From Gammaproteobacteria bacterium (lineage in GTDB: Bacteria; Pseudomonadota; Gammaproteobacteria; Arenicellales; JAANXG01): a stretch of DNA of 64,000 bases. Shown one piece after another: positions 1 through 64,000 of the stretch; position 1 is the stretch's first letter, and every line of letters begins with the position of its first letter. The stretch is from assembly GCA_024639325.1 (NCBI GenBank), contig JAHEIO010000008.1, positions 1 to 64,000 of the forward strand. The letters run 5' to 3'. A program made the position numbers and the translations under genes. The notes beneath the pieces are model-generated. The model was given only the letters and a program-made list of their open reading frames with translations. It was not told the DNA's origin and did not search any database.

Positions 1-153
1 CATAAATTCGGCATCATCGGCCGTAGGAGCGTCAGCCTGGGGGTGGCCGAGTACGCCGCCGGCGATGACATCGAGAGCTTTATTATCAAAGCCGACAAAG
101 CGCTTTATTCGGCCAAGCGTGCAGGCAAAAACCAGGTGGTTCGAGTCGCCTAG
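1..153 (+). CDS. GGDEF-domain protein, C-terminal end only
   Basis: The frame is open from the first base of the window to a TAG at 151-153 and gives about 50 residues. It matches the tail of a GGDEF (diguanylate cyclase) domain: a serine-leucine-glycine-valine-alanine strand, then the conserved final helix with ADKALYSAKRAGKNQV. The GGDEF motif and any sensory domain lie upstream of the window, so activity cannot be judged. A hairpin with a T-run follows about 45 bases after the stop and closes the transcript. Confidence 0.88.
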   Translation, partial: HKFGIIGRRSVSLGVAEYAAGDDIESFIIKADKALYSAKRAGKNQVVRVA

Positions 154-199
154 TCGAGTATTTCCCGCCGGGAGCCCGATCCGCAGTAAATCGACAATC

Positions 200-240
200 C
201 CGCATATCGAACCACGGGGTTCCGATTGCGGTTTTTTTTT
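200..240 (+). terminator. Rho-independent terminator after the GGDEF gene
   Basis: CCGCA...AACC pairs with GGTT...TGCGG across a short loop (200-231). It is followed directly by nine T residues (232-240). The T-run is on the + strand, so it serves the GGDEF gene rather than the convergent AsmA gene ending at 259. Confidence 0.85.
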
Positions 241-258
241 GGATTCGGTGTTTTTTCT

Positions 259-3200
259 CTACTCGTCCCGCAAGCCTATGGCTTGTTCGCACTTTTTCGT
301 GTCTACACCCGGCCTGACACCCTGAGTGATGTACTGGCCCGGGACGAGAACCACGGTGGCCATCATCCGGACCGCCGTACCCAACAAGTCGTCGGGCCTC
401 AATCCTACGCCGAAGTCGGCAAAACTGCCTTCCACCATGACCGGCGTCGACAGGCTGAAAAATTTGGGCCGTTTGCTGCGCGGCGAAAGGCGCAGCTTGA
501 TGCGCTCAGTCCGAAAATTGATCTTCCCCTTTCCGTTCACCTGGGTACGAGTCGTGTCCATGAACAGCAGATTGGGCTTCATGACCCCATCGTTCACATC
601 GAGCCGGCCAACCAGGCAGTTGACTTTCGATTGTGTTTGCAGATTCAACACCGGCAGAACAGCAAAAAACAGGTTGGTCGTCCACAGGTCGAAAATTCCG
701 CTGCGCAAGGTTTCCGGCCAGATCACAAAATCGAAATACCCGTTGGCATTGTCATCGATCAGGCTCAATGTCTCGCCCTGCGACGCCAGGTCCACGTCGA
801 AGGAAAATTTACCGGCCATATCGGTATCGGGCTCGATGCGGCGGGCAAATACGCCATAGTCGAAGTTTTCGATTTGAGTTCGCAGCGTCGCGGCATATTC
901 CTCCTGGGTCGCTTGCAGACTCAGTTCCAGTGCGGCCTCCCCGCCCGGCAAATCTACGTCTAGCGACAGCATTAGCTTCCCGTTCTGCAGTGCAATACTC
1001 ATTTCTCCGAAGCCGAGCCGGTCTTGACCCGATAGAACGTCACCCACCCGTATATCGGCCTTGCCATCAAAACCGTGCATCACCTCCCTGCTCAATAGCG
1101 GCTGCGCCGATTCCGCTTGCGTATGTTTACCGCTGTCCTGTTCCGCTGGCTTTTTTGAAATCGCACTGTCTCCGGTCTCAACCTCGATTTCCTCGTTAGT
1201 GACCGCCACCGGCGACCAATCGCCCAGTTGAAAATCATCCAGCCGAAAGGTCTTGGCTTCGAGTATTCCGGTCAGTTCCGGTTTGGCGCCCGAGGTGGAA
1301 ACCTCGAGGTGTCCTCTCGCGATGGTTTCGCCTATCCGGAACGTTACGTCTGAAAGGCTGTAATCGGAATCGCCGATTCTTAACCGTCCATCAACGGAGT
1401 ACGGCCCAAACGGCGGCAGTGAAACCTCTAATAATTCATCGAGGCTATCGATCCGGTTGCCGCTAAAGGAAACGTGCAGATCCAGACCACGCAGCCCGCT
1501 CAACCGCGGCACTAAACCCTGCATGGTCAGCTCAGCGCCGGCTGCGATCGCTTTGATTTTGGTATCGAGAAATTCCTTGCCATCGGGGCTTTTCGGGAGT
1601 CGTTTCGTTTCCATGGTGAAGTCCATCGGCACCTCGTCGATGCGCGCGTCCAGCTTGACCACGGTCTGTTTGGTCCGAGTGGTTGCCTTGGCAGTGCCCT
1701 TCACCACCTCGATATGCGCTCTGCCCGCCTGGTTGGGATCGGTGAGTAACCAGCGCCCGGCATGGGTCTCGATATTTATATCGGTGTCGCCAACCAGTTC
1801 GCCGATGCTGCCGCCGCGCGCGACGACATGCGCCGTCAACCGCTTGCAATGGGCATCGATCTCTGTGGCAAGCTGCAGTTTGCGCAGAAAATTTCCGATA
1901 TCGACATCCGTGGCTTCGAGATCGAGCTCGATCTCGGGGATGTTTCCACGCAGGTCCATGGCGAGGTTGCCGGTGAAGCCGGTGTCAGCCAAAGTCCCTC
2001 GAAACGGCGCTTCCGACACGTGACCGTCGCGTATCCGGGTCGAGAATGCGATATCCGTAATATCGGAAGGCTCCAGGACGACCCGCTTACCCGCGATGTC
2101 GATGTCCATGTCTTTCAAGTTCAAATCCGTTGGCAGGATCGGCATGTTCATGTCGACACCCACGCCGGATTTCTGCTCCCCGGGTGAACGCTGGGCGGTG
2201 AAAACGCGTTCCAACTCGAACGGATCGATCACATCAAACGCCAGCGATGTGGTTAACAGCGGCTGGCCATCGAGCCGTGAAAGCCCGATCGCGCCGTCGA
2301 TCGAACTTCGACCGATTTGCGCATGCAGATCGCTCAGCCGCCAGGCATCTCGATCGTTCTGCACGCTCAACCGACCCGACAAGGAATACGCCGCCATGAA
2401 GTCGGGCGACACCCCCAGCCACGGCGCCAGCTCGCCGAAGCGTTGGCCCGACAACTGAATCTGAAGCGTCGTCTCATCCGCGCTGGTTTCATCGGCAAGC
2501 CGACCGCTCATGATCAACTCCGCGCCGGCACCCGTCGCCATTAGATCAAGGGGCAGGCTCCTTTCTTCAAAAAACGTCGGAAGATCACCCAGCCCGACAT
2601 CGGCCGTAAAGGCTTCACCAAGCAGGCGGCCGTCAACCGACAGTCTCGCCCGTTGCCGGTACGTACCGTGAAACGTCATCTCGTCGAGATCGATTTCGAT
2701 CGACTTTTCGCTGGATCCGTTGCCGTAGGTTATCGCCGCGTCCCGAAGCTGCACATTCAGCCCCAGGTTCTCGATCAGGGACCGCGTCTCTCTGCCCTGA
2801 CTGGACGCTTGCACCGCAAGCTCACCGAGCTTGCCCGAGATGCCCGTCAGATCGGTAAATCGTTCGACCAGATCACCAACATCTGCTTGCTGCGCGTGCA
2901 GTGCAGCCGTTGCCTTGAACTCACCGTCTATTCGATCGACTCCGATGTCTCCCTGAATTGCCAGACCATCGATGTTGAGTTGAAACGCCCCATCTATCCG
3001 CATCCGTTCGCCTGTTGTTCCCAGTCGCAGATTGCCGGTAATCGCCGTTTTTCCGAGATGGCCGTCGATGCCGGATATTGCCAGTGCGCCCGGGGTCCCG
3101 CTGAGTTCAGCTTCGAGCCGGTATTTTCCGATGGCGGGCAGCGATGCATCGAGGATCGCGGCAAGATCGGCTACGCGTGCGCCCTCCAGTTCGACGCTGG

Positions 3201-3939
3201 CGTCGATCTCCTGCCGTTCCGGCGTGGCGATTACCGAGCCGTCGATCTGGAGTCGGTTATCGTTTAGCGCCACCGTCGAATTGACCGGCACCGGCTCGTG
3301 GGACGTCAGCAGATTATTCAGGGAGGCGGTCGTCGCATCGATCGAGAACGGAAATCCCCGGACCGTTCCCGCCATGTTGATGCGGCTGGGATTATCGGCC
3401 GGCAGCTGCGCGGTTAATTCCTCGACAACCAGTTCAGCCGCGGTTTGCTGCGTTTGATCTTTGAATTGCACGGCCAGATCGCTTAGCGACACGTGGTTGA
3501 TGGCAACCAGTTTCCAGCCGCCGCCCCCGGTATTTTTTGCGCCGGCCGGAAACGTCCAGTTATTGCGGCCGTCAGCAGCGGCTTCCAAAGAAAGACCCAC
3601 TCCGCTTGCATTGATTTCATCGATCACGATTTGGCCGCGCAGCAGCGGCATCAAGCTGACGGTGGCGGTTATTTTTTCGATTCGAACAAAATCCGGACTC
3701 GACCAGTTTGGCGGATTACCAAGACGGACCTGGGCCGCCTCGAAGACCGGCGGCAGCGAAAGTTTGACGGCGAGCGAGCCCTGCAGTTGTATCGAACGAT
3801 CCAACGCCTGCCCGCCGATCGCCTCGATTCGCGGCCGTAAATTGCCGAGCTCGATGCGGGGGGCAATAATTGCCACCAGCGCCAGCACGATTGCGGCGCC
3901 CGCAACAGCCAGTGCGAACCAGCGCAAAAGTGTCTTCAA
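259..3939 (-). CDS. AsmA family protein (large, envelope biogenesis/lipid transport)
   Basis: The 1226-residue product starts with one N-terminal membrane helix (about residues 5-27) followed by the AsmA signature region (IELGNLRPRIE, then a beta-rich segment around a PNWSSPDF motif). The rest is long repetitive beta-sheet typical of AsmA/TamB-like periplasmic proteins. The AsmA C-terminal domain is recognisable near residues 1080-1200 (GVMKPNLLFMDT and VNGKGKINFRTERI motifs). The family is anchored in the inner membrane, spans the periplasm, and is linked to phospholipid transport and outer-membrane assembly. It is longer than E. coli AsmA (about 617 residues) and closer to the YhdP/TamB size class. 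No partner gene is in the same operon. The start has a good membrane helix and is accepted. Confidence 0.85.
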   Translation of the reverse strand: MKTLLRWFALAVAGAAIVLALVAIIAPRIELGNLRPRIEAIGGQALDRSIQLQGSLAVKLSLPPVFEAAQVRLGNPPNWSSPDFVRIEKITATVSLMPLLRGQIVIDEINASGVGLSLEAAADGRNNWTFPAGAKNTGGGGWKLVAINHVSLSDLAVQFKDQTQQTAAELVVEELTAQLPADNPSRINMAGTVRGFPFSIDATTASLNNLLTSHEPVPVNSTVALNDNRLQIDGSVIATPERQEIDASVELEGARVADLAAILDASLPAIGKYRLEAELSGTPGALAISGIDGHLGKTAITGNLRLGTTGERMRIDGAFQLNIDGLAIQGDIGVDRIDGEFKATAALHAQQADVGDLVERFTDLTGISGKLGELAVQASSQGRETRSLIENLGLNVQLRDAAITYGNGSSEKSIEIDLDEMTFHGTYRQRARLSVDGRLLGEAFTADVGLGDLPTFFEERSLPLDLMATGAGAELIMSGRLADETSADETTLQIQLSGQRFGELAPWLGVSPDFMAAYSLSGRLSVQNDRDAWRLSDLHAQIGRSSIDGAIGLSRLDGQPLLTTSLAFDVIDPFELERVFTAQRSPGEQKSGVGVDMNMPILPTDLNLKDMDIDIAGKRVVLEPSDITDIAFSTRIRDGHVSEAPFRGTLADTGFTGNLAMDLRGNIPEIELDLEATDVDIGNFLRKLQLATEIDAHCKRLTAHVVARGGSIGELVGDTDINIETHAGRWLLTDPNQAGRAHIEVVKGTAKATTRTKQTVVKLDARIDEVPMDFTMETKRLPKSPDGKEFLDTKIKAIAAGAELTMQGLVPRLSGLRGLDLHVSFSGNRIDSLDELLEVSLPPFGPYSVDGRLRIGDSDYSLSDVTFRIGETIARGHLEVSTSGAKPELTGILEAKTFRLDDFQLGDWSPVAVTNEEIEVETGDSAISKKPAEQDSGKHTQAESAQPLLSREVMHGFDGKADIRVGDVLSGQDRLGFGEMSIALQNGKLMLSLDVDLPGGEAALELSLQATQEEYAATLRTQIENFDYGVFARRIEPDTDMAGKFSFDVDLASQGETLSLIDDNANGYFDFVIWPETLRSGIFDLWTTNLFFAVLPVLNLQTQSKVNCLVGRLDVNDGVMKPNLLFMDTTRTQVNGKGKINFRTERIKLRLSPRSKRPKFFSLSTPVMVEGSFADFGVGLRPDDLLGTAVRMMATVVLVPGQYITQGVRPGVDTKKCEQAIGLRDE

Positions 3940-4013
3940 CCCGGTAACTCTTGTCCTATCGCAAATTAATCATTAACACGGCGCGGTTCCGTACCGGTTG
4001 ATTTGGATCACTT

Positions 4014-4098
4014 CTAGCCCGCATATTGCACCCGTATCCCGAGCGATGACGCAGGACAGGTTTGACTGAGCGCCGGCCTGGTGAAAAATGCGGGCTGA
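4014..4098. repeat. Paired REP-like inverted repeat
   Basis: Two arms face each other: CTAGCCCGCATATTGCACC at 4014-4032, and on the opposite strand CAGCCCGCATTTTTCACCAG within 4078-4097. Further copies of this family occur at 9198-9226 and 23162-23189. It fills the gap between thiQ and the AsmA gene. It looks like a REP/BIME-type intergenic repeat. Confidence 0.6.
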
Positions 4099-4174
4099 TT
4101 GAGCCATCAACGCCGGTGATGAAAGATGACTACAAATTGAACTGATATTGGAAATCGTCGAAACTTTTCTTACC

Positions 4175-4822
4175 CTATTTCAGCCTTTCTACGCGTCCAT
4201 TGCCAAGCTCATAGTGGCGGTCCGCGGTCTGCTCGCACTCATCGAAATCGTGGGTGACCATGAGCGCGATAAGGCTTTGTCTGGAGACAATTTCTCTCAC
4301 CAGTGTAATCATGTCGGCGCGGGTATCCGCGTCAAGGGCGCCAAATGGCTCATCCAACAGCAGGACAGGCCGCTTGCGGACCAGGCAGCGGGCCAGCGCG
4401 ACGCGCTGTTGTTCTCCGCCCGAGAGCAAACCCGCACGCTGCCCCGCAAGGGGCAACAAGCCGACCCCGTCCAGCACCTTTTGCACTTCCCGCCCCTCGG
4501 CTTCGGTTAACTTCAACGAGGTGTTCATGCCGAGCGCGACATTCTGCGCCGCGCTCAAGTGTTCGAACAAGTTGTCTTTCTGGAACAGGATTGTCAGTGG
4601 GCGGGATTCCGGAGCAAGCGCCAGGATGTCTTTGCCATCGACTCTGACCCGACCCGAATGGGGTTCAAGAAACCCGGCAATCAAGTCCAGGCAGGTCGAC
4701 TTTCCGCTCCCGCTTTTGCCCGTCAAACAGGCAATTTCCCCGGCCGCCACTTCCAAGTCGTACTGATACTCCAGCGTAACAGCGCCCTTATGCCGGTAGC
4801 GCAGTTCTATGACTTCAAGCAT
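4175..4822 (-). CDS. thiQ: Thiamine ABC transporter ATP-binding protein
   Basis: A 215-residue ABC ATPase. Walker A is GKSGSGKST (about residues 35-43), the signature is LSGGEQQRVALAR, Walker B is RPVLLLDEPFGALD, and the switch His is in VTHDF. The length and the short C-terminus match ThiQ, which lacks the regulatory extension of other importers. Its ATG overlaps the end of thiP by 8 bases, so the two are translationally coupled. The locus lies downstream of a TPP riboswitch, which supports thiamine or TPP as substrate. In the family, ThiQ powers uptake of thiamine delivered by periplasmic ThiB through ThiP. Here thiB is largely deleted, so the transporter may be non-functional or use another binding protein. 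Confidence 0.9.
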   Translation of the reverse strand: MLEVIELRYRHKGAVTLEYQYDLEVAAGEIACLTGKSGSGKSTCLDLIAGFLEPHSGRVRVDGKDILALAPESRPLTILFQKDNLFEHLSAAQNVALGMNTSLKLTEAEGREVQKVLDGVGLLPLAGQRAGLLSGGEQQRVALARCLVRKRPVLLLDEPFGALDADTRADMITLVREIVSRQSLIALMVTHDFDECEQTADRHYELGNGRVERLK

Positions 4823-6455
4823 CGCGCTTTTCCCGGTAACACCAGGGCACTAGGGTAAACACAAGAAAAGTGGTGACCAGCAAAATCAATGCGATCCCCG
4901 CGGCGTCGGTGGTCCTGTAGGACCCCATCTTCTGATACAAAACCCAGGGCAGGGTCGAGAAATCTCGATTTCCAAACACGGATATCACCCCCAGGTCGCC
5001 AAAGGAGAAACAAAAGGACAGAGCTGAAACGAACCCGACTTCAGCGCGAATCGCGGGAAAATCGACCAGCCGCCAACGCGCGAATCCCGACAAACCCAAT
5101 GAACTTGCCAAACGATCGTGCTTCAACCCGGCTTTCTGCACCGCCGGGTAAAGAATTGCCAGGGCAAAGGGCAACGCCATCAGCACATTGGCAAGCAGAA
5201 GCGCCAAGGGGGCGAACACGTAAACATCTGATGCCAGTCGGCGCGCAATGAGAAAAAAGCCCAGCGCCATCACCAGCGACGGGATCGCCAGATATATGGT
5301 GCCGCTCACCGTCATCATGCTGGACAGGATACTCACCCATCTCGTCTGGCGGGTGTGAAGTGGCGACGTCAACCGTTGTCTGGCCCTGCTGATGAGGAGC
5401 GCGATGGCCAGCGTTACGATGCTAGCCAGGGTAGCCAGCATAAAGCTGGTGATCAACGCGCGCACGAAGACGCGCTGCGCAAGCAACCCGGCAAGATCCG
5501 CGGCCAGTCCGTCAACGACAACGGCGAGCAAGGGCGCCAGATAAGCCAATGCAAATATAAATATGAACGCCGACTGCAACCGCCGAAGTATCGCCGGCTC
5601 TGGCCACGAGAACCGTTCCGCCCGAATCGCCAGGGAACGATCTTGCGAGCGGAACATCGACGCTGAGACCACAAAAAATCCGCACACGGCAAGCTGCACT
5701 AGGGAAATTGCGACGGCATGCTGTATATCGAACTCCAGTTTAATCGCTTCGTAGATAGCGACTTCGAGCGTGTTGAACCGCGGCGATCCCCCTAGCGTCA
5801 ATACGACCGCGAACGAGGTAAAGCACAACAGGAAGATGGTTGAGCAAAGCCCGGGTAGTGACGACGCCAGTGCAGGCCATTCGATGAATCGAAAACGCTG
5901 CCACGGAGAAAGCCCCAGACTGCGCCCCAGCTTGAGCTTTTCAACCGGCACCCCATCCAGGCGTTGCAGCAACAGGCGGGCGGCGAAGGGCGCGTTCATG
6001 AAGACGTGGGCGGTCAGAATGCCGCCAAGCCCGTAAATCGCAACTCCGATACCCGCCGAGCCCGCGGCGCCAAACAGTTGATTCAACCACCCCTGACGGC
6101 CCAGGACCGTTATCAGCCCCAGGACGACAACCAGCGTGGGCAACACCATGCTGATCGACAGCAGCGCAATGAGCTGGTGCCGGCCGGGAAATCTCAGGTG
6201 ACTGATACTCCAGGCCGCGGTCAGCCCAAGAGCTACCGAGAGGAGCGTCGATGCCCCCGCCTGAAACAGCGTAAACCATAAGGTGGCCCATATGGCGGCA
6301 ATGTCCAGGTCCGCGGCGCCTCGACCCTGCCCTGCCGTCCACATCGATAGAAACATGCCGGCCGCCAGTGCAACCAAACCCAGCGACGCGGCGATGCCGC
6401 CCCAAACCACCCACGACGTTTTTCGTAAAGAGCTGGAGTTACCGGCCAATCGCAC
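4815..6455 (-). CDS. thiP: Thiamine ABC transporter permease
   Basis: A fused permease with two halves and about twelve hydrophobic helices, as in ThiP. Each half carries an EAA-type cytoplasmic loop (for example KLGRSLGLSPWQRFRFIEWPAL and SSLGLSGFARWRLVDFPAI). I choose the GTG at 6455 as start: it gives 546 residues, close to the 536 of E. coli ThiP, and it overlaps the end of the thiB remnant as in the usual thiBP arrangement. The frame stays open upstream to an ATG at 6587, but that part is antisense-like low-complexity sequence overlapping thiB. The gene is intact and overlaps thiQ by 8 bases. Control should be by the TPP riboswitch at 6741-6812. Confidence 0.87.
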   Translation of the reverse strand: MRLAGNSSSLRKTSWVVWGGIAASLGLVALAAGMFLSMWTAGQGRGAADLDIAAIWATLWFTLFQAGASTLLSVALGLTAAWSISHLRFPGRHQLIALLSISMVLPTLVVVLGLITVLGRQGWLNQLFGAAGSAGIGVAIYGLGGILTAHVFMNAPFAARLLLQRLDGVPVEKLKLGRSLGLSPWQRFRFIEWPALASSLPGLCSTIFLLCFTSFAVVLTLGGSPRFNTLEVAIYEAIKLEFDIQHAVAISLVQLAVCGFFVVSASMFRSQDRSLAIRAERFSWPEPAILRRLQSAFIFIFALAYLAPLLAVVVDGLAADLAGLLAQRVFVRALITSFMLATLASIVTLAIALLISRARQRLTSPLHTRQTRWVSILSSMMTVSGTIYLAIPSLVMALGFFLIARRLASDVYVFAPLALLLANVLMALPFALAILYPAVQKAGLKHDRLASSLGLSGFARWRLVDFPAIRAEVGFVSALSFCFSFGDLGVISVFGNRDFSTLPWVLYQKMGSYRTTDAAGIALILLVTTFLVFTLVPWCYREKRDA

Positions 6456-6648
6456 GCCGCCACTCGGCAATCCGGCGTTTTCGGTGTTGCTCAATCCCGG
6501 CGCTTTCCACCAGCCGGGCTCCGGGGCTGCAACCCGCCGAAATTGCATCCCAGGTGCGCACGGTCCGCTTTGGCTTCTCCTCGGCATGGGTTAGGATCGC
6601 AATCCACGCAAGCAGGAAAGACCTCGTACAGGCGAACAAACGGTTCAT
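6439..6648 (-). pseudogene. thiB: thiB remnant with large internal in-frame deletion
   Basis: A 69-residue frame starts at ATG 6648, with GAGG about 6 bases upstream. It begins with a signal peptide (MNRLFACTRSFLLAWIAILTHA), then KPKRTVRTW, like the KPVLTVYTY start of mature ThiB. It then jumps directly to a ThiB-like C-terminus ending RRIAEWRRAIGR; the E. coli protein ends WISEWQRAVSR. Roughly 260 residues of the usual ~327 are missing and the frame is kept across the junction near residue 33. The product could not form the two-lobed thiamine-binding fold. It keeps the first-gene position behind the riboswitch and overlaps thiP. Either the deletion is genuine or it is an assembly error in this one region. 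Confidence 0.75.
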
Positions 6649-6740
6649 CGGCATCCTCATAATCAAGCATTCTCTGCATCGAACAAAAAGCGGGGTCATT
6701 CGAGTCGCGAAGGGTGTCTTGCGGCGCCGTTCGTCTCTTG

Positions 6741-6812
6741 CTTCCTCCGCCAGCATGGTCTGGTTCAGGTTCAATGGGTTTATCTCAGCCCGAGGGCACC
6801 CCAGAGAGACGA
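6741..6812 (-). promoter_or_regulatory. TPP riboswitch (THI element)
   Basis: Read on the minus strand, the conserved THI-box pieces appear in order: GGGGTGCCC, CGGGCTGAGA (pyrimidine-sensor helix core with CUGAGA), an AACCC/AACCTGA segment, then CCATGCTGGCGGAGGAAG (pyrophosphate-sensor arm). This is close to the family consensus. It lies about 95 bases upstream of the thiB remnant start. TPP binding would lower expression of the thiamine uptake operon (thiB remnant, thiP, thiQ). No clear terminator follows, so translational sequestration of the thiB ribosome-binding site is the likelier mode. Confidence 0.92.
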
Positions 6813-6816
6813 TTCA

Positions 6817-6846
6817 AGTATAACTATGAGGGGAACGAGCAAGCAA
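6817..6846 (-). promoter_or_regulatory. Candidate sigma-70 promoter of the thi operon
   Basis: On the minus strand TTGCTT (6846-6841) and TATACT (6822-6817) are separated by 18 bases. Transcription would start about 7 bases on, just at the 5' edge of the TPP riboswitch. The position fits; the assignment is by eye. Confidence 0.5.
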
Positions 6847-6871
6847 CAGAGCGCGTGAGAATAATTGGACC

Positions 6872-7546
6872 ATGCAGACTATTGATTTCGACAGTCCGGT
6901 CATACTGGTAGGCGCCGGGGACATCGACTGGAAAGGCTTCCGGCACGTTCACGGGCTCGGGTATCCCGTGATCGCCGCCGACAGCGGCGCGGACATACTG
7001 CGCGAAGCCGGCGTTCAGCCGGATGTGATTATCGGCGATATGGACTCCATATCCGACACGCGGGCTTGGCCGCACCGGACGAAAATCGCCAAAATTTCGG
7101 AGCAGGAAACCACCGATTTCGAAAAGGCCTTGTACGCCACGTCCGCTTCCTTGTATCTGGCGTTTGGTTTTCTCGGCCACCGCCTGGACCACAGCCTGGC
7201 TGCACACCACTGCCTTGCAAAATATCGAACGAGGAAATCCGTTGTTTTGATCGGTTACGTAGATTTGATGTTCGCACCGACCGTGCCTCTGGTAATCGAC
7301 CTGCCCCGAGACATCCGGTTTTCGATCAATCCCCTGGCCCCGGTCAGGTTTCTGAACTCAAGCGGTTTACTGTATCCTCTCGATGGATTGACGCTGGAAA
7401 CGGGTGTCGCAATCGGCACTTCCAACACCGTGACCCACACCACGGTTCGCGTCACGCCCGAAAATCCTGAAAGAGCGGATTACCTGGTTATTGTCCCCAA
7501 CATCGCGCTGCGCCACGTGCTCGACTGGTATGTTGCGCAGTGCTGA
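6872..7546 (+). CDS. thiN: Thiamine pyrophosphokinase (thiamine diphosphokinase)
   Basis: A 224-residue protein with thiamine pyrophosphokinase motifs: AADSGAD (residues 36-41) followed by GVQPDVIIGDMDSI (47-60), QETTDFEKAL (79-86) and GHRLDH (102-107). The family transfers pyrophosphate from ATP to thiamine to make TPP in the cytosol (EC 2.7.6.2). It is divergent from the thi transport operon with about 60 bases between, which fits a salvage role: import thiamine, then activate it directly. The C-terminal half is beta-rich as expected for the thiamine-binding domain. There is no strong Shine-Dalgarno; the start is taken as the first ATG before the conserved core. Confidence 0.88.
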   Translation: MQTIDFDSPVILVGAGDIDWKGFRHVHGLGYPVIAADSGADILREAGVQPDVIIGDMDSISDTRAWPHRTKIAKISEQETTDFEKALYATSASLYLAFGFLGHRLDHSLAAHHCLAKYRTRKSVVLIGYVDLMFAPTVPLVIDLPRDIRFSINPLAPVRFLNSSGLLYPLDGLTLETGVAIGTSNTVTHTTVRVTPENPERADYLVIVPNIALRHVLDWYVAQC

Positions 7547-7625
7547 AAACTCTCCAAGATAGAGTCGTTAGTTCTTGCCAGTAAGTTTCAGTTTGTCTGA
7601 TCGGCCACGCGGGTCGCCCCGTAAT

Positions 7626-8066
7626 TCAATAGCTGCTGAACGTTTCGATCCTGCCCTCGCTGTCAAACGTCAATACGTCGTAGTTTTCAGGTTTGACGCT
7701 GTGCATCCCCGGAGATAGCTGCGGCATTCCCGGCGCCGTGATTCCTACCACGTCCGGCCTTTCCGAAAGCAGGCGACGTACGTCGTCCGCGGGGACATGA
7801 CCTTCGATCACATAGCCATCGACCACGGCGGTATGACAAGACATCAGCCGCCCGTCGGTGAGTCCGAGTTCCTTTTTGATGTCCACCAGATTCTCTCTGT
7901 CTACGGTTTGCACGGCGAATCCGTTCTCCCGCATGTATTCGACCCAGCCGTTGCAGCAACTACACGTGGGGGATTTGTAGACGGTCACGGTATCCACCGG
8001 TCCGGCAGCATAGGCCGCCATTGCGAAATAAAGCGCAAGCGGTATCGATCCGAGCATCGCTTTCAT
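7626..8066 (-). CDS. DUF411 exported metal-binding protein
   Basis: The 146-residue product has an N-terminal signal peptide (about 1-21) and the DUF411 core: VYKSPTCSCCNGW with Cys35, Cys37 and Cys38, LMSCHTAVVDGYVIEGHVP with Cys77, His78 and His90, then GMHSVKPENYDVLTF. DUF411 proteins are thioredoxin-like, Cys-rich and often found with copper resistance genes. A copper or metal-handling role in the periplasm is likely by family. No copper genes lie next to it here, so the specific metal is unknown. It stands alone, convergent with thiN. Confidence 0.85.
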   Translation of the reverse strand: MKAMLGSIPLALYFAMAAYAAGPVDTVTVYKSPTCSCCNGWVEYMRENGFAVQTVDRENLVDIKKELGLTDGRLMSCHTAVVDGYVIEGHVPADDVRRLLSERPDVVGITAPGMPQLSPGMHSVKPENYDVLTFDSEGRIETFSSY

Positions 8067-8289
8067 CGTCGTCTCTCGTCTCCTGTGTTAAATCGCGTAC
8101 GTCTTAATTATAATATGAACCTGTCAGCGTGAACTGAATATATTTGTCGCCATCAGCAGTGCGCTGGTGCGCAAGCGCGGAGCAGGCCCAGAGCCCGTCG
8201 GAATCGACCGACGACAAAACCCTGAATCTGCTCGCGTACCGAAGTCTGGGGGGCGACGCGTTTTGACAGGGCGACCTAATTTTCGCCCG

Positions 8290-8754
8290 GCGTTATCTTC
8301 AGCAAGGTGCAGATATCTACGATCCGAAAACCCACAGCGCTCTGGCCTATGTCTATTTCGTGGATCCCGGTGTGGTGTGTCTATCGATGCTGGCGCCGTT
8401 CTCTGCTTCGGGATCGCAATGGAAGAGCTGAGCTGGGGCCAGCGACTGTTTGGTTTCGACACACCCGAATTAGTATAAAAGCACATCGCTCAACTCGAGT
8501 TCAGCGTACACAACATGCTCAAAGAGCAGCGCGTGGTTATGAATACCGGTCTCGTAACTACTTCCCTGTTGATTCTAATAGTGGCATCGTTCTTCCAAAA
8601 CGTCTTTCCACACGCCAGCCTGATCATCTGTGCCGTCACCTTCGGATTCGCCGGCGCTTTGGACGTTCTGCTGCCCAACGAGGTATTCGAGGCGCTGGCC
8701 ACCGTATTTGTGGCATTTTACGCCTACCGGATCTACAAACTTGGCAACACGTGA
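8290..8754 (+). pseudogene. Decayed membrane protein (EELSWGQR family) with intact-looking 3' part
   Basis: In one frame the sequence reads a hydrophobic stretch, then AMEELSWGQRLFGFDTPELV, a TAA at 8477-8479, then KHIAQLEFSVHNM and three hydrophobic segments to the stop at 8754. The EE(I/L)SWGQR(I/L)FG motif followed by a QxE...HN segment is typical of a small family of multi-pass membrane proteins. Here the stop splits the motif, and the upstream part switches frames. The 79-residue tail from ATG 8515 could still be made: its membrane segments fall near its residues 9-28, 32-53 and 55-75. It ends 3 bases before DUF2288, which suggests an old operon. Confidence 0.5.
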
Positions 8755-8757
8755 ATC

Positions 8758-9108
8758 ATGAAATATAAGGACACCGAAGCCGACGAGGATTTAGAGCGGG
8801 CTCGAATCAACAGCGAGACCGCGAAGATCGCATGGTCCGATCTGCAGCGTTTCTTCGCGAAAGGCCGGGCGGTAGCCGTATTTCCCACGCTCGATCTCGT
8901 GGAGGTAGCCTACCAGATATCCCGCGACAACAAGGGCCAGGTCGAGGACTGGGCGGCATCGGGCCGGCTCGGACCGGTTTCCGACGCGCAGGCGCGCGAG
9001 TGGCTGAATGCGAACGCCCTGATGTGGGCAGTAGTCGTAAAGCCCTGGGTGCTGGTGCAGCCCATACTCAAAACCGTGGAACGTGCTGGCCGCGGAAAAT
9101 CGAACTAA
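8758..9108 (+). CDS. DUF2288 domain protein
   Basis: A 116-residue cytosolic protein with the DUF2288 pattern: NSETAKIAWSDLQRFFAKG near the start, LDLVEVAYQISRDNKGQVEDWAASG in the middle, then WLNANALMWAVVVKPWVLVQ near the end. The family is widespread in Proteobacteria and Cyanobacteria and has no established function. It begins 3 bases after the upstream membrane gene remnant, so it may once have been co-transcribed with it. No catalytic motif is evident. Confidence 0.85.
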   Translation: MKYKDTEADEDLERARINSETAKIAWSDLQRFFAKGRAVAVFPTLDLVEVAYQISRDNKGQVEDWAASGRLGPVSDAQAREWLNANALMWAVVVKPWVLVQPILKTVERAGRGKSN

Positions 9109-9197
9109 TTCGCTGCCACGCCGTAAGGGCAAAGGGAATGCATCGTATTTCTCCCGAATAATCTCATTGCAACGGGAATAGGATGAGGTGTATATGA

Positions 9198-9226
9198 CTA
9201 GCCGCCTGTTGAGAAATGCGGGCTAG
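9198..9226. repeat. REP-like hairpin (reverse orientation)
   Basis: Imperfect palindrome with CTAGCCGCC at the left edge and GCGGGCTAG at the right edge around a short loop. Read on the minus strand it is nearly the same as 23162-23189 and the arms at 4014-4098. It lies just upstream of the gene at 9282. Confidence 0.6.
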
Positions 9227-9281
9227 CTCGTTCCTCGGAGCGCGGCACTTGATTATCAAAGCGAAAAAGGAGGCAGCAGTT

Positions 9282-10370
9282 ATGTCTGGCAGCGCCTGTT
9301 TGAGCAACGTACCGGATAAATTCGACGCGATCCCGCACCAGGTCCCGTTTTTCAAGCACTACCTCGGCGCAGACGGCAAACGGAACATCCCTGATCAATA
9401 CCGTCGCAATACCCTGGGCACCCACTTCCAGGGTATACAGCGAATCGGCAACCACCTGATCGTATCGGGGGGCATCAAAGACAGCCGATCTCAGCTGGTG
9501 GTGATTCAGATGGCATCACAGGACCCGACCGGCCCCTGGTCGTGGCCGCGATACCACCCGGACTACAGCTACGAGAACCCGGATCCGCTCGATCAGGGCA
9601 CCCTGGTCGTCGAAGTGGATACCGCGAAATGGCACGCCGGAGGCATCCAGGCCCTGGGCACCCTGGTCGCCGTACCGGTCTATGGTGACGGGAACGGCGG
9701 CGAGATCCGTTTTTTTGATTTCGCCGACCCCGCGGCACCTGCCGAACTAACCGATTTGCGGCTGTCCAAGGCGACGAATTCCAAGGCGGTGGCCCTGACC
9801 CGGCTGCCCAACGCCGGTGTCATGTTGCTGGTTTGGGACGACGACCGGCTCGACTTTCACTACACAGAATCCCTGGATACCGGATTTACGATCCATTGCC
9901 AAACGCTGGCTAAGCACGAGGTGCCGGATTTCGACCACGATCCCAGCTTTCAAAACATCAATTTTGTAATGGACTGCGATGTCACCGACGCGGTCTACGC
10001 CGTTGCCATGCGGGGTACCACGATCAGCACCTCCAAGCCGAGTCACGCAAGCCTCTACAAGTTCAGCTGGCCGGACCAGGACTTCAGTGCCAAACCGGTA
10101 GCGGAACTCATTCAAACCCGTGAGATCAATGGCTACCCAAAAGTTGCCAATTTCGGCGCGGGCGGGGGTGTCTACGTGGATCGAGGTGCCAACCTGTTTC
10201 TGTACGCCTGTGATTACTATCTGGAGGATTGGCGCGACGACGATCGATTGAGAGCCCTGCCCCAATTCATACGCGAATTCTTTATCAGGAAACGATTGAA
10301 AATATTCAATTTCCTGGAGTATGCGGAACAGTCATCCGAAGCCATGCCTCTGGAAATGCAGGACAGGTGA
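9282..10370 (+). CDS. Uncharacterised beta-rich protein, possible propeller
   Basis: The ATG at 9282 has a strong AAGGAGG about 9 bases upstream, so I use it rather than the earlier in-frame codon at 9216. The 362-residue product has no signal peptide or membrane helix. It shows repeated beta-strand blocks with GG...V and FDF/YxY turns (for example QRIGNHLIVSGGIKDSRSQLVVIQM, ALGTLVAVPVYGDGNGGEIRFFDF, GAGGGVYVDRGANLFLYACDYY). The spacing would fit a beta-propeller, but I do not recognise a family. It is convergent with the CHAT gene, 26 bases apart, and stands at the left edge of the predicted conflict island. Confidence 0.7.
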   Translation: MSGSACLSNVPDKFDAIPHQVPFFKHYLGADGKRNIPDQYRRNTLGTHFQGIQRIGNHLIVSGGIKDSRSQLVVIQMASQDPTGPWSWPRYHPDYSYENPDPLDQGTLVVEVDTAKWHAGGIQALGTLVAVPVYGDGNGGEIRFFDFADPAAPAELTDLRLSKATNSKAVALTRLPNAGVMLLVWDDDRLDFHYTESLDTGFTIHCQTLAKHEVPDFDHDPSFQNINFVMDCDVTDAVYAVAMRGTTISTSKPSHASLYKFSWPDQDFSAKPVAELIQTREINGYPKVANFGAGGGVYVDRGANLFLYACDYYLEDWRDDDRLRALPQFIREFFIRKRLKIFNFLEYAEQSSEAMPLEMQDR

Positions 10371-10396
10371 TTCATGAGAGACGAAACTGCGATATC

Positions 10397-13300
10397 TCAG
10401 CGGTCGCGCCGTCCTGCCCAAGGTGCCACCAGGTTTACCAGGCCCCGGATGTGCTCGCGCGGCAACCCGTCAGTCGCTTGTTTAGGTTTTTTATTCAGCA
10501 TCATCTGGATGAACAGCAGCAGATCGTACACCGAAGACCATTGGCGCCTGCTGCCTATCCGGCGCCTGATGTTTTGATATACATTTTCGATTTCGGTGAC
10601 GAGTTCGTCATCGCTGGCGGTGATCCCGGCTTGTTTTCTGATCGCCTTGTTCAATAAAAACAGCATCAAGCAATCCGAAAGTTCGATGGCGCCCCAAAAA
10701 TCAAGGGCGCGCTGAACACGGCCGCGGCATTTGACGACGTGCTGCCTGATAAAATCCTCGAAATCCCGGTTGATTCTTGTGAGCTGACCGCCCTTCGGAT
10801 ACCAGGCTTTGACGATGGCGCCCAGCACGAAGTTTGCAAACGCATAGTCGTCGGGTTTCAAATTCCTTTCGGCGGCCAGGCGGCAGAACGCCGCGGACGT
10901 GAAATGCGGCATCGCACTCTCATGTTCGCCCACCCAGGCGAGGCCATAATAACGGTACATAAGATCGAGGGACTCATCAATGCCTGCATGTTCGTCGGTC
11001 ACCATAGCCTGACGGCGATAAGCACTCGCCATGATCGAGAGTACTTTACCGCGATTTGACGACGACCCGGTCACGTGTCCATAGTCGAGAATTTGTTTGA
11101 GCCTCCCTATGCTGCCGCGCGCCAGATCTCGCGGGTCTTCCTCCAGCGTGGCCTTGGCCTCTTTCGTTTCGATCTCCACCGCGTGGCGGGCCTCGAAATT
11201 GGCGAGTTGCTCAAGATCCTCGAACGATATCGCCGACGCATTCGTACGAAGCGCGGCCCGGATCAGGATAATCGCGGATTTCAGATCACCCAATTCCCCG
11301 TACGCTCTTGCCAATTCTATCAGGGCCCGTACTCGGGGTATTTCCCAGACGTTTTTTCCATTACCCTCGTCAGGATCGCCAAACCGAGCTATGAACTGCC
11401 GATGCAAGTTCTGCAGCCTGCGCAATAAAACGTGAGACTCCTCATCGTTTGCCGTCTTCGCCCCGCTCCTGATGTTTCGCGCTTCGACCTCCCACTCCTG
11501 ATCGGCCCGAAAGTTGATTTCCGCAGGCCCACCATAGCTTGACAGTTTGTCAGACCGTAACCGGTACCCCGGATCACCCCAGCACTGGTAGGCGCCAAAG
11601 GTGTTGGCATGGGGGTGTGCTTTGTATACGTCCAAACGGGCTTGACGCACGGCCTGGGCAAAGGTCCCGCCCGTCAGCAACTCCTCGTAGAACACGCCGG
11701 CAAACAGCTTGGCGGGCGCGTCCTGCACCTCCCAACCGGCCGCGACGACGCACTTCGAGCCCATGCGGATGAACTCGGTTGACAGATTCGCCGCAATATC
11801 CCGGTAGGCCACGTGCTGGTCGATCTTGCGCTCTTCGATGAACCCCAGATGACAACAATTCAAAAACACGAGCTCAGGTACTTTGCGCATTTTTCTCACT
11901 CTGGCGGGAGACAAGACCATGCCGGGTCCAATCACCACACCTGCTTCGTCAGGGGTATTATCATCGCTTTTGCTCTGGCGTTCGTAGGTCCCATGCGCTG
12001 CAAAATGCAATATCGCGTATTCCCGGCACAATAGCTCTTGCACGATCTTCAACGCCAACGAGGTGTCGTCGTTCTCTTCCCTGATTATCGACACAACCTC
12101 AAAACTGCTGTCCTCGGTTATGCAACGGCTAACCTGGTGCGCCTCCTCCCGTGCTCCCCGCAACGACGGATATCGGTCACCCGCCGGCGGGTCCCCTATC
12201 ACCAGGGCCGCGCGGCCTGATGACGGCTGAGGATTTGCTCTGAATTCATCGGTGGCGAGCTGGCGAATGATTTGTTTCGAAACGGCCAGAGGTTCGGGCT
12301 TATCCGCCCAGCCATCGATTAGCATCTCCCAGGGATAACGCGCAGCGTGCTCATCGATACTCAACAGCATCCGGTCAGAGTCCGGGGAGGATTCTTTGAG
12401 TCTGTTGGGCAGAAGCAGTTCGAACAGCGTTCTTTGCGGGCTGGTTACGCTGTTCGGATCGAACGACGTGGTTTCGATGATTTCTTCCAGATAGCGATCT
12501 ACGAATTTTAAGTCGATCGCTTCATACTCCAGTTCCGATCGTGCCCGCCTGGTGTACGTGTTGAATTGCAGACTACCCGATCCGTCGCCCCTGATCGCCA
12601 ATCGGTGCCACCAGTCTACGTTCTGAGCACGGTAAGTTCGCTTCAACCCCCCATCCCTTTCGCTGACGTCATGTTTGGCTTTTATGTTTGAGCGATCCAT
12701 GCCCCGAACCACGTCACCCAGGGCATGGACGGCCTCCAACGCCAGGTCTTGCCACAGCTCGATGAGTTCGATGTTGAAAAGTGTCCGTATCGGTTCCCCG
12801 GGCAGATCCCGCAGCTTCTTGTTTGCGTCAACCGCCGCGCGAATGATGGAAGCCACGCTGTCGTGCAGCGAAACCCCACCGATACCGGATCCAATCAGCA
12901 AAATCGACAGTCCGACCTCGTCCATCGTGCTGCGATCATCTTTCGCGCTATGCCACTCGTCGAGAGAAATGGCATATTTTACGAACGCCAGGGTGAGCGT
13001 TCTCTCCAGCTTCGCCGCAGTGAGCTGGCCATATTCTCCCAAACCAATGACGAGAGCGCCTTCGGGTATGCGTTCGTCCTTTTCCGAGAAAATCACGTCA
13101 CTGGTACCTACGGGACCCGGGTATAAACCCGCTCGGTGCCTCTGCTCGAGGCGGTTGTTCAGGAAGTCATCCAGGGCGCGCTCCGCATGCATAATCGGAT
13201 CATCGATATAGTGGCCGACGGCGACCGGGTATTTGGCATACTTCAGGTTGGCGTGGGCCAGCGTTATGTTCAAAACCGGCTCAATCGGTTCGGGCACGGC

Positions 13301-16009
13301 ACCTCGAATGGAGGACTCCCCAAAACCGATCTGCAGCAGCGTCCGCTCATCCGGCAGGTAGTCGATGACCTCGTCCCGCGCCTCCAGCGCGGCGTCCCAA
13401 CTCATTTCCCCGCGGGCGACACCGACCGGCGGGCTGGTTTGCAGCCGGTCGGTGGTGCCGGTCTCGAGGAGATCCACCCAGGCATCGAAATACTCCACCG
13501 TCGACAGCAACGAACCGTGCTCGGCCGGCATGAACCAGCGTTTGGTGATCTCCCCCGGGATACCGTGTTGCCAAGTTACGATTCCATCCCCGCTCCGGGT
13601 GTACAGAAACCTTACCTTGTCATTCTCGATTTCCGCGTTGCACAGCGTTCGCTCACCGACGCCGGCGATGTACAACATCCGATCGGGATCTATTTCGCTT
13701 CGCGACAGCAGTTCCCTGGCCTCGCGCGCCGACGCCAGGCGTTTCTCATCCAGCGGTTTCCAGTCGCGATCCTTGATCCTTCGGGCCAGATCTTTCCAGC
13801 TTTTCTCGTTTAACCAATCGAGTTGTCCCCAGTTTGGCAGCATCGCAAGCATTCCCGGGTACGCGCTGATGATGTCGAGGATCTTTTCCTTGCTGTTATG
13901 CATGTCCGCCAACGCCAGCAGCCTGACCAGTCTTTCCCGGCCCAGAAGCATCCTGGGAATGGTATAGGACCCGTGGGTTGGCGTCCCCGCCATTAAAAGC
14001 CTGGCGCCGGGGTGCTCCGTCAATCTATTCCAGACTTCCCGGTGTTGCTGGATCATTACCCGCGCGACCAAGCCGCCCATGGAATGGGCCAGGATACGGA
14101 TAGGCTGGGGATCCTCGGTTGCTCGCTGCAAATTTAGTTCTTGGGTCAACTTTTCAGCAAGATGCGACGCCGATCGCTGCAACGGCATCCGCCAGTCGTA
14201 GGGATAAACCTCCACATGATGGGTGGCGCTCAAATAGTCGATCAACTCGCCATAGTGGCTGGAAAACAGATGCTCCGCTGTCACGCCCTCCTCGTCGATG
14301 CCGAGGCGCTTCATCCCGCCCAGGGTAAGGCGTAAATAGTTCGCCCACACGTTATCGCCATCCGCATCCAGAGTACTGCCCAGAACCCCGGGTAGCACGT
14401 ACACAACCGGTCCGGGTTTCAGCGAACGGCTGACGCGCCCGCGTGGAATCGCGACGTCCTTCGGCATACTGTGCTGAACGAATCGGTCCGCGTCTTCATA
14501 AATCAAACGGCGAACGATCTGCTCCGCGGAATCACGGTTCTCGAAGTAATTGAAGTGACTTACCTCGTCCCCCTGCAGGAACATCTTTCGAATACCGTCG
14601 CTCCGCTCGGATCCTCCGTCCATGGACGCGGTATTTACCACCAGATCATGTTCGCCGCCAAAAAACTGGTCCATTATCCACAACGGCGCCTTCTTCCATC
14701 CCTTGGCTTCGGTGTCTCCGGCGACGACGGATAGATCGGCCGGTACCGGCACTCTGGGATTGTTGAGCAGATGGACGAGCGCGCTGGAAGGCATCTGCGA
14801 ATACAGCCCGGGCAATACGACCGGCTTGGTGCCGGCCTTGAGCACGCCGAGTGAGAAGGTCTTGAACGCTTGGTATATCGGATTGATTCCCACGGATGGA
14901 ATCAATCCAACAACATTAAACACGCGGTTGGCCCAGCGGCCCAGTTTTCCGGATGCCAGGGTAGTCCCCCGGGCCGGACAAGCCACCCTGACGAACCGGT
15001 CCACGGAAATCTGTTTATCCCGGAGCAGTCGATTGACCTCCTTAACCCGCTTGACTTCCTGCACGCGGTAATCGCGAATCAGGTCGATGACCTTATCGCC
15101 GAGGTCCTGGAATCCTCCGCGCGTGGCCTCAAGCTCCTGTTCGAACAACATCTGTTCCTCCGGCAGTATGGGATCCACACGGCGTGAACCACGGCAAAGC
15201 AGCTCCCCCACGAGCCCGCCACGGGAATGCGACAACATATGCAGTTGGATGCCTCGGGGCAGAGGCCCGAGTGCCGACAGCACGTTCTCTATGGGACTTT
15301 CGGTCAGCGTGCAATGTTCCAGAGCAATTATCCGGTCCTGATAAAATCCACGCAGCCTGGACAGGTACGCGGATCCTTCAGACCACAGCCCGCCGAAGCT
15401 TCCCTCCGTGGACGACATCGTTCCGTGTAAAAGCAACAACCAGGGATGATCACCGCCCGTCTGTATATCACCAGATTTTATCTGTTCAAGTTTTGCCTGA
15501 TGATCCTGAAGTTCGACCCTGCAAAGACTGGTTACTCCCGCGGTGGAAATTTGTTTCTCAATGCCTCTCGCCAGCAGGTACGAGACGCCGTCGATTACCG
15601 GTTCGACCGCGAGATCCTTGATTTTTTCCTCTATCTGCTCGGCGCTGGGCAGCTGCACTTTTACGCCGCGCACCGCCTGAACCGGGTTTTCCAGGGCGTC
15701 GCGGGCGTCGCCTCTGGCAAATAAGTAGGGATTGAGTTCCACGGCACCGCCGCGGCTGGTCAGGTCGAGCTCTGCCATTTCCTCGTGGGTGACATACCAG
15801 ACGCTTCCGTCGGCGAGTTCGAGCTCAAGAATCTCGTCATCCGTCAATTCCTGCACGACCTTTACGCCATCTGCCGCGCGGGATGGCTTAAATACCATGC
15901 TGAATGTGTAATCCACGCCGATGACATCTTCTATGAGGTCGTTACTCTCCGCGCCAAGTTCTTTGTAGTCTTGCGTGGTGTCGATAACGTTTGAGAGGGC
16001 AATTTTCAT
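10397..16009 (-). CDS. Giant dual alpha/beta-hydrolase + CHAT protease-like + helical-repeat protein
   Basis: 1870 residues. Residues about 187-510 form an alpha/beta-hydrolase: LLLLHGTMSS oxyanion region, nucleophile Ser262 in SHSRGG, Asp455 in GGEHDLVV, His485 in VSHFNYF. Residues about 530-850 form a second, LCAT/phospholipase-like hydrolase: VYVLPGVLGSTL, Ser643 in AHSMGG, Asp808 in SGDG, His831 in PAEHGS. Residues about 900-1180 hold an unnamed module with VGHYIDDP, GLYPGPVGTS and GALVIGLGEYG. Residues about 1190-1485 are a CHAT domain with His1339 in HFAAHG and Cys1386 in LNCCHLG. The rest is helical, TPR-like. CHAT is a caspase-like cysteine protease fold. No signal peptide: cytosolic. 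All three active sites look complete. A decayed trypsin-like gene ends 6 bases upstream. I infer an effector or switch in a cell-death or defence pathway in which proteolysis is coupled to lipid hydrolysis. Confidence 0.85.
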   Translation of the reverse strand: MKIALSNVIDTTQDYKELGAESNDLIEDVIGVDYTFSMVFKPSRAADGVKVVQELTDDEILELELADGSVWYVTHEEMAELDLTSRGGAVELNPYLFARGDARDALENPVQAVRGVKVQLPSAEQIEEKIKDLAVEPVIDGVSYLLARGIEKQISTAGVTSLCRVELQDHQAKLEQIKSGDIQTGGDHPWLLLLHGTMSSTEGSFGGLWSEGSAYLSRLRGFYQDRIIALEHCTLTESPIENVLSALGPLPRGIQLHMLSHSRGGLVGELLCRGSRRVDPILPEEQMLFEQELEATRGGFQDLGDKVIDLIRDYRVQEVKRVKEVNRLLRDKQISVDRFVRVACPARGTTLASGKLGRWANRVFNVVGLIPSVGINPIYQAFKTFSLGVLKAGTKPVVLPGLYSQMPSSALVHLLNNPRVPVPADLSVVAGDTEAKGWKKAPLWIMDQFFGGEHDLVVNTASMDGGSERSDGIRKMFLQGDEVSHFNYFENRDSAEQIVRRLIYEDADRFVQHSMPKDVAIPRGRVSRSLKPGPVVYVLPGVLGSTLDADGDNVWANYLRLTLGGMKRLGIDEEGVTAEHLFSSHYGELIDYLSATHHVEVYPYDWRMPLQRSASHLAEKLTQELNLQRATEDPQPIRILAHSMGGLVARVMIQQHREVWNRLTEHPGARLLMAGTPTHGSYTIPRMLLGRERLVRLLALADMHNSKEKILDIISAYPGMLAMLPNWGQLDWLNEKSWKDLARRIKDRDWKPLDEKRLASAREARELLSRSEIDPDRMLYIAGVGERTLCNAEIENDKVRFLYTRSGDGIVTWQHGIPGEITKRWFMPAEHGSLLSTVEYFDAWVDLLETGTTDRLQTSPPVGVARGEMSWDAALEARDEVIDYLPDERTLLQIGFGESSIRGAVPEPIEPVLNITLAHANLKYAKYPVAVGHYIDDPIMHAERALDDFLNNRLEQRHRAGLYPGPVGTSDVIFSEKDERIPEGALVIGLGEYGQLTAAKLERTLTLAFVKYAISLDEWHSAKDDRSTMDEVGLSILLIGSGIGGVSLHDSVASIIRAAVDANKKLRDLPGEPIRTLFNIELIELWQDLALEAVHALGDVVRGMDRSNIKAKHDVSERDGGLKRTYRAQNVDWWHRLAIRGDGSGSLQFNTYTRRARSELEYEAIDLKFVDRYLEEIIETTSFDPNSVTSPQRTLFELLLPNRLKESSPDSDRMLLSIDEHAARYPWEMLIDGWADKPEPLAVSKQIIRQLATDEFRANPQPSSGRAALVIGDPPAGDRYPSLRGAREEAHQVSRCITEDSSFEVVSIIREENDDTSLALKIVQELLCREYAILHFAAHGTYERQSKSDDNTPDEAGVVIGPGMVLSPARVRKMRKVPELVFLNCCHLGFIEERKIDQHVAYRDIAANLSTEFIRMGSKCVVAAGWEVQDAPAKLFAGVFYEELLTGGTFAQAVRQARLDVYKAHPHANTFGAYQCWGDPGYRLRSDKLSSYGGPAEINFRADQEWEVEARNIRSGAKTANDEESHVLLRRLQNLHRQFIARFGDPDEGNGKNVWEIPRVRALIELARAYGELGDLKSAIILIRAALRTNASAISFEDLEQLANFEARHAVEIETKEAKATLEEDPRDLARGSIGRLKQILDYGHVTGSSSNRGKVLSIMASAYRRQAMVTDEHAGIDESLDLMYRYYGLAWVGEHESAMPHFTSAAFCRLAAERNLKPDDYAFANFVLGAIVKAWYPKGGQLTRINRDFEDFIRQHVVKCRGRVQRALDFWGAIELSDCLMLFLLNKAIRKQAGITASDDELVTEIENVYQNIRRRIGSRRQWSSVYDLLLFIQMMLNKKPKQATDGLPREHIRGLVNLVAPWAGRRDR

Positions 16010-16015
16010 CTGTTC

Positions 16016-16738
16016 CTAGTGCCGGCTTTGGAATAGTCTAAATGTGTGTATCTTTCGCAGAAATTCCTCGTGGGTGAGCCGTATCTCACTTTGGAGAGTC
16101 GTGCAGTCATGCGTCACGGACTGCATCGCATCTACATCGATCACGTCCATGACTTCCCCTGGTGCAAATCGTTCTACGTCGTAGACGCTACCGAAAATCT
16201 GCTCCATCAGCGTCTGGTCCGGAACGCGGCTGTCATTTGCCGGATATCCGAGCACGACGATTCGCTGTTGCGCGCTCACGGTCCGGGCAAGCGAGATCAC
16301 CCGGCGATTGTCCAGCGATCCTTCGACGCGAAAGAACGCCATGTCGTATTCGTCATCGTCTTCGATATGCAGCACTTCGGAAAGCTGGAATTCCTCCTGA
16401 TCCGGCCGGCCATGCTCCTCTCTAGGGTGCTGCGGCGACGCGCATCGAGCGCCTTTTTCAGCACCTCGTCTTTGATCTCGCCTACGTTGTAGCTGCCGTC
16501 TTCATTGATCGTGCCGAAAAAGCGCGCGACCGTATCCCGGTTTTCCAACACGAACTGCTTGATGGCCTTGGCCCGGGCCGCCTCATCGATTTGTTGCAGG
16601 CTTTCTACAGCCAGGGCTTTCACCGCATCGACCAGGGCGCTAAAGCTGTTAGGGGCAGCGTGACGCGCATCCCGTCGCCAGCACTGCCGCTATGACCAGC
16701 GCGGTGGCCCGGTTGCAATGCATCGATATATTAGCCAT
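16016..16738 (-). pseudogene. Decayed exported trypsin-like serine protease
   Basis: From ATG 16738 (AGGAG about 8 bases upstream) the frame encodes a signal-peptide-like start (MANISMHCNRATALVIAAVLA), then needs a frameshift near 16670 to continue as NSFSALVDAVKALAVESLQQID. A second shift near 16430 is needed to reach HIEDDDEYDMAFFRVEG, RIVVLGYPANDSR, VYDVERFAPGEVMDV and THDCTTL. In trypsin-like proteases of this type THD(A/C)(S/T)TL is followed by GGNSGSPV with the catalytic Ser. Here the frame runs into unrelated sequence, so the Ser and the C-terminus are lost. The catalytic Asp region (DDDEYDMAFFRV) remains. It sits 6 bases upstream of the dual-lipase/CHAT gene, probably its former operon partner. 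Confidence 0.75.
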
Positions 16739-17030
16739 CGTTGTCTCCTGTCGTTGATTCGTAAGTTCGAATTAGGCGAATCGATCCGCCGGGGCCCCTC
16801 CGTTGCACGATAGAGCGATGATTTCGGTGAATAATTAATGCAAGTAGCGGTGGCGTGGCAATTTTTAGAGATGAACGGTCGGATCAGCGGAACCGGAAGA
16901 TTCGGTAGGATTTTACTGGGAGTAATCCCACGTTCATGTCCAACACTGCGAAGCGTACAATCGCCGGTGATTGGATCGGGGGCGATTTAAAATTCAACAA
17001 GTATAACTTTCAACCCTAAGGGGCTCTGCC

Positions 17031-18428
17031 ATGTCAGCGCTTGCGGATTTCGAGAAAACCTGTTTCGTCATCATGCCCTTCAACAAGAAGAAGGTCGGTG
17101 CAATAACCGTGGACTTCGATGCGATTTACGAAAACGTCTTCGAACCCGCGATTCGACAGGCCCGCCTTCCGGAAGGCGGTGAACTGGAAGTCCACCGCAC
17201 CGACGCGGACGAGTTTTCGAGCTCCATCACCCAGGATATGTATGAATACATAACGTACAGCCGCATCGCATTCACCGATATCAGCGGGTTCAATCCTAAC
17301 GTAATGTACGAACTCGGCATACGCCACGGCGCTCAGGAATCCGGCACCGTCATATTCAGACAGCCCGGCATCAGCATTCCGTTCGATATCGCCACGATCA
17401 AGATCTTCGAGTACGACTTTGGCTCAAAAAAGAAGATTGACGACTCCAAAGTTTTCATTACCAATCTATTGACTACTACGCTGCAAAGAAATCGATTGGA
17501 CAGCCCGGTGCGGCAGGCCCTTCGGGCACAAAAGACACTTTCCGATCAGCAGACCGGGCCAGCCGCCGTCTCGAGGGATGATCGGAGTGCGGCGGCGCAT
17601 GGCGAGCGGACCTCAATACTCGATACCGTCCTTTGTGCGGCGGAAGAAGCCCTGCGAACGGAAAATTGGGAAACCGCGAAAACGCTGTACACCGTGGTGC
17701 TCCGGCATGATCCCGCCAATGCGGCGGTGCGCATGCGCCTCGGACTGGTACTCCGGAAGATGGGCGATCCCTACGCCGCGCTGGAGCAGTTCTCGTGCGT
17801 GACCCAGTTCGCACCCGATTACGGCGAGGCCTGGCGGGAAAAAGGCGTTGTCGAAAGCCGTATCCATCGGGGATTCGAAGCCAATCCGCCCGCGTGGATG
17901 CCCGACGGCCAGAATTCCCTGAAGCGCGCGGTCGAAATCAACCCGAAGGACTTCGATGCCTGGGCGTCCTGGGGCGGGGTGCTGCGGCGCAAGCCGGACT
18001 ACCCCGCGGCTTTGGAAAAATATCAGCACTCGACCGAGGTTTCGGACGGCCATCCGTACCCGCTTTTGAACGTGCTCAAACTCGAGGCGAAGTCAACCGG
18101 CAAGCTGTCGTTGCAGGGAAGAAAAAACCATTTGAACACCGCGGAAGAACTGCGCAAGGGCCAGAGTAACAGCGTTCCTCCGGTCGATACGCCCTGGTGT
18201 TTCTTTGACCTTGCCGAGCTGAGGCTTTATCAGAAGGACAGGGAGGGATTCCTGGAACATCTCGACAACGGCCTGAAGCATTGCGACACGGCCTGGCAAA
18301 TCAAAACATTCCGCAATGCGCTCAAAGAAACGCTGGTCGATTCCAATATCCGTTTGCCCGGTCTTGCTGTGGGAATGAAAAAACTCGACAAAGCGCTGGC
18401 CAGCCGGATAGGCGCGGTAAAACTATAA
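17031..18428 (+). CDS. TIR/deoxyribosyltransferase-like domain + TPR repeat protein
   Basis: 465 residues, no signal peptide. Residues about 9-150 form a Rossmann-like domain: CFVIMPFNKK, YENVFEPAIRQA, ITQDMYEYITYSRIAFTDISGFNPNVMYELGIRHG and GTVIFRQPG. This is the pattern of the nucleoside 2-deoxyribosyltransferase/TIR-like proteins seen next to conflict systems; the Glu of NVMYELG is in the place of a nucleotide-sugar-cleaving residue. After a linker, residues about 195-460 are TPR-like helical repeats (AEEALRTENWETAKTLYTVVLRHDPANA, then MGDPYAALEQFSCVTQFAPDYG). AAGGGG precedes the ATG at about 10 bases, and TATAAC lies further upstream; the 290-base gap before it shows nothing else. It starts divergently from the CHAT/trypsin genes. 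A role in nucleotide signalling or NAD/nucleotide cleavage is inferred only. Confidence 0.75.
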   Translation: MSALADFEKTCFVIMPFNKKKVGAITVDFDAIYENVFEPAIRQARLPEGGELEVHRTDADEFSSSITQDMYEYITYSRIAFTDISGFNPNVMYELGIRHGAQESGTVIFRQPGISIPFDIATIKIFEYDFGSKKKIDDSKVFITNLLTTTLQRNRLDSPVRQALRAQKTLSDQQTGPAAVSRDDRSAAAHGERTSILDTVLCAAEEALRTENWETAKTLYTVVLRHDPANAAVRMRLGLVLRKMGDPYAALEQFSCVTQFAPDYGEAWREKGVVESRIHRGFEANPPAWMPDGQNSLKRAVEINPKDFDAWASWGGVLRRKPDYPAALEKYQHSTEVSDGHPYPLLNVLKLEAKSTGKLSLQGRKNHLNTAEELRKGQSNSVPPVDTPWCFFDLAELRLYQKDREGFLEHLDNGLKHCDTAWQIKTFRNALKETLVDSNIRLPGLAVGMKKLDKALASRIGAVKL

Positions 18429-18436
18429 GTCAGCTC

Positions 18437-18495
18437 TGATCAATGGTGTCATTGCGCGCCGAAGCTGCGAGCGAAGCGTGGCAGTACGCGGCACT
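18437..18495. repeat. Dispersed GC-rich intergenic repeat (copy 1)
   Basis: Contains CTGATCAAT, GTCATTGCG and CGAAGCTGCGAGCGAAGCG, matching the reverse complement of 31880-31940 and part of 57428-57530. This kind of CATTGCGAG/AGCAATCCAG element is common between genes in Gammaproteobacteria. Here it lies between the TIR-like/TPR gene and the CHAT-MBL gene. Confidence 0.6.
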
Positions 18496-18583
18496 CTTGA
18501 GAATTTTTGCTATACATCCGACTTCGATTACACTAGCTTGAGCGTTGCGCCCGGTGCGTCCCGAAAACGCGAAGGAGGTAACA

Positions 18584-21500
18584 GTGTCCATTCACGTACG
18601 CGAGGTGGTCCTCGAGTTTTTACGCCACGGCCACGCACATAACCAGTTGTTGTCGCCGTTTACCCGCTACCTCGCGTTGTGCGGATCCCATCCGGCGGTG
18701 ACGCTGACGGTACCTTTCGAGCACCGTGAACTCCAGCACCTGTTGTCGCGGATGCGCTATGAGCAGGGTAAGGACAGCATCTACGCGCGCAATCAGCTGT
18801 CGAAGGCGGTGACGGCAATGCTGGAACAGATTCCCGCCCTGCCCCATGAGGGCCGCGTCGACGACGATCAGATCCTACACCTGCGCTTGATGATCACACC
18901 ACAAGAACTCGCCCTGCTGCCCTTCGAGCTCGCTGAACCCCCAAGCGGCTTCAAGGCCGGCGGGCAGCCGCTGCTGATCGGCCCGACACCGGACGTCGTC
19001 CTGACGCGCGAAACACGCCGTACCGGAAGCGTCCAGATCCAAGTGCCACACAAGCCAAAACTGCTGCTGGTTGCCGCTGACCCAAAGGGATATGGCATTC
19101 CTTACGATGCGCATCGCAAGGCGCTCGCAGCCGCCTTCGGGCCGTGGGTGAGACCGCGGATTCGCGACGGTGCGCTGAGCAGAGACCTCGGCGCCCGCCT
19201 CGTCGTGCTGGAACGCGCGTCGCTCGACGAAATCCGCGATCAGTGCGCAACCGGCAACTTTACCCACGTGCATATACTGGCCCATGGCGATGAACTGAAC
19301 GAGCCCGGCCGGGAGGGCTTCGGCCTTGCGTTGTGGGACCGCCAGAAGACCGGCCCCGAAGTGGTCGACGGCGCCGCTCTAACACGTGCGCTGCTGCCGC
19401 CGCGGGACGACAGTTCGTGGGCTGCTCCGTGGTGCGTCGTGCTATGCACCTGCGACAGCAGCAACATCGGCGGCGTCGTCCATCCCACTGCGAGTCTCGC
19501 CCACGCCCTGCACGTCGCGGGCGTCCCGTTTGTCCTGGCATCGCAGTATCCGTTGACGTTCGGCGCGGCAACCACCATGACCAGTACGTTCTACCCGCTC
19601 GAGCTGCGGGGCGAAGACCCGCGGCGGACGCTGCGCGACGTGCGCCACGCGATCGCTTCGCGCATGCGCCAGACCCACGACTGGGCGAGCCTCGTCGCCT
19701 ATGCCAGCTGGCCCGCGGACCTGCCGGCTCAGCTCGAGGCGATCCGGGTCATACGCGCGTTCGCGCAACTCGAAGCGGCGCAGGATTGGGCCGACCGCAC
19801 CATAGCCGGCGCCGAAGGTTGCACGCAGAGCGACGATACGGCTGCGTCATTCACAAATATCCTGCGGCGCTCGCTGGCACTGGTCAAAGCCGCTTCGACC
19901 CGGCTCGAACAGGAGGCCGCAGCCAACGAGAAACAGCAACAGGAGATATTCCGCCGCGATGAGTTGCACGAGATATCCAAACACGAGAGGCAGCATCAGC
20001 TCGGATCGGTGACCGCCCTGCTCACGGAGATCTATGGGTTGCTGGGCTCCGCCAATAAGCGCCGCGCGCGGCTGCTTGACCATCTGGGAGCCGCTGATGA
20101 AGCCCGCGGCGCGTTGCGCGAAGCGGCGGATTGGTACCTCAAGGGGGTTGCCTTGCAGGCGCCGGAGCATTGGACTGCGTGCCAGTCCTTCGTGATGATC
20201 GGGCTCGGCTGCGGCGACAATGGCTGGGCCAGTGACGCGGAACGCAAGCGCGCTCAGGAGCAGTGGCAGAGCGCACTCGACGTCGCTACCCGCGCACTCG
20301 ACGACCCGGTTGAGCGGGTCTGGGCGTACGGCACGCTCGTCGAAGTAGAGCTGTGGCGGCCGGAGTTCGGCACCCGGACGGAATCGGCCGCGGAAGCCCC
20401 GCGCCCGGCAGAATGCGCCAAACGGCACGTCGAAAAACTGATTGAAGCCGCCGGAAGCGATCGGTTCCCGTTGAAATCGACGGTGCGTCAATTGAGGCGC
20501 TACCGGGACTGGTGGGGCAAGGCCGGCTACATCAAACCGGACATGCTCGAGCAGGTCGAAAAAATACTCGAAGAGTTTGAAGGGCTCGTGCCGGTTGACG
20601 ACGAACAAACGGATCCTGGCAAGCTGGAACCGGACCTCGAGGAGCGTTTCGAGGATGCCACCGTCGATCAGGTGCTCGGCAGCGGCGAGGTCCGGCGTGT
20701 CGACATCGGAAAGCCGGGGGCAGAGAGCACAGCGTTTCGCATACAGATGCTCCCGGCCCGGCAGGGCGATGCGCTTTGGATTGAGTACGGTGCCGCCGAT
20801 GACCTGCATCGCATTCTGCTCGACGGCGGGTTCCGCACGACAATCCGCACCGTGGAAGACCGAATCAGAGCGCTTGCGGACGCACCGGGGAATCCCAACG
20901 GCAAGTGCCACTTCGAACTCGGCGTCGTCTCCCACATCGATGCGGATCACATCGAGGGGATCGTGGAGCTACTCGGCGCGGCCATGCCGGTGACGTTCGG
21001 CGACTTCTGGTTCAACGGCCGCAAGCACCTGGATCTCCCGGCGGTGCAGCCTTCCATCGACGATGACTCCACGCTCGGCGGCAAGCACGGGCTGTTCCTC
21101 GACACGGCGCTGGAGTTGAGCAAAACGAGTTGGAACAGGTTCTTCGGCGGCGGTCCCGTGGTGGTCCCAACCAGGCCTAAATCGCTGCCCAGCGTTGAAC
21201 TGCCGGGCGGCATGAAACTTACTCTGATGTCGCCGACTCCGACGAAACTGGAGGCGCTCGCCAAGCGCTGGGATGACGAGGTCCACGAAGCGGGGCTCGA
21301 CGGCGCGACTTTCAAACAGGTGCTGCGTGCCATGGACAAGCTGCACTACCGCATCGGTGCGCTCGACCAGGAACTGCTGGGACGCAAAAAACCCTCTGGG
21401 CCGGTTGATGTCGAGGAATTGCTCAAGATACCCGACGGCGCGGACGAGTCACCGGCCAATGGGTCGAGCATCGCCTTTCTCGCGGAATACGACGGCCGTA

Positions 21501-21904
21501 AATGCTTGTTCATGGCCGACGCCCATCCCGACGCCATGCTGGCCGCGATCGACCGGATCGCCGGCAAGGGGAAACGGCTCGCCGTGGACGCGGTAAAGCT
21601 GTCCCATCACGGCAGTGGCAACAACGTAACGCTCGAATTGCTCCGGCGGCTCGACTCGCGGGTGTTCATGGTATCCACGAACGGCGGAGGCGGCCACTAC
21701 CATCCGGACCGCCAGGTCATCGCGAAACTTATTGCCGGCGACTGGCGGCCGATCGACGAGGACAACATCATCACCATCCTCTTCAACTACCGATCGGAGT
21801 ACACGGAGATCTGGGACGACCAGGCGCTCAAGCGGCGGTACCACTATGCCGTCGAATACGCCACCGCCGGAGACATCCTTGAGCTGTCGATCGGAACCCA
21901 GTGA
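18584..21904 (+). CDS. CHAT protease-like + helical + metallo-beta-lactamase fusion
   Basis: A GTG at 18584 with AAGGAGGT 5 bases upstream is the likely start (1106 residues); an earlier TTG at 18545 lacks such a site. Residues about 95-375 form a CHAT domain: ELALLPFELAE, His234 in HILAHGD, Cys290 in VVLCTCDSSN, and HALHVAGVPFVLASQYPL. Residues about 380-680 are helical, with a TPR-like pair around residues 490-560. Residues about 705-1106 form a metallo-beta-lactamase fold: QMLPARQGDALWIEY, His784-Asp786-Asp788-His789 in SHIDADH, Asp979 in FMADAHPD, His1008-His1009 in KLSHHGSGNN. Both active sites look complete. The MBL part resembles ComEC-like and related hydrolases that cut phosphodiesters, but its substrate is unknown. 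The DUF2235 gene follows on the same strand after 165 bases. I infer a protease-gated nuclease or phosphodiesterase effector. Confidence 0.85.
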   Translation: MSIHVREVVLEFLRHGHAHNQLLSPFTRYLALCGSHPAVTLTVPFEHRELQHLLSRMRYEQGKDSIYARNQLSKAVTAMLEQIPALPHEGRVDDDQILHLRLMITPQELALLPFELAEPPSGFKAGGQPLLIGPTPDVVLTRETRRTGSVQIQVPHKPKLLLVAADPKGYGIPYDAHRKALAAAFGPWVRPRIRDGALSRDLGARLVVLERASLDEIRDQCATGNFTHVHILAHGDELNEPGREGFGLALWDRQKTGPEVVDGAALTRALLPPRDDSSWAAPWCVVLCTCDSSNIGGVVHPTASLAHALHVAGVPFVLASQYPLTFGAATTMTSTFYPLELRGEDPRRTLRDVRHAIASRMRQTHDWASLVAYASWPADLPAQLEAIRVIRAFAQLEAAQDWADRTIAGAEGCTQSDDTAASFTNILRRSLALVKAASTRLEQEAAANEKQQQEIFRRDELHEISKHERQHQLGSVTALLTEIYGLLGSANKRRARLLDHLGAADEARGALREAADWYLKGVALQAPEHWTACQSFVMIGLGCGDNGWASDAERKRAQEQWQSALDVATRALDDPVERVWAYGTLVEVELWRPEFGTRTESAAEAPRPAECAKRHVEKLIEAAGSDRFPLKSTVRQLRRYRDWWGKAGYIKPDMLEQVEKILEEFEGLVPVDDEQTDPGKLEPDLEERFEDATVDQVLGSGEVRRVDIGKPGAESTAFRIQMLPARQGDALWIEYGAADDLHRILLDGGFRTTIRTVEDRIRALADAPGNPNGKCHFELGVVSHIDADHIEGIVELLGAAMPVTFGDFWFNGRKHLDLPAVQPSIDDDSTLGGKHGLFLDTALELSKTSWNRFFGGGPVVVPTRPKSLPSVELPGGMKLTLMSPTPTKLEALAKRWDDEVHEAGLDGATFKQVLRAMDKLHYRIGALDQELLGRKKPSGPVDVEELLKIPDGADESPANGSSIAFLAEYDGRKCLFMADAHPDAMLAAIDRIAGKGKRLAVDAVKLSHHGSGNNVTLELLRRLDSRVFMVSTNGGGGHYHPDRQVIAKLIAGDWRPIDEDNIITILFNYRSEYTEIWDDQALKRRYHYAVEYATAGDILELSIGTQ

Positions 21905-22071
21905 GCTGCCTCTAGATTAATGACTCGGCATTTCTCGTCGTTACGAGGCACCGTTTACGGCACAGTCCCGCGGTCCATTGGCCCGCAGGGCTCGATTGTC
22001 ATTACAGTAGCTTTGCTACTCCCCATACCTCGATGGAACGACGCCTCCGCTTACCCAACCCTGGAGAGATG

Positions 22072-23148
22072 ATGAAGAACATTGTTATTTGTTGTGATGG
22101 AACCGGCAATCAGTACGGTGCGGCCAACACCAATGTCGTGAAGCTATTCCGGGCACTGGACCTCAGCGGTGATGCCGGCACGCAGCAAGTCGCTTTTTAC
22201 GATCCGGGCGTCGGCACCGGAAACCCGCGCGGTGCGATCACCCGCAGCCGCGTCGTCGCCAGTCAAATCCTAGGACTCGCTTTCGGCGTCGGCGTCTTCC
22301 GGAACATATCCGACGCCTACCGCTATTTAATGGAGGAATATGAACCCGGCGACCATGTCTATATCTTCGGCTTCAGCCGCGGCGCCTACACCGCCCGCGC
22401 GCTGACCGGCATGCTCCATATGCTCGGTCTGCTACACTCGGGGAGCTGGAACCAGATTCCCTACGCCCTCGAGCTCTATCGCAAGCGGGTGCCCAAAGAC
22501 GAGGACGGGAAAGCCGAGCACTTCAAAACCGCGCGCGGCTTCAAGGATACTTTCTCACGTGAATGCAAGCCCCACTTCATCGGGGTATGGGACACGGTGA
22601 AGACGGTCGGAGTCTGGGACGCGCTGAAGATCCAGGCGAAATGGCAAACCGCACTGCCCTACACCTTCTCCATGCCGGACGTCGCGTTTGGGCGTCACGC
22701 CATATCCATCGACGAGAGGCGGAGCCGCTTTCGTCCCAATATGTGGAGCCATCGTGAGGACAACACCATGCAGCAGGTGTGGTTTGCCGGTGTCCACTCG
22801 GATATCGGCGGGGGATACAAAGAATCGGGGCTTTCCGATATTGCGCTCAATTGGATGCTCAAAGGCGCGCAGCATCAGGGGCTCTCCCTCCGCGCGGACG
22901 CCTATGATCAGATCCATCCGGCGCCGACGCAGGAGATGCACAACTCCTTGACCTGGAAGTGGATCGCGGCGGGCTGGAAACGCCGCGCGGTGCGCGGCCC
23001 CGGCGAGTGGAACGAACAAACAAAGTCCTGGGCGGCTCGACCGCCGTCGGTCCATGAAAGCGTTCGAATCCGCATGGACAGTACGGACTACCAGCCTGGC
23101 TTGCCGGCTGACGCCCGCTTCGTCGACGACGGCTGGGACTCCGATTGA
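22072..23148 (+). CDS. DUF2235 alpha/beta-hydrolase (Tle1-like phospholipase)
   Basis: The ATG at 22072 has GGAG 5 bases upstream; the track-like earlier ATG at 22033 lacks a ribosome-binding site. 358 residues begin KNIVICCDGTGNQYG, the DUF2235 start. The nucleophile is Ser102 in the GFSRGAYTARAL motif; FIGVWDTVKTVG and VWFAGVHSDIGGGY supply further family motifs, with Asp and His candidates in VHSDIGG. DUF2235 includes phospholipase effectors of type VI secretion (Tle1) and many stand-alone cytosolic hydrolases. No VgrG, Hcp or immunity gene is near, so a secretion role is not supported. Its position behind the CHAT-MBL gene suggests a lipase effector of the same island. Confidence 0.87.
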   Translation: MKNIVICCDGTGNQYGAANTNVVKLFRALDLSGDAGTQQVAFYDPGVGTGNPRGAITRSRVVASQILGLAFGVGVFRNISDAYRYLMEEYEPGDHVYIFGFSRGAYTARALTGMLHMLGLLHSGSWNQIPYALELYRKRVPKDEDGKAEHFKTARGFKDTFSRECKPHFIGVWDTVKTVGVWDALKIQAKWQTALPYTFSMPDVAFGRHAISIDERRSRFRPNMWSHREDNTMQQVWFAGVHSDIGGGYKESGLSDIALNWMLKGAQHQGLSLRADAYDQIHPAPTQEMHNSLTWKWIAAGWKRRAVRGPGEWNEQTKSWAARPPSVHESVRIRMDSTDYQPGLPADARFVDDGWDSD

Positions 23149-23161
23149 CCCGTATTTCTCA

Positions 23162-23189
23162 CTAGCCCGCATCGCTCACCAGGCGGCTA
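23162..23189. repeat. REP-like hairpin (forward orientation)
   Basis: CTAGCCCGC at the left and GCGGCTA at the right form a hairpin around a short loop. It is the inverse of the copy at 9198-9226, and the two bracket the 9.2-23.2 kb block. Between 23190 and 23346 nothing else is seen. Confidence 0.6.
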
Positions 23190-23345
23190 TAGAATCTCGT
23201 TAAGCATGGCAAACATTGAGGTCTATGGATTTGTCCAAAAAACAGCGTGTCTCGGAAACGCCTATCCCGGCGCTGGCTGGTCCAGATCGCGATGTACTTG
23301 GGCTTCATCGGCACCCGTCCTGCGCCATCGCTCGGAGTCCGGATG

Positions 23346-24899
23346 TCATCGAACGATTGCCGAGGAACGCAGCACCGCTTGCTCCGCGTTTACGCGGCCA
23401 AAACCGTAGTCGTCGTGATGCCCATTAGCGTCATATACAACACCACCAATCTTATCCGCGCTGTCGCGCATGATCTGGCGCAGCTGATCCCGTTTAAGGT
23501 CGATATTGGCGGATAGCGCCAGAGCCGCGCAGCCGGCTGCGCAGGGGGCCGCGAAACTGGTGCCGGTAGACGTTCCATACGTGTTGCCGGATTTTGTGCT
23601 GTAAACATCCACCCCCGGGGCGATAAGTTCAACGGCGTTTCCTCTCGCGGCGTTATCCTCCAAGTCATTCGAATCAGACCTAACCACTGCGATCACATCA
23701 TCGTGTGAAACGACTTCATCCAAACTCACATCGACGTTATGACCGTTGCTGGCCGCCCAGAAAATAGTGAGTCCAAGGCCGTTGCGTCCATTCATTGCGG
23801 CGCTTTCCAACGCCATCTCCAGCGTCGCGGTCAAATTCCAGACCGCCCCGTTGGGACCAAGGCTGCAAACGAGGATATCCACTCCCCGCGCTGGATCCGC
23901 ACCCGCCGCTTCGTTGGAAAAATTCGCGGCATAGCCCACCGCCCTGGCAAGGGTCGTCTGGGTGCCTACTTGATCACCAAGGCAGGAGATCAATACGAGT
24001 TCGCAAGCCGGTGCAGCCCCGCAGCCACCGTTTCCGTTGTTATGACGGGCACCCACCATTCCGGCACAAAAAGTACCGTGGTTGCTGTCCGGCATTCCGG
24101 CTGTGCCCTGCTGGAAAACGGTATTACCGCCGCTCGATTCAAAGAATCCGGATTCGGGCGCCACCCCCGAAGCCAGGTCTGCATGGTCTGCATCAAAACC
24201 ATTGTCGATGACGCCGACCCTGACCTCGGCCCCCAGCGACAGATCCCAGGCCCCCTCAGCCCTGACGTCCGCACCAAGGGTGCCGCCGTTGGCGCCTAAA
24301 TTATTCCACTGCCATTGCTCCGTGTAATCGGGATCCGAGGGAACGAACCGCTGCGGAATATGTTCCACAAATGAGGGTTCGGCCAGGGTAAAGCGCGGAT
24401 CGTCATGCAGCGCCACGGACGCTTCCAGCGAATCCGCCCAGCGGTTTGCGTTGACCTCGAAAAGGTTCGGAGCGAATTTCAGCACCGTCAGCACCTCGAG
24501 ATCGTGCTCAGCGAGGATCTGCAGACACTCATCAGCGTTGTACTCGGGCTTGAGTTGCACATTTATGCGAGTGGTAGTGATACCTACGGAGCCATCGTCT
24601 CGGCGGATGATCTTTCCGACTTCTTCGGCGTTGTCGAACCTGCGGTGGGTTTCCACGGCGCGGACTAGATCATCGGATGGCACCACGAACAACCAATTCG
24701 CCGTGGCGAACGCCTCCGCGGTCTCCCGCGGCATGATTTGTTCCGTTTCCGAACGAAGCGCAGGTTCAGCGGAAGCGCCGAACGAGGGCGCCCCGGCCTT
24801 GGGGACGCCTTGTTCATCGGTTGATACGTGGACCGCCGTTACGTTGGGAACCTCTTCAACCTCGATACGGCGATCCCGTATGAAATAATGACGTTTCAT
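23346..24899 (-). CDS. Subtilisin-like serine protease (S8), cytosolic
   Basis: 517 residues. The catalytic domain is about 205-515: Asp232 in VGVIDNGFDADH, His274 in SNHGTFCAGMVGA, oxyanion Asn385 in WAASNGHN, and Ser448 in GTSTGTSFAAP. All three catalytic residues are present. The N-terminal ~195 residues contain a possible inhibitor-like prodomain (KFAPNLFEVNANRW), preceded by a charged start without a signal peptide, so the enzyme probably stays in the cytosol. GGAG lies upstream of the ATG. It follows the trypsin-like gene by 65 bases on the same strand, forming a two-protease operon. Cytosolic subtilases of this kind occur in bacterial conflict loci; the role here is inference. Confidence 0.9.
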   Translation of the reverse strand: MKRHYFIRDRRIEVEEVPNVTAVHVSTDEQGVPKAGAPSFGASAEPALRSETEQIMPRETAEAFATANWLFVVPSDDLVRAVETHRRFDNAEEVGKIIRRDDGSVGITTTRINVQLKPEYNADECLQILAEHDLEVLTVLKFAPNLFEVNANRWADSLEASVALHDDPRFTLAEPSFVEHIPQRFVPSDPDYTEQWQWNNLGANGGTLGADVRAEGAWDLSLGAEVRVGVIDNGFDADHADLASGVAPESGFFESSGGNTVFQQGTAGMPDSNHGTFCAGMVGARHNNGNGGCGAAPACELVLISCLGDQVGTQTTLARAVGYAANFSNEAAGADPARGVDILVCSLGPNGAVWNLTATLEMALESAAMNGRNGLGLTIFWAASNGHNVDVSLDEVVSHDDVIAVVRSDSNDLEDNAARGNAVELIAPGVDVYSTKSGNTYGTSTGTSFAAPCAAGCAALALSANIDLKRDQLRQIMRDSADKIGGVVYDANGHHDDYGFGRVNAEQAVLRSSAIVR

Positions 24900-24964
24900 T
24901 ATCAGTCTCCAGTGATTCTCGTCGAACGAACTCTAAAACTATACTTACGCACTTACGCAAAACT

Positions 24965-25951
24965 CTAAGACAGAACGCCGGAGATCAGCGATACTCGGGT
25001 ACAGTCTTCCCCCCTGCAGCCCTGGACCGGGCAGGTAAAAGACACGACACACGATCCGATGCTCTGGAAATCAGTCTCTCCACGGACCAGTATGCCTTCG
25101 ACTTCGTGCGTATTGGCATTGAAGACCGGAGAACCTGAATTTCCTCCATAGGTGTCCAGATTCGCGACGAAGAACTCTTCATTGTCGTTGCTTCTTACTT
25201 CTGCTTCTCCGGCTAGCTTTTTCGGTAATCCTGCGGGATGACCAATCACATAGAGCCTGGTGCCGTCGGCTACTTTGTTGGATCGCTGAATGACCAACGA
25301 TGTCCTGCCCTCCACCTTTCGATCCAATCTGACCACCGCCCAATCCGCCCCGTCGTTGTCAAGCTCCCAGCCAAGCAGCTCGGTGCCGGCGTAGACGTCC
25401 GCTGACGGGACGTTTACCGCGGCCTCATTCTCGGAAATCATGTGATATCCAAATACAAAGCGACGCGTGCCGATATTGCTTTGATTCAGGCAGTGACCAG
25501 CCGTGGCGACCAAATCCTCTCCAACCAAAAAAGCGGTACAAATCGCGCCGGCGGGCTGCGATCGAAACGGCTCGTCGTCACAAAGAGGGCTTCCGCCGCC
25601 CTCGAACTGTTGGGCCATAGTGGAAGACGGAAGTGACACGGTTCCATCTCCGTTGTCTACTACGTCACTAGTTTTGAATATTGCGGCGACGCTGCCGGAG
25701 TTTCGTAGCGCGTCCTGGTCTTGCACGTCTTTGATTTCCTGTCTGTCGTCTTCCCCGTATATGACTTTTTGGCGAGCCACTATCTCGTTGGCAATGTCTT
25801 TGGAAGAATAGCTTTCGAGATCTGGCCGGGGTTCCCTGGATATCGCGTTACTGGATGCGGTCAAATCCAAACCTGATTTCAATTTGCTCCGAGAACGTAA
25901 TTCTTCGCGCAGTTCCGATATGCTCATGGAAGGCAACGACTTATCATTCAT
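24965..25951 (-). CDS. Trypsin-like serine protease (S1/V8 type)
   Basis: I use the ATG at 25951, which has AGAGGT upstream, instead of the GTG at 25969. The 328-residue product has His153 in VATAGHCL, Asp203 in GADWAVVRLD and Ser272 in YGGNSGSPVF, a full catalytic triad in a glutamyl-endopeptidase/V8-like fold. The N-terminal ~85 residues are charged and helical (SISELREELRSRSKLKSG) with no signal peptide, possibly an adaptor segment that binds a partner. The short SISELREEL start recalls small N-terminal adaptors in protease-linked conflict proteins, but I cannot assign it. Operon with the S8 protease downstream. Intact, unlike the trypsin-like gene at 16016-16738. Confidence 0.87.
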   Translation of the reverse strand: MNDKSLPSMSISELREELRSRSKLKSGLDLTASSNAISREPRPDLESYSSKDIANEIVARQKVIYGEDDRQEIKDVQDQDALRNSGSVAAIFKTSDVVDNGDGTVSLPSSTMAQQFEGGGSPLCDDEPFRSQPAGAICTAFLVGEDLVATAGHCLNQSNIGTRRFVFGYHMISENEAAVNVPSADVYAGTELLGWELDNDGADWAVVRLDRKVEGRTSLVIQRSNKVADGTRLYVIGHPAGLPKKLAGEAEVRSNDNEEFFVANLDTYGGNSGSPVFNANTHEVEGILVRGETDFQSIGSCVVSFTCPVQGCRGEDCTRVSLISGVLS

Positions 25952-26124
25952 TCCGAATACCTCTCTCACAGGACAAGATTGTCCGATAAATGCTCCGCTA
26001 GCCTGGTGTTTATTGATGTGGCATTACCCACAGAACTCAACTAAACGCGATGCTCTTGTTTCTGCGGATGCGTTACTCATGTATGCGTGCTCGACTTAGT
26101 TGACAGCATCGTGTCTGTTATGAA

Positions 26125-26580
26125 TCAACTTGACTTGTATGTCAAAGCAAAGTCCAGGATCCGCGTCCTGCCCCACCAGACTTTGCCAAGGTACACACCC
26201 GGTTCCACCTCGCGGATTTCGTCACGGACTTTTTTGAAGAAAAAAGAAGTTTCCGAGTAGTCGATAACAATAGTTTCCTTATCGTCCATCCAGCTTTTCT
26301 CCTTGTAAACCTTGGCCACGACGAAGGTCAGGCTGAACGGAGTTATCTTGTTGATCAGGATACCGCTCGTTTTGTCCGGCGGGAACATATCGAACACCTT
26401 GCCCTGCCAGGCGAACAGCCTGGCGAAGCGAGCGTAAACTTTTGCCAGCGAGGAGCCCGTAACTATGGCTGTTCCTCGTGTATCTCCATCGGGAATTTGA
26501 CCTGGTTCCGCCTGTTTGTAAATCTCATCCAGTTCGTCGCGCGATTTTTCGAGCCATTTCTCAACACTCTCGTTCATCAT
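26125..26580 (-). CDS. Conserved uncharacterised protein next to haem peroxidase
   Basis: A 151-residue soluble protein with no signal peptide; AAGGAG precedes the start. The pattern LFAWQGKVFD, INKITPFSLTFVVAKVYKEKSWMDDKETIVIDYSETS, VRDEIREVEPGVYLGKVWWGRTRILDFALTY is one I associate with a conserved but unnamed bacterial family often placed near redox genes. It looks like a lipocalin-like beta-barrel, with a possible ligand-binding role. It begins 39 bases after the haem peroxidase stop on the same strand, so both are probably co-transcribed. Function unknown. Confidence 0.75.
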   Translation of the reverse strand: MMNESVEKWLEKSRDELDEIYKQAEPGQIPDGDTRGTAIVTGSSLAKVYARFARLFAWQGKVFDMFPPDKTSGILINKITPFSLTFVVAKVYKEKSWMDDKETIVIDYSETSFFFKKVRDEIREVEPGVYLGKVWWGRTRILDFALTYKSS

Positions 26581-26619
26581 GGGTCTCCTTTCATTATTGG
26601 ACTCTCGTCAATGGCGGTT

Positions 26620-29520
26620 CTACATTTCAAACGCCGGATCGTCAACGGCGTCGGCGCGGGGCCGCCAAGCCAGGGAGTAGTACTCTCCACGATCGCGGGC
26701 CCATGGATCGAATGTATTTACCACGTGAATCAGCTCGTCACGCAATTCCGGTACGTTTCGCATGAGGACGCGCTTTAGAGGCGATACTGAAATCACGCGT
26801 TCGTTGGACGGTTCTGGTTCGTTACATTGCCGTTTACCATCTTTCCCGGTTTGCACCGGATACGGGCAATCGTCCGATGGCCCGTTGTTCATCACCCAGT
26901 TGTAGCCAAGATGTGAGTAGAATTCGGGTCGAAAGCTGGAAGTGAAAAAGCGGTCGCTGAACAAACGTCGGGATGCATTTATGATGAAAACGTGGAACTG
27001 GGTTTCCGAAATAGCGAAGCCGTGAGGCCGTGTATATTCGGCCAGCCAACCCACCACCGTGTCGACGTCCTCCACGTTGTCCACCACCGACTTGTCCGCA
27101 TGTCCGAGGCAATCGTCGATAAATTTACCATCTTCCCCATACTGAGCGTTGGTAATAATCTTGCCTTCATCACATGCGTGGGCGCCGTAGATCTCACGGA
27201 GCATTGACACCACTTCCTCCTGAGCTCGACGCTGCGGCGAGCCCATTGGCAAACGCTGGTCTATAAAGTCATCGAAGCTGCTCAGAGACTTCAACCCTAT
27301 CTGGCGGCGGAATTCATTGTATCGTGGTATGCCGCGTTCCCTGTCGCGGAAAATATCCAGGGCCGCGATGTCGAGCTTGTTGCCGGGTTCCAGATGACCC
27401 ATGTCCAGGTTCTGTAAAAACATGGGGTGATTCCGCAAGTGCAGCAAACCCAACCGCTGCCGGCCCATACTCAGCGCCCAGTTCCCTAGGCCGCGCGCGC
27501 GCATTTCCCTACTGGCCTCGCCGCGCACTGTCTTTACTACCGGTATTTTGAGCGCAATCGCGTTCGGGCGCTGCAAATCGCGGTACTCTATGAGGTCCGG
27601 CACCAGCGCGTGCAATCGATACACGCTGGTGAATTCTTCAGGAAAGTTGAACGGCGAACCGAAGTGGTTTACACCTCCGTTGACATCATCCGGATTGGCG
27701 AGGTCCCAGCGGTCTTGTTTCCACCATAATTGCCCGCTTACCCGGCTGTTGTTCAGCCCGAAAATACCGGCGCCTGACGCTAACACGGAATACCAGCTAT
27801 TCGACTCATCCCCTTTACTCTGCATTCCCAACGTTCTTGCGATCCGGCTGGACGTGCGACTGAATACGTTCTGTTCTTTATCAAATATTTTTTTAAGCAC
27901 CAGGGAAACATCGTCCTCGCCGAGGTTGAACAGGCCGAACCAATTCGCGTTCATTACCCTGTAAAGCGGTTCACTGTAGAGGAGCTGTGGAGTCCACTCA
28001 ATGGTATGGATCTTCGCGATCAAAGCTGATACCACCAGCCGGGCCGCCTGGTAGATTTCCTCGTCCGATGCATCGGCATAAGCGATTACGCGTGCCGGCG
28101 CATCCGGGTGCCGCATACCGGAGTCGGCTTTCGGTGATCGGAGCTGCTGCTGGCGAAAGCTGTCGACGAAGCCGTTGTGCTCGCGAACGAACAAGTTGTG
28201 ATAAAAACTCATTCCGATGTTCCAGTTATCCGGGAAAGCGGCCGCTTCCTGACCGTGCCACTGCGGTTCTATGCGACACTCGGGGAAGCACTCGTCGAGC
28301 AGCGGCAGGTAACCCTCCGGTTGCAGTAGTTTGGCCGGATCATCGGGGTCACGAATCGCTCGCTTCAACGACGCAGCGTCGTAGCCGTAAATTTGGGATG
28401 CGTCCCACCACGCCGTTACCGTATTGGCGGTCGTTTTCGGTGCGCGCCTCAAGTGGGCGACGCCTTTGTGGTCGAACGTGCCCGGCGCATCTTCCAACTC
28501 GAACAAGGACCCCTCCGCGCGGTCCTGGGGCCGGCAGCCAAGTGCGCGCGCTTGTTCGGATTCGCACCCCGCCGTGATGAGGCCGGATTGGTTGCGGCCT
28601 TCATGGAGATGTGAAAACCAGTCGTGGGTCATGAACTGGATCCAAAACGCGGCCAGCACGTTGAAGACGGGAGCCTTCAAATAATCGCAATGTGCGGTGG
28701 TGGCGTAGTCGGCGGCTCCGTGTCCCTCGTTGCAGGTGTCACTTTTCTGCTGCCGAGTGAACAGCACGCGGCTGATCAGCTGTGGATCTGGCTTGTATAG
28801 ATCGATACGACTGCCGTTATTCCGGTCACCGTGCCTCGCCCTGGCCAGTTCGTTATTTCCGAGTCGAGGAAAAGTAGATTCGAAGTCGACATTGCGTGAA
28901 AAATAGGCGCCGCTGGAACCCATTTTAGGGTTTCGGATATCGTTACATATACCAGTCAACGTCCGGTGACGTATGAGCTCTCCACTACACAGTTGCGGCC
29001 CGCTGCCGCCCACGGACGCATAGTCCGGGTGGTCCGCAGTTAAGCGCATCTCTTGCCATTGATTCAAGGCGGAACCGGGTCTATCGCCGGCACCTTTGAC
29101 ATAGGTCTCATAGGTATAGTTGTCAAACAGGTTGAATTTTATCAATTCGATGCGCTGGTATTCGAGATCCAGCAGCGAACCATCGATACCCCGGCCATTG
29201 GGTTTCAGGTGTGTGCCCAGCAGGGTTTTCGCTTCTTCCCCGGCCTTGAGCGTGCTCGCATCACCGGTTGCCCAGTAGTTCGCCCAGTCGACCCAGGGCG
29301 TGCGGCGCTGACCGGCCGCCTTGTCACCGCCGCGGCACTGCGCTGTAGACGCCTCGACTTTACCCAGGAATCTTTCGGATCTGACTTCGGCGATCGGCCG
29401 CAAGCCACTCTTGGCCATTTCGATGCACGCGGCCACGTCACTGGCGCTGAAACCTGCGGACGGTTCTGCCGCCAGACAAATCGCCAGAACGGCATTGAAA
29501 ATTGCATACCTGCTTTGCAC
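26620..29520 (-). CDS. Exported animal-type haem peroxidase
   Basis: 966 residues with an N-terminal signal peptide (about 1-23, cleavage after AGFSA). The peroxidase-cyclooxygenase superfamily core is clear: distal-side WIQFMTHDWFSH, then NTVTAWWDASQIYGYD, YHNLFVREHNGFVDSF, and the C-terminal region with a likely proximal His followed by NFPEEFTSVYRLHALVPD. The family uses H2O2 to oxidise halides, phenols or lipids. The enzyme should act in the periplasm or outside. It is longer than the ~550-residue catalytic core; the extra N-terminal 280 residues show no other domain I recognise. Operon with the 151-residue protein downstream. It belongs to a local set of peroxide enzymes (36-46 kb). Confidence 0.88.
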   Translation of the reverse strand: MQSRYAIFNAVLAICLAAEPSAGFSASDVAACIEMAKSGLRPIAEVRSERFLGKVEASTAQCRGGDKAAGQRRTPWVDWANYWATGDASTLKAGEEAKTLLGTHLKPNGRGIDGSLLDLEYQRIELIKFNLFDNYTYETYVKGAGDRPGSALNQWQEMRLTADHPDYASVGGSGPQLCSGELIRHRTLTGICNDIRNPKMGSSGAYFSRNVDFESTFPRLGNNELARARHGDRNNGSRIDLYKPDPQLISRVLFTRQQKSDTCNEGHGAADYATTAHCDYLKAPVFNVLAAFWIQFMTHDWFSHLHEGRNQSGLITAGCESEQARALGCRPQDRAEGSLFELEDAPGTFDHKGVAHLRRAPKTTANTVTAWWDASQIYGYDAASLKRAIRDPDDPAKLLQPEGYLPLLDECFPECRIEPQWHGQEAAAFPDNWNIGMSFYHNLFVREHNGFVDSFRQQQLRSPKADSGMRHPDAPARVIAYADASDEEIYQAARLVVSALIAKIHTIEWTPQLLYSEPLYRVMNANWFGLFNLGEDDVSLVLKKIFDKEQNVFSRTSSRIARTLGMQSKGDESNSWYSVLASGAGIFGLNNSRVSGQLWWKQDRWDLANPDDVNGGVNHFGSPFNFPEEFTSVYRLHALVPDLIEYRDLQRPNAIALKIPVVKTVRGEASREMRARGLGNWALSMGRQRLGLLHLRNHPMFLQNLDMGHLEPGNKLDIAALDIFRDRERGIPRYNEFRRQIGLKSLSSFDDFIDQRLPMGSPQRRAQEEVVSMLREIYGAHACDEGKIITNAQYGEDGKFIDDCLGHADKSVVDNVEDVDTVVGWLAEYTRPHGFAISETQFHVFIINASRRLFSDRFFTSSFRPEFYSHLGYNWVMNNGPSDDCPYPVQTGKDGKRQCNEPEPSNERVISVSPLKRVLMRNVPELRDELIHVVNTFDPWARDRGEYYSLAWRPRADAVDDPAFEM

Positions 29521-30118
29521 TTACGCCTGCTTATCCATTGTTCTGGTGTAATTAACTTACTCTAGTACGATTCTTACTACAATCACGGGGTCAATGTTCT
29601 GCTGCACAGTACAGCTCCTCTGGAAAACCCAACGAATATCTCGCCGGGCTTTCATTCTTGGTCTGGCGTTTACGTTTTGTTGCACCAACGCCTGAATCGA
29701 GATATCGGCGGCCGATGCCGGCGCCGGCCCTCGTGCGTACATCGAGGCCCTTGCCCAATCTTCGTCAAACTCCAAACATTATTCTGTGGCAAAAATCACA
29801 TGCTGCCGGTTATGGCACTCGCCGGCCGGACAGGTTGGCGTTAAACAACACAGAGCGCAATCAGCTGCTCGGTAGCCGAGGCCTTCAGGGGAATCTACTG
29901 TTCATTCTTCACCGGCAGCACCACGAGGATGACATCCTCGGGCTCGAGCTGTAAAGTTGTACACGAAAGTGGACCGGCCAAGGCATTTGCAGTCCATCGG
30001 CTCAGGCTGATTGAATTCCCATCAAAGGAGATGCTTCGGATGGGAATCGCTCCGGTTAGGGGTCGCTTGTCCGACAACCGATAAACTATAGGCTCGAAAT
30101 ATCATTGGGACAGGGCGA
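29521..30118. other. Intergenic gap with no convincing gene
   Basis: About 600 bases between the divergent peroxidase and TIR genes. Short open frames on both strands (for example 29557-29775 minus and 29658-29954 plus) overlap each other and lack ribosome-binding sites. A small perfect palindrome, CGAGGATGACATCCTCG, lies near 29925-29941. It may hold divergent promoters or gene debris. Confidence 0.5.
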
Positions 30119-31435
30119 ATGACGATCGGCGGATACAGAATCCGGACTGCCTGTCCGCGGCGCTTTCGGAAGTTGCTCCCGCTTCTCCTGTTCATGGTTG
30201 CACCACAGTTTCTACTGGTGTCGTGCGGCTCGGAGCAGGATTCAAATCCCACCAAAATTACAGTCACCACACCTGCGCCCAAGGCTACGGTGGATCCTTC
30301 GATATCGAACGATTTGAAAACAGATGTACCGGATCAACCAAGATCGCTCGGCGCCGCGCCACAGTACGAAACGGAAGCCGAACTGATCAAGCGAAAGCTG
30401 GATGAACTATCCTCGGGGAACATTCTCTTCAATCCACCGGAACAAATGACGCTCGACAAGAAAGAACGGATCGAGATTCGTTTGGCTACGGACCGGATAT
30501 CCGAAAAAGATCTGGCCGAGGGTCTGGTAGGTGAAGGAGAACCGCGAATCGAAACAATCAAGATCGGTACTTTCATGAAAGTACAACTGTGCTGCGGACC
30601 GCCTGAGGAAGGCCACGCTTTTGACATCGTGGCGTTGAATAGTTCGGAGCAGATCGTAACGGACACGCGGGCAACGCAATGGTCTTTCGATGTAACTCCC
30701 AGAAAACGCGGCCTGCAGAGCCTGACACTGACGGTTACGGTCCGTCTGAATCTGCCTGACGGCAAGGAAGAGAAAGTCGACCACCCCCTCATCGAGAGAC
30801 CAATCCGCGTCAATGTGACCACGACAGCCCTACTGAAGAGCTGGCTGACCGAGCATTGGCAATGGCTGGCATCGACCTTGCTGATTCCATTGGTCGTCGT
30901 GCTGTGGCGGTTCGCCAGAAAATCGCAGCAGCGAAGCAGACGAACGGCGGCCGTACAAAAATCCCAAAAATCCGATGCTAGCGGTGTGTTTATCAGCTAC
31001 CGGCGCGATGACAGTAAATGGTTCGCACGCAGTTTGAACGAAACTCTGAGCAGCACATTGGGAGATGAACGAGTCTTCATCGACGTTGCCGACATCGATC
31101 TGGGCGTTGATTTTACCCAGGCAATCAATGACACTTTACAACAATGTAAGGTCCTGGTGGCTATCATTGGAGAGCACTGGTTGAGCGCCTCCAACAACCA
31201 GGGGCGTAGAATCGATGATCCGGATGATTACGTTCGACTTGAAATCGCTTCGGCCCTCAAACGCAACATTCGAGTGATACCGGTACTCGTCGAGAATGCC
31301 AGTATGCCGTTAGCGGGCGACTTGCCGGAGGAGATCAAGGCGCTGGCGCGCCGAAATGCCATTCAACTCAGCCACGCGAATTTCGAAGACGGTGCCAAAC
31401 GACTAACAGACACCCTAAAAAGGTTACTGAGCTGA
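30119..31435 (+). CDS. Lipoprotein-anchored transmembrane TIR-domain receptor
   Basis: 438 residues. The start has a lipoprotein-type signal peptide with lipobox LVSC (Cys36). Residues about 40-245 form a periplasmic beta-rich region with low-complexity linker (TPAPKATVDPS). A membrane helix follows (about 248-268, WLASTLLIPLVVVLWRF). Residues about 284-438 form a TIR domain: GVFISYRRDDSKWFARSL, VFIDVADIDLGVDFTQAI, VLVAIIGEHWL, and Glu375 in DDYVRLEIASAL at the NADase catalytic position. Topology predicts an external sensor with a cytosolic TIR. Bacterial TIR domains cleave NAD+ or make cyclic ADP-ribose signals. The exported caspase genes start 550 bases downstream. A link between surface sensing, NAD-derived signalling and caspases is inferred. 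Confidence 0.87.
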   Translation: MTIGGYRIRTACPRRFRKLLPLLLFMVAPQFLLVSCGSEQDSNPTKITVTTPAPKATVDPSISNDLKTDVPDQPRSLGAAPQYETEAELIKRKLDELSSGNILFNPPEQMTLDKKERIEIRLATDRISEKDLAEGLVGEGEPRIETIKIGTFMKVQLCCGPPEEGHAFDIVALNSSEQIVTDTRATQWSFDVTPRKRGLQSLTLTVTVRLNLPDGKEEKVDHPLIERPIRVNVTTTALLKSWLTEHWQWLASTLLIPLVVVLWRFARKSQQRSRRTAAVQKSQKSDASGVFISYRRDDSKWFARSLNETLSSTLGDERVFIDVADIDLGVDFTQAINDTLQQCKVLVAIIGEHWLSASNNQGRRIDDPDDYVRLEIASALKRNIRVIPVLVENASMPLAGDLPEEIKALARRNAIQLSHANFEDGAKRLTDTLKRLLS

Positions 31436-31819
31436 GCGAACAGTCCCCATTACGGGAAGCATCCCACGAATAGACGGGCTTGATCATGTATATGATACCG
31501 GCCGTTCACCAATCCAATGAATCAAAATCCGTGGACAATTCGAAGCTACCGAGCAGTCGTTCAATTCGAACACGATTTCATCTTGTTGGTATATACCAAT
31601 CGGCAGCAATCCGTACTGACGGTCAATTGTTCTGACGAACTGCGCTCTATCTTTCTTGCTAAACGCTATTCGTAGTGCCTAAAATAAACGAACTCTATGA
31701 TTGAATAAGGCAAGAACCCCGCCCCTGACCAAGCAGGGTTCAGGCGGCGCTGGATGTGCTACCCGTAAATCCCATATCAATAAAAAAATCAGGCAACCTC
31801 TTATAAATTCAGTATTTGG
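31436..31819. other. Intergenic region, no gene seen
   Basis: No open frame with a ribosome-binding site. Near 31717-31745 a GC-rich inverted repeat (AACCCCGCCCCTGACC, then CAGGGTT) could end the TIR transcript but lacks a clear T-run. The dispersed repeat at 31820 follows. Confidence 0.4.
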
Positions 31820-31940
31820 TCATCGCGAACGAAGTGAAACAATCCAGCACCCTAGTTATTCGAGAACTTATGGATGGCCGCGTCCTGCCACGCTTCGCTC
31901 GCAGCTTCGGGACGCTCCTCGCAATGACACAATTGATCAG
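31820..31940. repeat. Dispersed MITE-like intergenic repeat (copy 2)
   Basis: Imperfect terminal inverted repeats: TCATCGCGAACGAAG at the left and CTCCTCGCAATGACA at the right. The inner right half (CGCTTCGCTCGCAGCTTCGG) matches the copies at 18437-18495 and 57428-57530 in opposite orientation. The AATTGATCAG edge also matches copy 1, showing a shared boundary. Confidence 0.65.
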
Positions 31941-31998
31941 AACTCCCCCAGATGTTTCTGACGCGATGAGTTAGGCAGCCCTGAAAGTGGTGCTCGTT

Positions 31999-33165
31999 AT
32001 GATAAGCACGCCAATCGACAACAAAACCGTGTATTGGTTTTTTATGCGCAGCTGTCTCAGCCTGCTGTTCTTGTATTTTTTGCTTCCGCTTCCAGCACTT
32101 GGCCAGACCGACCGAAACATCATGGGGGTCTGTCGTAGCAGTCATTTGACTGTCGGCGGCCTGGATACGTTCGAAGCGTGCGCCGATTTATATGACAAGG
32201 GATACGAGCTAAAGTGGCTGTATCTTAGATACGGCCAGTTGCTCGAAGAGCGAAATAAAATTGAATTGGCCAGAGAAGTGTATACCAAAGGCTTGGAGCG
32301 CTTCCCCGGCTACGCCAAACTGGTTACACGTATTGCTGACCTTGGCCCGGGGGATGATGGAATCGACGCCGATGCCGCTGCCCCGGTCGAATCCACCGAC
32401 GCGGTGCGAGGTGCGATAAGTATCGCCACGGCGCTTCAGGAGCAGCCGATAGAATACGGAACATATCATGCCCTGGTAATAGGCAATAACGACTATCGGC
32501 ATCTTTCAGTACTCAAAACCGCCGTAAACGATGCGCGCACCATTGCGGCGTTGTTACAAGAGCAATATGGATTCAAAGTTACATTGCTCGAAAATGCCAC
32601 CCGCTCGGACATTATTTTCCAGCTCGCAAGACTGCGGCGAGATCTGCTGGCAACAGATAACCTGCTCATCTATTACGCCGGGCACGGCAGTGTCGACACC
32701 GATACCGGTCGAGGCTACTGGCTGCCGGTGGATGCTGAAAAAGGGAATCCCACGAATTGGATTGCAAACGACGACATAACGACGCAGTTAAAGGCCATGC
32801 TTGCCAAACATGTGCTCGTTGTCGCCGATTCTTGCTACTCGGCTACCCTGACCCGCTCCACCGATCTGAATCTTCGCACCGGCGGTACCGACGAGTGGAT
32901 CAAGCGAATGGTGAGAAGACGTTCCCGCACCGTACTGACATCCGGCGGCCTCGAGCCTGTTGTCGATTCAGGCGGCAACAACCATTCAGTGTTTGCCAAT
33001 GCCTTTATCGACGCTCTGAGAAACAACGAGTCCGCGATCGATATGGTTGCCCTGTTCGAACCGATAAAACGGCACGTGGTTCTGCGCGCCCGGCAGACGC
33101 CGGTGTATTCAGATATTCGATTTACCGACCACGACGATGGTGATTTTATCTTTGCTCCGAGGTAA
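31999..33165 (+). CDS. Exported caspase (peptidase C14) protein 1
   Basis: Product of about 388 residues. The start is uncertain: GTG 31987, ATG 31999 or ATG 32044; the last gives the cleanest signal peptide (MRSCLSLLFLYFLLPLPALG). After a helical, TPR-like N-terminal segment (YLRYGQLLEERNKIELAREVYTKGLERFPGYAK), the caspase domain spans about 150-388: YHALVIGNNDYRHLSVLKTAVNDAR, catalytic His in LIYYAGHGS (His229 from ATG 31999), catalytic Cys in VVADSCYSA (Cys279). The dyad is complete. It should act in the periplasm. Caspases of this class cut after Arg/Lys in bacteria. It is convergent with a second caspase, 3 bases apart, which is unusual. Confidence 0.88.
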   Translation: MISTPIDNKTVYWFFMRSCLSLLFLYFLLPLPALGQTDRNIMGVCRSSHLTVGGLDTFEACADLYDKGYELKWLYLRYGQLLEERNKIELAREVYTKGLERFPGYAKLVTRIADLGPGDDGIDADAAAPVESTDAVRGAISIATALQEQPIEYGTYHALVIGNNDYRHLSVLKTAVNDARTIAALLQEQYGFKVTLLENATRSDIIFQLARLRRDLLATDNLLIYYAGHGSVDTDTGRGYWLPVDAEKGNPTNWIANDDITTQLKAMLAKHVLVVADSCYSATLTRSTDLNLRTGGTDEWIKRMVRRRSRTVLTSGGLEPVVDSGGNNHSVFANAFIDALRNNESAIDMVALFEPIKRHVVLRARQTPVYSDIRFTDHDDGDFIFAPR

Positions 33166-33168
33166 ACC

Positions 33169-35085
33169 CTACCGGCTGACCCGCAACAGCTGCTGACGGG
33201 TCGTCCAGGCACCGGTTGACACCGGTTTAGCCGCCCGGACGCCGTGAAACACTTCGGCAAGGAATCTGTTCAATGGATCTTGTAATGCATCCGTTTGAGC
33301 CGGCGGCGCGCCGCGGATGCCCCCCTGCGGAAACACCGCGGGATTTATGGGTTCGTTGGTTGCGATAACCTTGAGCACATCCCGAACCGAGTCGCGTCCC
33401 TCTGGGACGAACATCTCGATCGTCCGGCTGAACTTTTCACCGGGAGGCAAAGCCTGCTGCTCTCCTGCGACCGGCGGGTACAGCAGTGCCACGCTGCCGT
33501 CGCTCGACACGTCCAGCACGGTCAGATAGAGCGGCTGGCTGTGTTGATTGGTCACCAGGTAGCTGATGCGGGAGCCACCCGTCACCTCGCGAGGCGCCGG
33601 TACACCCTCGGCGTCGCCTTCCCGTCGGAGATCGAATTCGATCTGCAGGTCCGACATCGGGTTCTTGAGATCGAACACCGTCAACCAGTGCGTGAGATCC
33701 GTAACCTGGTTCACCACGCGCTCAACCGCCGCGTCATCGAATTCCGCCACCGGCGCCGCCAATGACTCCAGATCGCCGCTCGTCACGGTGATTCGGTTGC
33801 CAAGCCGATCAACGATGATCCTGGCATCTGCTTCGCTGTCGACCAGTTCCAGGGTTGTGGTCGCCGCCAGCTCGTCCGCGATGCGGGCCAGCTGTTCACC
33901 CTCTCCGACCGCGACGTAGACCGGTATGCCCGCCTCTCCATAGCTCACCGCCTCGAGCACGCCCCTGGAGTGTGCCTGGATGCTGCCGCCGGCGATGATT
34001 TTAGCGGTCGATGTAAACGCCTCCGTGGTGGTGACTGCGACAGTCGCGATTTCTTCCCCTGACCGAAAATCCTTGGTCTGCGGTGGATATACACGCAACG
34101 TCGCGGCCTTTCGGATGCCGTAGACCTCACCGGCCTCGATCTTCACCGAATCACCCCCCAGCGGTTCGACCAGGACATAGGGTTGGGTGTTGATGCGGTC
34201 GGTGCCGAACACCCTCAGATCCGTACCCTGTCCTTCCAGCTGTGGATGCTGACTCGGGAACCTGCTGCTGACCTCGGCTTCGACCTCGTGCATCACATCC
34301 TGATAGGTGACGTCCTCGCCCGCGGCCTGCAGCGCTGCGGTCAGGAACCAGCTCAGGGCGCCATGGCGCTGCCCGTTGAACCGGGTCTCGTTGGACAATT
34401 CGTTGGCACGGCAGCCGGAGATCAGCACGTAGTCTGACCCCTCCAGCTGCACGCCGGCGATCCCCTCGTCCGCGCCCCGGGTGCCGCTCAGCGCATACTC
34501 CGGGGGAGGCGGCGGTGGACGGTCGTCCGGATCGATCTTGCGCACCGTATTGCCACCGGCGCGGGATATCGCCCCGGAGTGGCAGCTGTCCAGAATAAAG
34601 GTGACGTTTCCGGTCTTCGCCGTAAGCTGCTTGAGCAGGCCGTTGATCTGATCGTCGCTGATATCGAATATCCCTTCCGTACGGCTGTCGTGGGGAACGA
34701 TTGTCTCGTCGAGATCGTCGATCTCGTCACCCGAAACATCTCTCATCTGCGAACCATGACCGCTGTAGTGCAGGATGACAACGTCGCCCGCCCGCGCCGG
34801 ATCAATCAGGTGGGTCCGGATCGCGTCGACGATCCCGGCGTGAGTCGCTGCCGCGTTGGTCAGCAGTCGGATATTGTCTGGCGGCACTTCGAATTTGCCG
34901 ACCAGAACGTTTCTCATCAACTGTACGTCGTTTACGCAGCCATGCAAATCCGATACGTGATCCGCCCTGTAATCGTCAACGCCGATCAGCAATGCACGCT
35001 TGGTGGGACTGTCTGCGGACAACACCGGTGTGACCGACAAAAACAAACAGGTAATCCCAAATCCAAAAATCTGTCGGTAACCCAT
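33169..35085 (-). CDS. Exported caspase (peptidase C14) protein 2 with DUF4384-like C-terminus
   Basis: 638 residues with a signal peptide (about 1-24). The caspase domain is about 28-305: KRALLIGVDDY, His110 in LHYSGHGS, Cys168 in LDSCHSGAISR, then a PPPPPP stretch in the loop after the catalytic Cys, where activation cleavage often occurs. The C-terminal half includes a DUF4384-like domain (YLVTNQHSQPLYLTVLDVSSDGSVALLYPP, about 510-620). This is the common bacterial caspase-DUF4384 type. It lies tail-to-tail with the caspase at 31999-33165. A 54-codon frame precedes it on the same strand. Both catalytic residues are intact, so an active periplasmic protease is likely; its substrate is unknown. 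Confidence 0.9.
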   Translation of the reverse strand: MGYRQIFGFGITCLFLSVTPVLSADSPTKRALLIGVDDYRADHVSDLHGCVNDVQLMRNVLVGKFEVPPDNIRLLTNAAATHAGIVDAIRTHLIDPARAGDVVILHYSGHGSQMRDVSGDEIDDLDETIVPHDSRTEGIFDISDDQINGLLKQLTAKTGNVTFILDSCHSGAISRAGGNTVRKIDPDDRPPPPPPEYALSGTRGADEGIAGVQLEGSDYVLISGCRANELSNETRFNGQRHGALSWFLTAALQAAGEDVTYQDVMHEVEAEVSSRFPSQHPQLEGQGTDLRVFGTDRINTQPYVLVEPLGGDSVKIEAGEVYGIRKAATLRVYPPQTKDFRSGEEIATVAVTTTEAFTSTAKIIAGGSIQAHSRGVLEAVSYGEAGIPVYVAVGEGEQLARIADELAATTTLELVDSEADARIIVDRLGNRITVTSGDLESLAAPVAEFDDAAVERVVNQVTDLTHWLTVFDLKNPMSDLQIEFDLRREGDAEGVPAPREVTGGSRISYLVTNQHSQPLYLTVLDVSSDGSVALLYPPVAGEQQALPPGEKFSRTIEMFVPEGRDSVRDVLKVIATNEPINPAVFPQGGIRGAPPAQTDALQDPLNRFLAEVFHGVRAAKPVSTGAWTTRQQLLRVSR

Positions 35086-35128
35086 CGCTCACAATCTCCA
35101 GAAACAACAAGCCTATACACGGATGAGG

Positions 35129-35293
35129 CTACTCATATATCCCCATCTCCTCCAGAATCGCATCGACAACGCGCGTCGTCAAAGTATCGAGATTGCGTCT
35201 GGAATCCCGAATGTCAAATTTTGCCACAGTGTCGGCCAACCGGCCCAGCGCCATTTGACAAAGTGATACGCCTGTTGGTTTCTTCGATTGCAT
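35129..35293 (-). CDS. Small 54-residue protein upstream of caspase 2
   Basis: ATG 35293 to TAG at 35129 encodes MQSKKPTGVSLCQMALGRLA..., ending VVDAILEEMGIYE. It is helical, amphipathic and charge-balanced, with a composition like a real short protein. It ends 43 bases before the caspase start on the same strand. There is no clear Shine-Dalgarno. It could be a small partner or regulator of the caspase, or a chance frame. No family recognised. Confidence 0.4.
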   Translation of the reverse strand: MQSKKPTGVSLCQMALGRLADTVAKFDIRDSRRNLDTLTTRVVDAILEEMGIYE

Positions 35294-35387
35294 GAGCCAA
35301 GATATACTAATGCCATTGCGACAGGATGTTTTTTCGTGGTTGCGGAATCTTCTCGATCATGGTTGACAAAAAACAGGAGGTAAAGTC

Positions 35388-36230
35388 TTGATCAAGGCCG
35401 TGGTTCGCTATGGTGACGGGATTGGGCGGCGTTCCTGGTTGAGAAGTGTCGTTAAAAACGTTCAACAAGGGCTGGTCAATGCCGGACTCCCGGTGGGCGT
35501 AGATGGTCGTTTCGGAGCCGGCACGCGTACGACAGCTAAAGCCTTTCAACAGGCCAACGGCCTGGAACCAACCGGCGTTTTCGATGAAGCCACTTGGAAA
35601 ACCGTTTCTGAGCACCTGCCCCAACCCGCTGCCGACGTCGATTTACTGCTTAAAAGCTTTGACGGTGATTTGGACTGGGTGCATCAACAGGAAGGATTTC
35701 GGGGCCGCCCTTACTGGCCTGGGGGTGCTTCCGGTGTCACCTTGGACCCGGGGATCGATCTTGGACATGCATCCACGGACTTCATAGAAGCGCTTTACGG
35801 TCCATTGTTGACCAAGAGACAAATGGGCGCGTTGCGGTTGGTTTTGGGTTTCAAAGGTGCAGATGCGCGCGATGCCCTTAAAATGTCTCGATTAATCCAG
35901 AGTATTCGAATCACTTCGGTTGAAGGCGTAGCGCTGATGCCTCATACCGCCAAACCCTATTGGGGCGGCATCACGCGCCGTTTCCCCGCCCTCGTACGCA
36001 AGGATACACCGGCGTCAGTTCAAACCGTTTTGCTTTCGTTGGCATACAATCGAGGCATTCTAAACCGTCACTTAGAACGTCTCGGTGCGCCGCTCAAAGC
36101 AAAAAAATGGGACCACGTCGCCGCGATCATCGGTTCCATGCAGCAGAATCACAAGCTGAAGGGCATCCGTGTCCGCCGGCGGCAGGAAGGAATGGTGATC
36201 GAGGCCGAACTCCGCTTCTTGGCGTCCTGA
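35388..36230 (+). CDS. Peptidoglycan-binding domain + pesticin-like lysozyme
   Basis: Starts at TTG 35388 with AGGAGGT 6 bases upstream. 280 residues. Residues about 20-75 form a PG_binding_1 domain (VQQGLVNAGLPVGVDGRFGAGTRTTAKAFQQANGL). Residues about 90-280 form a pesticin-type muramidase domain: catalytic Glu102 in HQQEGFRG, GGASGVTLDPGIDLGHAS with likely Thr/Asp partners, and SVQTVLLSLAYNRG. There is no signal peptide, so release would need a holin, lysis or another route. It lies between the caspases and the peroxide cluster. It could be a phage-derived endolysin, a toxin, or the lysis effector of the neighbouring signalling genes; this is open. Confidence 0.87.
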   Translation: MIKAVVRYGDGIGRRSWLRSVVKNVQQGLVNAGLPVGVDGRFGAGTRTTAKAFQQANGLEPTGVFDEATWKTVSEHLPQPAADVDLLLKSFDGDLDWVHQQEGFRGRPYWPGGASGVTLDPGIDLGHASTDFIEALYGPLLTKRQMGALRLVLGFKGADARDALKMSRLIQSIRITSVEGVALMPHTAKPYWGGITRRFPALVRKDTPASVQTVLLSLAYNRGILNRHLERLGAPLKAKKWDHVAAIIGSMQQNHKLKGIRVRRRQEGMVIEAELRFLAS

Positions 36231-36303
36231 AATCTAAGCTCTGTATGGGTAATTGACTTCTTTCCAATGAACGCGTGCACGACATCGACTTTTCGAATAT
36301 GGA

Positions 36304-37500
36304 TCAAAACACTTCGCTGCCGTCGGGTTCGAAATGGGTCGTTTTATTCATTTTCAGTCGCACCGCGGACAATTCCTTGTACATCCGGAGCCGGGCGCGG
36401 CTTTGATTACCCAAAGGACGATGATCGTGCAAACAATGCCAGGGATTGATGGTTAAACGTTTTGCGAACTCAAATTGTGCGGCGGAATCGAATTTTTGTT
36501 TGGGAATATGAATAGTTGCCGCAGGAATAAACGGAGATATTTCTTCCGGCCATCGCACCGCGTTGTTTTCTATGGGCATTCGATGCGGGTCGGTTTGTAC
36601 CTGCAACAGAAAATCAAATTCCACGTCATGCTCGTCAAGCGTCCTCACCATGTTGTCGCGCAGATAGTTAAACGAGATCTTACCAAACGGAGCACCTGCA
36701 ATATCGCGCACAACTTCGGTCTTTGGAGCGTAGGAATAGACCATGGCTTGACCCTGGCCGAGCAGGTAGGGAACGCAGCTGAAATACCGGTGGCCCAACG
36801 GATTCAATATCGTCTCATTCCACAATGACTGCATAAAAAAATCAAGAATATGAGAATCCAGTGGATTGAAAAAATAAATCATGCCCAGATCGTGAAGACT
36901 CCAATACTGAAGTTTTGCATTCTCACGTGTATTTGGGGTCACAAACGTCGGGGTGCATATCGCAGGGAAGTCCTGGGTAAATTTTTCGTCGTCCAGCATT
37001 TTTTCGCCGGGTACCTCCATGATCTTCAAAGACATGCTGGCAAAGCCGATATCCCGTATATCCGCGGGCACATCGGGGCCAGGTCCTGCAAATCGTACGT
37101 ACGCGGGATAGCTGCGCACCTCGGCAAAAATACCTTTGCGCATATGCTCCGGCAGATCGTCACGGACGGTTACGGTCGCACGCACAATGCCGTGGGTTTT
37201 CGTATTTCCTCCACGTTCGTAAGCACCCGGTTTGAAATGGCCGCGCATTTGTTCCGCCATCAACTTGATAATGTCGTCGTTTGCCTGTTCTTCCCAGTCA
37301 AAATGCTTTTCTTCCGCCAACCCCAGTGCTTCGTCTTTGCGTCTGAAGTTAATCAAATATTGGATCACTTTGGCGGTCGGTTCCCGCGTAAACCTGTTCA
37401 ATGCGGGCCTGAAGAACGGCTCTAGGCGCCGCTCTATGTGCAGCAGCTCCTCGAAAACACGATGCATGAACCGCAGTAATTTGAAGAACAATTCTTTCAT
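36304..37500 (-). CDS. Catalase-fold haem protein (catalase-like, not classical catalase)
   Basis: 398 residues without signal peptide. Catalase-core features are visible: a MRGHFKPGAYERGGNTKTHGIVRATVTV segment where classical catalases have the distal His region, FAEVRSYPAYVRFAGPG, and C-terminal RLTINPWHCLHDHRPLGNQSRARLRMYKEL with the R...Y haem-ligand pattern. It is shorter than catalases and resembles the catalase-related group that includes allene oxide synthase-like and peroxide-shunt enzymes acting on fatty acid hydroperoxides. Its ATG overlaps the DyP stop (ATGA), so the two are translationally coupled. A lipid hydroperoxide role is suggested by the group and by the haem peroxidase nearby, but not shown. 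Confidence 0.8.
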   Translation of the reverse strand: MKELFFKLLRFMHRVFEELLHIERRLEPFFRPALNRFTREPTAKVIQYLINFRRKDEALGLAEEKHFDWEEQANDDIIKLMAEQMRGHFKPGAYERGGNTKTHGIVRATVTVRDDLPEHMRKGIFAEVRSYPAYVRFAGPGPDVPADIRDIGFASMSLKIMEVPGEKMLDDEKFTQDFPAICTPTFVTPNTRENAKLQYWSLHDLGMIYFFNPLDSHILDFFMQSLWNETILNPLGHRYFSCVPYLLGQGQAMVYSYAPKTEVVRDIAGAPFGKISFNYLRDNMVRTLDEHDVEFDFLLQVQTDPHRMPIENNAVRWPEEISPFIPAATIHIPKQKFDSAAQFEFAKRLTINPWHCLHDHRPLGNQSRARLRMYKELSAVRLKMNKTTHFEPDGSEVF

Positions 37501-39014
37501 TTGCCAGGGCCCGCAGACTCAGCTACATATTTCAAAGCACGTATGCCGGGGAGAAAGAAGTAGGCGCCGCCTCGCACGGTGACGAATTGCGGCATCCCGG
37601 TCAGGCACTTACGCGGACCCGAAAACTGTTGGATGCTGAAATTGTCTGTCGGGCTGCCGTCAATCAGGGGTTGTCGATTTCCCAGCAATGGGTCCGTTTC
37701 ATCTTGTAACCCATCGAACTTGCCATTGACTATCCAGGCATTCTGTACGAATTCGAATTGCCTGCTTATGTTGCCGCACAGGCAAATAAACTGCAGTCCG
37801 CGCTCGTCTCGATCGTCGATTGCCGCCACGGCATCGGCGGGTTTGAGCCTGAGTCCATAAGGTCGACCGCGGCGCAGCATCCGGTGGAAACGGGTCGAAG
37901 CAACCAGGTCTTCGGTTGGGCTATCGCGCCCGAAGCCCAGGATGCGTATCAGTCGCGAAATAGGCCCGGCTACGTCGGGTGGGAAGTCTCCGGTACGGGG
38001 ATTTGAGCGCCGGATATGTGCGCCAACAGGACACACCTGTCCCTTCGGGTCAGCGGCATAGTTGAAGTTGTTCAATTTGCTATGTTTTTCAGGAGTGCCG
38101 GCAACATCTCCCTTAACCGTTGGCATAAGCGGAGTACCGTCACGTTTACGTCCCACCATGGCCGCGGCCAGTTTCTTTCGATTTTTGCTATCGCCATCCG
38201 CGGCCTGATCAACATACTTCCAAAAACCAGGAACATCCTGTTGAAGTTGTCTTAAAACCAGGTAGGTGCCGTTTCGTCCCAAATCTTTCAACCGAGGGTT
38301 GTCTTCGGCGCCCGGTAAGATATCAGCCGGACCATCATCGGCGGACGTTATCAACGGCCGGTCCGTATAGTAGCCATATTCGTTGGGGTAACCGAGAACA
38401 ATTTCTCCGGCTGCAAGCAGGTTCGAGTATTGGTCCCGCCTGTGGGTATCCGTGCTCTGTTCACGATGCCAGTCGATCACCGGTTGACTGATCCCATCGG
38501 CAAAGCCGAACGGTTCATCTTTCACCCGCGTGTTGGTGGGCAGGATTTTTTGTATGAATGCCTGTTCGAATTGTCGACCGGTGACCTGCTGTTTCCAGGC
38601 ATCCAATCCTTTTTTGACGGCGTAAAGCATCAGCAGTGCATCCGGGATATCCTCCTCGCCCCCTCCCCAATCCCAGTATTCGGGAGCGTTTTTTCCGATA
38701 TCCCCAAGCCGCCTCGAGCGATTGGCGCTCGTCATCCCGGACAGAAACTCGTCGGAAAAACCCGCAATGACCGTTTCCCTTACTCCCAACTTTTGCAGGC
38801 CCGCGGCGGTAAATGCGATTTGCAGCGCCGTTTCCGGTCGGGACCTCTGCGGAGATTTTACAGCGGTGGTCACCGGCGCCTGCGCCAGCCATTGTTTTGC
38901 CAGTGCAGTGTCCCGTATTTTGAGCAACAGAAAACACGTTTCCACCATGTGAGCGTGGGCGAAGTGGACGATGCCTTGCACGTCGTCGAACTCGAATTCA
39001 GTATTGTCAAGCAT
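37497..39014 (-). CDS. DyP-type haem peroxidase
   Basis: I start at ATG 39014 (GGAAAG upstream). The frame is open to 39068, but that part lies inside a transposon-like element (39038-39307). 505 residues show the DyP pattern: FGFADGISQP (GxxDG with catalytic Asp), GAHIRRSNPR (proximal His region) and FICLCGNISRQFEFVQNAWI. No Tat signal is evident, so it is probably cytosolic or encapsulated. DyP enzymes oxidise dyes, phenols and haem-like substrates with H2O2. It is in an operon: 435-residue protein, then (element), then DyP, then catalase-like protein. Confidence 0.9.
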   Translation of the reverse strand: MLDNTEFEFDDVQGIVHFAHAHMVETCFLLLKIRDTALAKQWLAQAPVTTAVKSPQRSRPETALQIAFTAAGLQKLGVRETVIAGFSDEFLSGMTSANRSRRLGDIGKNAPEYWDWGGGEEDIPDALLMLYAVKKGLDAWKQQVTGRQFEQAFIQKILPTNTRVKDEPFGFADGISQPVIDWHREQSTDTHRRDQYSNLLAAGEIVLGYPNEYGYYTDRPLITSADDGPADILPGAEDNPRLKDLGRNGTYLVLRQLQQDVPGFWKYVDQAADGDSKNRKKLAAAMVGRKRDGTPLMPTVKGDVAGTPEKHSKLNNFNYAADPKGQVCPVGAHIRRSNPRTGDFPPDVAGPISRLIRILGFGRDSPTEDLVASTRFHRMLRRGRPYGLRLKPADAVAAIDDRDERGLQFICLCGNISRQFEFVQNAWIVNGKFDGLQDETDPLLGNRQPLIDGSPTDNFSIQQFSGPRKCLTGMPQFVTVRGGAYFFLPGIRALKYVAESAGPGK

Positions 39015-39037
39015 ACTATCTTTCCATCGGACAGGCC

Positions 39038-39307
39038 CTAGTGTACCCCGTCGTAAATTCTGTGACATTCAGCGAAGCGACAAGCATCCGAATTCAAGGC
39101 GCATTCGCGAAGCACTAGCGAGCTAATGGCAGCGGATGCAACGCCGAAGGCGGGTGTTTGTCGATTCGCCCTGCGGGAGTCCCCCAAAAACCACGGCTAC
39201 TGCGTTGCACCTCTGGCCAATATCCGGATATTGCCTGCGAGGCGCGCCTTGTCCCCGTGTTTTTGGGGGACTCTGAATGTCACAGAATTTACCACGGGGT
39301 ACACTAG
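39038..39307. mobile_element. 270-bp MITE with 35-bp terminal inverted repeats
   Basis: The left end (39038-39072) begins CTAGTGTACCCCGTCGTAAA and the right end (39273-39307) is its inverse with one mismatch in 35 bases. The outer CTAG at both ends suggests an IS5-type CTAG/YTAR or TA target duplication. Inside, a second inverted pair reads AGTCCCCCAAAAAC and GTTTTTGGGGGACT (about 39179 and 39258). No transposase frame is present. It sits between two co-directional genes; its right edge supplies the TAG stop of the gene ending at 39304. Confidence 0.8.
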
Positions 39308-40611
39308 ATCTCACCCAACCATTCCTCGAGTTCGTTGGCCTTTCGGAAACTGGTTTTCTCAAGTCCTTCACGAATTCTTGCGTTACGGGCAAGTTCCACC
39401 GCGTTGATGTCCGGGTAAGCTTTGTACCAGACGTCGGTGTAGTGTTGATGCCTGCGTAAAAAATACTTGAATTTTTGCTCGCGTTCCGCACCGTCCTTGA
39501 GTAGCCAGCGAGTTTTGGGCCAACCGACACCGTTGCTGAACACGATATTCAGACCCCAGCCAACCTTGTTGATGAAGTCGTCCATGTAGCTTTCCAGATC
39601 ACCGTCATAATTGCTGGCAAAAAACAATCTGCGCTTGTCATCCAAAAGGACCCAGCGGGCGAAATGAATAGTTTGTACTCGCGTAAGGTAGCCCCTGCTG
39701 TATATGTGACGAGCGGCGTAGTTCAGCCCAAATAGGAATAAAATCACGGCATATCTTCGAAATAACCCGGGCTTTACGTCTCCAAAGGCGCTGAATTGGT
39801 TGGTAATCAGTCTATCTTCCGCGTCCGCCAAGCGGGCAACCGCGTCTCTGTCGGGACGGGGCGCAATTTCCGGGTCCGAGCGTTCAAGCGAACGTAATTT
39901 TGCGGCTAGGAATGGCGACAATACCAACAGCAGGGGGGTGAAAAGAAGCAGCACCAGCGGTACGGTAATTTTGTGAATTAAATTACCCAGCCACCACACT
40001 AAAGGAGTCTCCGGTGCTTTCGTCAAGACGAGTCTGCCCTGTTTTACTTCGTCATGCACGAAATCGCGCAAGGATTGATTAATTTGTTGTGGCGTTAAGG
40101 TGTTATTCTCCTGCTGAATTGCTTCGAGTCGTTTTCTTAGCGCTTCATGCAAAGCGGCTTCCTCATGGATCTGCGTGACGGTCCTGCCTATCCAGTTGAT
40201 ATAATTCGCCGCTGGTTTTTTGTTGTTTCTCTTCATCCATTCCGAGAGAATTTCTCTTTCGGGATCGAAGTCATGACAATGAGCAAATAATTTTCTTAGT
40301 CCGGGGCCGGCACGTTCGGCCAATTCGGCAAGGCAAAGTTCAAACGGTCCATCACAATCGCCTAAAAATATCAGGGTAGGAGGCCAGGGACGGGGGGCCA
40401 CACCGTAGATATTTATGTCATCCGTTGTTTGCGCTTCGATGATGACAAAGCGCGCAACGTGTAAACGCTCAAACCGAGCGAAGGGAACCAGACCGTTTTG
40501 TGGATCTACAACACCTGGCGCTGAATTCATTGTGGCCAACAACGCGCGCAGCTGCTCTACCCTGTCGCGGTAGATTTCAGCGCAGACCATGAAGGTGGAC
40601 TGTGGGGTCAT
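39304..40611 (-). CDS. Uncharacterised membrane protein with DyP-fold-like N-terminus
   Basis: 435 residues. The N-terminal ~120 residues (RLHVARFVIIEAQ, LIFLGDCDGPFELCLAELAERAGPGLRKLFAHC) look like the ferredoxin-like alpha/beta fold shared with DyP peroxidases. A membrane hairpin lies about 215-242 (ITVPLVLLLFTPLLLVLSPFL). The C-terminal part has RVQTIHFARWVLLDDKRRLFFASNYDGDLESYMDDFINK and SNGVGWPKTRWLLKDG, motifs I associate with a conserved unnamed family next to DyP genes. No haem-ligand set is clear. It is first in the peroxide operon. The TAG stop comes from the inserted element, so the natural C-terminus may have been different. Confidence 0.75.
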   Translation of the reverse strand: MTPQSTFMVCAEIYRDRVEQLRALLATMNSAPGVVDPQNGLVPFARFERLHVARFVIIEAQTTDDINIYGVAPRPWPPTLIFLGDCDGPFELCLAELAERAGPGLRKLFAHCHDFDPEREILSEWMKRNNKKPAANYINWIGRTVTQIHEEAALHEALRKRLEAIQQENNTLTPQQINQSLRDFVHDEVKQGRLVLTKAPETPLVWWLGNLIHKITVPLVLLLFTPLLLVLSPFLAAKLRSLERSDPEIAPRPDRDAVARLADAEDRLITNQFSAFGDVKPGLFRRYAVILFLFGLNYAARHIYSRGYLTRVQTIHFARWVLLDDKRRLFFASNYDGDLESYMDDFINKVGWGLNIVFSNGVGWPKTRWLLKDGAEREQKFKYFLRRHQHYTDVWYKAYPDINAVELARNARIREGLEKTSFRKANELEEWLGEI

Positions 40612-40780
40612 ATTATGAGTCGATTTCCGAAGCCGTGACCATATTCAATTTTTGATGGTTTACCATCGCAATATCCGCTCCAGGTCACGGGTATTTTATT
40701 GCGCTAACCGAAATTTACCCAGGCTTTTTCCGGGGTGTGCGCTCAAATTATATAACAACGGCGCCCACGGACTTAAACCG

Positions 40781-41146
40781 CTACAGGTCGGTTTGGCGAC
40801 GAGCGGAATGCCGCCGCTGCCAATTACGCCGATCCGTTCCCAGCCAGGGCAGTTTGGTCGCCCGCCTGTCCTTGCCGCGCCGATCGCATGCAATATTTCT
40901 GAAACTCTTTCCAGGCATGCGTTCTTGTTCAGGCGTATCTGCAAAATTGGCCCCGGCAGCTGTTGTGAACAGCCCGTTTTCCGGGGCCAGATCCCTGCCC
41001 ATCCGACGGATCTCCTGCCAAGATCCGTCATTGATCAAACAGGAATCTTCAAGCCTCCGCAGTCCCCGCATGAATTCCTCCTTGTCGTGGAGCGCATGCA
41101 AGAGCGACAGCAGCCTGAGGTCCACTTTTTCGTCATTATGCCGCAT
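40781..41146 (-). CDS. Possible small uncharacterised gene, perhaps decayed
   Basis: A 121-residue frame with AGGA about 7 bases before ATG 41146. The first ~65 residues look like a real protein (MRHNDEKVDLRLLSLLHALH, then LRRLEDSCLINDGSWQEI). After about residue 75 composition turns Arg-rich and irregular, as if a frameshift had occurred; an overlapping minus frame to 40696 may hold the rest. No family recognised. Confidence 0.35.
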   Translation of the reverse strand: MRHNDEKVDLRLLSLLHALHDKEEFMRGLRRLEDSCLINDGSWQEIRRMGRDLAPENGLFTTAAGANFADTPEQERMPGKSFRNIACDRRGKDRRATKLPWLGTDRRNWQRRHSARRQTDL

Positions 41147-41637
41147 TGATGTTCCTACGCGGGCCAGACTATCCGGAAATACTCGGTAATTTTCGTCGCA
41201 ACAAATGAGTTAAGCTGGATATGCATTTATGGTACTTTAGATTTTCATCTCAACTAATATGGAAAGCCGTTGGAACGGGCTTGGCTTTAAGTTCCTAGGT
41301 CTTGCCGTTTGTTCGATGCACAATAACCTTCATTTGTAACGTAAGTATGTGGGAAAACCCACATCCGGGAATTGGAAAGGTCGATTACCATTTCGACGTT
41401 GATTGGAAACACTGCAGTAATTACGCAGCCATGTTCATATTGTATATTCGTTGTTCGTGAAAGGCGCAACGGTGGCCCGAACTTCCCGCCAGGCGGCCTC
41501 GAATCCCTGTCAAAGGCCGACAATGTTAAGGTATGGCGGCATCGCGGACATGCGGATGATGAAATGAACCGGCCGGCTTTTCCGTATAGCTCTGGACAGT
41601 TTTACACGACAACACAGTATTGCGTTGGGGAATCGAA
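41147..41637. other. Upstream region of the cytochrome gene with an 18-bp palindrome
   Basis: No convincing gene. A perfect hairpin ATGTGGGAAAACCCACAT lies at 41347-41364. It lacks a T-run, so it is more like an operator than a terminator; a role in control of the dihaem cytochrome gene 270 bases downstream is only possible. Confidence 0.4.
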
Positions 41638-44163
41638 ATGAAGACTAAGATCACTCGCATAGTAATCTCTATCATCGCTGTCGGTATTTTGGGACTCGCA
41701 AGTGCTACCGATCTGAGCGCCGGTAGTTCTGGAAATTCCGGCTGCGGTAAAGGTACGGGCAAGGTATTGGACGAGGCGCTTTGTGTGGGCCGGACCGCCG
41801 AATCCTTTCCGGCGGCGGACGAGGATTATTTTCGCGACATGGATTATGGCATCACTAAACGTCCCCAGGAAGTGGCGGCGGCGCTGGAACCATACCTGCC
41901 GGGAATCTCACCCGAAGATGCCGTCGCCGCCGTCGTAAAGGGACGCAATAATTGGATCGTCTGGAGCGGCGGCATCGATAGGATGTGGGACGTTCTCGCA
42001 GGGAACAGTGTAGGTGCTTTGGATATGCTCAAGGCGATCTCAAATCATCCTAGCTTGAAGTACAATCGCGACAACCGATGGTACAACCAGGGCCTGGTGA
42101 ACGAACCGTGCTTTGAAAAAGCCACGGGCCCAAGACAAGATCGTTATGGTTTGTGGTTGGACGTGCGAAGAGAGGGCTGCGGCCCTGATCCTTTTGAAAA
42201 CGAACAAAAATATCCCGGCGTAAGGATTGGCGCCCGTGGCGATAATATCGCGGTCGGCTCTTACTATGGATACGCCAGCGGCGTTATGGGTTTGCGGTTG
42301 TTTCCCAATCCCGAATTCGACGCGAAGGCTGAAGCAAATTGGGATCCGATTCGCTACTACGAAGATCCAAGCTATTATTTCGATAAGAAATTAGTTCGTC
42401 CTTATCGAGTGGCAATGACCTGTGGGTTTTGCCATGTCGGACCCAATCCAACGAATCCCCCGGACGACCCGGAAAATCCAGCATTCGAGAATCTCAATTC
42501 CAATCCGGGCGCCCAGTATTTTTGGGTTGACCGGATCCTAAATTGGGACCCCGATCCATCGAGTTTTCCCTATCAGTTATTTCATACTTCCAGACCCGGC
42601 GCGCTGGATACATCGCTCATTTCCACGGACTACATCAACAACCCGAGTAATATGAATGCGGTCTACAAATTGGGGGCGCGCATGGCCATGGCCAAGCGAT
42701 GGGGCAAGGAGACCATTGCGGACGGAGGCCTGGACAATAAACAATTCGACGAATTTGTTCCCGCGGGAAGCCCGCTGACAAGTTTTTACGAGGCGCCGGA
42801 TTCCGTGTGGACCCCTCGCGTTTTGAAAGACGGCGCGGATTCGGTGGGGGCGCTGGGTGCGCTGAATCGTGTTTTTATAAATATTGGGTTGTTTAGTGAG
42901 GAATGGTTCGAACACTTCAAACCGCTTATTGGCGGTGCGCCGTTCACCCCCTTCGAAATCGCGGTGGCCAATGAGAATTCGTCTTACTGGAACGCGACGG
43001 AAAATCAAACTACCGACCTTGCGCTATTTTTCCTGGCCGCATCGAGGCCGGATTTATTGGAAGACGCCCCGGGCGGGGATGCTTACCTGACCGAGGACGC
43101 GGCGCGTTTGGAAAAGGGGAAGACGGTATTCGCAGAACGTTGCGCGCGATGTCATTCAAGCAAACTCCCCGACAAGGCGTTTACATTCTTTCCCGACGAA
43201 GGCTGCGCCGGCTCGGGATATCTCCAATGCTGGAACGACTACTGGGCCTGGACTAAAACGGACGAGTTCAAGCGAAGCATGACCGAGCTTGCACTCGACT
43301 CGGATTTCGTTGAAGACAACTATCTTTCTACGGACCTGCGAATTCCCATTACGCTGTTAGAAACCAACGCGTGCCGGCCGCTTGGCACGAACGCCCTGGC
43401 CAACGATATTTGGGATAATTTCTCATCAAAGTCATACAAGGACCTTCCATCCGTCGGGACTATCACCGTGCATCACCCCATAAGCGGTGAACCACGAGAG
43501 TACTCGATGCCGGCCGGTGGTCGCGGTTATACGCGCGTACCGTCACTCACAAGCATTTGGTCCACCGCTCCGTTTTTATTAAACAATACGGTAGGCAAAT
43601 TCGATTGGCGCGGTTCGGTAGAGGGGCGGATGGTTTCGTTCAATGACTCAATTCAAAAAATGCTATGGCCTGAAAAGCGTGCAGGCGAGCGCCTGTATAA
43701 AACCGAATCCGGTAAGGATTTGCCCGGCGTGATCGATGTAACCACGGCAACCAGCTACCTGAGGGTGCCGGCGGGGTACTTGCCGACATTTCTCAAACGA
43801 TTAGGTGGTCCGTTGGAACGTTGGCTACCGTGGTTGTTCAGTGCCGATGGCATTCAGATTGGCCCCATCCCCAAGGGAACGCCGGTGAACTTGCTGTCGA
43901 ATCTGGATCTGGAAAAAAAACGCGAGGTTCTGAAAGTCCTGCTGAAAACAAAAAAAGAACTCAAGGCGCTTCCTCCCGATGCCTCCGATGAAGCGGCGCG
44001 CGAGCAATTCCGAGATTTGGTCGATCCCATGTTAGCCGTAAGCAAGTGCCCGGATTTCGTGGTCAACCGCGGCCACTATTTCGGCACGGATTACCAACCG
44101 GACGAACCCGGGCTAAACGATGATGATAAGTTGGCTTTGATCGAATTTCTCAAAACCTTGTAA
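41638..44163 (+). CDS. Exported dihaem c-type cytochrome protein
   Basis: ATG 41638 gives 841 residues with a signal peptide (about 1-29). Two haem c sites are visible: Cys262-Gly-Phe-Cys265-His266 and Cys502-Ala-Arg-Cys505-His506. The second lies in a cytochrome c domain (GKTVFAERCARCHSSKLPD). The first part (about 35-260) has aromatic-rich segments and no further known domain. The large size with widely spaced haems recalls exported di-haem oxidoreductases of the peroxidase/rubber-oxygenase type, but no exact family is certain. It faces the peroxide operon across about 1 kb and precedes a GMC oxidoreductase on the same strand, 405 bases on. A role as electron acceptor or peroxide partner is inferred. 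Confidence 0.82.
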   Translation: MKTKITRIVISIIAVGILGLASATDLSAGSSGNSGCGKGTGKVLDEALCVGRTAESFPAADEDYFRDMDYGITKRPQEVAAALEPYLPGISPEDAVAAVVKGRNNWIVWSGGIDRMWDVLAGNSVGALDMLKAISNHPSLKYNRDNRWYNQGLVNEPCFEKATGPRQDRYGLWLDVRREGCGPDPFENEQKYPGVRIGARGDNIAVGSYYGYASGVMGLRLFPNPEFDAKAEANWDPIRYYEDPSYYFDKKLVRPYRVAMTCGFCHVGPNPTNPPDDPENPAFENLNSNPGAQYFWVDRILNWDPDPSSFPYQLFHTSRPGALDTSLISTDYINNPSNMNAVYKLGARMAMAKRWGKETIADGGLDNKQFDEFVPAGSPLTSFYEAPDSVWTPRVLKDGADSVGALGALNRVFINIGLFSEEWFEHFKPLIGGAPFTPFEIAVANENSSYWNATENQTTDLALFFLAASRPDLLEDAPGGDAYLTEDAARLEKGKTVFAERCARCHSSKLPDKAFTFFPDEGCAGSGYLQCWNDYWAWTKTDEFKRSMTELALDSDFVEDNYLSTDLRIPITLLETNACRPLGTNALANDIWDNFSSKSYKDLPSVGTITVHHPISGEPREYSMPAGGRGYTRVPSLTSIWSTAPFLLNNTVGKFDWRGSVEGRMVSFNDSIQKMLWPEKRAGERLYKTESGKDLPGVIDVTTATSYLRVPAGYLPTFLKRLGGPLERWLPWLFSADGIQIGPIPKGTPVNLLSNLDLEKKREVLKVLLKTKKELKALPPDASDEAAREQFRDLVDPMLAVSKCPDFVVNRGHYFGTDYQPDEPGLNDDDKLALIEFLKTL

Positions 44164-44208
44164 CATAGCTGCTGAGCGCGAGAACGTAGAACTGGGAATC
44201 TCTGATTA

Positions 44209-44262
44209 ATCGCGGCGAGGGCGCCGCTCCTACAGCAGGAGGGGCGCCTCGCGCCGATTTCT
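44209..44262. repeat. GC-rich palindromic repeat
   Basis: Contains CGGCGAGGGCGCCGCTCCTA followed by AGGAGGGGCGCCTCGCGCCG, an imperfect palindrome of the REP type frequent in Gammaproteobacteria. It follows the cytochrome stop by 45 bases and may act in 3' end stability. Confidence 0.6.
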
Positions 44263-44340
44263 AGGGATTGCAATCATATGATTACCAATAATTCAGATGT
44301 TCCACAATATTCGAGGAAAACCTCGTCGATGCAAAATTTC

Positions 44341-44434
44341 GTCTTTGCGAACGTAGTGAAGCAATCCATAGCCATTCTCTATCGATAATAAATGGATTGG
44401 CCTTTCGCTCCGCTCCCTGCTGTGACGCTGTTGA
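44341..44434. repeat. MITE-like intergenic repeat (diverged copy)
   Basis: TTGCGAACGTAGTGAAGCAATCCAT at the left and ATGGATTGG...CGCTCCGCTCCCTG at the right form an inverted pair. It is related to the CATTGCGAG/AGCAATCCAG family at 31820-31940 and 57428-57530. The rest of the gap to 44568 holds nothing else clear. Confidence 0.5.
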
Positions 44435-44568
44435 TCTGGAATCCGTCGGGTTGAGCGCATGCAAATCATTTTGACACGAACGACGGTATCGTTTCCCGGC
44501 GTCGTTTCCCCGAGCTCTTTACCAGCGGTATATCAGGTATCGGCGGGCTAGTCAGCGGCCGCACATCA

Positions 44569-46410
44569 ATGCTTAAACCTGCCAAGTCAGAATCCGACGC
44601 GCCCGGAGACGGTAGAGACGCTTTCGAGTACATAGTTGTCGGCTCTGGAGCGGGGGGCGGCCCTTTGGCGGCGAACCTTGCGCTGTCCGGGTTTAAGGTT
44701 CTGTTACTGGAAGCCGGGGGTGACGATGAACCCTACAACTATCAAGTCCCTGCTTTTCACACCCTGGCTTCGGAAGATGACCGCTTGAGCTGGGATTTCT
44801 ACGTGCGCCATTATGCGGACGATGCCCAGCAGCAGCGTGATGAAAAGTTTACTTCGAAGCGCAAAGGCGTGCTCTACCCACGCGCCGGAACCCTGGGTGG
44901 CTGCACCGCACACCATGCCATGGTCACGATCTACCCCAACAACAGCGATTGGGATCAGATCGCCGAGGCGACCGGTGACGACAGCTGGATTAGTGACAAG
45001 ATGCGCGGCTATTTCGAGCGTTTAGAACGCTGCGAGTATGTGCCTGCTTCCGACACCGAAAGTCGGCACGGATTTCACGGATGGCTGGCGACAAACGTCG
45101 CCGATCCGGCAATGATAGTTGGGGACAAAGTTCTCAAAAAACTCATAATCGCCGCGGTGAAGGAATCTTATTCAGAGCTCCGCAAACCTTTCAAGCGGGC
45201 GTTTGAAAGACTGGGGCATGGTTTCGACCCGAATGATTGGCGTCTGGTCGAACGCGGCTCGGAGGGGATATGCGTGGCCCCCCTTTCCATATCCAGCGGA
45301 AAGCGCAGCGGAAGCCGAGAATACATTCGACACGCACAAAAGGCTTGCCCGGAAAATCTGACGGTAAGAACCGACGCTTTGGTATCGCGCATCGTTCTCG
45401 ATGCAGAGAATCGTGCGACGGGCGTGGAGTACATCGCGGGCAAAAGCTTATACGAAGCGGATCCGCGATCCGGGGGCGATGAAGTGGGCGAAGCGCATGT
45501 GGTTTCCGCCACCCGTGAGGTAATACTGAGCGGGGGTGCGTTCAACACACCTCAAATACTCAAGTTGTCAGGAATTGGGGCCAAAGAAGAGTTGGTTAGA
45601 CACGGAATAGACGTGAAAGTGGATCTTCCGGGGGTTGGCGAAAATCTGCAGGACCGGTACGAGGTGTGTGTAGTTTCCAGGTTACGGAAACGGCTGTCGG
45701 TATTAGAGGGCATGAAGTTTCATGCGCCGGCGGATAACGAAAGCGCCGACCCGCAGTTCAGTGAGTGGTTGAATGGAAAGGGCCCATACACTACGAATGG
45801 AGCGGTTATCGCGATAATGAAACGTTCTTTTCCAGAACGTCCGGATCCGGATTTGTTTATGTTTGGAATATTGGGAAACTTCAAAGGCTACTATCCGGGA
45901 TATTCCAGGAAAATTCTCGAAAACAAAACTTTTACATGGGCTATTCTAAAGGCGCATACTGAGAACAATGCCGGGCGCGTGACCTTGAAATCCGGTGATC
46001 CGCGTGATGCGCCCGATATCAACTTCAATTACTTTACCGAGGGTGCGGACAAAGATTTGGATTCCGTAGTGTCAGGAGTAAAAACCGTACGCAGAATCCT
46101 GGCTCGAAACAAAGACCTAGTGGAATATGAAATGCTGCCCGGACGGGATGTTGAAACAGACGAAGAGATTCGGCAGTTCGTTAGAGACAATGCTTGGGGT
46201 CACCATGCTTCTTGTTCGTGCAAAATGGGCCCTGTTAGCGACGCGATGGCGGTGGTCGACAGTAATTTTCGGGTCCATGGCACGCAAAACCTGCGCATCG
46301 TCGACGCATCGGTATTTCCCAAAATTCCCGGGTTCTTCATTGTGACTTCGGTGTATATGATAAGTGAAAAAGCCAGTGACGTGATCATTGCCGACGCGAG
46401 GCAAAAATAA
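44569..46410 (+). CDS. GMC-family FAD-dependent oxidoreductase
   Basis: 613 residues. FAD-binding start is FEYIVVGSGAGGGPLAANLA (about residues 19-38) followed by LLLEAGG. GMC motifs follow: PRAGTLGGCTAHHAMVTIYP, GAFNTPQILKLSGIG, and the C-terminal WGHHASCSCKMGP plus GTQNLRIVDASVFPKIPGFFIVTSVYMISEKASD with the catalytic His region. There is no signal peptide. GMC enzymes oxidise alcohols to aldehydes, either as oxidases that release H2O2 or as dehydrogenases. The position beside haem peroxidases and a cytochrome fits either a peroxide source or a dehydrogenase delivering electrons to the cytochrome. Substrate unknown. No good Shine-Dalgarno is seen. Confidence 0.88.
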   Translation: MLKPAKSESDAPGDGRDAFEYIVVGSGAGGGPLAANLALSGFKVLLLEAGGDDEPYNYQVPAFHTLASEDDRLSWDFYVRHYADDAQQQRDEKFTSKRKGVLYPRAGTLGGCTAHHAMVTIYPNNSDWDQIAEATGDDSWISDKMRGYFERLERCEYVPASDTESRHGFHGWLATNVADPAMIVGDKVLKKLIIAAVKESYSELRKPFKRAFERLGHGFDPNDWRLVERGSEGICVAPLSISSGKRSGSREYIRHAQKACPENLTVRTDALVSRIVLDAENRATGVEYIAGKSLYEADPRSGGDEVGEAHVVSATREVILSGGAFNTPQILKLSGIGAKEELVRHGIDVKVDLPGVGENLQDRYEVCVVSRLRKRLSVLEGMKFHAPADNESADPQFSEWLNGKGPYTTNGAVIAIMKRSFPERPDPDLFMFGILGNFKGYYPGYSRKILENKTFTWAILKAHTENNAGRVTLKSGDPRDAPDINFNYFTEGADKDLDSVVSGVKTVRRILARNKDLVEYEMLPGRDVETDEEIRQFVRDNAWGHHASCSCKMGPVSDAMAVVDSNFRVHGTQNLRIVDASVFPKIPGFFIVTSVYMISEKASDVIIADARQK

Positions 46411-46496
46411 TCACCAACGAACCGGGGCACCGCGGCTGTCGGATGGGGATTACCTCACCTTGAGCGCGTGCGCCATGGGGCCCATGGGCACCATGG

Positions 46497-47381
46497 TCAA
46501 TCGGTCTGCTTCGCATGCCGACCGGTGGACGTTAGGGTCAGCACGGAGTTTGCAATCAAAGCCGACAATACAACGCCCCCCCCGACTACCGTTTCCCTGG
46601 TTGCCGCCTCTCCTAAGGCCAACCAAACCAGAATCGGTGCCAGCACCGTTTCCAGCAGCATGAGCAGGCTGACCTCCGGTGCCGGGATGTATCGAGGTCC
46701 CAGTGTAATCAAAGCGAAAGATACCGGTAAAAGAACGAGACCCAGGAACATCATCAGACCCAGTCCCAAGTCGGTCATCGCCAGGGGCGCCGCCAGCGGA
46801 ATCGCCGCAACCGCGGACAACAGCTTTCCCAAGGACATCGCTGGCATCATGTTTACGGATTTTCGGTGGCGGATGATCACGAACGTGATGCCTAAACCCA
46901 TTGCAGTCACCAGAGCGAGCAGGTCGCCCAGCAGATGACCGCTTCTCAGGTCGTGGAAGACAATGATCACTATCCCCACGAAGGACAGTAAAATCGCGAC
47001 CCAGGTTCGCAGCGGCGGTTTTTCATTTAGCAAGATCCAGGAGAACAATGCCGTGAACAAAGGCGAGGTGGCTATTATGATCAGGGTATTGGCTACCGCC
47101 GTATTCGTAATCGAAAGAATGAATGCCAATGCCTGGACTGCCATTGTGATGCTGGCGATCACCACCCATCGATCCACATAAAGAAAGCGCCGCATTGCAC
47201 CGGGGCCTTCGATCACACGATAGATCACAACGAGCCCAAAACCCGTCAACAATCCTCTCCAGAATGCGATGGACCAGCCGCCGCCTCCTTCGCCCTGGAT
47301 CAGCCGAACGAGCAAGGCGTCCGGACACAAGAAAAGTACACCTAACGCGGTAACTGCGAAGCCAAAGCTGTGATCTTTCAA
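46497..47381 (-). CDS. EamA-family (DMT) transporter
   Basis: 294 residues with ten predicted membrane helices in two EamA repeats. Examples are LIIIATSPLFTALFSWILLNEKP ending repeat one and EVSLLMLLETVLAPILVWLALGEAAT ending repeat two, both with the typical Pro-Leu...LxE pattern. The family exports or imports amino acids, nucleosides and other small metabolites; the substrate cannot be predicted. It is a single gene, convergent with the GMC gene, and the c-di-GMP gene lies behind it on the same strand 170 bases upstream of its own end. Confidence 0.87.
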   Translation of the reverse strand: MKDHSFGFAVTALGVLFLCPDALLVRLIQGEGGGGWSIAFWRGLLTGFGLVVIYRVIEGPGAMRRFLYVDRWVVIASITMAVQALAFILSITNTAVANTLIIIATSPLFTALFSWILLNEKPPLRTWVAILLSFVGIVIIVFHDLRSGHLLGDLLALVTAMGLGITFVIIRHRKSVNMMPAMSLGKLLSAVAAIPLAAPLAMTDLGLGLMMFLGLVLLPVSFALITLGPRYIPAPEVSLLMLLETVLAPILVWLALGEAATRETVVGGGVVLSALIANSVLTLTSTGRHAKQTD

Positions 47382-47469
47382 TGACGAAACCTGACCAAAA
47401 ATCCGAGTCCGTTTCTTTTGTTATTCTTATGCTCCCACGTTGAGGACCCTCTGCCAAGGGTCGCCCCGG

Positions 47470-47508
47470 GTTTCAATTAGACGAGGTTTCAATTAGACGA
47501 GGTGTCAA
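47470..47508. repeat. Short tandem repeat
   Basis: A 16-base unit, GTTTCAATTAGACGAG, occurs twice in a row (47470-47485, 47486-47501), followed by a partial GTGTCAAT. It lies in the gap between the EamA start and the GGDEF-EAL stop. It is too short and has no spacers, so it is not a CRISPR array. Confidence 0.7.
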
Positions 47509-47554
47509 TATCCTCCGTCCGTTCAATGACCCGTGCCGAATGCTCGGAGCGTCA

Positions 47555-49762
47555 TCACGCAACGGTGCTCAGTTGGGCGCGCAGGCTGGGCGCCGGGTCT
47601 GGAGAGCGCAACAGCTGCTCGAGTGACGTCAACGGTATGGGTTCGGAAAGGATAACGCCCTGGGCATACGGGCATTTCATTTCCCGCAGGCGCATCAGCT
47701 GGTCGGTGCGCTCGACCCCCTGGGCGATAACCGAAAGATTCAAGCTCAAACCCAGGCTGACGATCGCTTTGGCAAGATCGGTCTCCACCGCAGCCTCGGT
47801 GAGCCCGGAGACGAATAGCGGGTGTATCTTGATCACGTCCACCGGGAAGCGATTGAGGTAGGTGAGAGACGAGTAGCCGGTGCCGAAATCGTCGAGCGCC
47901 AGCCGGACCCCAAGCGACTTAAATGTGTGCATCACCGAACGGGAATCATTAATTGCGGTGAACGCCGCGCTTTCCGAGACTTCCAGCACCACTCGCTTAG
48001 GCTGGATGCCGGAGGTCTGTATAGCGTTCTGCAGGTCCGCAGTGATCTTCGGATCACTCAGCCGCGACGGCAACACGTTCAGATGCAAGTCCAAACTCCA
48101 GTCGTTTCGGGGCACCGTGAGTTCCTGAAGAGTTCTACAAGCCTCGTCGAACACCCAACGGTCTATATCCGATATCGAGCCGGACTGCTCGGCGATGGGC
48201 ACAAACGCGCTGGCCGGCAACATGCCTCGTTTTGGATGCCGCCAGCGTATCAGGGCCTCAAGCGCCGTGATGCGTCCGCTGTCGAGAGAGAAAATCGGCT
48301 GAAAGGCCAGTTCGAATTCTTCTTGTTCCAGCGCCCGCCACAATTCGGCCTCGAGATCGGAATGATCACGGGTATCTGCATCCAAGTTTTGCTTGAACAC
48401 AACGGTTCTGGCTTTGCCCGACCGCTTGGCTATTCGCATCGCCGTGTTCGCGTTGCGCAGAAGATCAGTGCCCGTCTTGGACTCAAGCCCCTCCAGCGCG
48501 ATGCCGACGCTGATGGTCAGCTTGACCGTTTTATCCCGAACACTGGTTACGTAAGGCTCCGACAGTTTCTTGTGCAGGCGTTCGGCCGTGCAAGCTACGT
48601 CAGCGGAGGAGCGAATGCCTTCGATCATGATGGCAAACTCATCGCCGCCTAAACGCGCCGCCGTGTCCGTCGTGCGCAGACAACTTCGCATGCGCCGGCC
48701 AAGCTCAACCAGGACTTCATCACCCGCGAAATGTCCCAGGTTGTCGTTGATCGATTTGAAATCGTCGACATCAACGAACAACAAGGCCACCCTCTTGCCG
48801 CCCCGCCGCTGACGGGAAATCCCCTGCTCCAAGTGATCAAGAAAATAGAAGCGGTTCGGAAGCGAGGTCAGCGTGTCGTGCAGCGCTTGATAAGCGCTTC
48901 GTGACGCGGTCAGCCGCTGCTCCTCGTACAGCTGAGCGTTGGCGATGGCCGAAGCGGCCTGCTCGGCAAACAGGCTGAGAGCGCGCAGGTCGTGCTGCGT
49001 ATAGTTATGCTCGGCGGTGGCGTCCACCTGCAGTACACCGAGCAATGTTTCACGATGAATCAGCGGTACGCACATGGTGTTCGACGACGATTCCCGAGGA
49101 TTGCCCTTGGCATCGGTGAGCGTTTCCGAGGCGAGCAGCGGCTCCCGCGAGTTCGCTACCCGACCCGCCAACCCTTCTCCAAAACGAACGGTCTGATTTG
49201 TGTTCCCGGTCACGCCGCGAAGCTGGTCTTCCGCCTGCACCATCATGATCGACGACGCCCGGCATTCGAGCAGATCGTGGGCACATCGGCTGATGGTATC
49301 TAGCACGCCCTGAAGATCCAGATTCAGGTTTAACGCCTTACCCGCCTTGAGAAGAAAGCTGATCTCGCGGAGCCGGTTGGTCAGTGAAGCCGTCAACACC
49401 CGCTCCGACACCAGCAGCTCGGTCAGACGTCTCAGCTGCATCTCCTTTTCCAGGGCATAGCCGCTGAACAGGAAGACCAGCAGCAGCAGAGCGACCTGCA
49501 GCAATTCTGGACGAAACCAGTCGGACTCGAACTCGCTGAGCCCCAGGGTGATGAATACCAGCACGACCGAGACCGAAACCAGCAGCAGCAGGGCGGTGAT
49601 CCAGAGCTGCAACCGTCTTTTTTCCACCGCCTCCAGCGTGGGCGTGTGGAAATCTCGGAGCCCCGCGATTCGGGCGGTTCTCTCGATGTCCGCCTGGGAG
49701 TTCGAACCCCGACGCGCCCCCGCGGCCGAAGAATCTGGATTTTTTTTCATACGTTTCTCCAC
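47555..49762 (-). CDS. Membrane GAF-GGDEF-EAL c-di-GMP protein with altered EAL site
   Basis: 735 residues. Two membrane helices (about 52-75 and 85-102) are followed by a coil, a GAF domain (about 140-285), GGDEF (about 295-455) and EAL (about 475-720). The GGDEF site is intact (RLGGDEFAIM) and has the inhibitory RxxD (RTTD) five residues before it. In EAL the motif EALIRW, Asn in HLNVLP, Glu in EVSES and DDFGTGYSS are kept. However, the KID motif reads KIH (His647), and the EGVE motif reads QGVE (Gln681), replacing the Glu reported as essential in RocR-type phosphodiesterases. So it probably makes c-di-GMP and has a weak or dead phosphodiesterase. It is divergent from the PilZ co-polymerase gene. 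Confidence 0.92.
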   Translation of the reverse strand: MEKRMKKNPDSSAAGARRGSNSQADIERTARIAGLRDFHTPTLEAVEKRRLQLWITALLLLVSVSVVLVFITLGLSEFESDWFRPELLQVALLLLVFLFSGYALEKEMQLRRLTELLVSERVLTASLTNRLREISFLLKAGKALNLNLDLQGVLDTISRCAHDLLECRASSIMMVQAEDQLRGVTGNTNQTVRFGEGLAGRVANSREPLLASETLTDAKGNPRESSSNTMCVPLIHRETLLGVLQVDATAEHNYTQHDLRALSLFAEQAASAIANAQLYEEQRLTASRSAYQALHDTLTSLPNRFYFLDHLEQGISRQRRGGKRVALLFVDVDDFKSINDNLGHFAGDEVLVELGRRMRSCLRTTDTAARLGGDEFAIMIEGIRSSADVACTAERLHKKLSEPYVTSVRDKTVKLTISVGIALEGLESKTGTDLLRNANTAMRIAKRSGKARTVVFKQNLDADTRDHSDLEAELWRALEQEEFELAFQPIFSLDSGRITALEALIRWRHPKRGMLPASAFVPIAEQSGSISDIDRWVFDEACRTLQELTVPRNDWSLDLHLNVLPSRLSDPKITADLQNAIQTSGIQPKRVVLEVSESAAFTAINDSRSVMHTFKSLGVRLALDDFGTGYSSLTYLNRFPVDVIKIHPLFVSGLTEAAVETDLAKAIVSLGLSLNLSVIAQGVERTDQLMRLREMKCPYAQGVILSEPIPLTSLEQLLRSPDPAPSLRAQLSTVA

Positions 49763-50138
49763 CTATCAAAAAGTGTAGCGCCGATAATGGAAAATGCGAC
49801 CGAAATCAGGTCCCGCAGCGAAAAATCTCGGCCGTGCCCTGCCCGGATAAATCAATATGCCGGCGATCAGCCCGTTCGCCGCCGGCGCACCCGTGAATCA
49901 ACTAGTTACCGTGAGAATTAAGACTATACTTTAACCTATAAACGGTAGTCATTAACTGACGAAGAGTCCAGATTGAGTGCCATCTGGAACAGGGTAAACG
50001 CAGTGAATCAAGAGATGCCCTTCAATGGCAGCGCGTCTGTTGCGCCTATTTACGGCAGCAATCTGCTTTTGTCTACTTTGCCGAATTTGAACACCGACTG
50101 AACATCTTGCTGGAAACAGGAAAAAGGTATAGACGGAC
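49763..50138. other. Divergent promoter region of the c-di-GMP/polysaccharide locus
   Basis: 376 bases between the divergent GGDEF-EAL and PilZ-HlyD genes. AT-rich stretch around 49910-49950 (TATACTTTAACCTATAA) is a candidate -10 region on the + strand. No gene or clear operator repeat is visible. Confidence 0.4.
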
Positions 50139-51533
50139 ATGTCCGCCGCCGTAAGCGAACTCAATTACCTCCGCAAAGCCCACCGGGTAAACCTCCCGAT
50201 GGTGATCGAGATCGATGGTAAGAACTACAAGGCGGCGGACTGGTCGGTCGCGGGCGTCGGCATAGAAGGATTTGACATAGACCTCGGAATAAACCAGGTG
50301 ATCGCGGCGCGCTGCGTGCTGCCGATGCCGGATTCTTTTATTACGCTCAAGGTCGAGCTGCAGTTGAAGGCCCGGCGTCGTGACGTTGCCGGTTTCGAGT
50401 TCAAAAACATCAAACAACGTCAGAAACGCGTGCTTCGACACTACATCGAAAGCGCCATCGAGGGAAAGATAGATAATGTCGAAGACCTCATCTCCGTGGT
50501 CACGACTCCCGGTCTCGCTTCTCCCATCGAAGACGCCCTCAATCTGACGGAACTCGAAGCGGAATCGCTGTTCAAGCGGTTCAAAGCCAAAAGCTATGTT
50601 TCCATCGGTCTCGGCATACTGTTCGTGATTACGGTGATGATCGTCCTTTTCTACAACACGGTATACCGCATACACGCCACCGGTCTTGTCAGCGGCAACA
50701 TCGAGCGCGTCACCGCCAACTCGGGCGGTATCGTCGAAACGATTCTTGCGGGTCCGAATTCGTATATCGATGCCGGAACGCCAATGTTCACGATTGAAGA
50801 CCCAAGTATAGGGATCGAACTCGAGAATGTTCGCATGGCCCTGGGCAACATCGATGATCAGATAGATTTACTGGGCTATAAAACTGATCGCGGCGTGAGC
50901 GGACTGGTTGAGTCGCTCAGGCGGAAATTACAGAAAAAGGAACAGGAATATGAGAACGCACGCGAACTGTTCGACAAACGTATCATATCGATCAAAGACT
51001 TAAGTTTCGTCGAGAACCAATATCATCAGGCCTCCGTGAGCTACCAGCGCGCCGTCGAAGAGGCGGAACAGGGCCGTTCCGGAGTTGCGGCTCAGATCGA
51101 CCAGCTGCGGCGCGAAAAAACCGCCCTGGTGACCCAGCGGGACGCTCTGCTGCAGCGTCAGGCCCGGCAAACCGTGGCCTCTCCGGTCAAAGGGAAGGTA
51201 TTCCACGTCGAGCATTCCGCGGGCGAGTACGTCACCCCCAACGACATCATGGTGCTCATCGAAAAAAACAGCCCTCCCAACGTGCTGGTGAAATTGTTGA
51301 CCGAAGATGCCCTCAAAATCAGGATCGGCATGGATGCCGATGTCTACGTCCCAGCGACGGACGTGGAATATGTCGCCAAGGTCATCGCCGTCGGTTACTC
51401 TTCGGTCAACGGCCAGGCCACGGCGACCCAGGAGGCCAGCCTGAACGAAACGCTCATCAGGCTCGAGTTCGTGGACAAGCGCGTCCGCCTGCCGGCGAAT
51501 ACGCGCGTCAAGGTCTGGATCAAGACGCTTTAG
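50139..51533 (+). CDS. PilZ-HlyD c-di-GMP-binding polysaccharide co-polymerase (Alg44-like)
   Basis: 464 residues. The N-terminal PilZ domain has both c-di-GMP-binding motifs: RKAHR (Arg12-Arg16) and DWSVAG (Asp34-Ser36-Gly39). A membrane helix follows (about 152-173, SIGLGILFVITVMIVLFYN), then a periplasmic membrane-fusion (HlyD-like) part with a biotinyl-lipoyl-like half (SGGIVETILAGPNSYIDAGTPMFTIEDP), a coiled coil (about 240-345) and the matching half (ASPVKGKVFHVEHSAGEYV). This is the architecture of Alg44, which activates alginate polymerisation when c-di-GMP binds. The GT2 synthase gene follows 8 bases after its stop. Confidence 0.9.
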   Translation: MSAAVSELNYLRKAHRVNLPMVIEIDGKNYKAADWSVAGVGIEGFDIDLGINQVIAARCVLPMPDSFITLKVELQLKARRRDVAGFEFKNIKQRQKRVLRHYIESAIEGKIDNVEDLISVVTTPGLASPIEDALNLTELEAESLFKRFKAKSYVSIGLGILFVITVMIVLFYNTVYRIHATGLVSGNIERVTANSGGIVETILAGPNSYIDAGTPMFTIEDPSIGIELENVRMALGNIDDQIDLLGYKTDRGVSGLVESLRRKLQKKEQEYENARELFDKRIISIKDLSFVENQYHQASVSYQRAVEEAEQGRSGVAAQIDQLRREKTALVTQRDALLQRQARQTVASPVKGKVFHVEHSAGEYVTPNDIMVLIEKNSPPNVLVKLLTEDALKIRIGMDADVYVPATDVEYVAKVIAVGYSSVNGQATATQEASLNETLIRLEFVDKRVRLPANTRVKVWIKTL

Positions 51534-51541
51534 CCGCAGCC

Positions 51542-54181
51542 GTGGTCAGACGATTCGGACGCAAAGAGGGGCTGATCTCCTTCATCATCCCGGGAATCTC
51601 GTACTCGCTGATCGCATTCGGTATCGGCTACTCCATGTGGCCATATTTTTACTACGTGAAGAACGAAACGTTTGTCGTGCTTGGGGCTTTTGCGCTGTGG
51701 CGTTACGGATGGCAGTTGACCCACTATGTTCGTTCGACCATGTACGCCCTGTTTTACTACCCTAAACTCAAGAGAATCGTGGCCGGCATTCCCGACCAGA
51801 GCAAATATCCGGCGCACATTTTCTTCGTGATACCTTCCTTCAAGGAAGAGCCCTGGGTCTCCATCGAGACGTTTCAGTCGATATTCTCGGAATTGTCCAG
51901 CGTACCGTGCCGGGCGACCCTGATCGTGTCCACAGGGTCCGATCAGGACGATGCAATTATTGCTGCCACTTTCGATGCCCATCCTGTGCGCCACAAGACA
52001 GAGCTGATACTGCAGCGCCAGACCCAGGGCAAACGAATCGCCATGGGTCACGCGCTGCGCGCGGTCGCCAGACGATACGAGGAGGAACCCAACAGCATCA
52101 CCATTTTCATGGACGGCGACAGCTATCTGGAAAGCCACACCCTCGAGAAGACCATTCCTTTCTTTAGCACCTTCCGAGATCTTGGAGCGCTGACCACCAA
52201 CGAGGTCGCCTACATCAACACGCACTCCAGTTGGTACAAAGAGTGGTTCAACCTGAAATTCGGCCAGCGCCACGTGCTGTTTCAGTCGCAGTCGCTGTCC
52301 AACAAAGTGCTCACCCTGACCGGTCGCTTCTCGATGTTTCGAACCTCCGTCATCATCAAGGAGGAGTTTATCAAGCAGCTTGAAACGGATGTGATCACGC
52401 ACTGGCGGCACGGCAAGTTCAAATTTCTCATGGGCGACGATAAAACCACATGGTTTTATCTTTTGAAGAACGGATGGAACATGCTGTACATTCCCGACGT
52501 CACCACGTACTCCCTGGAGAGCCGCGATGCGAATTTCCTGTCCGTCAGCACCTCCCTGCCGTATCGTTGGTACGGCAATACGCTGCGCAATAATGACCGG
52601 GCGCTCGCCCTGGGCTGGCGCACGACCGGTCTGTTTACCTGGATCGCCATCCTCGATCAGAGGCTCTCCATGTGGACCTCCCTGGTTGGTATCACCGGCG
52701 CGGTGATACTGTCCATATTCAACTCCTTCATCTACCTTCCGTTCTACCTTGCGTGGGTGTTTGGGGTGCGGGTCATTCAAATGTTCGTGATCGCGGTTCG
52801 CGGCCATCCGGTAAGCATGCTGACCATTCCGCTGATGCTGTACAGCCAATGGTTTGGCGCCATCGTCAAAATACGGGCGTACTTCAATCTTTCCGATCAA
52901 AAATGGTCGAAGGGCGGCGCCAAACAGACCAGCGACGACAACGTCGTGATGATCGATCACGCGCTGGTGCGATGGCTGCCTTCGTACCTGATGTATTTTT
53001 CGTACGCGGTGTTCTTTTTCGCCCTGCTGCTGGCCCAGGGCGCCGTTTCCATGCCGGACCTCGCGTTCTTCAACCAGTCCGATCGTGAGGCGGTCGTTGA
53101 AGCGCAATTCTACGGCGTCACGCCTGACGATGACCGAGATGACGCGCTCGCTCTGCAGGACATCATCGACCGCTTGCCGGACGGGGAGAATACGGTGATA
53201 CGCTTGCCGCGCGGAAAATTGGATTTTTATAAACCGATCCGCCTGAAAAGCCACATCAGCCTGCACGGGCACGGGCCCCGGGAAACGCAAATCGTCTCGC
53301 ACCTCAAACGGCCGGCGGAGGCGGTTATATCTTTTCACGGCAGATTGGGAGATCGTATAGGCACGCTAATAAGGGACGCCCGTCCCGGCGATCGTAACCT
53401 TCATCTGTCACGCACCAACGACATCCGCCGGGGAGATCTTTTACTGCTTGAAATGCCGAACGACCGGCGTTTCCTGGAAGCGCTAAACAGCAGGCACTGG
53501 AACAAAAAGTACCCGTACCTCAGGAAGGTACTGGTCGAGGTCGAACGCGTTCACGGCAACACGGTTGTTACGCGCCATCCCGTGGGATTGCCCTTGGAGA
53601 GTTCTGCTACGCGCGTGCTCGAAGTCATTCCAGCCACACAAGTTCGGCTCAAGGGATTCACTCTTGAACAGCGCGTCCCCGGCGCGTCCCCGGCCCAGGT
53701 GCAATTCGAGTACGAAAACTCACACCCAGACTACGCCGTCGACGCAATTAGCGGCCAATGGGCGGAGCGCTGCCTGATCGAGGACCTGCACATCCTTGAC
53801 AGCGGCCGCCACCCGCTGGCCTTCGATAACGTCTACGCCTGCCGCGTCAGGGACCTGGTGATCAACGGGGCGTGGAACAAGGGCAAACGGGGCCACGGTT
53901 ATGTGAAACTGTCCCGCACCTTCCACAGCCGCTTTACGGACAGCGAGGTCAACCACATCCGGCACATCGTCCTGCAGTGGAGCTCGGCCTTCAATACGCT
54001 GCAGAATATCAGGACCGGTGTGGACGTGAACCTGCACGGCGGTTATACGCATCACAACATCGTTCGGGACATTGACTTCGACATCCCGGCGGGCCACCCG
54101 TGGTCGGGGATCGTACGAACGCCATCCGACGCCCGCTGGGCGCCGCCGGATGGCGAAAACCTAATCCTAGTTGACGACTAG
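51542..54181 (+). CDS. GT2 polysaccharide synthase (Alg8-like) fused to a beta-helix domain
   Basis: 879 residues from a GTG start. N-terminal helices (about 10-60) lead into a GT2 domain: FFVIPSFKEEPW, Asp191-Gly-Asp193 in FMDGDS, TGRFSMFR, GDDKTTW and a RWYGNTLRNN region that takes the place of the QxxRW motif. C-terminal helices (about 365-430 and 480-505) form the channel. This core resembles mannuronan synthase Alg8. Unusually, residues about 515-879 add a parallel beta-helix domain (DDALALQDIIDRLP, VIRLPRGKLDFYKPIRLKSHISLHGHG) like pectate-lyase-type or AlgG-type modifying enzymes. It should face the periplasm and could cut, epimerise or guide the nascent polymer. It is coupled to the PilZ-HlyD gene and overlaps the convergent TolC-like gene by 15 bases. 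Confidence 0.88.
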   Translation: MVRRFGRKEGLISFIIPGISYSLIAFGIGYSMWPYFYYVKNETFVVLGAFALWRYGWQLTHYVRSTMYALFYYPKLKRIVAGIPDQSKYPAHIFFVIPSFKEEPWVSIETFQSIFSELSSVPCRATLIVSTGSDQDDAIIAATFDAHPVRHKTELILQRQTQGKRIAMGHALRAVARRYEEEPNSITIFMDGDSYLESHTLEKTIPFFSTFRDLGALTTNEVAYINTHSSWYKEWFNLKFGQRHVLFQSQSLSNKVLTLTGRFSMFRTSVIIKEEFIKQLETDVITHWRHGKFKFLMGDDKTTWFYLLKNGWNMLYIPDVTTYSLESRDANFLSVSTSLPYRWYGNTLRNNDRALALGWRTTGLFTWIAILDQRLSMWTSLVGITGAVILSIFNSFIYLPFYLAWVFGVRVIQMFVIAVRGHPVSMLTIPLMLYSQWFGAIVKIRAYFNLSDQKWSKGGAKQTSDDNVVMIDHALVRWLPSYLMYFSYAVFFFALLLAQGAVSMPDLAFFNQSDREAVVEAQFYGVTPDDDRDDALALQDIIDRLPDGENTVIRLPRGKLDFYKPIRLKSHISLHGHGPRETQIVSHLKRPAEAVISFHGRLGDRIGTLIRDARPGDRNLHLSRTNDIRRGDLLLLEMPNDRRFLEALNSRHWNKKYPYLRKVLVEVERVHGNTVVTRHPVGLPLESSATRVLEVIPATQVRLKGFTLEQRVPGASPAQVQFEYENSHPDYAVDAISGQWAERCLIEDLHILDSGRHPLAFDNVYACRVRDLVINGAWNKGKRGHGYVKLSRTFHSRFTDSEVNHIRHIVLQWSSAFNTLQNIRTGVDVNLHGGYTHHNIVRDIDFDIPAGHPWSGIVRTPSDARWAPPDGENLILVDD

Positions 54182-55699
54182 CTCGCTCAAGACATCGGGG
54201 ATGACGAGCGCTTCCAGCTGCAGCAGGACTTCGTAGGCATCGAGACGCGCCAACAGGATATCCTCCTCCTTGGCCAGCAGATCCACGGTCAGGTGATCGA
54301 TCGCTTTGTCCGGCACCGCCGCTAATGCAGGCAGAGGGTGCTCACGGTACTCCCGTTGAAGATCGCGGTGCCTTTCCAGCAGCCGGTACTCGCTGGCGGC
54401 GGTCTTGATCCTTTTCTGGTGAAACTGGAATAACTCGGAGAGACGATTTATCTTTTGTTCTAGGCGAGCAATGATCGCCTGCTGCTGATCTCGATAGGCG
54501 GATTGTTCAATGTCAATCAACTCCTGTCGCCCGTGGTTGGACCCGATCGGTATTCGCGCGCGGATGCCGACGATATTGGTCAATTCGTCCGCGCCGAACT
54601 CCCGCTCGGTTCCCACGTACAGCCGCAGCGAAAGGTTATCGAGCCATTCGGGAAAAGATTCACTTCGGCTGATGAACAGTTCCTGAATCCGTAAATCGTA
54701 AGAATTATCCACCGCTTTGTCAGTCAGGGAATCAAACGGGGCGAGAGAGACATATTCGATCGTATTGACGATGTCGAAATCTCGCAGACGCATGCGTCTT
54801 CGATCGAGCCCCGAATAGTGGTGCACGTCGTGCTGCGCCCTTTCATATTTATAACGCATATTCTCGTATTCGGTTCGAGTCACATAGCCCTGCTCGAGCT
54901 GCTCTTCGTACTTGGCCAACAGGTTCTTCAAAGTCTTGAATCTTTTCTTGGCTTGGTAGAACCGCGTTGAATTCGACACTCCCTGGAACCGAAACAGCGC
55001 CTCATGCAGGTTGCGCTCATGCATATCCCTCAGCAGCTGCAGATACTGAAGCTTAGTTTCAACCCGCTTCTCATCGAGCTGTTTCTTGGATTCGCGCCAA
55101 CCTTCGTCGAACAGCTCCCACTCCAGCGCCAAGAATTCCCGTTCATCGCTATTGTCCATATCGCGTTCAAACTGTGATCGAAAGTAGAATCCCTTGAAGC
55201 TGCCGCGTTCGTTGAGTTTTTCAAGGTACTTATCGCGGACGTTTTCTATTCGTCCAAGGATATTGGATATAGAGCCATCGGTTTCCGACTCGATTGCTAT
55301 GAACGAATCGGGGAACAGCACGGTATCGAATTCATTCAGGCCAGGAGCACAGGTCGAGTGATCGCCGTCCGGGATGACGAACGACGCTTCCATGAAATAT
55401 CGTTTCGTGACGTTCACGTACGCAGAGGGGTATGCTTCCCGGAAACGTTCCAGGTGCCTCATCGCGAGCAAATAACTTCGCTCCGGAGAACATCGTACAG
55501 TGTAATTTCCCGGTACGGATACCACACGACAACGATCTTCGAGCTGCTGTTCGCGCAGGAATTCGGACGCCTGCCGCTCGACCGGCATTGCGGCCAGCTG
55601 CACGGTGTAACAAGAGATGTCCGCGGCCGCTGCGGCCGCGGACATCAAGAACAATATCGAGCCGACGGTTCCGCAGGCCGACGGTTTGTCTTTTTTCAT
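54167..55699 (-). CDS. TolC-like outer-membrane factor with SPOR-like N-terminus
   Basis: 510 residues with a signal peptide (about 1-26). The first mature part (CYTVQLAAMPVERQASEFLREQ, then VPGNYTVRCS) resembles a SPOR domain, the kind that binds denuded peptidoglycan strands. The rest is long coiled-coil helix (about 160-300 and 400-500) with beta strands between (LSLRLYVGTEREFG, VGIRARIPIGS), as in TolC-type outer-membrane channels, though divergent. It overlaps the end of the GT2 gene by 15 bases tail-to-tail. It is a good candidate for the export channel that pairs with the HlyD part at 50139-51533, replacing the AlgK/AlgE pair of alginate systems. Confidence 0.7.
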   Translation of the reverse strand: MKKDKPSACGTVGSILFLMSAAAAAADISCYTVQLAAMPVERQASEFLREQQLEDRCRVVSVPGNYTVRCSPERSYLLAMRHLERFREAYPSAYVNVTKRYFMEASFVIPDGDHSTCAPGLNEFDTVLFPDSFIAIESETDGSISNILGRIENVRDKYLEKLNERGSFKGFYFRSQFERDMDNSDEREFLALEWELFDEGWRESKKQLDEKRVETKLQYLQLLRDMHERNLHEALFRFQGVSNSTRFYQAKKRFKTLKNLLAKYEEQLEQGYVTRTEYENMRYKYERAQHDVHHYSGLDRRRMRLRDFDIVNTIEYVSLAPFDSLTDKAVDNSYDLRIQELFISRSESFPEWLDNLSLRLYVGTEREFGADELTNIVGIRARIPIGSNHGRQELIDIEQSAYRDQQQAIIARLEQKINRLSELFQFHQKRIKTAASEYRLLERHRDLQREYREHPLPALAAVPDKAIDHLTVDLLAKEEDILLARLDAYEVLLQLEALVIPDVLSELVVN

Positions 55700-55895
55700 A
55701 CCACCACGTCGAGATTCGTCGCTGCCGTTTCGCCGATTATAGCGCCACCAAACTCATCGTGGACCACATTCGCATAAAGCATATCGACCACACCGTCGGG
55801 ACAGGAGCGATTTCTTACGGGCGTATACTCTCTACATTGTCGCGGCCAGGGGTCGGCATTCAGGAGAACACCGTGTCTCCAATGCCGTTGTTGCT

Positions 55896-55920
55896 AAAAG
55901 GCCCGATGCTATAGCATCGG
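55896..55920 (-). terminator. Probable terminator after ugd
   Basis: A perfect 18-base palindrome, CCGATGCTATAGCATCGG (55903-55920), followed on the minus strand by GCCTTTT. It begins 9 bases after the ugd stop. The T-run is short, so termination may be weak. Confidence 0.6.
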
Positions 55921-55929
55921 CGACCAGGC

Positions 55930-57321
55930 TTAGCGCACGCCGTAAACGTACCGGGGCGGCGCGATATCGTCGTTACTGGCGGCGCTCCCTGCCGTTGAGG
56001 TCCCGCGCCCGATGCCGTAGTAGCTAAAGCCCTTGCCGGCAAGAAAATCCGGGTCGTAAATATTGCGACCATCGAAAATCACCGGTTCAAGTAGCAGCCG
56101 CTTGACCTCCTCGAAATCCGGGCTCTGAAAGACACGCCACTCCGTCACCAACGCCAGGGCGTCAGCGCCCTGCAGCGCGGCCTCCGGCGTTTCAGCCAGG
56201 TGTAAATCGTCCCGCTCTCCATAAATGCGCATGGCCTCTTCGTGCGCCGCCGGATCAAATGCGCGAACCTTGGCGCCGGCCTCCCACAGCGCCTCCAGAA
56301 GCACGCGGCTCGGTGCCTCGCGCATGTCATCCGTGTTGGGCTTGAAGGCCAGTCCCCAGATGGCGATAGTCCGACCTTTGAGGTTTCCGTCGAAATGGTG
56401 TTTGATCTTGTCCACTAATATTCGTTTCTGATTGTCGTTGACGTCCTGAACCGAGCGCAGCAGTTTGGCGTCGGAGCCGACCTCCCGGGCGGTGCGCTCC
56501 AAAGCGGATACGTCCTTAGGAAAACACGATCCACCGTAACCGCATCCCGGATAGACGAAAGAATATCCAATGCGCGTGTCCGAACCGATGCCGTGGCGCA
56601 CCTGCTCGATGTCGGCGCCAACGCGTTCCGCCAGGTTCGCCAGTTCATTCATGAAGCTGATCTTGGTCGCGAGCATGGCGTTGGCGGCGTATTTGGTCAG
56701 TTCCGCCGAGCGGATATCCATAGCAATCAGGCGGTCGCGGTGCCGGTTGAAAGGGCCGTAAATCACCCGCAACAGCTCCGTGGTCCTCGGATTGTCGGTG
56801 CCGACCACGATACGATCGGGTTTCATGAAATCATCAATGGCGGCTCCCTCCTTGAGAAACTCGGGATTGGACACCACGTCGAATTCGATCTGGACACCGC
56901 GTTTTTTCAACACCTCGCAGATCGCGGTTCTGACCTTGTCCGCCGTGCCGACAGGTACGGTTGATTTATCGACGACGACGCGGTAATCCGGCATGTACTC
57001 GCCAATAGTCTCAGCCACCCCCAGTACATACTGTAAATCCGCCGAGCCGTCCTCGTCCGCAGGAGTTCCGACGGCGATGAACTGGAATAGTCCGTGCTCT
57101 ACCGCTTCCCGGGGGTCCGTGGTGAAATTCAATCGCCCGGCTGCGATATTTTTGCTCACCAGACGGTCCAAATCGGGTTCGTAGATGGGGATCCCACCGT
57201 TTTTCAATTGTTCGATCTTCGACGCATCCACGTCCATGCACATTACTTCGTTGCCGACCTCCGCCAGACAGGCACCGGTTACCAGACCCACGTAGCCGCT
57301 TCCAAATATCGTCGTCTTCAT
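55930..57321 (-). CDS. ugd: UDP-glucose 6-dehydrogenase
   Basis: 463 residues. NAD-binding [17 protein letters not shown] at the start, [45 protein letters not shown], the catalytic Cys in [13 protein letters not shown], and a C-terminal [16 protein letters not shown]. The motifs fit UDP-glucose dehydrogenase better than GDP-mannose dehydrogenase. It oxidises UDP-glucose to UDP-glucuronate with two NAD+ (EC 1.1.1.22) in the cytosol. GGGGAAGG lies before the ATG. Next to an Alg8-like synthase it suggests a glucuronate-containing polymer rather than true alginate. A short palindromic terminator follows. Confidence 0.92.
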
Positions 57322-57427
57322 ACCCTTCCCCCGATCAATATTAATAACCTATTGAAAATCATAATGCGTTTTGGCCGTTTCGCAAGCTCGCTCCGGTGAT
57401 CAAGAACGCTGAAGTTCGGTTTTTCGA

Positions 57428-57530
57428 CCGTGCCGAAGCTGCGAGCGAGGCGTGGCAGGACGCGGCAAACCAGCGCCGCAGTATGGTATTTTGTTTCACT
57501 GGATTGCTTCGCTGCGCTCGCAATGACGGG
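57428..57530. repeat. Dispersed MITE-like intergenic repeat (copy 3)
   Basis: CGAAGCTGCGAGCGAGGCGT at the left and GGATTGCTTCGCTGCGCTCG ending in CAATGACG at the right. It matches the copies at 18437-18495 and 31820-31940. It occupies most of the gap between ugd and the dikinase-like gene, with possible promoters on either side. Confidence 0.65.
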
Positions 57531-57574
57531 TATCCTGGACAGGAACTTATTAAGTAAACTGTCCCCGGTACGCG

Positions 57575-60517
57575 ATGAACACAATCAAGACGCAATTTGG
57601 AGCGGGGCTGATCGGCTGCGTGCTCCTCGTGACTTGTCCGGTCGTGCCGGCGACGGTGGATTTGCCGGACACCACCGTCCTGCGATCGTGGATCGAAGAT
57701 ATGAAGGCCTCGGAACGAGGCCCTTTTCGGCGCATTCGCTGGTTCTGCAAAGATGGCGCCGTACTGCCTCCCGATCCGTATGCCTGCGCGGATCGCGGCG
57801 GCGGCTGGCAGCACGGCGAGTGGACGGACCGGGTCAAGCAGCTTCGAGCGGCCGGCTACATGGTCGCCAATATATACGCCGATCTGGATGTCACCGCTCT
57901 CACCGCCGACGAGCATTATCCCGACACCCTCAATCAAATGATAATCGAGCAGTTCCTGATCGCCTCTGACAACGGTTGGATACTTCGCAAGGCCCGCTAC
58001 TACCGCGGTGCGCTGCAGGAGGAGGGCGAACGCAGGGGCGCCCGCAGGCTGCTGCTCAGGCTGGCGCAAGATCCGACATGGCTGAAGCAGCGTTACCTGC
58101 CTTTCCGCACCGCCGTGCGGTTCCTGGGCCACAGCGAGGACACCAAATCCATTGGCGAAGTTCGCCGGCTGGCAGGATCGCTGGCCGACCGAGACCCGGA
58201 TTTTGGACCCTTACGCAACAAGATTCACATCAGACCGGATTACAGTGATGCGGCCGCTGTTCGCGAGTACATCTCCCATCGGCCGGGGTCCAGCCTATCC
58301 GCGGAGTACCAGCGTCTTGCCGGGCTCATCGAGGCGGCGTACGCGGGCCCCTCGGCGGCGCAACTTTTAGAGCGCTTGGCGAATAGCGCGGATGCCAGTG
58401 CGAACCTGGCTGCCTTGTCTCGCGGCGGTGTCAACGCGCTCGCCGACGACTCCACGGCTGAACAACGATTTACTGCGACCGCTGAGTTGCTGTCGGAACT
58501 CAGAATCGCGGCCGTGAGTGAGGCCAGCGCCGGACTGAGGCTCGCGATTGCCGGAGCCAGCCACGCGCTCGAGAATGATCACTTCGTGGCGGCGACGGTG
58601 CTGCGCGATGCCATCGCAGACGCAACCCGGGCCCGCCAGCTCGACTGGTTGAAGGCAAGTGTAAAGGCAACCTATGGGGCGGGTTTGTTGAGCTCCAGGC
58701 AGCGAGACGAGCTGATCGCGGCACTGGACCGGCTGCGAGGCGCGACCCGCGTCGATCTCGAGTCCTACAAGCAAACACTCCAGTATCTTGCGCTCGTGCC
58801 CGGCTGGAGCAGCCAGCGTCAGCGATTTCATTTCGGGGAGTCGGTAGACAGGTTCAACACCATCGCACCGCGTGCCGGCGAGTTCCTGCAGGACCAGCTG
58901 CGCGCCAGTCCGCTATTTTTTTTCAGCCAGGTTCTCGATGGCCTGCTGCAGGACGCCAACCGACTGGCGGGCGTGCGACATGAATTGTTTGGTGAGGAGA
59001 TCGGTGCCGGCCTGCGCGCGCTCAATCCGGGTCTGGCGAGTGGCCGGCTGCGATCCAAGGCGCCACAATACGGAGATTCATTCGACCCACGCGGCATCTA
59101 TTTGTTAGCTTCGACTTTGGCCGATCTGCCGCCGGTAGCCGGCATACTGACAGCGGGAGAAGGCAATCCTCTCTCGCACGTACAACTTCTGGCCCGCAAC
59201 CTCGGCATTCCCAATGTGGCTGTGGACGAGTCCCTGATCCCCAGGTTGCATCAACGGGACGGCGGGGAAGTTGTGCTGGCGGCGTCTTTGCAGGGTTCGG
59301 TTCGACTGATCGACGCGGCTACCGCTCCGCGGGTTGTTCGCGGTTACGATGGGGGGGTTCCCGACACGCTGATTCGTGCCGATCTGAACAAACTCGACCT
59401 GGATCGCAAAGGCCTCATCTCTCTGCGCTCCCTGCGGGCCAGCGACTCCGGTCGCAGCGTCGGACCCAAGGCGGCCAAACTGGGAGAGCTGCATCACCAC
59501 TTCCCCGAGGCTGTGGCCGACGGGCTGGCCATACCGTTTGGCGTGTTCGCCGATTTACTCAGCCAGCCCTACCGCCAGACCGGCCTGTCGGTATTGCAAT
59601 GGATGGCGCGGCAATATCGGAGGATCGACAAGCTGACGGCAGGAACTGAAGACCACGCCAACGCGGTGGAAGACGTCAGGCTGCAGCTGCAACAGTGGAT
59701 CGAGAGCGCAGATCCGGGCGACGATTTCCGCGCCCGTCTGCGTCTCGCGATGGAACAGGAGTTTGGCAGAGAAGGCACCTACGGGGTGTTCGTCCGCAGC
59801 GACACCAACGTCGAGGACCTGCCGGGCTTCACCGGTGCCGGCTTGAATCTTACCGTCCCCAACGTGGTCGGATTCGACAATGTCCTCGAAGCGATTTCAC
59901 GGGTATGGGCATCGCCATTTACGCGGCGAGCGTACGCCTGGCGGCAATCTCGCATGGACCAGCCGGAACATGTGTACCCGGCGGTGCTGCTGTTGCGCAG
60001 CGTCGCGGTCGACAAGTCGGGTGTGTTGGTAACCCAGGACGTCGAGACGGGTGATTCCGATTGGTTCTCCGTCGCCGTGAACGAAGGCGTCGGCGGCGCC
60101 GTGGACGGTCAGGCAGCCGAGTCGTTGCGCGTTCACCTGGAGAACGGTGAAGTCAGGCTAATGGCTCAAGCAACCGTCCCCGTCAAGAGAGTCATCAGGC
60201 CCCGGGGCGGCATCGAAAAAGTTCCCGTCAGCGGTCGCGATCACGTCCTGGAAGTCGGCGAGATCGCGCAATTGATCGAGTTCGTCGAGGACCTGCCGAG
60301 GCGGTTTCCCGCCATCGTGGATGCGAATGGCAAACCGGCGCCCGCTGATATTGAATTCGGTTTTGTTGACAACAGGTTGATGTTGTTCCAGATACGGCCG
60401 TTCCTCGACAGCGGGCGGGCTCATACCAACAGCTATCTGCGATCTCTGGATGCAGATATGCGTCGGTTGGAACAGGTGATTGTCGAGCTCAACCGCAGCC
60501 CGGAGAAACGATCCTGA
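57575..60517 (+). CDS. Exported dikinase-like protein: phosphohistidine swivel + ATP-grasp
   Basis: 980 residues with a signal peptide (about 1-27). Residues about 35-480 are helical and unassigned. A PEP-utiliser type swivel domain follows (about 505-560) with phospho-acceptor His535 in NPLSHVQLLARNLGIPN. The ATP-grasp nucleotide-binding domain is about 625-975: GPKAAKLGELHHHFPE, Arg741 in FVRSDTNVEDLPGFTGAGL, and FGFVDNRLMLFQIRPF. This order (swivel, then ATP-grasp at the C-terminus, no PEP-binding domain) matches glucan water dikinase rather than PEP synthase or PPDK. Those enzymes phosphorylate polysaccharide with the beta-phosphate of ATP. An exported version is odd because ATP is scarce in the periplasm; an NTT-type nucleotide carrier lies 2.2 kb away. 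The serine hydrolase gene overlaps its stop by one base. Confidence 0.82.
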   Translation: MNTIKTQFGAGLIGCVLLVTCPVVPATVDLPDTTVLRSWIEDMKASERGPFRRIRWFCKDGAVLPPDPYACADRGGGWQHGEWTDRVKQLRAAGYMVANIYADLDVTALTADEHYPDTLNQMIIEQFLIASDNGWILRKARYYRGALQEEGERRGARRLLLRLAQDPTWLKQRYLPFRTAVRFLGHSEDTKSIGEVRRLAGSLADRDPDFGPLRNKIHIRPDYSDAAAVREYISHRPGSSLSAEYQRLAGLIEAAYAGPSAAQLLERLANSADASANLAALSRGGVNALADDSTAEQRFTATAELLSELRIAAVSEASAGLRLAIAGASHALENDHFVAATVLRDAIADATRARQLDWLKASVKATYGAGLLSSRQRDELIAALDRLRGATRVDLESYKQTLQYLALVPGWSSQRQRFHFGESVDRFNTIAPRAGEFLQDQLRASPLFFFSQVLDGLLQDANRLAGVRHELFGEEIGAGLRALNPGLASGRLRSKAPQYGDSFDPRGIYLLASTLADLPPVAGILTAGEGNPLSHVQLLARNLGIPNVAVDESLIPRLHQRDGGEVVLAASLQGSVRLIDAATAPRVVRGYDGGVPDTLIRADLNKLDLDRKGLISLRSLRASDSGRSVGPKAAKLGELHHHFPEAVADGLAIPFGVFADLLSQPYRQTGLSVLQWMARQYRRIDKLTAGTEDHANAVEDVRLQLQQWIESADPGDDFRARLRLAMEQEFGREGTYGVFVRSDTNVEDLPGFTGAGLNLTVPNVVGFDNVLEAISRVWASPFTRRAYAWRQSRMDQPEHVYPAVLLLRSVAVDKSGVLVTQDVETGDSDWFSVAVNEGVGGAVDGQAAESLRVHLENGEVRLMAQATVPVKRVIRPRGGIEKVPVSGRDHVLEVGEIAQLIEFVEDLPRRFPAIVDANGKPAPADIEFGFVDNRLMLFQIRPFLDSGRAHTNSYLRSLDADMRRLEQVIVELNRSPEKRS

Positions 60518-61773
60518 TGCGTATCATCACAATTGCCGTACTCGCCTGTGCAGCCTGGCCGCAGATCGCCGCGCCCTACCCGATCTACGACAGCGAATCT
60601 ACGGGCATACGGCGACTCGAGCATGCGCGCCTGGCCCAGGCGGGCACGACAGCCGGGCGCCAAAGGCTGCCGGGTGAATTGCTGTCGCTTGAACAGGTGG
60701 ATCTGCGGCTACTGCATCGCCGCGACCTGCAATTACCGGCTCCCGATCCGGTGTTCACCGCCCAGATAGTGCGCCTTCTCGGCGCGAACGCGGATAGGTA
60801 CGGCATCGCGGTGCTCGATCTATCCGATATCGACCGGCCCCGTTATGCGCAGCACAATAGCGAGACACTGCAGAATCCCGGCAGTGTCGGCAAGCTCATA
60901 GTCGCCGTCGCTTTATTTCAGGCGTTGGCGGATGCATATCCGGACGATCTGGATTCACGGCGCAACGTGCTGCGGGATACTCGGGTCACCGCTGATGATT
61001 TCATAATTCGCGACAGCCATAACGTAAGGTTTTGGGATCCCGGCACGCGGCAGCTATCGCGTCGACCTATTCAAATCGGCGACCGTGCTTCGTTGTTGGA
61101 GTTCGTTGACTGGATGTTGTCGCCCAGTTCGAACGCCGCCGCCAGCACGGTCATCAAACAGGCGATGTTGTTGACTCGTTTCGGGCGCGCCTACCCGGTG
61201 GATGATGCGACGGCGGTGGAATTCTTCGACAAAACCGCCAGGGCTGAGTTGGGGAAATTGCTGGTCAAGACCCTGCACAGCCCGCTGCAGCGGAATGGTT
61301 TCGACCTGAAGCGACTCCGTCAGGGCAGTTTCTTTACCGCCACCGGCAAACGCAAGGTCCCCGGCACCACCAGCTATGCCACCAGCCGAGAATTGATGAC
61401 TTACCTGCTGCGACTGGAACAAGGCCGGATCGTCGACGAATTCTCGAGCCGTGAGATTAAACGCCTGCTTTACGTGACCGAGCGGCGCATTCGCTACGCA
61501 TCTTCCCCTGCCCTGAACGAGGCCGCCGTTTATTTCAAGTCGGGTTCATTGTACAAATGCCAACCCGAGCCGGGATTTGTGTGCCTAAAGTACCACGGAA
61601 ACAAACAAAATCTGATGCATTCCGTCGCAATCGTCGAGTCGCCGGCCTTCACCCGCCGTTTGTACTACTTTGTTACCCTGGTTTCGAACGTACTGCGCAA
61701 GAACTCCGCGGTGGATCACCAAACCCTGGCGACCCGCATCCATCGCCTGATCGAGGCGGCACATACGGAATAA
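60517..61773 (+). CDS. Exported serine hydrolase, beta-lactamase/PBP-like fold (copy 1)
   Basis: 418 residues with a signal peptide (about 1-19). The class A penicillin-recognising set is present: Ser123-Val-Gly-Lys126 (SxxK), Ser204-Ser-Asn206 (SxN) and Lys341-Ser-Gly343 (KSG). The frame starts inside the stop codon of the dikinase-like gene (TGATG), so the two are coupled. Similar to the gene at 61779-62672 (AVLDLSDIDRPRYAQHN here, ALVDITDADKPRYASLN there), so they are diverged paralogues. Possible roles are peptidoglycan processing or beta-lactam hydrolysis; no Glu166-type general base is evident by eye, which argues against an efficient beta-lactamase. Confidence 0.85.
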   Translation: MRIITIAVLACAAWPQIAAPYPIYDSESTGIRRLEHARLAQAGTTAGRQRLPGELLSLEQVDLRLLHRRDLQLPAPDPVFTAQIVRLLGANADRYGIAVLDLSDIDRPRYAQHNSETLQNPGSVGKLIVAVALFQALADAYPDDLDSRRNVLRDTRVTADDFIIRDSHNVRFWDPGTRQLSRRPIQIGDRASLLEFVDWMLSPSSNAAASTVIKQAMLLTRFGRAYPVDDATAVEFFDKTARAELGKLLVKTLHSPLQRNGFDLKRLRQGSFFTATGKRKVPGTTSYATSRELMTYLLRLEQGRIVDEFSSREIKRLLYVTERRIRYASSPALNEAAVYFKSGSLYKCQPEPGFVCLKYHGNKQNLMHSVAIVESPAFTRRLYYFVTLVSNVLRKNSAVDHQTLATRIHRLIEAAHTE

Positions 61774-61778
61774 TCGGG

Positions 61779-62672
61779 CTAGGAGCCTGTCTGAGCAAGC
61801 GTGGTTGGGACAATAAGCTCGTGAAGCCGCTGAATGATCTTCGGCAACCAAACCGAACCCTGGGAATTTTCTGCCAACGCCACCGCAATGTACCGGTGTT
61901 TGCCGTCCTCGACGATTGCACTGTCGGCGTGCCAGCGCCGCCACGAACCCGATTTCCGGTATATCCGAACGCCGGGATATTTTGAAAGACCCTTGACGAA
62001 TTTATGGCGGATGCCGGGATTGCCGAGCATCGCTTTCATTTGCCGCGACAAATCGTCACGCAGCATGCGTTTGGTTTCGAGCAGGTAATAAAATCGCGCG
62101 GTCTGCAGCGCGGTGGCGCCGTGGGACAGGTTGTGCAGTGGATCTCGGCGGTACGCGGCTGATTTGCCGTATTCCTTGCCGACCCACAGGCCGCCGTTGG
62201 CATCGGGATCATAAAGGCGAAAACGATCGGACATCAGAATATCGATGAGTTCATCCTTGCCAACTCGGTTCAACATGCGCGTAGCCTCGACGTTCGAAGA
62301 CACGCGTATCATGCGGGTCAGCGAGTCCCTGGTTTCCGTGGTGAACGCCATTTCGCCCTGTTCAATCTGGACAAACGCCCCCAGGAGTATGGCGATCTTG
62401 GGCAGACTGGCGGCATAAAACATTTCGTCGCCGTTCAGCGAAGCGTATCGCGGCTTGTCCGCGTCTGTGATGTCCACCAACGCCACCGCCAGCTTCTTGT
62501 CGTCGACGACGTGTTGAAGCGCTAATGCCGCTATGGATTTTTCCAGACCATCCTGTAGTCTTGGATCGATACTTTCACGCAGCGTCGGATAGCCATCGGA
62601 CGAGTCCGCCACAACGTGGCCCGGCATCGGCGACAGCAGTGACAGGGCGATTATCATAAGGATAAATCGCAT
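61779..62672 (-). CDS. Exported serine hydrolase, beta-lactamase/PBP-like fold (copy 2)
   Basis: The ATG at 62672, preceded by AGGGGGG, gives 297 residues with a signal peptide (about 1-22); the frame continues upstream to 62876 but that part overlaps the divergent transporter and is not needed. Motifs: Ser89-Leu-Pro-Lys92 (SxxK), Ser125-Ser-Asn127 (SxN) and a late KSGSW. Size and motifs fit class A beta-lactamases or related amidases. It is tail-to-tail with its paralogue at 60517-61773 with a 5-base gap, and divergent from the nucleotide transporter (63 bases between starts). Substrate unknown. Confidence 0.87.
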   Translation of the reverse strand: MRFILMIIALSLLSPMPGHVVADSSDGYPTLRESIDPRLQDGLEKSIAALALQHVVDDKKLAVALVDITDADKPRYASLNGDEMFYAASLPKIAILLGAFVQIEQGEMAFTTETRDSLTRMIRVSSNVEATRMLNRVGKDELIDILMSDRFRLYDPDANGGLWVGKEYGKSAAYRRDPLHNLSHGATALQTARFYYLLETKRMLRDDLSRQMKAMLGNPGIRHKFVKGLSKYPGVRIYRKSGSWRRWHADSAIVEDGKHRYIAVALAENSQGSVWLPKIIQRLHELIVPTTLAQTGS

Positions 62673-62735
62673 GGACGAGGAATCCCCCCTTTTTGCAGGT
62701 TTATAAATATACTTACTAGTCGAGAACCGGTGCAT

Positions 62736-64000
62736 ATGATACCTGCCAAAAGACTTTCGGACAATCCAACGGCCGTTGCCCGCCGGCGGGCCGCCATCCT
62801 GTTTGTCAATTTCCTGTTCATTATTCTTGCTTATTACCAGGTTAAATCCGCCAGTCGTTCCCTGTTGATCGAGCACTGGGGCGCCGACCGCTTTCCTTAT
62901 GTGTGGATCTTTTCAGCTTTGATTCTCGGCGTATTCATAGCTTTTTATCATCGCCTGGTGGAACGTTACAATCGCCTGCACGTAGTCCTTGGATCGTGTT
63001 TGTTGTTTGTCGCGCTGTTGATTTTATTCCGGGTCATGCTGGAGTCGATGAGCGCCGCGGCAACGATCGGTTTTTACGTATTCGTCGATATTCTGAGCGT
63101 AGTCCTGGTGGAGCAGTTCTGGAGCCTCGCCAACACCATAAACAACGTCGACGATGGAAAACGCTCCTATTGGTTTGTCGGCACCGGCGGGCTGGTCGGC
63201 GGCGTGCTCGGCGGCGCGCTGGCGGCGGCGCTGCTGCGCTATACGCCGATGACGACCGCCGACCTGTTGTTGTCCTGCGCCGGCTTGCTGGCGATAGTCT
63301 TCGCGCTCAACGTGGTCATGGCACGCATGGGTTTGTACGAGGAAATAAAAAGCGACGTTTCACCGGTGCAGGTGGCGAACGGATGGCGATCATTGCTGCA
63401 AAGCCGCTACTTGGTCCTGATTTCGGCGGCGTTGCTGTGCGCGCAACTCGCACAGCCCGTGGTGGAGTATCAGTTCATCAAGTCCGTGGAAGCCGCGTAT
63501 CAGGAACTCGATCAACGCACCGTGTTTATTTCCACGTTCTTCAGCGTTCTGGGTATTGTATCGATCGTCGTCAATCTGATGTTTACACCCATCATCCATC
63601 GCTTTTTCGGTATCGTTGCCGGTTTGCTGACACAGCCGATCGTCCTCGCAATCTGCTCACTGGGTTTTATTGCAATACCAAGCCTCGTGATGGCGTCGAT
63701 TGTGAAGATCAGCGATCGCGGCCTGTCATATTCGATTAACCGCGCCTCCAAGGAACAGCTGTACATCCCCATCGACCCGGTCCGTACCTATCAGGCCAAG
63801 GCGTGGATCGACATGTTTGGATACCGCTTGTTTAAAATTCTGGGTTCGGCCCTGATACTGTTATTTACGCAATGGCTGCCGGTCAGTCTGAATGTTCCGC
63901 AACTGGGCTGGATTACCGTCGCCGTATGCGCACTATGGGTCGCGGTTATCGGTCTGCTCGCCAGGGAGTACCGCGCGGTGGCGTCAATGCCGGTGCCCGC
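62736..64000 (+). CDS. NTT-type (Npt1/Npt2) nucleotide transporter, N-terminal part
   Basis: The frame opens at ATG 62736 and runs off the window after 421 codons, so the C-terminus is missing. It has about eleven hydrophobic helices. The pattern ILFVNFLFIILAYYQVKSASRSLLIEHWGADRFPYVWIFSALILG near the start and YSINRASKEQLYIPIDP with ...KAWIDMFGYRLFKILGSA later are typical of the ATP/ADP translocase-like family. Obligate intracellular bacteria use such carriers to import ATP; free-living bacteria have relatives of unknown substrate. It is close to an exported ATP-grasp protein, which is suggestive. Divergent from a beta-lactamase-like gene. Confidence 0.82.
   Translation, partial: MIPAKRLSDNPTAVARRRAAILFVNFLFIILAYYQVKSASRSLLIEHWGADRFPYVWIFSALILGVFIAFYHRLVERYNRLHVVLGSCLLFVALLILFRVMLESMSAAATIGFYVFVDILSVVLVEQFWSLANTINNVDDGKRSYWFVGTGGLVGGVLGGALAAALLRYTPMTTADLLLSCAGLLAIVFALNVVMARMGLYEEIKSDVSPVQVANGWRSLLQSRYLVLISAALLCAQLAQPVVEYQFIKSVEAAYQELDQRTVFISTFFSVLGIVSIVVNLMFTPIIHRFFGIVAGLLTQPIVLAICSLGFIAIPSLVMASIVKISDRGLSYSINRASKEQLYIPIDPVRTYQAKAWIDMFGYRLFKILGSALILLFTQWLPVSLNVPQLGWITVAVCALWVAVIGLLAREYRAVASMPVP

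What the first reader, a model, noticed from the sequence alone, without database searches (positions are those of the whole stretch)
30119..36230. Surface-sensing TIR receptor beside two exported caspases and a lysozyme
A lipoprotein-type signal plus membrane helix places about 200 residues outside and a TIR with Glu375 inside. Two periplasmic caspases with full dyads lie tail-to-tail 3 bases apart, and a leaderless pesticin-like lysozyme follows. This could be an envelope-damage or predator sensor that ends in cell lysis, a layout I do not know from described TIR systems such as Thoeris.
Basis: inference. Interest (0 to 1): 0.7.

Follow-up and report, generated by a model that had tools for sequence, protein, structure and literature searches.

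The report
Membrane TIR receptor beside exported caspases
An uncultured proteobacterium carries, in a changeable stretch of its chromosome, a receptor-like protein with a folded domain predicted outside the cell and a SARM1-like NAD-consuming (TIR) domain inside, next to two exported caspase-like proteases and a lysozyme; relatives suggest the outer domain and exported caspases belong to one theme, but the four genes are not shown to be a single machine.

Summary
TIR protein 30119-31435 has a lipobox (Cys36), an Ig-like beta-sandwich (86-232, AlphaFold), one membrane helix with a strongly basic inner flank, and a C-terminal TIR closest to SARM1; Glu375 aligns with SARM1's catalytic Glu642. Both caspases keep their His/Cys dyads and have signal sequences; the lysozyme is leaderless.

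The single "sensor-to-lysis" system is only partly supported. The four genes are in at least three transcription units, a dispersed repeat lies between TIR and caspase 1, and TIR and caspase 2 were absent from two of three congeners. In one relative contig 5 kb with a WD40-caspase separates caspase 2 from lysozyme. Two findings argue for more than chance. The TIR ectodomain belongs to a family without a Pfam or NCBIfam model, and the same domain is fused to exported caspases in an alphaproteobacterial family. Caspase 2 homologues recur in plasmid clusters with CHAT, WD40-caspase, trypsin, phospholipase and, once, lysozyme genes.

Best reading: a variable conflict island inside a peroxidase locus, with an envelope-sensing TIR NADase beside an exported caspase/lytic cassette. 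It is not type IV Thoeris. New variant of a known kind.

The parts
30119..31435 (+). Membrane TIR protein, 438 aa: lipoprotein-type signal (Cys36), linker 37-85, Ig-like ectodomain 86-232, membrane helix about 247-270, TIR 290-437 with E375
30374..30814 (+). Coding region of the ectodomain (residues 86-232), member of a family with no Pfam or NCBIfam model over threshold; also fused to caspase in Alphaproteobacteria
30986..31405 (+). TIR_2 domain, closest solved structures C. elegans TIR-1 and SARM1 TIR (Z about 16)
31795..31948 (+). Dispersed repeat in the 551-base gap between TIR and caspase 1
31987..33165 (+). Exported caspase 1 (C14, H233/C283), 392 aa; translation may start at the inner ATG (codon 20) just before the signal segment
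33169..35085 (-). Exported caspase 2 (C14, H110/C168, weak DUF4384), 638 aa
35388..36230 (+). Leaderless lysozyme-like protein: PG_binding_1 plus pesticin-like domain, TTG start with strong ribosome-binding site
35255..35259 (.). Site at which a relative's contig (G001:C263) carries about 5 kb more: a 345-aa lipoprotein and a 1237-aa lipoprotein WD40-caspase
26620..29520 (-). Animal-type haem peroxidase left of the island; its homologues are contiguous with DyP and other genes in G005/G006
36304..40611 (-). Three genes right of the island (398-aa protein without Pfam match, DyP-type peroxidase, 435-aa unknown) whose homologues are close to the haem peroxidase in G005/G006
10397..16009 (-). DUF7379/LCAT/CHAT protein, 1870 aa, part of the wider guild
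18545..21904 (+). CHAT + TPR-S protein, 1119 aa, part of the wider guild
22033..25969 (.). Tle1-like phospholipase (+), subtilase (-) and trypsin-like protease (-), part of the wider guild

Best explanation
This is a strain-variable conflict island inserted in a peroxidase locus. It holds two modules side by side. Module 1 is a membrane TIR receptor: its Ig-like ectodomain lies in the periplasm, anchored by an N-terminal lipid and a transmembrane helix, and its SARM1-like TIR lies in the cytosol. Ligand binding or disturbance of the envelope is inferred to cluster the ectodomains, so that the TIRs assemble and consume NAD+, stopping or killing the cell. Module 2 is an exported caspase cassette (two proteases plus a peptidoglycan hydrolase) that is inferred to act in the envelope, as attack or lysis machinery. 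Shown: genes, domains, catalytic residues, ectodomain family, recurrence of the caspase guild; topology is predicted. Inferred: NADase activity, the trigger, cell death, and any cross-talk between the modules.
For: TIR closest to SARM1-type TIRs by sequence and fold, with catalytic Glu aligned. Ectodomain predicted as a beta-sandwich with pLDDT mostly 75-92. In relatives the ectodomain follows a lipobox or N-terminal helix and precedes a Trp-rich helix with basic residues after it, so it lies outside. The same ectodomain is fused to caspases with GHG and DAC motifs, behind a lipobox and a proline-rich linker. 24 of 105 genomes of that family have two ectodomain proteins, each time one long and one short frame; 55 have the short one only; none has the long one only (counted). 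Caspase 2 homologues lie beside other caspase or CHAT genes in 9 of 11 inspected plasmid loci, and directly before an exported lysozyme in R. leguminosarum Tp73_4. Homologues of the island's flanks are contiguous in G005/G006. Purifying selection.
Against: No activity or trigger tested. Sensor-TIR fusion seen in only two genomes of 1213 searched. Most stand-alone ectodomain proteins have no defence-like partner, and a Clp_N version sits among housekeeping genes, so the domain is not confined to conflict proteins. A double lipid-plus-helix anchor is unusual. Plasmid loci were chosen by hand and some are related. Only 9 or so of the 24 long frames were checked to be caspases.
Confidence: 0.5

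Rival explanations
1. Chance neighbours in a genomic hotspot: orphan conflict genes of independent origin accumulate in a variable region and do not work together.
For: Mixed orientation, 551-base gap with a dispersed repeat, mobile-type hairpin at 39036-39312 (about twenty copies in G001), a 5-kb difference between caspase 2 and lysozyme in a relative, and no TIR or caspase 2 match in congeners G002 and G003.
Against: Two caspases 3 bases apart in a genome with four clear ones; recurrence of caspase/CHAT guilds in other phyla; shared ectodomain between TIR and caspase proteins.
Confidence: 0.27
2. One integrated envelope-damage system: exported caspases cleave or bind the TIR ectodomain (or the reverse), TIR depletes NAD+, and the lysozyme lyses the cell.
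For: Proximity, and the same ectodomain fused directly to exported caspases elsewhere, a fusion link suggesting that ectodomain and caspase act together; lysozyme directly after a caspase 2 homologue in Rhizobium.
Against: Not an operon; exact quartet known from one close relative only; lysozyme without leader or identified holin; the Rhizobium lysozyme is not a detectable homologue of the window's (no plasmid hit).
Confidence: 0.12
3. A Thoeris-like signal system: the TIR makes a cyclic ADP-ribose that activates a caspase (type IV Thoeris).
For: TIR and caspases adjacent; TIR with SARM1-like active site; type IV Thoeris pairs TIR with a caspase-like protease (PMC12847820).
Against: Both caspases carry signal sequences and would be outside the cytosol where the signal is made; separate units; Thoeris family models far below cut-off (39 against 220 bits).
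Confidence: 0.04
4. Caspases, lysozyme and phospholipase are secreted weapons against neighbours or prey, and the TIR is an unrelated antiphage protein.
For: Exported proteases, Tle1-like phospholipase, murein hydrolase; one Azospirillum caspase locus next to type VI genes.
Against: No type VI sheath gene (VipB) found in this 96%-complete genome; the window's lysozyme is leaderless; no immunity genes identified.
Confidence: 0.07

Closest known systems
SARM1-type TIR NADases
   Same: TIR fold, best sequence and structure match, catalytic Glu in the same motif
   Different: Membrane receptor with an extracytoplasmic beta-sandwich in place of ARM/SAM domains; activity untested
Type IV Thoeris (TIR plus caspase-like protease; Rousset et al. 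2025 as described in PMC12847820)
   Same: A TIR gene near caspase genes
   Different: Here the TIR is membrane-anchored, the caspases are exported, and the genes are not one operon
IL-1 receptor family layout (Ig domains, one membrane helix, cytosolic TIR; PMC7075850)
   Same: Order: Ig-like ectodomain, single helix, cytosolic TIR
   Different: No evidence of common descent of the ectodomain; lipid anchor; TIR is nearer to SARM1 and bacterial TIRs
Prokaryotic metacaspases/orthocaspases (PMC3501461)
   Same: C14 p20 with His/Cys dyad; N-terminal signal or helix, WD40 and FGE partners already recorded
   Different: Tandem exported pair in a gammaproteobacterial genome; gene guild with CHAT, protease, lipase and murein hydrolase genes
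Effector-rich conflict systems including the EACC1-caspase pair (Kaur et al. 2020, PMC7159879)
   Same: TIR, caspase, trypsin and TPR-type domains assembled in variable loci; membrane proximity
   Different: No EACC1 gene recognised; caspase model matched far below its cut-off
Caulobacter stalk protein StpX
   Same: Weak domain-level match of the stand-alone ectodomain protein L018 (E 1.6e-6) and three members of the alignment: an envelope protein
   Different: Far below the family cut-off; no TIR or caspase

Membership tests
SARM1-type TIR NADase | TIR fold | tested here: met
   (Z 14-16, rmsd 2.0-3.4 over 115-143 residues)
SARM1-type TIR NADase | Catalytic glutamate in the alphaC motif | tested here: met
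   E375 aligned with SARM1 KDWVHKE
SARM1-type TIR NADase | NAD+ hydrolysis or cyclisation | not testable with these tools
   needs an enzyme assay
Type IV Thoeris | TIR and caspase in one operon | tested here: not met
   551-base gap with dispersed repeat between TIR and caspase 1; caspase 2 on the other strand; transcription itself not tested
Type IV Thoeris | Cytosolic caspase-like effector | tested here: not met
   N-terminal signal-type segments on both caspases, by hydropathy only
Type IV Thoeris | TIR product N7-cADPR activates the caspase | not testable with these tools
   needs biochemistry
Thoeris ThsB/ThcB proteins | Match over curated cut-off | tested here: not met
   NF058526 39.3 bits, cut-off 220; weak partial PADLOC hits
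EACC1-caspase two-gene system | Caspase of EACC1-associated type over cut-off | tested here: not met
   NF047832 75.5 and 54 bits, cut-off 140
EACC1-caspase two-gene system | Upstream EACC1 gene | tested here: inconclusive
   no EACC1 model matched the proteins scanned; no dedicated EACC1 search was run
Peptidase C14 (caspase superfamily) | p20 domain with His/Cys dyad | tested here: met
IL-1R/TLR family | Ectodomain-helix-TIR order with TIR in the cytosol | tested here: met
   predicted only
IL-1R/TLR family | Homologous Ig or LRR ectodomain | tested here: inconclusive
   weak Foldseek matches to several Ig-like, PapD-like and MG-like domains; no single-domain model could be run
Pesticin-like lysozyme | Pfam Pesticin over cut-off | tested here: inconclusive
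   25.7 against 25.8 bits; single-sequence model unusable

The most novel reading that the evidence does not exclude
A bacterial surface immune receptor laid out like an IL-1 receptor (Ig-like ectodomain, one helix, SARM1-like TIR) whose ectodomain module is shared with exported caspases, so that one envelope signal drives caspase proteolysis outside and NAD+ loss inside.
Probability: 0.12. Interest if true: 0.85.

Novelty: new variant of a known kind. Interest (0 to 1): 0.52.

Why it matters
The best-studied bacterial TIR defence proteins sense intruders inside the cell. A TIR with a folded domain predicted outside would give bacteria a surface-to-cytosol death switch comparable in layout to animal TIR receptors. 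The ectodomain family defined here links TIR and caspase proteins, has no Pfam or NCBIfam model over threshold, and can be tested directly. The recurrence of exported caspases with CHAT, WD40, trypsin, lipase and murein hydrolase genes on plasmids points to an extracytoplasmic protease guild of unknown role.

Tried and rejected
Type VI effector reading for the Tle1-like lipase and lysozyme: no VipB found. Phage or prophage origin: no phage record matches TIR or lysozyme at 1e-5 and viral contigs gave no ectodomain relative; PHROGs hits for the lysozyme cover only its peptidoglycan-binding part. Wide ectodomain alignments were too divergent for pattern search. The genome scan with a narrow alignment found five stand-alone loci only. 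Fixed partner of the stand-alone ectodomain: none recognised. The lysozyme fold prediction without an alignment was useless (pLDDT 35). Known family for the ectodomain: no Pfam match better than E 0.004, no PDB sequence match; the VIA list for the full model was filled by TIR rows. The first paper search by domain names found nothing.

Full report
Observation. The four genes exist as described. The TIR protein has a long basic n-region, a hydrophobic stretch ending in the lipobox LVSC36|GS, a low-complexity linker (37-85), an all-beta domain (86-232, pLDDT mostly 75-92), one helix (247-270) followed by RKSQQRSRR, and a TIR domain (290-437). The closest solved sequence is SARM1 (E about 1e-5) and the closest folds are C. 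elegans TIR-1 and SARM1 TIRs (Z about 16). E375 aligns with the SARM1 glutamate in KDWVHKE; that this is the catalytic Glu642 is established knowledge. Caspase dyads are complete. Both caspases begin with signal-type segments, as do the other two clear caspases of the genome.

Topology. Evidence beyond hydropathy comes from relatives. Stand-alone members of the ectodomain family carry either a lipobox (L024, L039, L041) or an N-terminal helix (L018, L019, L042, L043), then the domain, then a helix, often Trp-rich and ending in Lys/Arg. Both patterns place the domain outside and the C terminus inside. Alphaproteobacterial proteins with lipobox, proline-rich linker, ectodomain and caspase, without a helix in between, place that caspase outside too. 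The double anchor of the window protein (lipid plus helix) is inferred.

The ectodomain family. It has no Pfam match better than E 0.004, and no NCBIfam match except a weak domain-level resemblance to the Caulobacter stalk protein StpX. Foldseek matches of this region are generic Ig-like, PapD-like and MG-like sandwiches with target TM at or below 0.5, so the exact fold class is tentative. Fusions: TIR in G000 and G001 only, of 1213 genomes searched, including all 109 held for the order; caspase in an alphaproteobacterial-type family (motifs verified in the fetched frames); and Clp_N in proteins between housekeeping genes. In that family 79 of 105 genomes have the domain: 24 have both a long and a short protein, 55 only the short, none only the long (counted). 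Relatedness was not corrected for, so this is suggestive of dependence, not proof. The class of that family is judged from gene content and is not confirmed by a name.

Neighbourhood. In G005 and G006 an animal-type haem peroxidase, a 356-aa protein, a 150-aa protein, a 452-aa protein and a DyP peroxidase are contiguous. In the window their homologues flank the TIR-caspase-caspase-lysozyme block, which is therefore probably an insertion or a rearrangement product in a peroxidase locus. The right-hand homologues are only 31-41% identical, so they may be paralogues. In the close relative G001 the left part lies on contig C135 and the right part on C128, both about 95% identical. A second contig, C263, has about 5 kb between caspase 2 and lysozyme, encoding a lipoprotein and a 1237-aa lipoprotein with WD40 repeats and an AGHG...DTC caspase-type segment; G001 has 8% contamination, so two strains may be mixed. 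G002 (98% complete) and G003 lack caspase 1, caspase 2 and the TIR protein by these searches. In G012 the peroxidase locus also carries an exported caspase 46% identical to caspase 1, a SLATT protein and a TPR-S protein.

The caspase guild. Eleven plasmid loci with caspase 2 homologues were inspected. Nine have another caspase or CHAT gene within 7 kb. R. leguminosarum Tp73_4 has a WD40-caspase, the caspase 2 homologue, an exported T4-type lysozyme, and two more WD40-caspases; WSM1325 has a WD40-type caspase overlapping the caspase 2 homologue, and a D-Ala-D-Ala carboxypeptidase further on. Pseudosulfitobacter has two caspases, trypsin-like proteases, patatin and CHAT. Rhizobium NXC14 has caspase, trypsin, serpin, kinase and subtilase. 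The window's own surroundings hold CHAT-LCAT, CHAT-TPR-S, Tle1-like lipase, subtilase and trypsin genes. Caspase genes are rare, at 0.03 per 1000 proteins in Gammaproteobacteria and 0.41 in Alphaproteobacteria (PMC3501461), so this clustering is far above chance, although the sample was hand-picked.

Mechanism. Most likely the TIR protein is a receptor-effector: signal outside, TIR assembly inside, NAD+ loss. The caspases and lysozyme form a neighbouring envelope-acting cassette. Fusion of the same ectodomain to caspases makes a functional tie between the modules possible, but the present gene order (opposite strands, a 551-base gap with a dispersed repeat) does not show one. A cytosolic lysozyme needs a way through the membrane, and none was identified. 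Type IV Thoeris is the nearest described TIR-caspase pathway (PMC12847820), but its caspase must meet a cytosolic signal; here the caspases are predicted outside, so membership is rejected.

Verdict. A real and functional-looking island. The receptor layout and the new ectodomain family are the interesting part; the four-gene lysis pathway remains a hypothesis.

Noticed in passing
window 39036-39312: About 270-base near-perfect hairpin (mobile-type element with inverted ends); about twenty copies in the congener G001.
   Followed up: partly
window 31795-31948, also 18432-18492 and 57426-57466: Dispersed repeat related to the segment between TIR and caspase 1.
   Followed up: partly
window 26125-29520 and 36304-40611; L044, L045: Family-conserved cluster of animal-type haem peroxidase, DyP peroxidase and unknown proteins.
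   Followed up: partly
L036 865-5588: Relative-specific lipoprotein plus lipoprotein WD40-caspase between caspase 2 and lysozyme.
   Followed up: yes
L046 169-9407: Exported Sel1/coiled-coil caspase, SLATT protein and TPR-S/MAP3K_TRAF_bd protein near a haem peroxidase in another genus.
   Followed up: partly
L109 4230-14498: Rhizobium NXC14 plasmid cluster caspase-trypsin-serpin-Ser/Thr kinase-subtilase, resembling a protease cascade with its inhibitor.
   Followed up: no
L050 7591-9240, L051 7200-8876: Clp_N domain (or Clp_N-like N terminus) joined to the ectodomain family, in the same housekeeping neighbourhood in two genomes.
   Followed up: no
L039 6474-8546: Stand-alone ectodomain lipoprotein directly after a phospholipase A2-like gene and a DUF6765 gene in a Neomarinimicrobiota MAG.
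   Followed up: no
L017 11875-12678 and L040 8001-8515: Ectodomain genes read in two frames (Calothrix plasmid; gammaproteobacterial MAG): frameshift or assembly error.
   Followed up: no
window 10397-16009: Very large protein joining DUF7379/LCAT lipase-like and CHAT protease domains.
   Followed up: no
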